A stretch of DNA of 34,741 bases. It comes from Candidatus Kapaibacterium sp. Lineage in GTDB: Bacteria > Bacteroidota > Ignavibacteria > Kapaibacteriales > UBA4661. The translations under genes and the position numbers were made by a program. Of this stretch, positions 1 through 34,741 are shown one piece after another (within the stretch, counting starts at the first letter, position 1; the number at the start of each line of letters is the position of its first letter). The notes beneath the pieces are model-generated. The model had not been told where the DNA came from. It ran no database searches and saw only the letters and a list, made by a program, of their open reading frames with translations. Location: contig JANYIG010000261.1 of assembly GCA_025358765.1 (NCBI GenBank), positions 1-34,741 of the forward strand. The letters are read 5' to 3'.

Positions 1-80
1 TTCCGTGTGCCGGTATTGATTATAGCATAGAGCGCTTCTCGTTGTTCGTCGCTGAGGATAACGATGGATTGTTTGGGCAT
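1..80 (-). CDS. IS630-family transposase, N-terminal fragment (runs off left edge)
   Basis: Reading leftward from an ATG at 78-80, the frame stays open to the window edge and encodes about 26 residues beginning MPKQSIVILSDEQREAL and ending in INTGTR. This pattern (short basic start, a beta-strand, then LSDEQREAL and a GT-R turn) is typical of the N-terminal helix-turn-helix arm of IS630/Tc1-like transposases. A GGGAG sequence lies about 7 nt upstream of the ATG and supports this start. The gene is cut by the window, so intactness cannot be judged, and the element's terminal inverted repeat (expected between 81 and 189) could not be identified without its partner. The family call is by recall of N-terminal motifs only; a different HTH protein remains possible. 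Confidence 0.55.
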   Translation of the reverse strand, partial: MPKQSIVILSDEQREALYAIINTGTR

Positions 81-189
81 GGCTATTCTCCCGATAGGAA
101 ATGAATGCTATTTTACCAAAAATAACTAAATAAACGGTGTAGTAGTTTGATGGCGCGGAATTGCAACCATAGTACAAACACTCCGAAAA

Positions 190-789
190 TTACGCAAAAA
201 GCTCTGGAAAAAGAGCTTCTTCAATCATCTCGCACCAGATGTGTCCCGTGACAATATGCGATTCTTGAATGCGAGCCGTGATGCTGCTTGGAACAATCAC
301 TGCCGCATCGCACAGAGGAAAAATTGTACCCCCACCATTGCCAAGCAGCCCCACAACGGTCATTCCTTGCTTTTTGGCTTGGAGTGCGGCGTTCAGGACG
401 TTCGGCGAATTACCACTTGTGGAAATGCCCACCAGCACATCGCCCGCACGTCCGTACGCCTCTACTGCACGAGCAAATACGTTCTCGAAGCCAATGTCGT
501 TGCCGCCGGCGGTCATAATGGATGGGTCAACTGTAAGGGCAATTGCAGGAATAGCAGCGCGATTCACAGTGCCACGATAGCGGACGACAAGCTCGGCGGC
601 AAGGTGTTGAGCATCTGCCGCGCTGCCGCCGTTGCCGCAAAATAACAGTTTGCCGCCTTGTTGGAGTGATTGCACCAGCACTTCGCCGCCGTGCTGAATA
701 GATGCCGCACAGTCACGTATCAATGTGTATTTGACGGCAATAGATTCTTCGATAACAGCGCTAATACGTTCTACAGAAAATGATTTCAT
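190..789 (-). CDS. gmhA: Sedoheptulose-7-phosphate isomerase (phosphoheptose isomerase)
   Basis: A 199-residue SIS-domain protein of normal GmhA length. It would isomerise sedoheptulose 7-phosphate to D-glycero-D-manno-heptose 7-phosphate, the first step of heptose synthesis for LPS core or surface glycans, in the cytoplasm. Visible motifs are CGNGGSAADAQHLAAE (residues 51-66), the phosphate-binding GISTSGNSPN (121-130) and ARIQESHI (172-179). E66 and H178 match the catalytic Glu/His pair of the family, and H62 and Q175 match its zinc ligands. The ATG lies 4 bp after the dioxygenase stop codon, with AGGA just upstream, so the two genes are probably co-transcribed although their pathways are unrelated. 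The paralogous DnaA-binding protein DiaA shares the fold, but the retained catalytic residues favour GmhA. Confidence 0.9.
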   Translation of the reverse strand: MKSFSVERISAVIEESIAVKYTLIRDCAASIQHGGEVLVQSLQQGGKLLFCGNGGSAADAQHLAAELVVRYRGTVNRAAIPAIALTVDPSIMTAGGNDIGFENVFARAVEAYGRAGDVLVGISTSGNSPNVLNAALQAKKQGMTVVGLLGNGGGTIFPLCDAAVIVPSSITARIQESHIVTGHIWCEMIEEALFPELFA

Positions 790-793
790 GCCA

Positions 794-1318
794 TTATCCT
801 TTCGCTAAACATGCTGCCGACCCGCCCCGCTTCGTACAGGTGAACGAGGCTTCGCGCTCTTTGTAGCGCTGCATAATGGGTGGAAGTTGTGACACGATGT
901 CGGTGATGTGGGCATATTCTTTATACAATTTTGCGCCGCATTGTTCGCAAAACCAGATGAACCCGTCGTTTTCATCAGATTCACGGCGGCGCTCCATCAC
1001 AAGCCCGACGGTGTTTGCGGGTCGGCGCGGCGAATGTGGCGTACGCGGCGGCAGCAGGAAAATATCGCCTTCATGGATGGGAATGTCCACGATCTTCTCG
1101 CCATCGTGGATTTTCAGGACGATGTTTCCTTCAAGCTGATAATAAAATTCTTCGCCTTCATTGTAGTGGAAATCGTTGCGGGCGTTCGGTCCACCAACAA
1201 CCATAACGATAAATTCTGCGTCTTCGTACACGACTTGATTGCCGACGGGCGGTTTGAGCAAATGGCGGTGATCGTCTATCCACGTGCGGAAGTTGAAAGG
1301 CATTCGTAGCTGTTGCAT
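794..1318 (-). CDS. nbaC: 3-hydroxyanthranilate 3,4-dioxygenase (possible 3' frameshift)
   Basis: A 174-residue cupin enzyme that opens the ring of 3-hydroxyanthranilate to 2-amino-3-carboxymuconate semialdehyde, in the kynurenine route to quinolinate/NAD or tryptophan catabolism. The core is fully recognisable: PFNFRTWID, KPPVGN, FIVMVVGGPN, then FHYNEGEEF and PPRTPHSPRRPANT, which supply the iron ligands His, Glu and His (H51, E57 and H95 in this numbering). Bacterial enzymes carry a rubredoxin-like C-terminal metal site with two CxxC pairs. Here the first pair (CEQC) is intact, but the second reads CTKRG instead of CxxCG. The ATG at 1318 is chosen because the family begins only a few residues before PFNFRTWID; longer frames start with TTG. 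Precedes gmhA by 4 bp. Confidence 0.88.
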   Translation of the reverse strand: MQQLRMPFNFRTWIDDHRHLLKPPVGNQVVYEDAEFIVMVVGGPNARNDFHYNEGEEFYYQLEGNIVLKIHDGEKIVDIPIHEGDIFLLPPRTPHSPRRPANTVGLVMERRRESDENDGFIWFCEQCGAKLYKEYAHITDIVSQLPPIMQRYKEREASFTCTKRGGSAACLAKG

Positions 1319-1351
1319 ATCGTGTTTGTTGTAGTTCTCAATTCCTAAGAG

Positions 1352-1359
1352 CAAATATA
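1352..1359 (-). promoter_or_regulatory. Putative -7 promoter element for nbaC-gmhA
   Basis: On the minus strand this reads TATATTTG, a match to the Bacteroidota -7 consensus TAnnTTTG, about 34 nt before the nbaC ATG. No TTG lies at the ideal 19-21 bp upstream; the nearest is 15 bp away. The same octamer recurs upstream of three other minus-strand genes in the window. Confidence 0.35.
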
Positions 1360-1506
1360 TCAAGGCAATCTACGCAACACCGCAGAAAAACGAAAGGAAA
1401 TTTGGCAAGGGAATGTTGGAGTGAGTTGGTATTATCATTGTTTGCGCCTGTTTTGCCAAACAAACCCATTTGTGCAGGTGAACGGTTCTCCGTACTTATT
1501 GCTGCC

Positions 1507-2370
1507 CTATCCGTATGTTACGAAAAATGGAGAATTTATGCCCGCAGCGCTTACTTGCGTACTGCGAACCCCATAGACGTTCCACAATAGTTCTGGCTTG
1601 AGAACCGCGTGGGGAGCGCCTTCGGCAACCACACATCCATGATTGAGTACTAGCACGGCATCGCCATATTGCGCGGCAAGGTTAATGTCGTGCAGCACTG
1701 CCACAACAGCGGTATTCTGGGCAGCAAGTTCCCGTGCGGTGTGCAGGAATTCATGCTGATATTTTAAGTCGAGAAATGAAATCGGCTCATCCAGAAACAA
1801 ATACCGTGTCCCGTTTTGCGATAGAGTGTGTGAAGTATGTTCTGAGTGCTGCGGTGCTTCCCAAATTTGCGCCAAAACCCGCGCAAAATGGACACGTTGG
1901 CGCTCGCCACCCGAAAGCGTGAGGTAATTCCGTCTGCGGAAATCCATCATTCGGATTTGCTCCAAGGCTGCGGCGCAAATTTCGGTGTCGTGCCTCGTCG
2001 GTTTAAGCACAAAATGCGGGTAACGCCCCATCATAACCACTTCCTCCACCGTAAGTGGAAATGCCAACTCCGAATGTTGTGCCAACACTGCACGAACCCG
2101 CGCCAACTGGCTCCTATTTTTGGTTGTGAGGCGTTGTTCGCCGTACAAAACCTCGCCGGAGCCGCTTGTAAGCTCGCCAGCAAGAACATTCAGCAAGGTT
2201 GTTTTGCCGGAGCCGTTTGGTCCCAGAATCATCGAAACCTTTCCCGCTTCAAAGCGTGTGGTGATGCCGCGCAGAATCTCGTTGCCACCTAACGTCACCC
2301 GCAACTCACGGGCTTGCAGCGCCGTTCGAGGCTCAAGTATAGGTTGTTCAGGCAAAATTTGTTCAAGCAT
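1507..2370 (-). CDS. hmuV: Heme ABC transporter ATPase HmuV
   Basis: A 287-residue ABC ATPase that would power heme (or related iron chelate) import through HmuU at the inner membrane. Motifs: Walker A GPNGSGKTT (residues 50-58), Q-loop Q98, FPLTVEEVVMMGRYPHF (104-120), which is characteristic of HmuV, signature LSGGE (152-156), RVLAQIWE (164-171), Walker B YLFLDEP (190-196) and switch H227. A segment of about 18 residues between RVLAQIWE and Walker B (PQHSEHTSHTLSQNG) is Ser/His-rich and may be a low-complexity expansion. The ATG at 2370 is chosen over an upstream TTG because AAGGAGG lies 5 nt before it. It overlaps the hmuU stop by 8 bp, indicating translational coupling. Confidence 0.88.
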   Translation of the reverse strand: MLEQILPEQPILEPRTALQARELRVTLGGNEILRGITTRFEAGKVSMILGPNGSGKTTLLNVLAGELTSGSGEVLYGEQRLTTKNRSQLARVRAVLAQHSELAFPLTVEEVVMMGRYPHFVLKPTRHDTEICAAALEQIRMMDFRRRNYLTLSGGERQRVHFARVLAQIWEAPQHSEHTSHTLSQNGTRYLFLDEPISFLDLKYQHEFLHTARELAAQNTAVVAVLHDINLAAQYGDAVLVLNHGCVVAEGAPHAVLKPELLWNVYGVRSTQVSAAGINSPFFVTYG

Positions 2371-3430
2371 AAAACCCTCCTTGCGACTGAGATTTTTGCC
2401 GCACAAGCAGCCACAAAAATACGGGAGCGCCTACAAACGACGTGATAACGCCGATTGGAAGCTCCGCCGGAGCTATAAGTGTGCGGGCAAGCGTGTCAGC
2501 GGCTATCAGCACAATTGCGCCCAAAAGCGCCGAGCCGATAATCAAAAAACGGTTATCCGCACTTTTGATAAGGCGGAGCAAATGCGGTGTTACCAAACCC
2601 ACAAAGCCGATTACGCCTACCATTGAGGTGGCAGTGGCGACAATAAGCGTGTTCAATAACAATATTATCGTTTTGAAGTGTTGAATATTCACGCCTAAAT
2701 ATGCCGCTTCCGATTCACCCAAAAGCAAGGCATTAAGCGCTTTTGCATAACGCAATGCCAACAGAACACCCACAACCGTCGTTACCGCAACAATCGCCAC
2801 TGCCTTCCAATCAGCGCCGGAAAACGTTCCGAGACTCCAAAACGTGATGGAGCGTGCTTGCGGGTCGCGGGCAATATACGCCAAAAAGCCCGTGCCGCTT
2901 GTGAAAATGGCGTTCACCGCCACGCCCGCCAGAATCATGGTTGCAACGGTTACTTTTCCCTGCGTGTTGGCAATACGATACACCGCCAACGTAGCAACTA
3001 AGCCGCCCGCAAACGCTGCCACGGGAAGCGCCAACGAACCTAATAAGTCAGAGTACGATGCGCCGATGCTTTTGCCTAGCACAAACACAAGCGCCGCTCC
3101 AAATGCCGCCCCTGCGGACGTGCCTACTAAACCCGGCTCCACAATCGGATTGCGGAAAAGCGCCTGCATGAGCGTTCCCGACACCGCCAGCGCCGCGCCC
3201 ACAACCGCGCAGAGCAATACGCGAGGAAGGCGTATCTGCATAAACACGCCTTGCTGAAGCGTATTGAGCGGGCTTGAGGACGAAAAACCAAGCGCCGACA
3301 GTGTGTAATCCAAAATTTGCCCGTAGCTCAGGTCAATTGCGCCAAGCCGCACAGAGACTATCACCGATACGAATAGTAGCGCGGTCAGGAGGCTGTACAA
3401 CGCGCCGAATGTCCATCGAGAATTATTCAT
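2363..3430 (-). CDS. hmuU: Heme/iron ABC transporter permease HmuU (FecCD family)
   Basis: A 355-residue polytopic membrane protein of the BtuC/FecCD family, which forms the homodimeric channel for heme or siderophore import. Diagnostic stretches are RLPRVLLCAVVGAALAVSG followed by LMQALFRNPIVEPGLVGTS (around residues 68-105), the central GVAVNAIF segment, GFVGLVTPHLLRL (about 268-280), and the C-terminal PAELPIGVITSFVGAP. About nine to ten hydrophobic helices are evident. The ATG at 3430 starts 27 bp after the hmuT stop, and the 3' end overlaps hmuV. The substrate is inferred from HmuV and HmuT; B12 or siderophores cannot be excluded on permease sequence alone. Confidence 0.87.
   Translation of the reverse strand: MNNSRWTFGALYSLLTALLFVSVIVSVRLGAIDLSYGQILDYTLSALGFSSSSPLNTLQQGVFMQIRLPRVLLCAVVGAALAVSGTLMQALFRNPIVEPGLVGTSAGAAFGAALVFVLGKSIGASYSDLLGSLALPVAAFAGGLVATLAVYRIANTQGKVTVATMILAGVAVNAIFTSGTGFLAYIARDPQARSITFWSLGTFSGADWKAVAIVAVTTVVGVLLALRYAKALNALLLGESEAAYLGVNIQHFKTIILLLNTLIVATATSMVGVIGFVGLVTPHLLRLIKSADNRFLIIGSALLGAIVLIAADTLARTLIAPAELPIGVITSFVGAPVFLWLLVRQKSQSQGGFYA
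2376..2382 (-). promoter_or_regulatory. Strong Shine-Dalgarno for hmuV
   Basis: The minus strand reads AAGGAGG, 5 nt before the ATG at 2370 and inside the 3' end of hmuU. A full-length SD is rare in this window. It fixes the hmuV start and would help the ribosome initiate where hmuU translation ends. Confidence 0.7.
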
Positions 3431-3457
3431 AATAAATTCGCTTGCAAGTAAGGTGCG

Positions 3458-4348
3458 TTAGCGGTGGATAAGTTCCATGAGCGTGAGTGTATTTGCGCCC
3501 GTGCGGGGACCAAGGTAAATTAAATCATGCTCTTCAACGCGGTAAATACGGTTGTTTTTGGCGGCGGGCGTGAGCGCGATGCCCGGCAAGTCTTTGAATT
3601 TCTCTAACCCAAGACGGTCGTAGCCAAAATCCGTAGCCAAAATCACGTCCGGCTGCGCTTGAGCGATAAGTTCAGGACTGATGGGCTTCATACCTTCGGT
3701 TGCGTCAATAGAGTTCACGCCGCCCGCCCATTCGAGCATCTTCGAGGCGGTGCTTTTTTGCCCGACAGCGAGGTAATTGTTCACCACTCTCCCAAAATGC
3801 AAAATAATGACCTTCACTGGCGCACCCGCGAACTGTTTGCGGCGCTCTTCGACGGTTTTCATGTCCGTGTCAAGTTTGTCGCAAAGCTCTTGTGCCTTCG
3901 ATTCAGCACCGAACTCCGTTCCGAGCATATGGATAAGCTGTTTTGTTTCGTCAATCGTCCGCGAACCTTGATATTGCTTGAGCGGAACGCCGACCTTCTG
4001 CATCTGCGCCACGACTGCTTCCGGAGCAATGCCGCCATCGTGCATCACCACCGTCGGGCGCAGTGAAATGATGCCTTCTGCGCTTAAAAGCCTGTGATAA
4101 CCTACGGTTGGGAGTTTTTTTGCTTCGGGCGGATAGGTGCTGGATAAATCCACGCCAACGAGCTTATTACCCGTGCCAAGCGCAAACATAATTTCCGTTA
4201 GTTGTTTTGACACACAAACGATGCGTGTTGTGTCGGCGCTGGCTTGTGCGCTTTCTTTGTTGCGGAAGCGGTCGCATGAAGTGAAGGCGGTAGAAGCCAG
4301 AGAAACAAGTCCCAGCGCCGCGTAGAGGAGATAATATCGTAGTTTCAT
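3458..4348 (-). CDS. hmuT: Heme-binding lipoprotein HmuT (periplasmic binding protein)
   Basis: A 296-residue periplasmic binding protein of the helical-backbone (PBP2/BtuF-like) class that would deliver heme to HmuU. The N-terminal signal has a lipobox ending at C25 (AFTSC), so it is a lipoprotein. RIVCVSKQLTEIMFALG, NKLVGVD, LPTVGYHRLLSAEGIISLRP and the HDGG turn are typical of HmuT/ChuT-type proteins. Lobe two carries AGGVNSID and PELIAQAQPDVIL. Start ATG at 4348. It lies between the TonB-dependent receptor (83 bp upstream) and hmuU (27 bp downstream), all on one strand. The heme assignment comes from operon context and the ATPase; cobalamin or siderophore binding is the main alternative. 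Confidence 0.82.
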   Translation of the reverse strand: MKLRYYLLYAALGLVSLASTAFTSCDRFRNKESAQASADTTRIVCVSKQLTEIMFALGTGNKLVGVDLSSTYPPEAKKLPTVGYHRLLSAEGIISLRPTVVMHDGGIAPEAVVAQMQKVGVPLKQYQGSRTIDETKQLIHMLGTEFGAESKAQELCDKLDTDMKTVEERRKQFAGAPVKVIILHFGRVVNNYLAVGQKSTASKMLEWAGGVNSIDATEGMKPISPELIAQAQPDVILATDFGYDRLGLEKFKDLPGIALTPAAKNNRIYRVEEHDLIYLGPRTGANTLTLMELIHR

Positions 4349-4431
4349 GTTGAATTTGCTTGAATGGAAGAAATAAAGAAAAGAAGCGGGACAAAAGTCA
4401 TGAATTGCTTCCGCCCCGCATAAAATTGAAC

Positions 4432-6774
4432 TTAGAACGTATAACGCAGCGACAAACCGCCATAGACCGTTGCTTTCGGTCCCGGATTAAAAAAGAGTGG
4501 CTGAGTCTGACCCGCAGCAGCTGTCAGGTTCAGGAAAATAAGCGACGAATATTTTGCGCCAGTGATATTGTCCGAACCCGCGAACACGTCCAATCCAAAA
4601 TGCTCGCTGAGTTTGCCGCGCCAGCCTGCTTTTGCGTTCAGAAGCGTGTATGCATCAGCATTGTAGCGGTTATCGTTGGTAATCGGCATCGTATCCACAA
4701 ACATCAGCGTTGTGTTCAGATACGCGCCAAACGATGTTTCCACGTCAACGCCGCCGTTCACGAGGTTTGGCGCTATGCCCACGAGTTTATTGCCGGAATA
4801 ATCAACCGTCGTTTTGTCGCCATTGTTGTTGCTCTTAAAATCTGTGTACGTAAAATTGCTGTATGTGTACGTCACAAACGGGCGAATAAGCGTAATCACA
4901 TCGCTTGCGGGCGCGTAGGCGTACGAAAGTGCAAGTTCAAGTCCTGTGTGCTGGACTTTCCCGGCATTTGTTGTAATCGCATACGCAGGCGTGGTGCCGA
5001 CGGCAGGGAAATTCTGCGGAATGAGTTTATCCGTGACTGCCATCGAAAAAAACGCCACTTCGTAGGTCAATGCCTTGCCAAACAGACTACCTTTCGAGCC
5101 AATTTCAAGGCTTAGAGCAGTTTCCGGCTTGAGGTCGAGGTTTACCAACCCGATTTGCGAAATCACAATTTGCCCCGTTCCCGGCGGCGAATAACCTTGG
5201 CTCACGCTTGCATACACCGAAAGCTCGTCGTTCACAATTTGCGTAAGCGCCACACGCGGCGTTACTACTGGTGCAAAACGTTTGTAGCCCGATTGATTAA
5301 TGTACAGCGGCGTTGTTGTGGCAGCCCGCATGTCGGTGATGTTGTACTCAATAAAATTCGCGCTGGCTCCCGCCGTGAGCAGTGTTGTGGGCGTGATGTT
5401 CACTTCCGCTTGTGCAAAAACGCTGTATTGCATTGCTTGAACTTCTAAATCGCTCCGCAACGCGCCCAAAATGGAGTTCGTTAGTCCGTAGGATTTTTGA
5501 AAGTTGAAGTTTTTCAGGAACTCCACGCCGCCCGTGAACTTCGCATCCATGCTGCCCAACGAGGCATTGTATGCAAATACCGAACGTGCGCCAAACTTCA
5601 CTTTGCTTGTTTTGTTCACACCTGCCGCAAACGGTTGGTCAATAATTGTGCCGGTGGAAAAGATACTGGATTTGTTAGAAAATTCCGGCGAAAAGCGGTA
5701 TTCGTGCGAAAAACCAGCGCGAACACTCTCCGTTTTGATGTTGGCGTTATTGGCGATGTAAGGCGCTTCGGCTATTTCGGGCGAATTGATGAGTTGCAGG
5801 CTATCTACTTGCCCCGAAAGCAGGTCATATGAGTTTGCATAGCTCACAAACACTGATGCCGTCTGCTTGTCGCTGGCAAAAAAATCACCGTTCATCGTCA
5901 GAAAATCCTTCAGCGAACGTCCGTGTGTGCGGAATCCATCGTAGGTTTGATGCCCATAGTTCAGGTAGATGTTCGCATTGTCCGTTCCGGCTTTGAGCGC
6001 CGTGTTCGTGCGGAACAGACCGTACGAGCCACCCATAACATTCTGCACAAGGCTTGTGGAGCCAGACGGGGCGCGTTCGGTCTGCATATTCACCACCCCG
6101 CCGATGCCTGTTCCGTACAGGCTTGAGGCGGGACCTTTCAAAACGTCCACCCGTGAAAGCACGGTAAAATCTACGTCGTCGAGGAACGTTGTGCCGTCGG
6201 CATCGGTGAGCGGCATGTCGTTCAAATATGCTTTGTACCCCACGCCGTTAAAATTTGTAGAATTACCGTAGCCGCGAAGAACAATGCGGGTTCCAGCCGC
6301 CGTTGTTCGCATTTCCATCTTTACGCCCGGAATAAGATTGAGCGTGTTTTGCAGGTGAATCCCGTTATTTCGCTGGAAATCTACCGTAGAAATCATGCCG
6401 ACCGAGCCGGGTGTTTCAAGGATTTTGCGCTGATTTGCATAACCCGTAACGCGCACTTCATTCATCGCCACATTCGATGGCTCCACAAGCACCGTGATAA
6501 AACGCTGCGAGCCGTCCACCGTCACTTCTTTCTTTTGATAACCTGTGTACGAAATGACAAGCTGCGCGGGTAGGCTTTCGAGCGCAAGCATAAATTCGCC
6601 GCGTTTATTGGCGGTTGTGCCTTTTTGTGAGTTTTTGACGGCGACGGTTGCGCCAATCAGAGGTTCCTGCGTGGATTGGTCAATCACGCGCCCTTTAATT
6701 TCGGTTTGTTGCGAAAAAAGAAGATGGCCGCAAAGCAGCATCAATACTGGAAAAATAAAGAATTGTGTTTTCAT
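4432..6774 (-). CDS. TonB-dependent receptor, heme/iron type, with CarboxypepD_reg domain
   Basis: A 780-residue outer-membrane receptor. Residues 1-22 form a signal peptide (ending LLFSQ). Residues about 24-105 are a carboxypeptidase-D regulatory-like domain (IKGRVIDQSTQEPLIGATV), common in Bacteroidota receptors. A plug follows (MNEVRVTGY, LNLIPGVKMEMR, IVLRGYG, VDVLKGPASSLYGTGIGGVVN), then a 22-strand barrel ending in the aromatic terminus SLRYTF. It would move heme or a ferric chelate across the outer membrane using TonB energy. ATG 6774 is preferred to a longer frame because the signal peptide begins there. The adjoining hmuTUV genes indicate the ligand; the receptor sequence alone does not distinguish heme from siderophore. 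Confidence 0.88.
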   Translation of the reverse strand: MKTQFFIFPVLMLLCGHLLFSQQTEIKGRVIDQSTQEPLIGATVAVKNSQKGTTANKRGEFMLALESLPAQLVISYTGYQKKEVTVDGSQRFITVLVEPSNVAMNEVRVTGYANQRKILETPGSVGMISTVDFQRNNGIHLQNTLNLIPGVKMEMRTTAAGTRIVLRGYGNSTNFNGVGYKAYLNDMPLTDADGTTFLDDVDFTVLSRVDVLKGPASSLYGTGIGGVVNMQTERAPSGSTSLVQNVMGGSYGLFRTNTALKAGTDNANIYLNYGHQTYDGFRTHGRSLKDFLTMNGDFFASDKQTASVFVSYANSYDLLSGQVDSLQLINSPEIAEAPYIANNANIKTESVRAGFSHEYRFSPEFSNKSSIFSTGTIIDQPFAAGVNKTSKVKFGARSVFAYNASLGSMDAKFTGGVEFLKNFNFQKSYGLTNSILGALRSDLEVQAMQYSVFAQAEVNITPTTLLTAGASANFIEYNITDMRAATTTPLYINQSGYKRFAPVVTPRVALTQIVNDELSVYASVSQGYSPPGTGQIVISQIGLVNLDLKPETALSLEIGSKGSLFGKALTYEVAFFSMAVTDKLIPQNFPAVGTTPAYAITTNAGKVQHTGLELALSYAYAPASDVITLIRPFVTYTYSNFTYTDFKSNNNGDKTTVDYSGNKLVGIAPNLVNGGVDVETSFGAYLNTTLMFVDTMPITNDNRYNADAYTLLNAKAGWRGKLSEHFGLDVFAGSDNITGAKYSSLIFLNLTAAAGQTQPLFFNPGPKATVYGGLSLRYTF

Positions 6775-6939
6775 GATTGTACGTGAGACTGGATGTTGAG
6801 AAAATACGAAAATGATACCTGCAACCGTGTGGCACAAAAAATAATCAGCCACGTGCGGAAATACGCAGAAGTACAGGAATGAAGCGCCCTTCAATGGAAG
6901 TGCGTCATTACTGAATTATAAATCTTGACTATTAGAGGG

Positions 6940-7314
6940 CTACAGAATGCAGGGAGGACGAAAAACGCCGCGCAGATAGCCGCGAAGCGGCGAGTCGGTG
7001 TGGTGGTCAGTGTGGAAAAAGCGCACAAGAGTCTTGTGAGCTTGTGCTGCTGCGAACAAGAGGATTGCTCGCATTTCTTGAATGCTTACAGGCGGCTTGG
7101 GGAGCGAGTTTTGGGGATCGTGCTGGGCATCAAGCACAGCATTCACGAATGCTTTGCCATCGCACTCCTCTGTGCTGAACTCTTGGCAATAGTGCGTAAC
7201 GATGTCTTCCCACTCATGCAAGTAGATAAGCCATGCAACGGATACACCGTGTGTATAGACTACCACAAAAGGAAGTACGAGAATGGCGACGATATGTAAA
7301 AAACGTTGTGACAT
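6940..7314 (-). CDS. Small membrane-anchored Cys-motif protein preceding the TonB receptor
   Basis: A 124-residue protein with one N-terminal hydrophobic segment (about residues 5-30), then HYCQEFSTEECDGKAF (about 41-56). Small proteins with a hydrophobic start and a Cys...CNGKC-like motif often sit directly before TonB-dependent receptors in Bacteroidota; this gene matches in position, topology and the CDGKA variant, but has lost the last Cys of the usual motif. The C-terminal part has a helix (ILLFAAAQAHKTLVRFF) and a His-rich stretch HTDHHTDSP that could bind metal. It is the first gene of the presumed heme locus, 165 bp before the receptor. No function is established for the family that I can name; a metal or heme accessory role is inference. 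Confidence 0.6.
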   Translation of the reverse strand: MSQRFLHIVAILVLPFVVVYTHGVSVAWLIYLHEWEDIVTHYCQEFSTEECDGKAFVNAVLDAQHDPQNSLPKPPVSIQEMRAILLFAAAQAHKTLVRFFHTDHHTDSPLRGYLRGVFRPPCIL

Positions 7315-7325
7315 ACGTGAAGACC

Positions 7326-7333
7326 CAAAGTTA
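7326..7333 (-). promoter_or_regulatory. Putative -7 promoter element for the heme-uptake locus
   Basis: The minus strand reads TAACTTTG, matching TAnnTTTG, only 12 nt before the ATG at 7314, so the leader would be a few nt long. No TTG is present at the usual upstream spacing. That would fit an activator-dependent promoter using the tandem repeats immediately upstream. Confidence 0.35.
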
Positions 7334-7359
7334 CGACGTTTTTACGATAATACTGGCGA

Positions 7360-7404
7360 AATATTGGGTAAATATTGGGTATTTACGAGATTTTTTACGA
7401 GATT
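7360..7404. repeat. Two pairs of 11-bp tandem direct repeats upstream of the heme locus
   Basis: AATATTGGGTA occurs twice without a gap (7360-7370 and 7371-7381), and TTTACGAGATT occurs twice (7382-7392 and 7394-7404). The spacing is 11 and 12 bp, about one helical turn, so copies face the same side of the DNA. The block lies about 27-71 bp above the proposed -7 element of the heme operon, where a regulator would bind. Confidence 0.7.
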
Positions 7405-7464
7405 GATATGGATGCAGAATCAAATCAAAAGCTAATCAATAGAGTTTACCCGATAACTGTTGAA

Positions 7465-7542
7465 TGTCATTCCGATTCCCAGCCGGAGTTCACCCCAGCG
7501 AAGGCTGGGGCTGGCATGACAGATCTGTACGGTAATCGGAAT
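7465..7542. repeat. Nested palindrome, REP-like
   Basis: The core is a perfect 7-bp stem (CCCCAGC 7493-7499, GCTGGGG 7504-7510) with a GAAG loop. It is enclosed by TGTCAT (7465-7470) with ATGACA (7516-7521), and by ATTCCGATT (7469-7477) with AATCGGAAT (7534-7542). No T-run follows, so it is not a standard terminator. The architecture and the core resemble dispersed palindromic repeats seen in many bacterial genomes. Confidence 0.6.
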
Positions 7543-7597
7543 ACACTCTAATAATCAACCAACGTTTTTATTTCTCAATCCTATATCCCAAACAATT

Positions 7598-9139
7598 ATG
7601 GTAATGGTCAAACCACAAGCAGAGTGGCAAGCCCTGCAATCGCAGATGCAAGCGCTGATACCCGAAGCATTTGCCGCAAACGGGAACATGTTGAATCTCA
7701 AACACGGCGAATGGCAATCTCCGGGCAATGGCAAACTCTTTATCTCACCCGTAGATGGTTCACCGCTTGGCTATTACCCAATGCTTGATTTGGAAGCGGG
7801 AAAAGATGCCGTGTGTTTTGCGCGGGGTGAAGCCGATGCGTGGGCAAAAACAGATTTAGATACCCGCAAAGCCCGTGTTCATAAGTGTTTGGAAGATATG
7901 AAGGCGAATCAAGAGCTTTTGGCGTATTTGCTTGTGTGGGAAATTGGCAAACCCTTCGCGCAAGCAATGGTGAGCGTCGAGCGTTGTATTTCCGGTGTGC
8001 AGTGGTATATCGAAAATATCGAAACTATGATGGATAAACGTAAACCACTTGGGCTTATTTCCAACATTGCGTCGTGGAATTATCCGCTTTCCGTGCTTGT
8101 CCATGCGATGCTTGTCCAAATGCTGGCGGGCAACGCCTCCATTGCCAAAACACCGTCGGATGGCGGCATGTACGCGCTGTCGGTGTGTATGGCGTTTGCA
8201 CGACGGGCAGGATTGCCCGTATCGCTTGTGAGCGGCTCCGGCGGGCAGTTAAGCGATGCGCTCGTGCGAAACGATTACGTGGATTGTTTGGCGTTTGTAG
8301 GGGGCAAAAGCAACGGTCGCGATATTGCCGCAGCATTCTACGACCGTGATAAACGCTACATGTTGGAGATGGAAGGCTTGAATGCTTACGGTATTTGGAA
8401 TTTCAGCCAGTGGGACAAACTTGCCACACAAATCAAAAAAGGCTTCGAGTACGGTAAACAGCGCTGTACAGCATATCCGCGGTACGTCGTGCAACGAAAC
8501 CTGTTGCCAGACTTTCTGGACATGTATTTCCCTATTATCAAATCGCTCACATTCGGGCATCCGCTTTTGGTACAAAACCCTGACGACAAACCACCTGCAT
8601 TGGATTTTGGTCCCGTTATCAATAGCCGAAAAGTTGGTGAATTGGCTCTTATGTTTGGCGATGCACTTAGTCATGGAGCGGTGTGTCTGTATCAAGGAAA
8701 GTTTGACGAATCTAAATTCCTGCCCGGACAAGACTTGTCTGCCTATTTTGCACCGCGTATACTAACGCATATTCCCCGCAAAGCCAAGCTCTATCACAAT
8801 GAACCGTTTGGTCCGATGGATAGCATCGTTGTAGTGGATAGTATAGAAGAACTCGTCACCGAAATGAATGTCTCGAATGGCAGCCTTGTCAGCTCGCTTG
8901 CGTGTGACGACGAAAAGATTGCCAAAAGCATTGCTTCGGAGCTACGGAGCTTCAAAGTGGGTATCAATATCGTGCGGTCGCGCGGTGATAAGGACGAACC
9001 GTTTGGTGGCATCGGGCAATCGTGGAAAGGCTGTTTTGTGGGGGGTAAATACCTCGTACAATCCGTCACAACTGGTGAACCGGGCGAACGTTTGTATGGA
9101 AATTTCCCAGATTACACGTTATTGCCGGATATCCGATAA
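7598..9139 (+). CDS. Aldehyde dehydrogenase family protein
   Basis: A 513-residue NAD(P)-dependent aldehyde dehydrogenase; it would oxidise an unknown aldehyde to the acid in the cytoplasm. Catalytic features: N161 in ASWNYP (158-163), cofactor-contacting K184 in SIAKTPS, general base E257 in LEMEG (normally LELGG), and nucleophile C290 in YGKQRCTAYPR. The late EPFGGIG motif is also present. The LEMEG variant replaces a usually invariant glycine with Glu, so the family member is atypical and the substrate cannot be named. The ATG at 7598 is preferred; an in-frame ATG lies 6 nt later. No neighbour on the same strand suggests a pathway. It is divergent from the heme locus across 283 bp and followed by a hairpin. 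Confidence 0.85.
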   Translation: MVMVKPQAEWQALQSQMQALIPEAFAANGNMLNLKHGEWQSPGNGKLFISPVDGSPLGYYPMLDLEAGKDAVCFARGEADAWAKTDLDTRKARVHKCLEDMKANQELLAYLLVWEIGKPFAQAMVSVERCISGVQWYIENIETMMDKRKPLGLISNIASWNYPLSVLVHAMLVQMLAGNASIAKTPSDGGMYALSVCMAFARRAGLPVSLVSGSGGQLSDALVRNDYVDCLAFVGGKSNGRDIAAAFYDRDKRYMLEMEGLNAYGIWNFSQWDKLATQIKKGFEYGKQRCTAYPRYVVQRNLLPDFLDMYFPIIKSLTFGHPLLVQNPDDKPPALDFGPVINSRKVGELALMFGDALSHGAVCLYQGKFDESKFLPGQDLSAYFAPRILTHIPRKAKLYHNEPFGPMDSIVVVDSIEELVTEMNVSNGSLVSSLACDDEKIAKSIASELRSFKVGINIVRSRGDKDEPFGGIGQSWKGCFVGGKYLVQSVTTGEPGERLYGNFPDYTLLPDIR

Positions 9140-9162
9140 ATTCAGTAACGAAGAATGGTGGA

Positions 9163-9201
9163 GGGAGGCGGCGCAATACTCTCTTGGAGTGCCGCCTTCC
9201 C
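9163..9201 (+). terminator. GC-rich hairpin after the aldehyde dehydrogenase
   Basis: GGGA/GGCGGC (9163-9172) pairs with GCCGCC/TTCCC (9191-9201) with one bulge, and an inner CTC/GAG pairing extends it. It sits 24 bp after the stop codon. There is no clear T-run, so it may act as a weak terminator or an mRNA 3'-end stabiliser. Confidence 0.45.
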
Positions 9202-9285
9202 GTACGTTTCGTGTTGATAAACCATGCCCGAACTATTGACAACCATTCAATTTTTTTTCTCAAACCTCACATTCTTACATCCTCT

Positions 9286-9798
9286 ATGTACCGCTCTATT
9301 ACTGATTTTCTCAACGACTGGCGTTATGAAAGCCACTCAACAATGAAGTGTTTGAACATGCTCACCGATGCGTCGCTCGCGCAGTCCGTTTCGCCTGAAG
9401 GTCGGACGCTTGGACAACTCGCGTGGCACATTGCCGAAACGCTGGCAGAAATGCCCACCCGTGCGGGGTTGACCGTTACCGGTGCAGATACTGGTGCAGA
9501 GGAAAATTCGATACCTCCCACAAGCGCTGCCACTATTGCTTCCACCTACGAAGGCTCCGCTAAACAAGTTACAGAGCAGGTGCAGGCACACTGGACAGAT
9601 GCTTCTCTTACCGACGAAGTTGAGATGTATGGCAGAAAATGGACAAAAGGTACGGTACTTTCTGTTTTAATAAAACATCAAGCACACCATCGTGGGCAGT
9701 TGACTATCCTTATGCGGCAGGCAGGGCTTCTTGTGCCGGGCATGTACGGACCGTCTAAAGAAGAATGGGCAACTATAGGGGTGCCGTCGCCGAAATAA
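9286..9798 (+). CDS. DinB-family (DUF664-like) metal-binding four-helix protein
   Basis: A 170-residue protein of the DinB fold, a four-helix bundle with a three-histidine metal site, often used by thiol-dependent transferases and hydrolases. H48 in LAWHIAET and the HQAHHRGQL motif (131-139) supply the expected ligands. The ATG at 9286 is chosen because the fold begins at MYRSITDFLNDW; the longer frame upstream has no family similarity and no RBS. The 3' end meets the propeller kinase tail to tail with only 8 bp between stop codons and no visible terminator, so transcripts may overlap. The exact reaction is unknown. A second DinB-like protein (DUF1569) lies at 33936. Confidence 0.8.
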   Translation: MYRSITDFLNDWRYESHSTMKCLNMLTDASLAQSVSPEGRTLGQLAWHIAETLAEMPTRAGLTVTGADTGAEENSIPPTSAATIASTYEGSAKQVTEQVQAHWTDASLTDEVEMYGRKWTKGTVLSVLIKHQAHHRGQLTILMRQAGLLVPGMYGPSKEEWATIGVPSPK

Positions 9799-9806
9799 CA
9801 AAGGTT

Positions 9807-12800
9807 TTATTCCGCAATAAGCAATTGCGCTCCGGTGCGGGGAAGTTCGAGGATGAACGTCGCGCCCGTGTCCTGCTTGCTTTCCACGCGAATCGTACCG
9901 TTCATTGCCTCTGCCAATTTTTTAACAATAGACAAACCCAAGCCCGTTGAGTTTTCGCCGCCCGTTGGTCGTGCCGAAAGTTTTGCAAAGCGTTGAAAAA
10001 GCTGCTCTTTATCCTCGTCGCTAAAGCCCGGACCTTCGTCACGCACGGCAATACGAATGGAGAATGGAGAATCGAGAATGAGAAATTGGGAATTTCCTAT
10101 TTCTTCTTGCCCGCTACTGCTATCAACAGAAATCCAGACCGAGCGTTTGACTGGCGAATATTTGACGGCATTCGAGACAAGATTATCCAGAATTTGCGCT
10201 AATGCTTCTTTGTCCGCTGCCACGTAGAGTGTTTTTGGTGGAAGCGCAACATTCAGCGTGATGTGTTTTGCTTGCGCCCGCGCTTGGTATTCTTCTGCAA
10301 CGCGCTCTATGGCTTGGTTCACGTTTACTGGCTCTATCGTCATCGCCACCGAGCCGCGCTCTATGGCATTCACGTTCAACAGATTGCTAACCATTGCCAG
10401 CATTCGGTTTGACGATTCCGAAATCATCTCCGCAAATTCTTTAATCTCTGGTTGCGTGAACGACTCTAAGTCATAGCCAAGCATGTCCGATAGCGAAATC
10501 ACGCGCGAAAGCGGATTTTTCAGGTCGTGTGCCGCAATGCCCAAAAACTCATTTTTCTCTTCGTTCAAATCCTTGAGTGCCTCATTTTGGCGCACGATTT
10601 CGTCATTTGCCCACGAAAGCTCATGGTTGGTGCGCTCTAATTCTTTTGTGTATTCCTCAAGCTGCGCCGTCCGCAGGGCAACTTGTACTTCTAATTCTTC
10701 TTTTTGGCGTTCGATGGACTGTACACGTAACGTGTACGCCGAAAAAATGCCAAACAATATTAACCCCACGATTCCAATCCGAAACCACCACATCCTCCAA
10801 AACGGCGGCTCGACCACCACCACCACACGCAGTTCCGAAGCGCTCCACACGCCATCGCTGTTCGTGCCTTTTACGCGAAACACATAGCGACCATCATCCA
10901 AGTTCGTGTAGATGGCAAAATTACGATTCCCGACATTCACCCAACCTCCATCCACGCTTTCAAGCTGATAGATATAGCGATTTTTACCCGTGCCACTAAA
11001 ATCTAACGCTGCAAACTCGAACTCAATAAAATTGTCGTTATGGTTGAGGATAATTTCTTGTACGTTGGAAATATCGCTGTCAAACGTGCGTTCGTTGCCA
11101 AATACTTTGAATGCTGTCAGGACAATTGTGGGTGGGTGCGGGTTGTCATGGATTTGGTTAGGAACAAACGCATTAAAGCCGTTAATACCGCCAAAATACA
11201 ACTCGCCTTTCGCATTTTTGTAGAAGGCATTGGTGTTAAATTCGTTGCTCTGCAAACCATCATTGGCATCGTAGGTTTTGAAGGTTGTCGTTTGTTTATC
11301 GAATTTTGCCAATCCTTGATTTGTACCCATCCACAAAAATCCGTCATTATCCTCAATCACGCCGTAGATATAATCATTTCTCAGCCCGTTTGCCAAGCCG
11401 TAATTCGCACAGGTACTCGTTTGTGGGTCAAAGCGATTTAATCCGCTTGCGGTGGCTATCCAAAGCATTCCGTCGTGGTCTTCGTGGATAGATTTTATCC
11501 AATTATTGCTGATGCTCGTAGGCGCACTTGAGTTGGCTGGTGTTGTTGCGAGCGATCCAGCGCCTTGCGTTGTGTGGAAAATGCGCCGCCATATGTGCCG
11601 CACACGGTCAAGCGAATTTAAGCCGTCGGACGTGCCAACCCACAAGGTTTTATGACTATCCTCAAACAAGCACATCACGCGGCTGTCGCTTATGGTGTTG
11701 ATATTCGCCGGGTCGTGCAGATAGCGCACAAATGCTTGTTTCTCAGGCACAAAACGGTTTAAGCCTTTTGTCGTTCCCACCCAAATTGTTCCGCTTTTGT
11801 CTTCCAAAAATGCTCGCACACCATCGCCGCTCAAACTCGTGGAATCGTTCGGATTGTTCATAAACCGCGTGAATACTCCCGTTTGCGGGTTAAATTTGTT
11901 CACACCACCGCCGTTTGTGCCTATCCAAAATTCGCCCGTCCGCGCTTTATGAATCGTCCACACCTGCGGATGGCTGAGCGAAGCGGGGTTTCCGGGAATG
12001 GGAAGATATGTTTTCATCGCTCCCGTTGTTTTATTCAGATGAACCAAACCGTTATCCGTACCAATCCACAGCGTGTTCGCCCTCTCGTCGTTCGCCTGCT
12101 CATCCTCGTAGAACGCACGAACGCTGGTGTTGGACAGGGTGATGTTTACGTCCATACCGAGCGCGTCGGTGTAAGCCGGAAATTTTTGGCGATATGCACT
12201 CCACGAATGTAAGCCGCCTGTCGCCGTACCCACCCACATTATACCAGAACGATCTTGGTATAAACTCCGCACAAAACTATTGCTGAGGCTTTTTGGGTTC
12301 GATGCGTTGTAGGTATATCGTGCAAATGAAAGGTTCGTAAGCAATGTTGAGGAGGATTCGACGGAATCGCAGTTTGCAAGCAAGTTTAGTCCGTTTTCCG
12401 TACCAACCCAAAGTGTGCCAACATTGTCACGTAACAAGCTGTACACCGCATTATTACTTAAACTTTGGTCGTTGTTCGGATTGTTAAAAGTAGAATGAAC
12501 AGCGCCTAAACGAGGAGAACGAGGATTAAATAACCCCAAACCCTGATACGTTCCCAACCACAGCCGTCCTTTGCCGTCCGGCACAATGGCGTTGATGTGG
12601 TTGCTGATGGTGGAATCATTGACCTCGAAATACAGAGATTCAAATTCCTGTGTGCGAGGATTAAAGCGGTTCAGACCGTAATCCGTTCCCACCCAAAGTT
12701 GCCCGTCTGCGTCCTCGGCAATGGAAAACACAAACGTTCCGCTCAAACTTTTCTGGTTGTACGCATCGTGCAGGAACTGCCGGAAGCTCCCCGTAGCAGC

Positions 12801-13346
12801 GTCGAAGCGGTTCAGACCGTTATCCGTCCCTATCCACAACGCGCCAGAGCGGTCTTGATAGACGGCATTGACGAAGTTGCTGCTCAGGCAATTGCTCCTG
12901 CCCGGCGTTGTTTGATACGACGTAACACTGTTCGTGCGACGGTTAAAACAATTCAGCCCGCCGCCTTTGGTTCCAATCCAGATGTTTCCTTGTTTGTCCT
13001 CGCACAGCGCCAGCACCCAGCTATTGGAAAGCATGGTTGAGTCGCCGGATTTTGCGCGGTAAACGGTGAATTTGTAACCGTCATATTTGTTCAATCCTTC
13101 TTGCGTGCCGACCCATAAAAAACCTTTTGAGTCTTGCAAAATGGCGTGTACAGAGCTTTGCGAGAGACCTTTGTCAAGGGAAAGGCGTTGGAATTGCAGT
13201 GGTGCTGAACGTGGGGATACCGTCGGTAGGTGAATGTGTTCATGCTTCTGCGCGTGGCTCTGTACCTTGTTTTGGGCATAGAGAAACGGTATCGAATACA
13301 GCATCAACAGTGATACCGTAGCGTGGAATGGTATAAAAAATCGCAT
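9807..13346 (-). CDS. Giant sensor histidine kinase with double beta-propeller and Y_Y_Y domain
   Basis: A 1179-residue membrane kinase. After a signal peptide (ending FLYAQ), about 14 repeats of the two-component-regulator-propeller type (variants of GxLWVGTxxGLNRFD) fill residues about 45-720, enough for two seven-bladed propellers. A Y_Y_Y domain (about 750-845), a membrane segment (about 853-873), a coiled coil, HisKA with phospho-acceptor H940 in AAHDLKNP, and an ATPase domain (SNAVKY, DEGPGF, STGLGLS) follow. The layout is that of Bacteroidota hybrid sensors for extracellular ligands, but there is no C-terminal receiver or AraC domain. The ATG at 13346 is preferred to 13358 because GGAG lies 6 nt upstream. 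It begins 18 bp after the HACL2-like gene, so probably one operon. Ligand unknown. Confidence 0.9.
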   Translation of the reverse strand: MRFFIPFHATVSLLMLYSIPFLYAQNKVQSHAQKHEHIHLPTVSPRSAPLQFQRLSLDKGLSQSSVHAILQDSKGFLWVGTQEGLNKYDGYKFTVYRAKSGDSTMLSNSWVLALCEDKQGNIWIGTKGGGLNCFNRRTNSVTSYQTTPGRSNCLSSNFVNAVYQDRSGALWIGTDNGLNRFDAATGSFRQFLHDAYNQKSLSGTFVFSIAEDADGQLWVGTDYGLNRFNPRTQEFESLYFEVNDSTISNHINAIVPDGKGRLWLGTYQGLGLFNPRSPRLGAVHSTFNNPNNDQSLSNNAVYSLLRDNVGTLWVGTENGLNLLANCDSVESSSTLLTNLSFARYTYNASNPKSLSNSFVRSLYQDRSGIMWVGTATGGLHSWSAYRQKFPAYTDALGMDVNITLSNTSVRAFYEDEQANDERANTLWIGTDNGLVHLNKTTGAMKTYLPIPGNPASLSHPQVWTIHKARTGEFWIGTNGGGVNKFNPQTGVFTRFMNNPNDSTSLSGDGVRAFLEDKSGTIWVGTTKGLNRFVPEKQAFVRYLHDPANINTISDSRVMCLFEDSHKTLWVGTSDGLNSLDRVRHIWRRIFHTTQGAGSLATTPANSSAPTSISNNWIKSIHEDHDGMLWIATASGLNRFDPQTSTCANYGLANGLRNDYIYGVIEDNDGFLWMGTNQGLAKFDKQTTTFKTYDANDGLQSNEFNTNAFYKNAKGELYFGGINGFNAFVPNQIHDNPHPPTIVLTAFKVFGNERTFDSDISNVQEIILNHNDNFIEFEFAALDFSGTGKNRYIYQLESVDGGWVNVGNRNFAIYTNLDDGRYVFRVKGTNSDGVWSASELRVVVVVEPPFWRMWWFRIGIVGLILFGIFSAYTLRVQSIERQKEELEVQVALRTAQLEEYTKELERTNHELSWANDEIVRQNEALKDLNEEKNEFLGIAAHDLKNPLSRVISLSDMLGYDLESFTQPEIKEFAEMISESSNRMLAMVSNLLNVNAIERGSVAMTIEPVNVNQAIERVAEEYQARAQAKHITLNVALPPKTLYVAADKEALAQILDNLVSNAVKYSPVKRSVWISVDSSSGQEEIGNSQFLILDSPFSIRIAVRDEGPGFSDEDKEQLFQRFAKLSARPTGGENSTGLGLSIVKKLAEAMNGTIRVESKQDTGATFILELPRTGAQLLIAE
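10055..10096. repeat. Heptanucleotide-periodic tract inside the kinase ATPase domain
   Basis: Six successive 7-mers can be read on the plus strand: GAATGGA twice, then GAATCGA, GAATGAG and two degenerate copies. The period is not a multiple of three, so the repetition is a DNA-level property. On the coding strand it adds the in-frame residues NSQFLILDSPFSIR (about 1085-1098) just before the DEGPGF ATP-binding box. Confidence 0.6.
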
Positions 13347-13364
13347 GGAAAGCTCCATGAAAAG

Positions 13365-15134
13365 CTACATGGAAAGTGAACCTTTACGAAATTCGGTTTT
13401 TCCGATAAGCGCATTGATAAGGAATGGCTTGCCCTCACGTGCCGAACGCTTTGCTTGGGCAATCACGCTTCCAAGTTCATCGGCACGTTGTACGACGGCA
13501 CCCTCGCCGCCAAAGCCTCGCGCCACGTCGTGATAATTTGTTCGTGCAAGAACCGTGCCGACATCATCGCCGAGCAAGGTGATTTGGTCACGGGCTATCT
13601 GCGTCCAGCCCGCATCGTTCCCCACTACTGCGATAACACCCATGCCGTGCCGCGCAAAGGAATCAAACTCCGCAATGCTATAACCCGCCGAGCCGTCACC
13701 GTAAAAAATCCATACCTCCGCATCGGGTTTGATAGCCTTCACGCCAAGCGCAAAACCCGCGCCCACGCCAAGCGTTCCGAATACGCCCGGGTCGTACCAT
13801 GCAAGCGGCGTTCGCGGTCGCACGATGTACGAGGCGGTTGCCACAAAATCCCCGCCGTCGGCAACAATAACGCTATTGTCCGCCAAGTGTTTGTCAAGCT
13901 CGCGGCAGAGATGAAGCGGATTCAGGTACTCGCCCATCGTCTCGGCTGCCTGCCGCGCAATATCGTCGTTGCGAACGGCATCGCGGTTGCGAAGCGTGGA
14001 ATGATGCGTACTGAGCGTAGATTGGTCGAGGTGGGTCGCGTCCGCCAGCGCCAACAAAAACTCCATCGGGTCGCCAAGCAGCGCCACGTCGGGGGTGCGG
14101 TTTTTGGTCAAATCTTCTTCGGAGCGATTGACGGAAACGAGCTTCGCACGGCGGCTGATGTGGTTGCCGTAATCCAAGCGGAAATCGCACGGAACACCCG
14201 CAAGGATGACCACATCTGCTTCACGGAGCGCTTCTTTGCGTTTGTGCCGCATCTGGAACGCGCTTTCCGTGCCGAGCAGTCCCCGCGCCATGCCGGAAAG
14301 ATACACAGGAATACCGAGTTTATCCACCGCCAGCGCCAATTCATGCGCCTTGCGAGCGTTCAGCATCGTCTGGCTGCCTATCACCATCACGGGGCGTTCG
14401 GCACGACGCAGAATAGCCGCCACCTGCTCCGCACCGGAACGCGGAATCTGCTTGAACTCGCCGCGCACAGGCTCGTCGCTCTGCTTATCCGTTAGGTTTT
14501 GCGCCGCGTCCGCTTGGTCGAACATCGCATCCAAATGGCGTTTTAAATACCACTGGATGGCTTGTTGCTGAATTTTCTGCGGAAGGCTCTTTGCGCCTGT
14601 GTCGCCGGACTTGATGCCATACCATTCGCGGATAATCGCCTGCGGGAAAAGCGTATCTATCGGCAATTCTACAAACACCGGACCCGGAACGCCAGACAGC
14701 GCCACGCGGAACGCCTCGCGCAGCACGTCGGGGATGTTGCGTACACGTTTGATGCTCACCGCCCACTTTACGTGCGGCTTGATAAGCGCCATCTGATCAA
14801 TATCTTGTAACGAACCACGCCCTTTCAGCACGGTTGCGGTTGCGCCACCCAAGAGGATAAGCGGTGACTGCGCCATTTGTGCGTTTTTGACGGCGGTTAT
14901 CGTGTTCGTCACGCCCGGACCCGCCGTGACTGCTGCCACGCCCGGAATGCCCGTCAGCCGCGCAACAGCGTCGGCGGCAAAGACGGCGTTGACTTCGTGG
15001 CGCGTGTCCACCACACGGATGCCCACGTTTTTGCAGCCAATCAGAATCGGCGCAATATGTCCGCCACAGAGCGTAAAAAGTGTTGTCACGCCTTGCGAAG
15101 CAAGGGTTTTGGCTACGAGTAATCCGCCGTCCAT
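13365..15134 (-). CDS. Thiamine-diphosphate lyase, HACL2/ILVBL-like (acetolactate synthase-like)
   Basis: A 589-residue TPP-dependent enzyme. It has the conserved N-terminal Glu (E47 in [13 protein letters not shown]), the central domain ([17 protein letters not shown]), and the TPP/Mg motif [12 protein letters not shown]...GNDAGW. Several signatures match human ILVBL (2-hydroxyacyl-CoA lyase 2) better than acetolactate synthase, by recall: [52 protein letters not shown] and the tail KTEFRKGS. The human enzyme cleaves 2-hydroxy-acyl-CoA to an aldehyde and formyl-CoA. The bacterial substrate is unknown. No small IlvH subunit or ilv gene is nearby, which argues against branched-chain synthesis. 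The ATG at 15134 is 51 bp after the upstream exported-protein gene; the kinase gene follows after 18 bp. Confidence 0.85.
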
Positions 15135-15183
15135 AGTGTTTGTGAGGTTTTATAGTGAGAAAAATTGTTACGAACGAAATCTG

Positions 15184-15275
15184 TGCTACTTCCGGCTGGA
15201 TGCGCCGGAGACGAGTAAATCTGTTATCAGCAGTCCTTTTTCGGCAGTCGTCTTTTTTGTGAGGTCGTAGGAATC
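15184..15275. repeat. 92-bp direct repeat, copy 1 (3' end of paralogue A)
   Basis: Aligns without gaps to 16477-16568 with four mismatches in 92 positions by eye. It covers the stop codon and the last 30 codons of the gene. Similarity falls off sharply upstream, so this end has been kept more alike, or homogenised, than the rest of the gene. Confidence 0.85.
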
Positions 15276-15758
15276 TCGAGATGATATGTCTTTGACTAAT
15301 CCTATCAATCCAAATAAAATACCCCAACCTGCGGGGGCTGAGTAATTTGGCTGCTCGCGTCCCCCGCTGGCTGCATATGTAAGCGTTCCATGGAAAATAC
15401 TTGCAAGAACCCCACCGCCAATTCCATACCATAGTGCGACAGATGGAGGACTATACCTGATACTCGTGATAGTGCTAATCTGTAACGCTTGTATCCGTCG
15501 ATCTTTTCCGCCCGCCCATTCAAAACGAGACAACCGCTTGGAAACATATAACGTATCAGCTACAAGGCTATCCAAGCGCACACCATCAACACTGGTTTGG
15601 TCAGCAGTTACAATATCCCAGTCCGCCTCTTGTGCTTTGCCGCTTTGAGCAATTATACATTGCGCTGGCACGGGCTGTTCTTGCGCCTCTTGTGCAAGCG
15701 CGGGAGCCATTTCCACACACAGGCAGGAAAAGAACGCAAGGCAATATGTTCTGTTCAT
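15186..15758 (-). CDS. Exported small protein, paralogue A flanking vapBC
   Basis: A 190-residue protein of unrecognised family. A signal peptide ends near PALAQ. The mature part contains [32 protein letters not shown] and ITSIRYS, a beta-rich pattern, then a Gly-rich hydrophobic segment ([11 protein letters not shown]) and a second one ([11 protein letters not shown]). It ends in [21 protein letters not shown]...ASSRK, which is nearly identical to the tail of the gene at 16479. The two are clearly paralogues by order of motifs, although their middles have diverged. The ATG at 15758 is preferred to a GTG at 15788 because the signal peptide starts there. A periplasmic or outer-membrane location is inferred; the function is unknown. 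Confidence 0.65.
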
Positions 15759-15853
15759 AGCATTACGAGGGTTGGTGTTGAAGAACACGAAATAACCGTT
15801 AAAATTAACCCTTAATTCGCATGAAGAGTGTTAATCAATGCTCCTTCCGGCAA

Positions 15854-16252
15854 TCATAGCTGAAAAATATTCAGGTTGAAATATTCTACAAACGGCTCAA
15901 AATCATTATCTGCGTGAAGCAGGGGCAAATTGTGGTGTATGCAAAATGTCGCTATTAGGCAATCTATCGTTTTGCGAACGGTAATCCCTTGCAAACGAAG
16001 AAAACGGTAATGGTCGGCGCTTTGCACAGCAATATCCCTGTCGAGCATGGTATAAAACGGCAAGGCAAGCAAGAGCCGCTTTGCTACGTCGTAATCACGT
16101 TGATGGCGAAATCCTTGCAAAACCTCTGTGAGGATAAGGTCGCCCATAAGAACTTGCTCGTGACGCAGTGCTGCATCCAGCGCGTCTGCCTGTGGTGTTG
16201 GGCTGCCATTAAAGTAGTCAATCCATACAGAAGAGTCAACGAATATCTTCAT
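15854..16252 (-). CDS. vapC: PIN-domain ribonuclease toxin VapC
   Basis: A 132-residue PIN-domain protein of normal VapC length. The acidic active-site set is visible: D6 (MKIFVDSSVWIDYF), E43 (LTEVLQGF), D97 (KTIDCLIATF) and D115/D117 (LLHADNDFEPF). Family members cleave RNA, often initiator tRNA or rRNA, when freed from the antitoxin. The ATG at 16252 lies inside the antitoxin gene, with a 17-bp overlap, the usual coupled arrangement. It is embedded between two paralogous exported-protein genes on the same strand. All catalytic residues are present, so the toxin looks intact. Confidence 0.88.
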   Translation of the reverse strand: MKIFVDSSVWIDYFNGSPTPQADALDAALRHEQVLMGDLILTEVLQGFRHQRDYDVAKRLLLALPFYTMLDRDIAVQSADHYRFLRLQGITVRKTIDCLIATFCIHHNLPLLHADNDFEPFVEYFNLNIFQL

Positions 16253-16445
16253 GGCGTTGCTCTCGAAGCTTGGGTAAATCGCCGCTCCACGCTAATGCGC
16301 CGCGTAGCTCGCGTATATTCTCCTGCACACGCATTTGCACATACAGCCGTAATGCCTCATTGACCAACATATCAACCGATTGGTCTTTGTCAAACTCCCG
16401 TACCTGCTTAAGCAAGGTATCATCAAGCATAAGAGTTGTTTGCAT
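16236..16445 (-). CDS. vapB: Antitoxin VapB (ribbon-helix-helix type)
   Basis: A 69-residue protein with an N-terminal beta-strand MQTTLMLDD followed by LLKQVREFD and the helix VDMLVNEALRLYVQMRV, which is the ribbon-helix-helix DNA-binding layout of VapB (DUF2191-like) antitoxins. The C-terminal half (LRGALAWSGDLPKLREQR) would wrap the toxin active site; a Trp/Gly/Leu motif there is common in the family. AGGA-like sequence precedes the ATG at 16445. It overlaps vapC by 17 bp and starts 33 bp after paralogue B, so it may be read from that gene's promoter as well as its own. Autoregulation is expected but no operator was resolved. Confidence 0.82.
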   Translation of the reverse strand: MQTTLMLDDTLLKQVREFDKDQSVDMLVNEALRLYVQMRVQENIRELRGALAWSGDLPKLREQRHEDIR

Positions 16446-16476
16446 TGTCCTGTCCTTCCATGAAATTGTGAATTGA

Positions 16477-16568
16477 TGCTACTTCCGGCTGGATGCGCCA
16501 GAGACGAGTAAATCTGTTAACAGCAGCCATTTTTCGGCAGTCGTCTTTTTTGTGAGGTCGTAGGAATC
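16477..16568. repeat. 92-bp direct repeat, copy 2 (3' end of paralogue B)
   Basis: Partner of 15184-15275, same orientation, 1293 bp apart, about 88 of 92 positions identical by eye. Recombination between the copies would remove vapBC and most of one paralogue, leaving a single fused gene. Confidence 0.85.
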
Positions 16569-17045
16569 GTGACCCGGGTTGTCAATAATTGCGCCGATAA
16601 TAAACCCTACAGCACCGCCCAATAAAGCGCCGCGTAAAAATTCAGTATTTCCATAGGGAGAAGAATTGACTCCACCCGCAATCATTGACGTTACAAATGC
16701 CCCACCTATCGAGTACCAAGGACTCATTGACGAACTGTGGGTCATTTTCTCAATATCGCCAACGAACAAGCGTTTGAGGACACTTGCTTGCCCTGTAGAG
16801 CGTTCATAGCGCGACGACTGCTTGTAGGCATACAACCTATCAGCAAGCAAGCTGTCCAAGCGCACTTCTTCAACGCTGATTCTGTTTGTCGTGATAATAT
16901 TCCATTTCAGTTCCTGCGCTTTTCCACTTTGTGCCACCACGCGCTGCGCTGGCACATGCCGTTCTTGTGTCTCTTGTGCAAACGCGGAAGCTGCACAAAC
17001 CAGCAGCAAAGCCGCGAGCATCCAAGTATTGCGGTGTGTCATCAT
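16479..17045 (-). CDS. Exported small protein, paralogue B flanking vapBC
   Basis: A 188-residue paralogue of the product encoded at 15186. It has a signal peptide (MMTHRNTWMLAALLLV, ending ASAFAQ), then the shared blocks [35 protein letters not shown] and VGDIEKM. A Gly-rich hydrophobic region resembling a glycine zipper (SIGGAFVTSMIAGG, RGALLGGAVGFIIGAII) is longer than in paralogue A. The tail [21 protein letters not shown]...SSRK is shared. The first of two adjacent ATGs is used as start. A TATATTTG box and a large palindrome lie upstream. The family has no name I recognise; an envelope role is inferred from the signal peptide and the glycine-rich membrane segments. Confidence 0.65.
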   Translation of the reverse strand: MMTHRNTWMLAALLLVCAASAFAQETQERHVPAQRVVAQSGKAQELKWNIITTNRISVEEVRLDSLLADRLYAYKQSSRYERSTGQASVLKRLFVGDIEKMTHSSSMSPWYSIGGAFVTSMIAGGVNSSPYGNTEFLRGALLGGAVGFIIGAIIDNPGHDSYDLTKKTTAEKWLLLTDLLVSGASSRK

Positions 17046-17080
17046 GATTGTACATTTGTGAAAAAAGTCTTGCGGTATTC

Positions 17081-17184
17081 CCCTCATCCCAACCTTCTCC
17101 CAAAAGCAAAGAAGCCGGATAGAAAGCTCTCGCCCGCCACGCCTTCGTGAGGGGAGAGGATTGGGGAGAGAATTGGGGTGAGGG
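17081..17184. repeat. Imperfect intergenic inverted repeat, REP-like
   Basis: The left arm CCCTCATCCCAACCTTCTCC (17081-17100) and the right arm ending TTGGGGTGAGGG (17164-17184) are complementary apart from a few positions, about 60 bp apart. CCCTCAnCCCAA...CTCTCCC palindromes are dispersed in many unrelated bacterial genomes. Here it fills the gap after the NtrY-like gene and would lie in the leader of paralogue B. Confidence 0.65.
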
Positions 17185-17188
17185 AAAA

Positions 17189-17196
17189 CAAATATA
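17189..17196 (-). promoter_or_regulatory. Putative -7 promoter element for paralogue B / vapBC
   Basis: The minus strand reads TATATTTG. There is no good -33 TTG at 19-21 bp. Transcription from here would give a leader of about 140 nt containing the palindrome at 17081-17184 and could extend through vapBC to the HACL2-like gene. Confidence 0.33.
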
Positions 17197-17231
17197 CGGA
17201 ATCAAGCAGTGATTAACGCATGACTTTCGCC

Positions 17232-18596
17232 TCAAAACCGCAGCGTAAACGTCGTGCCGTGTTCCGGCTGCGACTGAGCCGTGATGCTGCCTCCGTGCAA
17301 TCGCATTATTTGCCGCGCCAAACTCAAGCCAATGCCGGAGCCGTCGGGTTTGGTGGTGAAAAACGGAATAAAAATCTTCTCCAACGCAGACGGCACAATG
17401 CCAGCGCCGTTGTCTGCCACGTACATCACCACGCGCCCACGCTCGTTCAGTCGTGCTGTGAGGCGAATCGTGGGGCTGTGATTGCGTTTGCCTTCCAGCG
17501 CGTGGATTGCATTGATAACGAGGTTGATTAAGGTTTGTTCTAACAGTTTTTCATCGGCGGTAAGCTCCAACGTAGGCGGTTGAACATCCACCACCAACGT
17601 CACGGAAGCCGCTTCTAATCGCGGGCGCAGGAATTCGTGGATGGTTGCAAAGAGTTCCGCAATCACAAAGAGCTTAAAATCGGGTTTGGGAACGCGGGTA
17701 AGATTGCGGTAATTCTCCACGAAGCGCATCAATCCTATGCTACGCTTGTGAATCGTTTGTGCTGCGCTGCGAATATCCGTTACGGTCTCCGTTTGCTGTA
17801 AAGCGCTTGCATCCTGTGATAGAAGGCTGTTGATGGTGTCGGACAGTGACGAAATGGGCGCTATCGAATTCATAATCTCGTGCGTCAACACACGAATGAG
17901 CATTTGCCACGCTTCCATCTCTTTTTCTTCGAGTTCGCTGACGATGTTTTGCAGCGACACCAACGTAAACTCGCGTCCGCTCATGCGGAATTTCGTGCTT
18001 GCCACAACGATTTGCAGCAGCTCATCATCCACAACCAGCTTCACGAGCGCTTTTTCACCTGCTTGCATGGCGGAAAGCTGCGCCGCGAGTGCCTTCCCGC
18101 TTGGTACATGCCGCTCCAAATCGCGAATAAATCGTAGATGTGGAATATTCAAGAGCTTGCGGGCTGCAGGGTTGATAAAATCTATCGCCCCGTGCTGGTC
18201 GAAGGAGAGAAGCCCGATGCCGACGTGCTGCAAAATTGTCTGCACCGCTTGGTATTGCTCTTCTTTTTCGGAGCGGATATGCTGAAACTGCGATAAAACC
18301 TTGTTAAACGCATCCGAAAGCTCTTGAAACGAGCTTCCAAGTGCATCCGGCGCAAAATGCTGCGACGAATCCGCGTATTGCACTGCCTCCAAAAAGCGCA
18401 ATAGCTGGCGGTTCGTGGATTCCACATACCGAATCAAACCCCACATTTGCGCCACCGCCAACACGGTCACAATCGCCATGCTTGCGTACAGCGCCGTATT
18501 TGCGGCAAGGTAGAGCAACAATAACAGCGTTGCGGCAATCGCCAACACGCGTACGATGCACTGAAGGCGAAAATATTTGCGGACGGCGATAGTCAT
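17232..18596 (-). CDS. NtrY-type sensor histidine kinase
   Basis: A 454-residue kinase. Two N-terminal membrane helices (about residues 13-55) are followed by a HAMP-like linker, a PAS-like region (ILQHVGIGLLSFDQHGAIDFINPAARKLL, about 121-150), a dimerisation helix with phospho-acceptor His in RVLTHEIMNSIAPI, and an ATPase domain (NLVINAIHAL, ADNGAGI, FFTTKPDGSGIGLSLARQI). HEIxNSLAPI-type H-boxes and the short periplasmic loop are typical of the NtrY branch. Its ATG overlaps the NtrC-type regulator's stop as ATGA, so the two are translationally coupled and surely act as a pair. The signal sensed is unknown. Confidence 0.9.
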   Translation of the reverse strand: MTIAVRKYFRLQCIVRVLAIAATLLLLLYLAANTALYASMAIVTVLAVAQMWGLIRYVESTNRQLLRFLEAVQYADSSQHFAPDALGSSFQELSDAFNKVLSQFQHIRSEKEEQYQAVQTILQHVGIGLLSFDQHGAIDFINPAARKLLNIPHLRFIRDLERHVPSGKALAAQLSAMQAGEKALVKLVVDDELLQIVVASTKFRMSGREFTLVSLQNIVSELEEKEMEAWQMLIRVLTHEIMNSIAPISSLSDTINSLLSQDASALQQTETVTDIRSAAQTIHKRSIGLMRFVENYRNLTRVPKPDFKLFVIAELFATIHEFLRPRLEAASVTLVVDVQPPTLELTADEKLLEQTLINLVINAIHALEGKRNHSPTIRLTARLNERGRVVMYVADNGAGIVPSALEKIFIPFFTTKPDGSGIGLSLARQIMRLHGGSITAQSQPEHGTTFTLRF

Positions 18597-20005
18597 AATC
18601 CATATTTCTCCATGCGTCGGTACAGCGCAGCCCGCGTCAATCCAAGCTCCTCTGCTGCGTGGCTGACGTTCCCGCTATGTTTCGAGAGTGCTTTGCGGAC
18701 GGCAAGTTTTTCGAGGTCTTCGAGGTTGAAATTTTCGATGGCAAGGTTGGAAACGTTGTCGTTATTCGCTTCCACCGCAGAAAGCGCTATGCTACTTGGT
18801 TGCAACACTTTTTCGTCGTCACTCATTATTACTGCACGTTCTAACGTGTGCTGAAGCTCGCGCACATTGCCGCGCCACGGGTAAGACGTGAGTTTTTTCA
18901 GCGCCGATTGCGACAAGGATTTGACGGGTTTGCGATACTTCGCGCAATATTGGCGTAAAAAATGTTCCGCCAAAAGCGGGATGTCTTCGGAGCGCTTGCG
19001 AAGTGGTGGAAGGTTGATTTCGACCGTGTTCATGCGGTACAGCAGGTCTTGACGGAATTGTTTTTTTTCGACCATTTCGTACAGCGGCATATTCGTCGCA
19101 CAAACGAGGCGAATGTCAATCGGAACATGTTTGTTGCTTCCAACACGTGTAACGGTGCGATTTTGCAGCACGGTCAGCAACTTTGCTTGCAGTGGCAGCG
19201 AGAGATTCCCAATTTCATCCAAAAAAAGCGTTCCGCCGGATGCAATCTCGAAGCGCCCTGCACGGTCTTCCTTCGCATCGGTGAACGCGCCTTTGGTGTG
19301 ACCAAATAGCTCGCTCTCGAACAACGTCTCGCTGATAGCACCCATATCCACGCTGATAAACACCTCGCCCGACCGTGCCGAACGGCGGTGTAGTTCCCGT
19401 GCAGCGACTTCTTTGCCCGTGCCATTTTCACCCAAAATCAGCACTGTCGCATCGGTTTTTGCCACTTTGTCGAGCAGCGTGTTTATGGTTTGCATCACCT
19501 CCGATTGCCCGATGAAATCGTGCGCGGGGGCGTTTTTATCCGCCATTGCGGAAAGCGCAGAACGGAGCGCTGTTTTTTGAGATTTCAGCGTTTCTACCTC
19601 GCGTTTTGTGCCGGAAAGATTCATTGCCGAAGAAATCGTGGCGAGGAGTTTTTCGTTTTCCCATGGCTTCAGCACAAAATCTGTTGCGCCTTGTTTAATG
19701 GCGCGGATGGCGGTATCCATGTCGCCGTAGGCAGTAATCATCACCACCACAGCCGACGGGTCGAGTTCCAAAATGCGCCCAAGCCAGTGAAAACCTTCCT
19801 CGCCGCTGCTCACATCTTTCGTGAAGTTCATATCGAGCAAAATCACGTCGTAGCGCTCGTTTCTAAGCAGCGTGGGAATGGCTTCCGGCTTGGTCTCGCA
19901 ATGAACAAGGGCGTAATGTTGTTTTAACAGCAATCGCAGCGAAAGCAGTACGTCTTCGTTATCGTCAATAGCTAAAATTTTACCGTATTTTTCGTCGTTT
20001 TTCAT
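18593..20005 (-). CDS. NtrC-family sigma-54-dependent response regulator
   Basis: A 470-residue regulator with three domains. The receiver (1-125) has phospho-acceptor D58 in ILLDMNF. The AAA+ domain (about 162-395) has Walker A GENGTGKE (192-199), the sigma-54 contact loop GAFTDA (239-244) and Walker B GGTLFLDEIG (257-266). A Fis-type HTH lies at the C-terminus (about 430-470). The loop differs from canonical GAFTGA by G to D, but keeps the key Phe and Thr; the same variant is known in other NtrC relatives. It would activate sigma-54 promoters when phosphorylated by the NtrY-like kinase, with which it overlaps by 4 bp. No sigma-54 (GG-N10-GC) site was confidently found in the window. Promoter at 20073-20103. 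Confidence 0.92.
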   Translation of the reverse strand: MKNDEKYGKILAIDDNEDVLLSLRLLLKQHYALVHCETKPEAIPTLLRNERYDVILLDMNFTKDVSSGEEGFHWLGRILELDPSAVVVMITAYGDMDTAIRAIKQGATDFVLKPWENEKLLATISSAMNLSGTKREVETLKSQKTALRSALSAMADKNAPAHDFIGQSEVMQTINTLLDKVAKTDATVLILGENGTGKEVAARELHRRSARSGEVFISVDMGAISETLFESELFGHTKGAFTDAKEDRAGRFEIASGGTLFLDEIGNLSLPLQAKLLTVLQNRTVTRVGSNKHVPIDIRLVCATNMPLYEMVEKKQFRQDLLYRMNTVEINLPPLRKRSEDIPLLAEHFLRQYCAKYRKPVKSLSQSALKKLTSYPWRGNVRELQHTLERAVIMSDDEKVLQPSSIALSAVEANNDNVSNLAIENFNLEDLEKLAVRKALSKHSGNVSHAAEELGLTRAALYRRMEKYGL

Positions 20006-20072
20006 CGTTTTTCTTTATGGTGTTATGTATTGGGATTATTCCACGAAATGAAGCTGCAATGCGGTTCGCAGC

Positions 20073-20103
20073 CAAATATACAAAGGATGAAGTGAATGGC
20101 AAA
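20073..20103 (-). promoter_or_regulatory. Bacteroidota-type promoter for the NtrC/NtrY operon
   Basis: The minus strand has TTTG (20103-20100), 19 bp, then TATATTTG (20080-20073), a full match to the Bacteroidota primary-sigma consensus. Predicted start near 20066, leader about 60 nt. Confidence 0.5.
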
Positions 20104-20140
20104 CATTCATCCTGTCGGAACGCTCATCACTCATTTTGCC

Positions 20141-21673
20141 CTATTTCAACATCGTCACATCGCGTTCCAGCGCAAACTCTAACCAATTCTCAAAATCATA
20201 GCCAGAAAATGCTCGTGCCTTGTCCAACAGCGCCTTTGAGCGGTTGCGGTCGCCAGCATTATACGCGATTTCTGCCATCTGGTAGTAGCTCCAAGGAATA
20301 AGCCATTTTTCGCGTTCAGGCTGGGCATCAATCGTTTGTTGGTACAGTGCGAGCGCTTCGGCGGTACGCTGTTGGCGGCGAGTTGCCTCGCCCAAGTGGT
20401 AGAGCGCCTCAGCGCGAACCTCCTTCGAGAGAGCTTCATTGTTTGTTGCGGTTGCAAGCGGTCGCAGCGTTTGTTCTGCCTCCGCAAACCGCAAGGATTC
20501 AACGGCATTCACACCGCGCCAAAGCTGCTTTTGTGCGTCATCCATTGGTGTTTTCGCAAGCTCCTTACATTTTCGCGCTGCATATTGGTCTTCTGTTTCG
20601 ATGGCAAAAAGTTCTGTTGCTTTTTTGTAGCCCTTCACCGCCTGTTCCCGCCTGCCTTCTAACTCCTCTATGAGGGCTAATCGAAACAGTGAATTTACCC
20701 GGAACGAGCGTTCCATCTTGCCTTTGAGGAATTTTTGCAGATATGGCTTCGCGTTTGTAAAATCGCCCAAGCGGAAATACGCTTCACCCATGCGATAACT
20801 TGAATACTGCACAAACGACGAAAAATTTGTGTCCGCCACTTGATTCAAACGCTTGTAGTATTCAAGCGCGTAGGGCAGTTTTTTTAAGTACGCTTGCACG
20901 TTGCCGATGGTGTACAGCACAGGAATGTTGTTTGGGTAGCGCTGCAACAAGTCATTGAGATACGTCAAACCCTTGTCGTAGTCATTGTTGTAGTAAACAG
21001 AGATGATGCCGAGCATCATTTTTGCATCATTGGCGGCAAACGGCGCTTTTTCGGCAGCAATCTGCAATTCGCGCAACCCCAAGTCACGATCGCCTTTAAG
21101 CCCCGCCAGATTTGCTAACCAGCGTGTGTTTTTCGGGATTGCACCCAACATAAAGTGAAAAATGCCCATACCCACGTAAGCGTCGTACTCCGAGGGATTG
21201 CGCTTGAGAACATCCGTCAGGTAGTTGTAGCACGAACGGGCATCCAACGTGCCTTTGACCACGTTTTCCGCCCGCAAGTTCGCAATAGCGCGGAATCCGT
21301 AACTCAAACCAACTACCATGCGGGCGTGGTTTGCAGCCGCGTTGTCATTAGTGTTCTTCATAGCGGCTTCGGCTACGTCAATCGCTTTTTCCGATGCCGC
21401 CACAAACGCCGCGTAATCCGGCGTACTATAGTCAAACAAATACCGCCAAAGATATACCAACGAGCGAAACAAGTATGCACGCGGCTCCGAAGGATTATTG
21501 GCGATAATGCTGTCGAACATAGCGCGGGCATCTGCCAATCGCATCGAATACAGTGCATCAATGCCGGCTGAAAGCGCGGACTCAGTTGGTGGTTTGGTTT
21601 GGGCATTTGCGTGTATGAACGTACAGAATGTAGCGACAACGATGACGATACGTGCGATAAAACGGTGCTTCAT
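20141..21673 (-). CDS. Exported tetratricopeptide-repeat protein
   Basis: A 510-residue protein with a cleavable signal peptide (cleavage after ANA, about residue 24) and helical hairpins throughout. TPR-like units are clear at ADARAMFDSIIANNPSEPRAY, GLTYLNDLLQRYPNNIPVLY, ALEYYKRLNQV, AEAYFRLGDFTNAKPYLQKFL, ALYHLGEATRRQQRTAEALALY and MAEIAYNAGDRNRSKALLD. TPR arrays bind partner proteins; this one would do so in the periplasm or at the outer membrane. The start ATG at 21673 begins the signal sequence. It lies upstream of the NtrC operon on the same strand but 135 bp away, with a separate promoter between. The specific function is not recognisable. Confidence 0.8.
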   Translation of the reverse strand: MKHRFIARIVIVVATFCTFIHANAQTKPPTESALSAGIDALYSMRLADARAMFDSIIANNPSEPRAYLFRSLVYLWRYLFDYSTPDYAAFVAASEKAIDVAEAAMKNTNDNAAANHARMVVGLSYGFRAIANLRAENVVKGTLDARSCYNYLTDVLKRNPSEYDAYVGMGIFHFMLGAIPKNTRWLANLAGLKGDRDLGLRELQIAAEKAPFAANDAKMMLGIISVYYNNDYDKGLTYLNDLLQRYPNNIPVLYTIGNVQAYLKKLPYALEYYKRLNQVADTNFSSFVQYSSYRMGEAYFRLGDFTNAKPYLQKFLKGKMERSFRVNSLFRLALIEELEGRREQAVKGYKKATELFAIETEDQYAARKCKELAKTPMDDAQKQLWRGVNAVESLRFAEAEQTLRPLATATNNEALSKEVRAEALYHLGEATRRQQRTAEALALYQQTIDAQPEREKWLIPWSYYQMAEIAYNAGDRNRSKALLDKARAFSGYDFENWLEFALERDVTMLK

Positions 21674-21721
21674 GGATGACGAGGGAGTTCAGGTGTTGCA
21701 GATATTGATGATGAATGATTG

Positions 21722-21729
21722 CAAATATA
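21722..21729 (-). promoter_or_regulatory. Putative -7 promoter element for the TPR gene
   Basis: The minus strand reads TATATTTG, 48 bp before the ATG at 21673. No TTG lies at 19-21 bp. It is one of four identical octamers in the window, all upstream of minus-strand genes. Confidence 0.35.
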
Positions 21730-21854
21730 GCACAATCTAAGCGGATGTGTGGGGCTTGCTCTGATTTTTGCTTGCGTCTGCCATTGCATCGTTCATGGAA
21801 GTTTCGTAGTTTGAACGAGCCGTATATTATCAAACCGTAATCTCACTTTGAGCA

Positions 21855-22682
21855 ATGATGCAATCCGTCACCATTACCGAACTTGCCTGCCATCCAATCA
21901 AATCCTGCAAAGGTTTTTCCATTGCCGCTGCCGCGCTTGATACACAGGGGCTTGTGGGCGACCGACGTTTTTTGATTGTCAACGAACACGGGCGATTTTT
22001 GACGCAACGCGAACATGCTCGGATGGCGCTCATAGAGCCGATACTGACCGATGATGGCGTAACGCTTCATGCGCCGAATATGCAGCCACTCACTGTGCAG
22101 AATATAGAAGAAGGCGCAGCGTTTGACGCAGTTATATGGGATGATACGGTTCGTGTGGTGTCGCAAGGCGCGGAGGCGGCTGCGTGGCTTTCTGCTTTTT
22201 TGGGAATATCGTGTCGGTTGGTTCATATGGAACGTGGTTTTGTGCGGCTGGTAGATAAAGAGTACGCTGTGCGCCCGACCGATCAAACATCATTTGCTGA
22301 TGGATATCCGCTCCTACTTATCTCTGAAGCGTCATTGAACGACTTAAACACGCGCATCATGGCTTCCGGCGGCGCTTCAGTGCCAATGAACCGTTTTCGT
22401 CCGAATATTATTGTCACCGGTTGCGAGGCATTTGCTGAAGACTGTTGGCGACGCATTCGCATTGGCGGTATTACGTTCGACCTCGTCAAACCTTGTGCGC
22501 GGTGCAACATTCCCACAATTGACCAAACAACGGCACACATTCATCATGGCAAAGAACCAGTGGTAACGCTCAAAACCTACCGCAAAAGTGTGGACGGAAA
22601 AAAAATTCTTTTTGGGCAAAACCTGATTCATAACGGCGCTGGAACGCTCAACGTAGGTGACGCTGTCGAAATTCTCGCATAA
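21855..22682 (+). CDS. MOSC-domain protein (YcbX/mARC-like)
   Basis: A 275-residue protein with an N-terminal MOSC_N beta-barrel (ITELACHPIKSCKG, LVGDRRFLIVNEHGRFLTQRE) and a C-terminal MOSC domain with NRFRPNIIVTG, KPCARC (C214 and C217) and NLIHNGAGTLNVGDAVEIL. The Cys in KPCxRC is the molybdenum-cofactor ligand of YcbX and mitochondrial mARC, which reduce N-hydroxylated compounds. No C-terminal ferredoxin domain is fused, as in mARC, so a separate electron donor is needed. An adjacent in-frame ATG lies 3 nt downstream. It is divergent from the TPR gene and 18 bp upstream of the M61 peptidase gene, which it may be co-transcribed with, although no functional link is known. Confidence 0.85.
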   Translation: MMQSVTITELACHPIKSCKGFSIAAAALDTQGLVGDRRFLIVNEHGRFLTQREHARMALIEPILTDDGVTLHAPNMQPLTVQNIEEGAAFDAVIWDDTVRVVSQGAEAAAWLSAFLGISCRLVHMERGFVRLVDKEYAVRPTDQTSFADGYPLLLISEASLNDLNTRIMASGGASVPMNRFRPNIIVTGCEAFAEDCWRRIRIGGITFDLVKPCARCNIPTIDQTTAHIHHGKEPVVTLKTYRKSVDGKKILFGQNLIHNGAGTLNVGDAVEILA

Positions 22683-22700
22683 ATTTTCACCTCATTCTGA

Positions 22701-24506
22701 ATGAAGACATTTCACATTCTCATATTGGCTCTGCTTCTTGTTTCGGGGACAGCCTACGCAAAAGTTGCAAAAACGCTTTCCTATCATGTGAATCTAAACG
22801 ACCGTTCCGACGATACGTTTAAGGTGAAGGTGCGGGTGAACAACCTCAAACCCGAAAACGCTGTGTACCAATTTGCATCCACCGCTCCCGGTGCGTATCA
22901 AGTGATGGATATGGGTAAATACGTGCGGTCGTTTGAGGCATTCGATAAAAAAGGGGAGAAGCTCAAAACCAAGCGTATTTCCACGAACCAGTGGAAAATT
23001 GAAAACGTTGCGAAAGCCACCGAAATACGCTACTCCATTGCCGAAACATGGGATACGCCGATGACCGCAGACCCAATTGACCTTATGTGCGGCTCCTCGC
23101 TCGAAAACGACCATGCGCTGATTAACGGACAAGCAGTATTTGGCTTCCCAAGCGGGATGCAGAGTATTCCGCTTGACATCACTATTAGTCATCCGGCGGC
23201 ATGGCGTGTGGGTACTGCGTTGGAGGCAGACAGCATTGGCGTTTTCCATGCTAAAAACTACGACCATATTGTGGATTCACCAATTCTCTTAGGTCGGCTA
23301 ACAAAGGCGGAAACACAGGTGCGTGGCGCAAAAATTGAAATTTATACGTATTCCAAAACCGACAAAGTGAAATCCGAACAGCTTTTGGGTGCAATGCAAA
23401 CAATGCTCACAGCTGCGGGCGATTTTATCAAAGAAATGCCCGTGCAACGTTATACGTTTCTTTACCACTTTGAAGACCAGACGTACGGCGCGTGGGAGCA
23501 TTCGTACAGTTCCGAGTATGTGTTCGAGGAAGAAGAATACACGCCGCAACTGGGGAAATTCGTGACGGATATCGCCGCGCATGAGTTTTTCCATATCGTT
23601 ATTCCGCTCAATGTTCATAGCGAAATTATCGAAAAATTCAACTTCGTCACGCCGACTGCATCCGAACACTTGTGGCTCTACGAAGGCGTGACGGAATGGG
23701 CTGCTCACGCAATGCAGCTTCGATCGGGGTTAAAAACAATCACGGCGTATTTGACGGATATTAGTCAGAAAATCGGTACCGATGCGACGCTCTACGATCG
23801 GAATTGTAGCCTTAGTCGCTTGTCGCTTACGTCCTACACGCGGGACGGTCAGCTGCAATACGGCAATATCTACCAGCGCGGGGCGCTTGTGGCGGGCTTG
23901 TTGGACATTCGGTTGCTGGAGCTTTCTGGCGGGAAGCGGGGTTTACGGGAGGTCGTGATGGAATTAGCAAAACTCTACGGACCCAATCAGCCGTTTCCTG
24001 AAAAAACATTTATCGAGGAGTTTGTAAAGCTCACCTATCCCGAGATTGCAGTCTTTTTTGAGCATTACGTTCATCATGCGAACCCCCTGCCCATTAAAGA
24101 ATATTACGAAAAATTAGGCATTATCTATCGGGAGACCTTAATCACCGACCAAGACCTGTCGGATGCGGGATTCAAGGTGACGGGGTTGCCCGGAAAACTC
24201 GTGATTACGGATTACCTGAACACCCTTACAACAATCGACGGCGCTGGTCTTCGGGAAAACGATACCATTATTGGCTTGAACGGCGAATCGGTGACAACAA
24301 TAAACGCAAAACAATTTATGGCGCTTTTGCTCAAACGCGACATCGGAAAAGCATATAGTCTGACGCTTTTGCGCGGCGGCAAAAACCTGACACTCCATTT
24401 GACAATGAATAGTCGCAAGGAAGAACAATACCATCTGTTTGAACTTGCAGCTAATCCTTACAAACGTCAACTCGCTCTCCGCGCTGCGTGGATGCGGAAT
24501 CTATAA
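22701..24506 (+). CDS. M61-family (glycyl aminopeptidase-like) metallopeptidase with PDZ domain
   Basis: A 601-residue exported peptidase. The signal peptide is cleaved after AYA (residue 20). An N-terminal beta-domain leads to the zinc site HEFFH (294-298) with third ligand E328 in LYEGVTEW, preceded by GAWEHSYSSEY (263-273), which corresponds to the conserved substrate-binding block of M61. A C-terminal PDZ-like domain (about 490-575: GLRENDTIIGLNGESV) would bind peptide ends. It is expected to trim peptides from the N-terminus in the periplasm. The ATG is 18 bp after the MOSC gene; an S9 peptidase gene follows after 45 bp, so two periplasmic peptidases are probably made together. Confidence 0.88.
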   Translation: MKTFHILILALLLVSGTAYAKVAKTLSYHVNLNDRSDDTFKVKVRVNNLKPENAVYQFASTAPGAYQVMDMGKYVRSFEAFDKKGEKLKTKRISTNQWKIENVAKATEIRYSIAETWDTPMTADPIDLMCGSSLENDHALINGQAVFGFPSGMQSIPLDITISHPAAWRVGTALEADSIGVFHAKNYDHIVDSPILLGRLTKAETQVRGAKIEIYTYSKTDKVKSEQLLGAMQTMLTAAGDFIKEMPVQRYTFLYHFEDQTYGAWEHSYSSEYVFEEEEYTPQLGKFVTDIAAHEFFHIVIPLNVHSEIIEKFNFVTPTASEHLWLYEGVTEWAAHAMQLRSGLKTITAYLTDISQKIGTDATLYDRNCSLSRLSLTSYTRDGQLQYGNIYQRGALVAGLLDIRLLELSGGKRGLREVVMELAKLYGPNQPFPEKTFIEEFVKLTYPEIAVFFEHYVHHANPLPIKEYYEKLGIIYRETLITDQDLSDAGFKVTGLPGKLVITDYLNTLTTIDGAGLRENDTIIGLNGESVTTINAKQFMALLLKRDIGKAYSLTLLRGGKNLTLHLTMNSRKEEQYHLFELAANPYKRQLALRAAWMRNL

Positions 24507-24551
24507 CATTCTCATCAAAATAATTAACCATCCTTCAACCCTCATTCCTGC

Positions 24552-27473
24552 ATGACGATGATACCTTTGAGACGGCATTGTATCAACCCTCTTCTTCTGT
24601 TCGCACTGTTTTTTGTTTATGGCATTATTTGCCACTGTTCCGTTTTTGCTCAATCTGCTCCGGCAAAACGGGCAATGACATTCGATGATGCTATGCGCTT
24701 CAAAGCGATAGACGCACCAACGCTGTCGAGCGATGGCAAATGGCTTGGTTACGTGGAACGACCGGATAGAGGCGACCCGACCGCAAAAATTCAAGCACTG
24801 CAAAATAAACAAACCTATAGCATTGAGCGTGGCTCGCGGGTGCAATTCACGCGCGACGGGCGTTGGGCGGCTGTGACTGTTGCGCCGAAATTCCTTGTTG
24901 CCGAAAAAGCAAAACCTGATAATCGCCCCGATAATGCTCTTTGTATCGTAGAAACGGCAACGGGCAAACAGACGATGTTTGAGAATGTCGCAAAATTCAC
25001 GCTCTCCGAGGATTCGCGCTGGGTAGCAGTTCACTTCACAAAAAATCGCAAAGAACCGAAAGAGCCAAAAACGACTACCCCGAAGGATTCTACCGCCGCG
25101 AAAAAGCCCGCAGCATCGGAAGCAAAAAAAGATAAAAAGCCAGAACCCGGAACAATGCTTGTTCTCAAGCGTTTGAGCGACGGGCAGGAAAAACTGCTGC
25201 CGTTTGTGAAGGAATTTGCTTTTGACTCAAGTGCAACAGCATTTACCTACGCCATTTTGGATACAGCAAACAAAGGTGCGTTACTGAATATTGCGCTAAA
25301 TATTGCACTGAACTCTTCTCTCAATCGTACATCGGCGGATACAACAGCAACAATGAGCGCAACGCTTGACACGCTCACACTGGGTGCGTTTACAAGCATT
25401 ACATGGCAAAAAGCTGGTACAAAGCTGGCGTATCTTGCTGCTCGTGCCAGCACAACGGGTACGACTTCGCCCGCAACACTCAAACTTTGGGACATGTCTG
25501 CTGGGAATGCGGCTGGCAATTCATCAGCACAAGTATTGGTGCGTGATACAGATGCACCCAAAACATGGATGTTGCCATCCAAAAACACCCTTGCGTGGTC
25601 GCCTGATGGCAAAAAACTCATCTTCGGCTACAAAGCGCTTGAATACTACGATTCAACGGGGACAGTGGACAATACAGCGTCGGACACGGCGGAGGCAAAC
25701 CTCTATAATCCAGTAGCCATCGCAAAGGCAGTCGAGGGTGATGTATGGCATTGGAATGACCCGTTTACGAATATTCATCAGAAAAAACTTTGGGAGCAAC
25801 TGAAAGACCGCACAAATACTGCTGTGTATGACTTCGAGGCGAAACGTGCTACGCTTATTGCTGACCGCGATATGCCAAGTGTGGAGTTCAATGAGCAACG
25901 CACAGTTGCGCTCGGACGCTCGGACGCACCGTATCGCAAGGAAGTCACGTGGGCAGGCACGTACAACGACGGCTATATCGTGAATGTTGGCACGGGCGAA
26001 CGTACGAAGTTTGCAACGAAAATTGATTATGCGCTCGACTTATCACCCAACGGCAGTTATGCGCTTTTTTACGACAAAAAGCAGTGGTCGTTGTACGACG
26101 TACGCTCCAAAACCACGCGCAACCTCACGGAGAAGCTATCCGTCGGGTTTTGGGACGATGAGGATGACCATCCCGCCGAACCGCCTCCATTTGGTATTGC
26201 TGGCTGGGTTGCTGATGAAAAGGGCGATAAAGGGGTGATTTTGTACGATAAATTCGACCTTTGGCAGTTCGATTGTGCCACAGGAGCCGCACAAAATCTT
26301 ACGTCTGGCGAAGGGCGCAAAAATGATTACACGTTGCGTGTGCAACGGCTCGACACAACGCGTACATTCTTCCGCGACGGCGACAATCTTATGCTTTTGG
26401 GCTTTCATAACCACAAAAAGAACAATGTAATTTTTGCCGCCACCGTCGGGAAACAAGGTGTGAAGCGGCTACTGGACGATACAAAACGTTTTCCCCGTAT
26501 CGTGAAAGCGCAAAACGCATCACAGATTGTGTTCTCGCAAATGTCGTACAGCCAATATCCTGACTTGTGGCTGACAGATTCTACGTTCAAAGCGCCGAAA
26601 AAGCTTACGGATTTGCAAAAGCAGACGGAGCCGTTCGCGTGGGGGGCAGCGGAACTCGTGGAATGGCACAGTACGGACGGGACACCGCTTCAGGGTGTGT
26701 TGATCAAACCCGGCAACTACGAACCGGGCAAACGGTATCCGGTCGTGGTTTATTTCTACGAAATTTCCTCAGACCGTTTGTTTGATTTCCAGATGCCTGT
26801 TGTGGGCAGCCGTCCAGCGTTCGGGCTGTATGCAAGCAATGGATATGCGATGTTTTTGCCGGATGTGCGTTATGTGAACGGGCTTCCCGGACAATCAGCG
26901 ATGAAGTGCATCATGCCGGGCGTACAAAAAATTATTGACATGGGCATCGCCGACCCGCAGAAAATCGGGCTACACGGACATTCGTGGGGTGGGTATCAGA
27001 CGATGTACATGATTACTCAAACCGATCTTTTCGCAGCAGCAGTGGCGGGCGCGGCGGTGGCGAACATGACCAGTGCGTACGGCGGTATCCGTTACGGCAC
27101 AGGGTTAGCGCGAATGTTTCAGTACGAACGTTCGCAAAGTCGCATCGGTTCTACGCTCTGGGAGCGGCGTGATTTATACGTTGACAATTCGCCATTGTTT
27201 TTTGCAGACCGCATCAAAACACCCACGCTGATGATGTTTGGTGACGACGACGACGCAGTACCCTGGACGCAAGGCATAGAGATGTATCTGGCAATGCGCC
27301 GTTTGGGGAAAGATGCGATTTTCCTACAATACCGCAAGGAACCGCATCATCCTCGGAAGTATGCGAATCGCTACGATTATGCCGTAAAAATGAAAGAATA
27401 TTTTGACCATTACCTCAAAGGCGCTCCGGCTGCGGACTGGATTACAAGCGGTGTGCCGTACAGAGGAAAATAA
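24552..27473 (+). CDS. S9-family prolyl-oligopeptidase-type serine peptidase
   Basis: A 973-residue exported peptidase, longer than typical S9 enzymes (700-800). A signal peptide ends near CSVFAQ. A beta-propeller region (about 45-640) is interrupted by a Lys/Pro/Thr-rich low-complexity insert (about 164-200) and a second Ala/Asn/Thr-rich one (about 240-275). The C-terminal alpha/beta-hydrolase domain has nucleophile S811 in GLHGHSWGGYQ, acid D898 or a neighbour in FGDDDDAVPW, and His 932/933 in EPHHP. It would cleave short peptides in the periplasm. The ATG at 24552 begins the signal sequence; a second ATG two codons later is possible. It follows the M61 gene by 45 bp. Confidence 0.88.
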   Translation: MTMIPLRRHCINPLLLFALFFVYGIICHCSVFAQSAPAKRAMTFDDAMRFKAIDAPTLSSDGKWLGYVERPDRGDPTAKIQALQNKQTYSIERGSRVQFTRDGRWAAVTVAPKFLVAEKAKPDNRPDNALCIVETATGKQTMFENVAKFTLSEDSRWVAVHFTKNRKEPKEPKTTTPKDSTAAKKPAASEAKKDKKPEPGTMLVLKRLSDGQEKLLPFVKEFAFDSSATAFTYAILDTANKGALLNIALNIALNSSLNRTSADTTATMSATLDTLTLGAFTSITWQKAGTKLAYLAARASTTGTTSPATLKLWDMSAGNAAGNSSAQVLVRDTDAPKTWMLPSKNTLAWSPDGKKLIFGYKALEYYDSTGTVDNTASDTAEANLYNPVAIAKAVEGDVWHWNDPFTNIHQKKLWEQLKDRTNTAVYDFEAKRATLIADRDMPSVEFNEQRTVALGRSDAPYRKEVTWAGTYNDGYIVNVGTGERTKFATKIDYALDLSPNGSYALFYDKKQWSLYDVRSKTTRNLTEKLSVGFWDDEDDHPAEPPPFGIAGWVADEKGDKGVILYDKFDLWQFDCATGAAQNLTSGEGRKNDYTLRVQRLDTTRTFFRDGDNLMLLGFHNHKKNNVIFAATVGKQGVKRLLDDTKRFPRIVKAQNASQIVFSQMSYSQYPDLWLTDSTFKAPKKLTDLQKQTEPFAWGAAELVEWHSTDGTPLQGVLIKPGNYEPGKRYPVVVYFYEISSDRLFDFQMPVVGSRPAFGLYASNGYAMFLPDVRYVNGLPGQSAMKCIMPGVQKIIDMGIADPQKIGLHGHSWGGYQTMYMITQTDLFAAAVAGAAVANMTSAYGGIRYGTGLARMFQYERSQSRIGSTLWERRDLYVDNSPLFFADRIKTPTLMMFGDDDDAVPWTQGIEMYLAMRRLGKDAIFLQYRKEPHHPRKYANRYDYAVKMKEYFDHYLKGAPAADWITSGVPYRGK

Positions 27474-27511
27474 TACGACAATAACATTCGTCCCTATATT
27501 TTTGGCATATA

Positions 27512-29293
27512 ATGTTTTTCAAACGCCGCATATCGCCCATTACGCTCACGGCAGGATTGCTTTTGATGCTCCTGCCGCTGTTGGCTGTATTGCAGTGGCG
27601 CTGGATTGGCGAGCTTTCCGAGCGTGAAGGCGACCATCTGCGCGTGGCGCTCCAGCGTTCGGCGCTCCAATTTACGTGGGATTTTAATCAACGGCTTGTG
27701 GCATTACAACAACACTTTGTTTTGCCTGCAAACGCTGGTTTCGATAGCATTTCCCATGAAATTGCGCGGCGATGCTCGACATGGAGAACAGGAGCGGACA
27801 ACGAATTATTTGTTGATATCTGGTATGCGATTGGGTCTGATTCGACAAGCGTGATGCTGTTCGACACGGCATCTGGCACATTTAAGCGGGCATCATGGAA
27901 TGGAGCCGTACCCAAAATCCGCACGTCAACGCCATTTCCCGTGAGCCGTGTTACCGATGATTTTACGTACATTCTTATGCCGTTTGCGCCGGATTCTGGT
28001 AGTAGCTCATTTACTGATATTGGTGTTGATTATCTGATTCTACAAATAAACCGCGACTATATTACCCGCACGGTGATTCCCGAGCTGGCACATCAGCATT
28101 TTGCGCTGAACGAAAGCGCTTCCTACACGTTTGCTGTCACTCAGCGTACGAACGCCCGCAATGTGTTGTATTCTTCCGAACCATCGGGTGGGGCATTGGT
28201 TTCGGCGGATATTGTTTTGCCAACTGCCCTGATGCCGCCTGTGACTGGGCGCGACAGCCGTTTTATTGCACGGAGACTCTCGTCACGGTTATCGTTGTTG
28301 CTGAGTGATGTGGATACGACCTTCAAAAACCTTTCCAAAGAACCAGAAGAGTCGCGCGAGGGGCGTAATTCCAAGAGCGGTACGGTCAAAGCAAGACCTC
28401 GCCCCTTCGACCCCGTTGAAGTATGGCAACTCCAAGTAAGTCATCGTGCTGGTTCGTTAGAGAATGAAGTCCAATCCATACGTTGGCGGAATCTGGCGGT
28501 GAGCTTCGGGATATTGATGGTGTTGGGTGGCGGTATGATTGTTGTGCTGATTGCGACGGCGCGCTCCGAACGTTTTATGCGCCAACAAATGCAGTTCGTA
28601 GCGGGCATATCGCACGAGTTTCGTACGCCGCTTGCCGTAGTGCGCTCTGCAAGCGAGAATCTTGCCGATGGCATCGTGCGGACACCGGAACAAACGCAGC
28701 GCTATGGAGCCGTTATCAAGCGGGAAATCAATCGTTTGTGGGAAATGGTAGAACAAACGCTTACTTTTGCTGGAATCCAGTCGGGGCGGCGCTTTTACGA
28801 TTTTCAGCCCGCAGCCATACAGGACATTATTGAGCAGGCGCTCAAGGCGTGTAGCCTCATGCTTGAAGAAGGCAGTTTTGCCGTTGAATGTTTGATTCCA
28901 CCAGAGATACCCACTGTAAATGCTGATACACCAGCACTCACGTCTGCTTTGCAAAATCTCCTCTCCAATGCTGTTAAATACAGTGGCGAAAGTACGTGCG
29001 TCCAGATTGCGGTTAAACAAACATCGTCCGAGATACAAGTGATGGTGCGAGATTTCGGCATCGGCATTGCACCGAACGATGTAAAACGAATGTTCGATCC
29101 GTTCTATCGTTCCAAACACGTTGTTGATGCTCAGATTCACGGCAATGGGCTTGGACTTACGCTCGTGAAGCATATCGTGACGCAGCACGGCGGACGTGTC
29201 ACCGTGGAAAGCGCTCTGAATCAAGGCAGTGCCTTCACGATTCACCTGCCGACAAGAACGGAAGCCGAAGAGAATCGAATCAACAGTAAATGA
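27512..29293 (+). CDS. Membrane sensor histidine kinase (EnvZ/BaeS type)
   Basis: A 593-residue kinase with an N-terminal helix (about 9-27), a periplasmic domain of about 300 residues, a second helix (VSFGILMVLGGGMIVVLIA, about 331-349), HisKA with phospho-acceptor H368 in GISHEFRTPLAV, and an ATPase domain (NLLSNAVKYSG, DFGIGIAP, HGNGLGLTLVKHI). The periplasmic part has no family I recognise. Its stop codon is the first TGA of a heptamer tract, and the response regulator starts 10 bp later, so the two form a pair. The gene begins 38 bp after the S9 peptidase; a TATTTTTG sequence 8 bp before the ATG could be a promoter but lacks a -33 element. Confidence 0.9.
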   Translation: MFFKRRISPITLTAGLLLMLLPLLAVLQWRWIGELSEREGDHLRVALQRSALQFTWDFNQRLVALQQHFVLPANAGFDSISHEIARRCSTWRTGADNELFVDIWYAIGSDSTSVMLFDTASGTFKRASWNGAVPKIRTSTPFPVSRVTDDFTYILMPFAPDSGSSSFTDIGVDYLILQINRDYITRTVIPELAHQHFALNESASYTFAVTQRTNARNVLYSSEPSGGALVSADIVLPTALMPPVTGRDSRFIARRLSSRLSLLLSDVDTTFKNLSKEPEESREGRNSKSGTVKARPRPFDPVEVWQLQVSHRAGSLENEVQSIRWRNLAVSFGILMVLGGGMIVVLIATARSERFMRQQMQFVAGISHEFRTPLAVVRSASENLADGIVRTPEQTQRYGAVIKREINRLWEMVEQTLTFAGIQSGRRFYDFQPAAIQDIIEQALKACSLMLEEGSFAVECLIPPEIPTVNADTPALTSALQNLLSNAVKYSGESTCVQIAVKQTSSEIQVMVRDFGIGIAPNDVKRMFDPFYRSKHVVDAQIHGNGLGLTLVKHIVTQHGGRVTVESALNQGSAFTIHLPTRTEAEENRINSK

Positions 29294-29318
29294 CCAAGAA
29301 CCAATGACGAATGACCAC
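29291..29318. repeat. Heptamer-periodic tract across kinase stop and regulator start
   Basis: Four consecutive 7-mers: TGACCAA, GAACCAA, TGACGAA, TGACCAC. The first supplies the kinase stop codon, and the ATG of the response regulator (29304-29306) spans the second and third. The regulator's first residues (MTNDHN) are translated repeat. Confidence 0.55.
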
Positions 29319-30032
29319 AACTCAATACTTCCTCGCATTCTTCTCATAGAAGACGACATGGGGCTTGTCTTGACCATTACCGACCGCCTGAATGCAGAAG
29401 GTTTTGCCGTCGAGACCGCATCGGATGGTGTTCGGGGCGTAGAAATAGCGTTAGAAAAGGCGTTCGATATTATTCTGCTCGACGTGATGCTGCCCCAAAA
29501 AAATGGCTTCGATGTTTGCCGCGACGTGCGAGCAAGTGGTCTGCAAACGCCTATTCTTATGCTGACCGCACGGGGACAGGTTACGGATAAAGTGGTTGGC
29601 TTAAAACTTGGCGCGGATGATTATCTAACAAAACCATTCGATATGTTGGAGCTTTTGGCGAGAATTGAAGCACTTTTGCGGCGTAGTACAATCGAAAAAA
29701 GCGAAAAAGATAATTCGCAAGAGGCATTCGGGGAATCATTTTCGTTCGGTGATGTCGTCGTGAATGTACGCGGGATGGAAGTGTGTAAAAATGACGTTCC
29801 GCTTGAACTTTCGGCAAAGGAATTTCAGTTATTGCTGTATCTTCTCGAAAATCGAGGTAGGATGCTTTCCCGCGAAAATATTTTGAATAATGTTTGGGGT
29901 TACGATGCCATGCCAACCACGCGTACTGTAGATACGCATATCGCATGGCTACGCCAAAAACTTGAACCCAATCCGAAATACCCCCGATACATCCTTACCG
30001 CGCATGGTGTGGGCTACAAATTCGCCCAATAA
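29304..30032 (+). CDS. OmpR/PhoB-family response regulator
   Basis: A 242-residue regulator. The receiver domain (about 10-125) has the acidic pair in LLIEDDMG, phospho-acceptor D60 in IILLDVML, and the conserved Lys in DDYLTKPFDMLEL. A winged-helix DNA-binding domain (about 145-240) follows, with LSAKEFQLLLYLLENRG, RENILNNVWGYD, RTVDTHIAWLRQKLE and ILTAHGVGYKF. It would be phosphorylated by the preceding kinase. ATG 29304 is preferred because the longer frame upstream reads through kinase coding sequence in another frame. Target genes cannot be read from the sequence; the peptidase genes upstream and the convergent Gly/Met-rich lipoprotein are candidates. Confidence 0.92.
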   Translation: MTNDHNSILPRILLIEDDMGLVLTITDRLNAEGFAVETASDGVRGVEIALEKAFDIILLDVMLPQKNGFDVCRDVRASGLQTPILMLTARGQVTDKVVGLKLGADDYLTKPFDMLELLARIEALLRRSTIEKSEKDNSQEAFGESFSFGDVVVNVRGMEVCKNDVPLELSAKEFQLLLYLLENRGRMLSRENILNNVWGYDAMPTTRTVDTHIAWLRQKLEPNPKYPRYILTAHGVGYKFAQ

Positions 30033-30062
30033 CCGCTTATGCTCAGGATGAGAGTAAGAGAA

Positions 30063-30986
30063 TTATGAACCGGGTTTCGTCGGGATTTTTACTTGTAATG
30101 ATAGTTTGAGTTGCTCCCGCATAGAACCCATATTGCCACTCATACCGCCACTACCTCCACGCATACCTCCTCCACCTCCACGCATACCTCCTCCACCCAT
30201 ACCGCCACCACCTCCACGCATACCTCCTCCACCCATGCCACCACCACCGCCTTGTGTACCGCTTGGCATTTTCATTTCACCACTTTCGAGAACAAGGCTC
30301 ATGGTTTTGCCAAGTGATGCGCCCGCAGCGTAGGAAGCGCCGCTCAGAGGAATCATCATCTCGTACGTCAAAACGCCGAGTGTGTCACGGATTGCCGCTT
30401 TGATTTTATACGCCTTCGATGCCATCGCAAGCGTCGTGCGGACAGCGTCGTTACTGGTGCTTGTTTGCGAGAGTTCAATAGTGTTATACATCTGCTCTGT
30501 ACGAAGACGCATAGCCTCGGACATTTGCCCACTCTGCATACTGCCTTGCATACTGCCTTGCATACCGCCTTGCGGTGCGCTTTGCATCATGTCGTCGCCC
30601 TCAGAAGCCCGATCGCCCCGTAGCCCTGCCATGCCAACGGGGAATTTCACACCAATATTCTTCTCGCCGCCACCTGTGCCGTCAAACCAAAGTGTAAGAC
30701 CGTTAGCCATAAATTTCATCTGTGTTGCGCGGTCGCCAGTTTTTAAGCACACGTACAGAGCCGTGCTGTCGTTCTGAATGCCAAACGCGCATTTTTGATC
30801 TTCAAGATAAACCATCGCCCCTTCCCATTCGTCCCCATTGCCGTCCACCACAATAGCAGATTGTTTCCACATACTGGCAAACTCTGCACCACCGCAGCAT
30901 GTCAGCGCAAGTACCGTCATTACTGTCATGCAACAAGCACGTGCCGCAATGAGGAGTGTAGGTGTTTTTGAGCGTGTAGTCATCAT
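30063..30986 (-). CDS. Gly/Met/Arg-rich lipoprotein with CBM9/DOMON-like domain
   Basis: A 307-residue exported protein. The signal ends in a lipobox at C30/C31 (LALTCCGG). Residues about 42-115 (IVVDGNGDEWEG, DSTALYVCLKTGD, NGLTLWFDGTGG) match the CBM9-like/DOMON pattern of proteins whose first strand reads VDGxxxEW. A Met/Gln-rich linker (GMQGSMQGSMQSGQM) follows, then a second part of the beta domain (about 200-240), then a low-complexity region of GGGGMRGGGGGM units and a short tail. Met-rich segments can bind copper, but that is only a possibility here. It is tail to tail with the response regulator (30 bp between stops). No homologue with a known function is recognised. Confidence 0.7.
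   Translation of the reverse strand: MMTTRSKTPTLLIAARACCMTVMTVLALTCCGGAEFASMWKQSAIVVDGNGDEWEGAMVYLEDQKCAFGIQNDSTALYVCLKTGDRATQMKFMANGLTLWFDGTGGGEKNIGVKFPVGMAGLRGDRASEGDDMMQSAPQGGMQGSMQGSMQSGQMSEAMRLRTEQMYNTIELSQTSTSNDAVRTTLAMASKAYKIKAAIRDTLGVLTYEMMIPLSGASYAAGASLGKTMSLVLESGEMKMPSGTQGGGGGMGGGGMRGGGGGMGGGGMRGGGGGMRGGSGGMSGNMGSMREQLKLSLQVKIPTKPGS
30157..30249. repeat. 36-bp tandem repeat coding for Gly/Met/Arg units
   Basis: Two nearly identical 36-bp units (30178-30213, 30214-30249) preceded by a 21-bp partial unit (30157-30177). Each starts CCACGCATACCTCCTCCAC on the plus strand. The period is a multiple of three, so copy-number change would keep the reading frame of the lipoprotein and alter its Gly-rich length. 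Confidence 0.8.
30533..30575. repeat. 12-bp tandem repeat coding for the Met/Gln linker
   Basis: About three copies of a 12-bp unit containing CTTGCATACTGC, encoding repeated GSMQ-type tetrapeptides in the lipoprotein. This is a second in-frame array in the same gene. Confidence 0.75.
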
Positions 30987-31108
30987 ACGTTAAGAGAGGA
31001 TTGAAGTTTTTTTAAAAACAAGTTATTAAAAAATCGCCTAATTTGCCTCAAGAAATGTCACCATTTTTTGACGAATAGCAAACTCCTGCGATAACCACAT
31101 TCCAGAAA

Positions 31109-31149
31109 CAACAAAGCCCTGAATCTACCGATGATTCAGGGCTTTGTTG
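31109..31149 (-). terminator. Strong hairpin terminator downstream of citrate synthase
   Basis: A perfect 17-bp stem (31109-31125 with 31133-31149, beginning CAACAAAGCCCTG) and a 7-nt loop lie 22 bp after the citrate synthase stop. On the minus strand only a short TTTC follows, so the stem itself, rather than a U-run, is the main signal. No plus-strand gene ends here. Confidence 0.7.
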
Positions 31150-31171
31150 CTAAAAATATCGATTCTCAGTC

Positions 31172-32452
31172 TTATTCTATACCAACCATCTTTTTGAGCG
31201 TAGCCGTCGGAATGCTCTTTGGTCGCACAAGCGGCGAGCCGGAAGCACGTGCCATCAGGAGTTGCGCCGAAATACCCATCGTGCGCGACACGCCGAACAT
31301 TACTGTATAGAACTCAAACTCTTTCATGCCGTAGTGAAATAACAACGAGCCAGAGGCAGCATCCACATTGGGCCACACGTTTTTCGCCTTGCCTTGTTTG
31401 GTCAGCACTTGTGGCGCGATTTGGAACAGTTTGTCAACGATTTCAAAAATCGGGTCGCCCGTACAGTTTTGTTTGCCAAAGTTGTAGAACGCTGTAAAGC
31501 GTGGGTCGGTAACGCGCAGCACAGCGTGTCCGTAGCCCGGAATCACTTGACCACTATTCAACATCACCCAGAGTTCTTCTTCAAGTTGTTCGTCGGTGGG
31601 AACACCCTTAAATTTATCGTGCAGTTCCAGCACATAGCCTAAACATTCTTGATTTGCCAAGCCGTGCAACGGTCCTGCAAGCCCGTTCAAACCTGCGCTC
31701 ATAGAATAGAACACATCCGAAAGCGCCGATGCAACGGTGTTTGCAGTCATAGCACTCACATTGCCACCTTCGTGGTCGGAATGCAGCACCAGATACATGC
31801 GAATAAGTTCGGAGAATTTGCCCGTTGGATCCGCTACACCCAACATGTACGCAAAGTTTGAACCCCAATCTAAATCTTTGCGCGGGGCAATGCGTTCGCC
31901 TTTGTTAAACTTCATGCGATAAATTGCTGCGGCAATCGTCGTAACGCGGGAGATGAGCAAGATTGCATCTTCTAACATCCCTACCCAGTGTTTGTCTTTG
32001 CTTACGCCTGCGTCATACGATTTGCGGAAGGCGGATTCGCGCTCCATCACAAGGATTGCCGTCGAGAGCATCACCATTGGATGCGAGTCTTGTGGCATTG
32101 CCTCCAGCACTTTCCAAACATAGTATGGAACGGAAGAGTAGGAGTTAAAAAGTTCATGAAGTTCTTGGCGTTCGGGAGCACTTGGGAACGAGCCAGTGCA
32201 AAGCAGGAAAAAAATATCTTCGGGTTGCATCGTGGTCAAATCAAGAATGGGGATGCCGCGGATACGCAAACCTTCGTCAGGATTGACGGTCGAGGTATCG
32301 CATATAAGCGCGGGCATTCCCCGCATCCCGCCCAACACCTGCCCTGCGGTGATTTCACCGATTTTGGTTTCCTCGTGTTGTTTTGCGATGATTTTCCGTT
32401 CCGCACGTAGCGAATCCGCAATCTCCTCCATTTTTGCCAAAAACAGTTTCAT
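31172..32452 (-). CDS. gltA: Citrate synthase, eukaryote-like (type I, mitochondrial-type) subgroup
   Basis: A 426-residue citrate synthase joining oxaloacetate and acetyl-CoA in the TCA cycle. The catalytic triad is present: H263 in GPLHGLANQE, H309 in PGYGHAVLR and D364 in PNVDAASG. The oxaloacetate-binding H227 (HSDHEGGN), R390 and R410 are also seen. The spacing and the SDHEGGNVSA, GLAGPLHGLANQE and PGYGHAVLR wording are those of the mitochondrial-type enzyme, which some bacteria (for example Geobacter) also use, rather than the NADH-inhibited hexameric GltA. Two residues normally His after the binding motifs are changed (SAM for SAH, DAA for DAH), neither in the triad. It is divergent from the OmpA-like gene; promoter at 32595-32626, terminator at 31109-31149. 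Confidence 0.92.
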   Translation of the reverse strand: MKLFLAKMEEIADSLRAERKIIAKQHEETKIGEITAGQVLGGMRGMPALICDTSTVNPDEGLRIRGIPILDLTTMQPEDIFFLLCTGSFPSAPERQELHELFNSYSSVPYYVWKVLEAMPQDSHPMVMLSTAILVMERESAFRKSYDAGVSKDKHWVGMLEDAILLISRVTTIAAAIYRMKFNKGERIAPRKDLDWGSNFAYMLGVADPTGKFSELIRMYLVLHSDHEGGNVSAMTANTVASALSDVFYSMSAGLNGLAGPLHGLANQECLGYVLELHDKFKGVPTDEQLEEELWVMLNSGQVIPGYGHAVLRVTDPRFTAFYNFGKQNCTGDPIFEIVDKLFQIAPQVLTKQGKAKNVWPNVDAASGSLLFHYGMKEFEFYTVMFGVSRTMGISAQLLMARASGSPLVRPKSIPTATLKKMVGIE

Positions 32453-32594
32453 GGTGCACTCCGAACAAATTGAAATGGTATAAATTGGTAGTTATCAAGG
32501 ACAGTAGGCATCAAGGAATGATGGGCAGACAGTGGGAGAGTCTATTCTATTCACTATTCACCATGCTCACCTTGAAGGCGGCGTGAAGCCGTCG

Positions 32595-32626
32595 CAAAGA
32601 TACAACATTTGTTCTTTTTTCTACAA
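32595..32626 (-). promoter_or_regulatory. Promoter for citrate synthase
   Basis: The minus strand has TTG (32626-32624), 21 bp, then TATCTTTG (32602-32595), matching the Bacteroidota consensus and carrying the same -7 octamer as the divergent promoter at 32750. Confidence 0.42.
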
Positions 32627-32749
32627 GAAGAAAACGGCTATCCTCGTATGATATTTTTGAAACGATTGGTTTATTGCAAAAAAATCTCCTCGACAACTCT
32701 TTGACGAAGCATCGCTCGTCCACTTGCTTGCAGCTCTGCGAAAAAGCCG

Positions 32750-32780
32750 TTTGATATAACGCCGCGAAGGGGTATCTTTG
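32750..32780 (+). promoter_or_regulatory. Promoter for the OmpA-family lipoprotein gene
   Basis: TTTG (32750-32753), 19 bp, then TATCTTTG (32773-32780) is a full match to the Bacteroidota TTTG/TAnnTTTG consensus. The start site should be near 32787, with a leader of about 60 nt. Confidence 0.55.
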
Positions 32781-32849
32781 CTTCTTACAAGAGCCGTTTT
32801 TTTGTCGAAAAACACTATCCGAAAATACTATTATTACCGTCATTCTATC

Positions 32850-33884
32850 ATGCAAAAAACACGACAATCACCATTATTGTTGTTGACAACCCACACTATC
32901 CTACTTTTAGCTTCTATAGTGCTGTCTTCCTGCGTTTCAGCGGGAAAATATGATGAGATGGAAGCCGCAAAAAATAATCAGCAAGAGCGGGCAGATTCGC
33001 TCCAAACGATGCTGCAACAGATGACCAAAACGCTTGTTCAACTTGATGCAAACGTTTCTGAGCGCTCTGCCGACAGCGCACAACTGCATGAAATCATCAC
33101 CAAACAAGCACTTCAGATAGACAGTCTTGCACGAATGCTGGGCGACCTTACTGACCGCTTTACGGCTCTTGCGGGCAACTATAACCAACTGAAAGCCACG
33201 AACGCCAAAGAGACGCAAAAACTTCTCAATTCGTTAGAAAAAGTTCAACAAGAAGTAATAGAAAAACAAGGACAACAGCGCGAAACCTCGTCCCAATTAA
33301 AGACAAAAGATTCCGTACTCGCACGGCTTCAAAAAGACCTGGCAGCCCGCGAACAGCGCCTGAAAGACGTAGAACAAAAGCTCCAAGCCCGCGATGCTGC
33401 GCTTCGTAGCTTGCGCTCGAAGATTGCCGAAGCGCTTGCTGGTGTGAAAGAAGGCGATTTGACCGTAGAGATGAAAAACGGGCGTGTGTATGTGTCGCTC
33501 TCGAATCGCCTCCTTTTTGCTTCCGGCAGTACGGAGATTGAAAAAGGCGGCAAAGCAGCCCTGAAGCAGCTTTCGGCGGCGCTGAACAAACAATCAGATA
33601 TTAACATCATCGTCGAAGGACACACCGATGACGCAAAAGTGTCAAACCTTGGCGCTATTAAGGACAACTGGGATTTGAGCGTTATGCGCTCGACGGAAGT
33701 GATTCGTTTTCTTACGCAAGACGGCAAGCTGGATGCAAAACGTATTACCGCTTCTGGTCGTGGTGAATACGCGCCCGTCGAAGCAGGCAGTACCCCCGAA
33801 ATTCGCGCCAAAAATCGTCGCACAGACATTGTCCTTACGCCGAAACTTGATGAACTCTTCGACATACTTCAACGGGGTAAATAA
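32850..33884 (+). CDS. OmpA-family peptidoglycan-binding lipoprotein with coiled coil
   Basis: A 344-residue outer-membrane lipoprotein. The signal has a lipobox LSSC (C28). Residues about 35-185 are a long coiled coil (QQERADSLQTML, LKTKDSVLARLQKDLAAREQRLKDVEQKLQARD). The C-terminal OmpA domain (about 205-335) has LFASGSTEIEKGG, IIVEGHTDD (GHTDD at 257-261), NWDLSVMRSTEVIRFL, ASGRGEYAPV and NRRTDIVL. It would link the outer membrane to peptidoglycan. ATG 32850 is chosen because it opens the signal peptide and follows the promoter at 32750. A longer frame upstream would begin inside the promoter. Two small cytoplasmic protein genes follow on the same strand. Confidence 0.9.
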   Translation: MQKTRQSPLLLLTTHTILLLASIVLSSCVSAGKYDEMEAAKNNQQERADSLQTMLQQMTKTLVQLDANVSERSADSAQLHEIITKQALQIDSLARMLGDLTDRFTALAGNYNQLKATNAKETQKLLNSLEKVQQEVIEKQGQQRETSSQLKTKDSVLARLQKDLAAREQRLKDVEQKLQARDAALRSLRSKIAEALAGVKEGDLTVEMKNGRVYVSLSNRLLFASGSTEIEKGGKAALKQLSAALNKQSDINIIVEGHTDDAKVSNLGAIKDNWDLSVMRSTEVIRFLTQDGKLDAKRITASGRGEYAPVEAGSTPEIRAKNRRTDIVLTPKLDELFDILQRGK

Positions 33885-33925
33885 CCAAGCAACCACTGAC
33901 TAATGACCAAGCAACCACTGACTAA
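33884..33925. repeat. 20-bp direct repeat after the OmpA-family gene
   Basis: A perfect 20-bp unit, starting ACCAAGCAACCACTGACT, occurs at 33884-33903 and 33906-33925 (period 22). It begins at the OmpA-family stop codon and ends 10 bp before the next ATG. It can also be read as degenerate 7-mers (GACCAAG, GACTAAT, CTGACCA), like the tract at 29291. Confidence 0.75.
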
Positions 33926-33935
33926 CTGACCAACT

Positions 33936-34394
33936 ATGAAACAGACACTTTCCAATCCCACAGATGTGGCATCCGTTCTGAGTCGTATTGAGCGCATAAC
34001 GCCGGAGAGTCAGCGTCAATGGGGTAAAATGAATCCACACCAGATGATATGCCATTGCGCCGACCAATTACGCTTTGCGACGGGTGAAAAAATGGGCAAA
34101 GATTTTAGCAATATTCTTCTTCGCACCGTCGGCAAATGGCTTATTCTGGCAGGTATGGGTTTCCCGAAAAACTCACCGACGTTACCGGAGCTTGACGTTG
34201 TGAAAGGCACGGGTTCACAGCCCGTGGATTTTGCACACGATGTGGATATATTAAAAAACCTTGTCCACACCGTTGCCAATCCTACGACACGGCTTACAAC
34301 AGCGCATCCAGCCTTTGGCACAACGAACCGCGAAGAATGGACACGTCTTGCATGGCTCCATCTTGACCATCATCTCCGTCAATTTGGCGTTTAA
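33936..34394 (+). CDS. DUF1569 protein (DinB-like fold)
   Basis: A 152-residue protein of the DUF1569 family, related to DinB. Conserved features are WGKMNPHQMICHCADQLRFATG (H35, H40), the central KGTGSQPVDFAHDVD, HPAFGTTNREEWTRLAWLHLDHHLRQFG with HLDHHL (142-147) at the C-terminus, and a hydrophobic helix (ILLRTVGKWLILAG). Two histidine clusters could form the metal site of the fold. The ATG at 33936 is 51 bp after the OmpA-family stop, across the direct repeat; the partial DUF1232 gene begins 36 bp later. No reaction is known for the family that I can name. Confidence 0.82.
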   Translation: MKQTLSNPTDVASVLSRIERITPESQRQWGKMNPHQMICHCADQLRFATGEKMGKDFSNILLRTVGKWLILAGMGFPKNSPTLPELDVVKGTGSQPVDFAHDVDILKNLVHTVANPTTRLTTAHPAFGTTNREEWTRLAWLHLDHHLRQFGV

Positions 34395-34430
34395 TCACGT
34401 TTCAATTAACAAAACACTCAGTAATCATCT

Positions 34431-34741
34431 ATGCAGTCACAATCAACCGATATACCAAGCGCTCAACAACGCAAACTCGAAGAAGAGTTGTACGACCGCG
34501 CAAGCCGTGTTAAACCTGAAGACGAAGGCAAAGTATTGGGTGAATTGCCCGGTAAAATTGCTCACGTCGTGGAGTCCGCTAAACGGAAAACGCCCGGCGT
34601 TAAAAGTATGATTCAGAACGTCAAGATGCTCTACGAAATGCTCCGCGACAAAAATTTTTCTATATCGTGGTCAGCTAAAGCGATTATTCTGGCGAGCCTA
34701 CTCTATTTTATATCGCCGATAGATTTGATTCCTGATTTCAT
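34431..34741 (+). CDS. DUF1232 (YkvA-like) membrane protein, partial (runs off right edge)
   Basis: The frame opens at ATG 34431 and is still open at the window end: 103 codons plus two bases. The visible part has a charged N-terminus (LEEELYDRASRVKPEDEG), a helical middle (IAHVVESAKRKTP, MLYEMLRDKNF), and then the DUF1232 hallmark LYFISPIDLIPDF, a short membrane-associated helix. Members are small proteins of unknown role. It probably belongs to the plus-strand group with the OmpA-family gene and DUF1569. The C-terminus and any further domain lie outside the window. Confidence 0.85.
   Translation, partial: MQSQSTDIPSAQQRKLEEELYDRASRVKPEDEGKVLGELPGKIAHVVESAKRKTPGVKSMIQNVKMLYEMLRDKNFSISWSAKAIILASLLYFISPIDLIPDF

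Follow-up and report, generated by a model that had tools for sequence, protein, structure and literature searches.

A predicted HACL2-like lyase gene followed by a propeller sensor kinase gene in Candidatus Kapaibacterium

The window, a stretch of 34,741 nucleotides from the uncultured bacterium Candidatus Kapaibacterium sp., carries a gene for a TPP-dependent enzyme directly followed by one for a large propeller sensor kinase. This arrangement raises the questions of whether the enzyme is an acetolactate synthase or a relative of human HACL2 (ILVBL), and whether a metabolic enzyme and a sensor form one unit. Both open reading frames were identified on the minus strand (enzyme, 15134-13365; kinase, 13346-9807), and the features of the locus are as follows.

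13365 to 15134, minus strand: HACL2-type TPP-dependent lyase (predicted 2-hydroxyacyl-CoA lyase), P0001, 589 aa; Pfam domains, HACL2 clade, E47/Q110/I513/D516, AlphaFold2 pLDDT 88
9807 to 13346, minus strand: sensor histidine kinase of 1,179 aa with a double propeller (Reg_prop/Y_Y_Y), lacking receiver and DNA-binding domains; sensor domains of PDB 4a2l, 3v9f and 3ott matched
13347 to 13364, minus strand: 18-nt intergenic gap with GGAG six nt ahead of the kinase ATG and no promoter-like site
15186 to 15788, minus strand: hypothetical protein, 51 bp upstream of the enzyme gene, no Pfam match

An earlier note on this DNA had described an 18-bp gap on the same strand, which agrees with the kinase ATG at 13346 and its upstream GGAG; with the alternative in-frame ATG at 13358, the gap would shrink to 6 nt. 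A promoter or terminator between the genes, which that note held to speak against an operon, was also sought. No promoter-like site was found there, and the one weak terminator-like hairpin (13359-13344) overlaps the kinase start. Terminator-like sites showed no excess over shuffles (11 versus 9.2 +/- 2.8) and no comparable fold was found in the two relatives with the pair, so the idea of a terminator or structured element in the gap was rejected. Co-transcription of enzyme and kinase is likely. The hypothetical protein gene is possibly the first gene of the same transcript, and no relative of it was found beside the pair in other genomes. PADLOC found nothing.

The enzyme P0001 contained the Pfam domains TPP_enzyme_N/M/C. 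As the earlier note had proposed, it is closer to HACL2 than to acetolactate synthase, with 47% identity to human HACL2 over 593 columns (the human sequence used was checked at the published residues E557, I554 and Q161), versus 27% to Escherichia coli IlvI, 25% to E. coli Oxc and 23% to IlvB of its own genome. A HACL2-like clade of 19 rows, including P0001 and the human HACL2 row, was separated from acetolactate synthases and OXC-like enzymes at 100/100 support. Constraining P0001 with the acetolactate synthases was rejected, though only at p-AU 0.043 and with long branches. The enzyme fell outside IlvB; the earlier note had named a placement within IlvB as refuting its reading. HACL2 itself was placed inside the prokaryotic rows in quick trees and as a sister with 80/80 support in the careful tree. 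The family occurs in many bacterial phyla and in Lokiarchaeota, and our literature search yielded no paper that we recognised as treating bacterial HACL2/ILVBL homologues.

The residues agree with this placement. The cofactor-activating Glu is E47, whereas Q110, I513 and D516 occupy the positions of HACL2 Q161, I554 and E557, whose roles are taken from the available text of PMC8760513 and PMC13327070. Among 72 family rows, these positions held Gln in 72/72, Ile in 72/72, and Glu in 43/72 or Asp in 29/72, with Asp for Glu in P0001; acetolactate synthases mostly have Trp in the last column. In AcHACL, a Glu-to-Asp change at E493 is very harmful, according to the part of PMC13327070 available. 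However, D516 aligns with HACL2 E557 and not with AcHACL E493, a column in which P0001 has Ile, and Asp there may therefore work or not.

An alternative is that P0001 is a divergent acetolactate- or acyloin-forming enzyme with accessory AHAS or dimethylglyoxal-type activity. Its top NCBIfam model is PRK05858 'acetolactate synthase' (408 bits), and mouse ILVBL has been assigned pyruvate-derived dimethylglyoxal formation, an acetolactate-type chemistry, in the accessible part of PMC11237006. Nevertheless, P0001 scored below the cut-off of PRK05858 (587) and far below that of TIGR00118 (216.8 bits versus 538.35), it lies outside the AHAS clade, its relatives have CoA-type neighbours (below), and no IlvN gene adjoins it; a canonical ilvB-ilvN-ilvC set, with an ilvN-like gene next to ilvB, is found on contig C20 of the same genome. 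The mycobacterial protein P66947 is, we presume, IlvG of the PRK05858 type. The same accession stands in Table 1 of PMC13327070, in the text available, as a 'mycobacterial HACL', which likewise counts against this alternative. We consider it improbable, and IlvB identity was rejected on the TIGR00118 score, the position outside the AHAS clade and the lack of an adjacent regulatory subunit. An oxalyl-CoA decarboxylase would share the fold, but Q110 stands where OXC has Glu (E121 position; Table 1 of PMC13327070, as available), TIGR03254 reached 192 bits, well below its cut-off of 739, and no frc-like gene adjoins P0001. OXC identity was rejected on the score and the Gln, and we give it hardly any chance. 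The AcHACL-type model NF058623 also remained below its cut-off (270.7 versus 600 bits).

Structure prediction, proposed as a further check, gave an enzyme model with pLDDT 88 but no separation of subfamilies, since HACL, BAL and OXC chains scored alike in the fold search. The best PDB sequence match was the actinobacterial AcHACL (7pt1-7pt4), and no HACL2 chain was among the PDB matches. Taken together, sequence comparisons support P0001 as HACL2-like and not IlvB.

The gene neighbourhoods of relatives provide insight into the possible substrates. Among 97 operonic neighbours, we identified 13 AMP-binding ligases, 7 thioesterases, 4 CoA-transferases and 4 aldehyde dehydrogenases, versus 1 AMP-binding protein and 1 aldehyde dehydrogenase among 97 control genes taken at those loci. 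Of 131 operonic neighbours, 97 were scanned with Pfam; third neighbours were omitted, as were some second neighbours and some short or overlapping ORFs picked out by hand. The controls were chosen at random, at most two per locus, among 333 genes lying 1.5 kb or more away. These counts rest on our own ORF calling and on loci that are not independent; of 80 related loci, 8 were absent from the first tally (72 scorable) and included in the second. Such neighbours point to 2-hydroxyacyl-CoA cleavage. In Kapaibacteria the CoA ligase lies outside the enzyme operon, and a homologue of the operonic CoA ligase (38% identical) was found on contig C247. Phytanoyl-CoA-dioxygenase-like genes (PF05721) occurred in 6/10 genomes but not in the window's own; they were rejected as support for the enzyme role because their presence does not track the enzyme.

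The kinase contained Reg_prop, Y_Y_Y, HisKA and HATPase_c domains, 13 [LIVMF][WYF][IVMLF][GA]T blade motifs, one predicted transmembrane segment near residue 855, His940, and intact N-, G1- and G2-boxes. No receiver or HTH was detected by Pfam in the chain, which ends after HATPase, as the earlier note had read it. Its structure model was unusable (mean pLDDT 51, three sequences). The view of this 'orphan giant propeller kinase' as unusual did not stand: its genome yields at least 16 such matches, this kinase included (E<=1e-80), and ReeS, a propeller/Y_Y_Y kinase without receiver, is already described in the available text of PMC3762733. The absence of a response regulator gene beside the pair was confirmed by Pfam in the window, which holds two complete two-component pairs elsewhere. 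One, about 3.5 kb upstream of the enzyme-kinase pair, consists of kinase 17232-18596 and an NtrC-type regulator (18593-20005), the other of kinase 27512-29293 and a regulator at 29229-30032.

Conservation of the pair was surveyed in 10 genomes of one family, G000 being that of the window. The genes were adjacent, across two genera (g1 and g3), in three of the four enzyme-bearing genomes: G000 (18 nt), G005 (locus L008, 28 nt) and G007 (locus L009, 14 nt). The G007 kinase is absent from the kinase tree and is taken as an orthologue because its two pieces are 75-84% identical to the G005 kinase. Orthologues of the remaining window genes were not found next to the pair in either G005 or G007, where only two-component paralogues matched and the flanks are otherwise unrelated to the window's. 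In G007 a receiver-HisKA hybrid is encoded three genes upstream of the enzyme, and in G003 it is found close to the kinase; it was rejected as a conserved regulator partner because it occurs in 9/10 genomes and lies off the pair's contigs in G000 and G005.

The pair is thus retained in two relatives of another genus, but not as a general coupling: at 70 of the 72 scorable loci no propeller kinase adjoins the enzyme (the other two being G005 and G007), in G001 the enzyme has no such kinase as its neighbour, and G002, G003, G008 and G009 have an orthologous kinase without the enzyme. These absences favor inherited synteny without function, in which the kinase serves a signalling circuit that has nothing to do with the lyase and simply stands after it in three genomes; adjacency that outlasts the genus split while all other surrounding genes differ, with short same-strand gaps, argues against it, and we place this explanation slightly below an even chance. 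That the kinase specifically controls the lyase pathway, through an external 2-hydroxy or branched acid, glycolipid or related ligand, would fit the invariable adjacency in g1 and g3 (3/3), but four genomes keep the kinase alone, no conserved regulator partner was found, and Bacteroides propeller kinases sense oligosaccharides (PMC3243724, as far as its available text goes); such control is unlikely. Retention of the kinase without the enzyme suggests that its main role probably lies elsewhere, and a signalling link between the two is possible. The pair is a real, lineage-restricted two-gene unit of known kinds.

We therefore consider it fairly probable that the locus is a Kapaibacteria-type two-gene transcription unit of a 2-hydroxyacyl-CoA-cleaving HACL2-type lyase and an inner-membrane propeller kinase acting on an unlinked regulator. 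The domains, clade, residues, neighbours and conserved adjacency are seen in the sequences themselves; the reaction, substrate class, co-transcription and signalling partner are inferred. The lyase would probably cleave 2-hydroxyacyl-CoA thioesters between C1 and C2 through a thiamine ylide, giving formyl-CoA and an aldehyde (or ketone) one carbon shorter, with D516 in the role proposed for HACL2 E557 and CoA activation by ligases encoded elsewhere (e.g., the C247 homologue). The kinase, in the inner membrane, most likely binds an extracytoplasmic ligand and would phosphorylate an unlinked response regulator; we propose that it rides on the enzyme transcript, so that both are made together. 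A broader reading is improbable: that the lyase stands under a dedicated extracytoplasmic sensor of the same 2-hydroxy/branched acyl compound, as a membrane-signalled alpha-oxidation unit with kinase-linked C1 release, and that HACL2-type enzymes are a prokaryotic alpha-oxidation family, Lokiarchaeota included, and the source of the eukaryotic enzyme. We know of no such signalled unit elsewhere.

The HACL2-like reassignment is the useful part of these results, and the kinase pairing a smaller, lineage-level curiosity. For a broad prokaryotic family, the best-scoring curated model carries the name acetolactate synthase, yet its members resemble HACL2-type 2-hydroxyacyl-CoA lyases. Their gene neighbours suggest that proteins often so labelled actually cleave coenzyme-A-bound 2-hydroxy acids; with CoA ligases, CoA-transferases, thioesterases and aldehyde dehydrogenases encoded alongside, the substrate class is open to test. 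Additionally, soluble bacterial homologues could help the study of HACL2, and there is demand for formyl-CoA lyases in one-carbon carboligation (PMC8760513).

Compared with known systems, the kinase resembles those of Bacteroides hybrid two-component systems (PDB 4a2l) in its Reg_prop double propeller, Y_Y_Y, HisKA and HATPase, but lacks their receiver and HTH. It is like ReeS, the orphan kinase of Clostridium perfringens, in having neither receiver nor partner gene, whereas ReeS regulates sialidases and is not described beside a TPP enzyme in the available part of PMC3762733. P0001 has PRK05858 as its top model but falls short of the cut-off. AcHACL is its best PDB match, and relatives of P0001 are accompanied by CoA ligases and aldehyde dehydrogenases, as in the lyase-HCL cluster (PMC7176365). 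However, P0001 has Ile in place of E493, is about 29% identical to AcHACL when aligned by fold, and has no ligase gene in its operon. Unlike human HACL2, it is bacterial, adjoins a kinase gene, has Asp at the 557 position and is without the N-terminal extension; nevertheless, the two share a clade, 47% identity over 593 columns, a similar C-terminal motif and the Gln and Ile of Q161/Q110 and I554/I513.

The gene for the TPP enzyme P0001 and the sensor kinase gene lie on the same strand, with the enzyme gene first and a gap of 18 nt, as the earlier note had read them and as the ORF coordinates bear out. GGAG is located 6 nt 5' of the kinase ATG. A genome scan placed the host near Candidatus Kapaibacterium/Ignavibacteria MAGs. 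The following features were identified in the window:

15134-13365, minus strand: TPP enzyme P0001, 589 aa, three TPP domains
13346-9807, minus strand: sensor kinase, 1,179 aa, with Reg_prop repeats, Y_Y_Y, HisKA, and HATPase_c
7598-9139, plus strand: gene of the aldehyde dehydrogenase family; it and the kinase gene are convergent, with a DinB gene between
1507-6894, minus strand: consecutive genes for an ABC ATPase, a FecCD permease, a Peripla_BP_2 protein, and a TonB-dependent receptor
15854-16252, minus strand: PIN-domain protein (Pfam PF01850)
16236-16445, minus strand: 69-aa ORF, VapB-type antitoxin-like (labelled by eye), overlapping and preceding the PIN gene
17232-20005, minus strand: complete two-component pair of a sensor kinase and an NtrC-type sigma-54 response regulator, with overlapping genes

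The genes at 1507-6894 constitute a cobalamin- or siderophore-type uptake locus, and the two-component pair precedes the lyase gene by about 3.5 kb. Two similar hypothetical proteins (15186-15788 and 16479-17087, minus strand), which share an identical C-terminal end (...VSGASSRK) and are probably tandem duplicates, bracket the toxin-antitoxin-like genes. It is tempting to regard the aldehyde dehydrogenase as a consumer of the lyase product; its gene was not retained beside the pair in the relatives.

For human HACL2 (ILVBL), we used a 632-residue working version of the sequence, which agrees with the published residues at the three positions compared: E557 (PMC8760513), I554, and Q161 (PMC13327070, Table 1). 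P0001 was 47% identical to this working sequence over 593 columns, versus 27% to Escherichia coli IlvI, 25% to E. coli Oxc, and 23% to the IlvB of its own genome. HACL2 and the prokaryotic family formed one clade, apart from the acetolactate synthase (AHAS) and oxalyl-CoA decarboxylase (OXC)-like rows, in a 38-row tree (SH-aLRT 100) and again in a 19-row tree (100/100), in which grouping P0001 with AHAS was rejected (p-AU 0.043). The suggestion that the enzyme is closer to HACL2 than to AHAS was right in kind, and P0001 falls outside the AHAS clade. HACL2 itself was placed inside the prokaryotic rows in two trees and beside them in the 19-row tree, and long branches limit finer claims on its placement.

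No NCBIfam model matched P0001 above its own cut-off: the best, PRK05858 'acetolactate synthase', scored 408 bits against 587, followed by the actinobacterial-type HACL (271 against 600), OXC (217 against 557), and TIGR00118 AHAS models (217 against 538). A separate AHAS in the same genome passes the TIGR00118 cut-off and adjoins IlvN- and IlvC-like genes, and the only other PF02776 match is a MenD-like protein (these neighbour and MenD labels by eye). The AlphaFold2 model of P0001 (pLDDT 88) best matched HACL/HACS, benzaldehyde lyase, and OXC chains in the PDB, a predicted fold common to all these TPP classes.

A search across 84,980 species genomes yielded 358 stretches encoding P0001 relatives, of which 80 were retained (best-segment identity 51-65%), from Bacteroidota, Chloroflexota, Acidobacteriota, Myxococcota, Pseudomonadota, Desulfobacterota, Planctomycetota, Calditrichota, Lokiarchaeota, and others. 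The main interest of these results lies in the HACL2-like reassignment of this widespread family. Among the 72 of 80 loci with an ORF recovered by script, the Q110 and I513 columns were invariant; at the HACL2-E557 column, 43 had Glu and 29 had Asp. P0001 itself has Asp there. The residue in this column is Trp in E. coli IlvI, in the genome's own IlvB, and in 17 of the 20 other TPP rows; it is Gly in two OXC-like rows and in E. coli Oxc. PMC8760513 proposes E557 as the counterpart of E493 of the actinobacterial HACL (AcHACL) and allows Asp in some cases; AcHACL E493D is described as very poor in PMC13327070. A Methylibium AcHACL-like protein has Asp at the E557 column and Glu at the E493 column, so a carboxylate alone is not diagnostic.

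The enzyme was found in four of ten genomes of the host family, namely the window's own (G000), G001, G005, and G007, and these enzymes form one clade (SH-aLRT 96). Conservation of the pair in relatives was confirmed in part of the family: the kinase directly follows the enzyme in G000, G005, and G007 (gaps of 18, 28, and 14 nt), and does not adjoin it in G001. The window kinase clusters with one kinase each of G002, G003, G005, G008, and G009 (100/98), and the G007 kinase, in two pieces, is 75-84% identical to that of G005. The enzyme was not found at E<=1e-60 in G002, G003, G008, and G009. In G005 and G007, the stretches examined around the pair contained no orthologue of any other window gene; the adjacency has therefore outlasted a change of all surroundings, which favours a co-transcribed unit. 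The simplest history would be an old enzyme-kinase unit from which the enzyme was later lost in some genomes. Retention of the kinase alone in four genomes argues against a dedicated regulatory bond. The same family-9 glycosyltransferase follows the orthologous kinase in G005, G007, G008, and G009 (loci L107, L113, L118, and L120), so the kinase-glycosyltransferase order is as conserved as the enzyme-kinase order; this neighbourhood is absent from the window. Of the coupling proposed earlier, the adjacency stands in G005 and G007, against G001 and the four kinase-only genomes, and the term describes a lineage-restricted operon with a putative functional link.

The kinase had been described as lacking a receiver or output domain, and in Pfam the chain indeed stops at HATPase_c. 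The chain has 13 blade motifs, a single predicted TM near residue 855, and His940, and its N, G1, and G2 boxes are intact, as expected of a putative double-propeller kinase, presumably active judging by its motifs. Its sensor domain resembles those of the hybrid two-component systems 4a2l, 3v9f, and 3ott, the closest solved structures. Its own genome contains 16 matches at E<=1e-80, itself included. A receiver-less kinase of the propeller type, ReeS of Clostridium perfringens, exists and acts, according to PMC3762733.

In a first tally around the relatives, AMP-binding ligase and CoA-transferase clusters occurred at 14 and 5 of 72 loci, with gene orders varying among Bacteroidota, Burkholderiales, Gemmatimonadota, Calditrichota, Desulfobacterota, and Gammaproteobacteria. 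A wider batch, in which 97 of the 131 operonic neighbours were scanned with Pfam, gave AMP-binding (13), isochorismatase (8), 4HBT thioesterase (7), aldehyde dehydrogenase (4), CoA-transferase (4), GMC oxidoreductase (3), and Fumble (pantothenate-kinase-type, 2) domains; HATPase_c, Reg_prop, and Y_Y_Y (2 each) came from the pairs of G005 and G007 (L008 and L009). Among 97 control genes taken from the same loci, there were one AMP-binding and one aldehyde dehydrogenase match, and at most one each for isochorismatase, 4HBT, and CoA-transferase. Six Acidobacteriota loci (L016, L018, L024, L049, L064, and L079) carry a glutamate-semialdehyde dehydrogenase-like gene 1-2 genes upstream of the HACL2-like gene, the L016 copy passing the TIGR01236 cut-off. 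In gammaproteobacterial L057, L059, and L066, the gene for the HACL2-like lyase stands between one for a CoA-transferase-like protein and one for a cholesterol-oxidase-like GMC protein, possibly a sterol or terpenoid side-chain pathway, and in L059 and L066 the GMC gene is followed by an aldehyde dehydrogenase-like gene. HACL2-like enzymes also occur in Lokiarchaeota (L068, L071, L072, and L084); in three of the four, the gene immediately upstream is small and thioesterase-like.

In the clade sister to the Kapaibacteria enzymes, the lyase, an isochorismatase, and a FadD11-like ligase form a single operon. Kapaibacteria themselves encode a ligase homologue (38-40%) elsewhere in the genome, matched in nine of ten genomes (one partial, at 48%). 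Given the CoA-type neighbours of the relatives, these ligase homologues, and the likeness to lyase-HCL, P0001 is best read as a predicted CoA-dependent 2-hydroxyacyl lyase. The lyase-ligase operons of its relatives mirror the lyase-HCL cluster of Actinomycetospora, in which, as PMC7176365 describes, the ligase forms 2-hydroxyisobutyryl-CoA and the lyase converts it to acetone and formyl-CoA.

Follow-up and report, generated by a model that had tools for sequence, protein, structure and literature searches.

MvpAT, a member of the VapBC family carried by the Shigella plasmid pINV, helps to retain the sequence next to it in the face of recombination between insertion sequences, and the authors of that study propose post-recombinational killing as the way in which this is achieved (PMC5629016). 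With this precedent, the principle that a VapBC pair may protect its neighbourhood is already known. Exchange of sequence between paralogues by interlocus gene conversion has likewise been reviewed (PMC3924818). The locus described here lies in a window of 34,741 nucleotides (the whole stretch of DNA analysed) from Candidatus Kapaibacterium sp., and holds a predicted vapBC pair between two genes for exported proteins, A and B, whose 3' ends are nearly identical. It is best explained, with a probability of roughly 0.7, by orphan exported paralogues that underwent gene conversion at their 3' ends and between which an acquired vapBC came to lie. The coordinates of all features are collected in Table 1.

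Table 1. Features of the A–vapBC–B locus, its flanks and the other family members (window positions unless a contig is named).
Feature	Position	Strand	Remarks
Propeller-type sensor kinase gene	9807-13358		follows the acetolactate-synthase-like gene; conserved in related genomes
Acetolactate-synthase-like enzyme gene	13365-15134		one flank; conserved in related genomes
3' tail repeat of A	15184-15275	-	29 codons, stop codon and 2 nt; 88/92 match to B tail
Gene A, exported protein	15186-15788	-	ORF; signal peptide; paralogue of B; likely start ATG, about 15758
Older homologous block, A (VPAQ...LY region)	15519-15707	-	72% identity to 16803-16991
vapC, PIN-domain toxin	15854-16252	-	NCBIfam NF047959 TA_toxin_VapC, 168.4 bits (cut-off 80); Pfam PIN PF01850, 54.5 bits (cut-off 23.6)
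vapB, antitoxin	16236-16445	-	Pfam PF09957 VapB_antitoxin, 25.4 bits (cut-off 23.4)
3' tail repeat of B	16477-16568	-	88/92 match to A tail; dS 0.10
Gene B, exported protein	16479-17087	-	ORF; signal peptide; glycine-rich hydrophobic stretch before tail (hydropathy); likely start about 17045
Older homologous block, B	16803-16991	-	72% identity to 15519-15707
Dispersed palindromic-type repeat (CCCCTCA...GTGAGGG)	17075-17195		between histidine kinase gene and B, upstream of B; 29 matches in genome
Histidine kinase gene	17232-18596		other flank; conserved in related genomes
NtrC-type regulator gene	18593-20005		paired with histidine kinase; conserved in related genomes
Paralogue C	contig C39, about 116-721	-	
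Paralogue D	contig C114, from 6005 (contig end 6388)		homologous in 3' part only

Both A and B are encoded on the minus strand, and their products are 49% identical overall, with only about 28% identity in the middle and an older homologous block of 189 bp. The regions upstream of the two genes reveal no shared duplication border. The first-pass annotation, which had described co-directional paralogues with diverged middles, exported proteins of no known family and an intact vapBC between them, is borne out on each of these points. Profile searches of A and B return no Pfam or NCBIfam match, comparison of the family with solved structures gives nothing below an E value of 0.8, and PADLOC yields no hit. 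The glycine-zipper envelope families PF13441, PF13488 and PF05433 produce weak matches in single family members only, the best (E 0.0032) being confined to one member. Hydropathy, combined with a low-confidence structural model of B (mean pLDDT 47.6), suggests an architecture with a signal peptide, what is probably a small beta domain, a hydrophobic stretch rich in glycine and, at the C-terminus, a conserved helix, and envelope proteins are the most likely kind to which such a family would belong. Besides the dispersed palindromic-type repeat found upstream of B, the window contains an intergenic 41-nt palindrome (31109-31149), 88% self-complementary.

The tails of A and B match with 95.7% identity (E=2e-36), in agreement with the earlier count of about 88 identical positions in the last 92 bp. 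This match includes uninterrupted identical runs 39 and 23 nt long and stops 2 nt past the stop codon, beyond which the downstream flanks are unrelated. Alignment of the 3' ends, proposed previously as a check for gene conversion, gives a synonymous divergence (dS) of 0.10 in the last 29 codons, a short stretch with about 22 synonymous sites, whereas the other blocks of the pair give 0.81, 1.42 and saturation, and so nowhere less than 0.8. The tail of the third paralogue C differs from those of A and B by a dS of 0.45–0.46. Silent divergence in the tract is thus far under that of the rest of the pair, and under that of the same region in comparison with other members. Furthermore, codons for the same residue are identical between A and B in 26 of 27 cases in the tail but in 26 of 59 outside it (Fisher p=1e-6), and permutation of silent codons places the identical silent-codon run of the tail at p=5e-5. 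When the tail mismatches of A/B are set against those of A/C, the difference has p=0.01 for nucleotides and p=0.08 for silent codons of the tail alone. Together, the dS and silent-codon contrasts imply that the tails exchanged sequence later than the bodies diverged. A diversity-generating retroelement acting on the tail was also considered and dropped, the four differences not being confined to adenines.

Across the four family members encoded in the genome, moreover, conservation is strongest in the tail, and constraint therefore contributes to the identity of A and B. It has accordingly to be asked whether the tail identity could be due entirely to a functional C-terminus that is strongly conserved as protein, as the first-pass annotation had allowed, or else at the RNA level. 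The C-terminal motif DSYDLTK.TTA.K.LL.TDLLVSG.S.R is nearly invariant in the four members, and for A/C and B/C, too, similarity is somewhat higher in the tail than in the middle, as would be expected if conservation alone were at work; silent sites argue against it, since silent codon changes in the tail, per shared residues, number 1/27 for A/B but 5/22 for A/C and 7/23 for B/C. An explanation by conservation only is consequently quite improbable, and the A/B match exceeds both chance and protein constraint. The mechanism of tail exchange is most likely gene conversion, rather than another form of recombination.

The two remaining members of the family, C and D, are located elsewhere in the source genome (4.86 Mb in 362 contigs) and repeat the A/B pattern of 3'-anchored identity. 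They share 260 bp at 97.7% identity (C39 1-260; C114 5890-6149), roughly 140 bp of which are the 3' end of the coding sequence, the rest being flank that includes the start of a sigma-54 activator gene; upstream of this stretch the two diverge sharply. The activator gene is complete only on C114, and C39 starts inside it, so that C and D may be two alleles, or two loci collapsed in assembly. A short repeat upstream of D (C114 6308-6349) is also found in the window (7474-7514), and C114 ends about 40 bp beyond it.

The search for the family covered 122 further genomes of the order, among them 9 of the same taxonomic family, 394 others of the phylum (partly overlapping), 84,980 species by pattern scan, and viral contigs and plasmids, and found it in none of these. 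Weak profile matches obtained outside this genome, with E values of 0.001-0.8 per genome, proved on inspection to be signal peptides, repeats and membrane stretches of unrelated proteins. Within the genomes searched, A and B thus represent what appears to be a lineage-specific orphan family. The genes on either side are, by comparison, conserved in related genomes, where neither of the two flanking blocks has a relative of A, B or vapBC beside it; in one of these genomes, G007, the blocks are found on different contigs. As both are conserved yet separate there, A, vapBC and B sit at a block junction. The acetolactate-synthase-like enzyme and the propeller kinase also occur as a pair in two of the relatives (L040 and L041).

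The vapBC pair itself comprises a PIN-domain toxin scoring over its curated cut-off and, directly upstream, a VapB-type antitoxin that also exceeds its cut-off, the two reading frames overlapping by 17 bp. Residues D6, E43, D97 and D115 of VapC are acidic and occupy the positions expected of a PIN active site. Relatives of this VapC reach no more than 64% identity and belong to Deltaproteobacteria, Gammaproteobacteria, Chloroflexi, Cyanobacteria and other groups, and a VapB-like frame lies directly upstream of VapC in 51 of 80 loci from other genomes. From its sequence the pair is a predicted type II toxin-antitoxin system of a common, widely transferred and ordinary-looking type. VapC is absent from the 9 genomes examined of the same taxonomic family, which suggests that vapBC was acquired, presumably by horizontal transfer; its GC content (46–48%) is only slightly under the 50% of the window.

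The position of the pair raises the question of whether the toxin pair and the exported proteins work together as a single unit, for instance through toxin modulation or joint regulation. All four genes lie on one strand, with a gap of 33 bp between B and vapB and about 95 bp from vapC to the likely start of A, and co-transcription of B, vapB, vapC and A is therefore possible. Against this, contigs C39 and C114, which carry C and D, have no vapBC, the genome contains no second copy of this VapC, and a member of the family lies near VapC in 0 of the 80 loci from other genomes. A link between family and toxin, raised in the first-pass annotation, thus finds no support; a functional unit is hardly credible, and nothing requires the products of A and B to be functionally connected with the toxin.

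A further explanation concerns how the arrangement was formed. In a Campbell-type single crossover, a circle carrying vapBC and A would have recombined into the tail of a resident B, leaving the 92-bp repeats as junctions. The order B body–tail–vapBC–A body–tail would then arise directly, with vapBC and A arriving together, and this is exactly the order present, the tails being near-identical direct repeats. The absence of both A and vapBC in relatives, together with the separate contigs of the flanking blocks in G007, is also in its favour. B is missing in relatives too, however, and so no empty site is seen; moreover, the tails of C and D have been homogenised without any toxin pair, and no relative of the family was found among the viral contigs and plasmids searched. 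Integration of this kind is, on balance, unlikely.

Under the preferred reading, gene conversion with an acquired vapBC, A and B would have split long ago within a small family of exported proteins, probably of the envelope, that is specific to this lineage. Later homologous recombination between the copies would have homogenised their 3' ends, with the tract reaching only a little beyond the stop codon, since that is where homology runs out, and a horizontally acquired vapBC, of a type common to many phyla, would have become located between them. A broader role, in which the 3' ends of the family serve as recombination anchors for the exchange or insertion of variable bodies, shuffling exported proteins (A/B, C/D) while vapBC locks one arrangement, is very improbable.

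The toxin pair nevertheless lies between direct repeats able to recombine (92 bp, 96%, 1293 bp apart), and the identical runs within them make RecA-type recombination plausible. Read along the coding strand, the body and tail of B come first, then vapB and vapC, and last the body and tail of A. A recombination event that joins the two tails is predicted to remove 1293 bp, comprising vapBC and the A body, and would leave B complete with 2 residue changes; the loss of vapBC foreseen in the first-pass annotation thus stands, but not the fusion of paralogues, as an intact B would remain. If vapBC is active, deletants of this segment would be without a supply of antitoxin and hence selected against, so that the pair would act against loss of the 1293 bp by RecA-type deletion. 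The locus would offer a compact natural case of a toxin pair inside a segment deletable via short homologous repeats, in which the idea that chromosomal toxin-antitoxin pairs stabilise sequence locally could be approached at a 1.3-kb scale. In other respects it is an instance of ordinary recombination between paralogues of an orphan protein family, in a lineage that is poorly sampled.

In relation to known systems, the pair resembles other type II VapBC modules in its vapB–vapC order, overlap, domain matches, acidic PIN residues and patchy spread over phyla, and only its position between paralogues sets it apart, nothing else distinctive having been found. With MvpAT it shares the placement of a VapBC pair between repeats whose recombination would delete the pair (PMC5629016). 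There the repeats are plasmid insertion sequences and the effect was measured, whereas here they are 92-bp gene ends and the effect is a prediction. As for gene conversion between paralogues (PMC3924818), the likeness resides in a short tract of low silent divergence inside divergent paralogues, while the present case differs in concerning a bacterial orphan family, in which two pairs each have a 3'-anchored tract.
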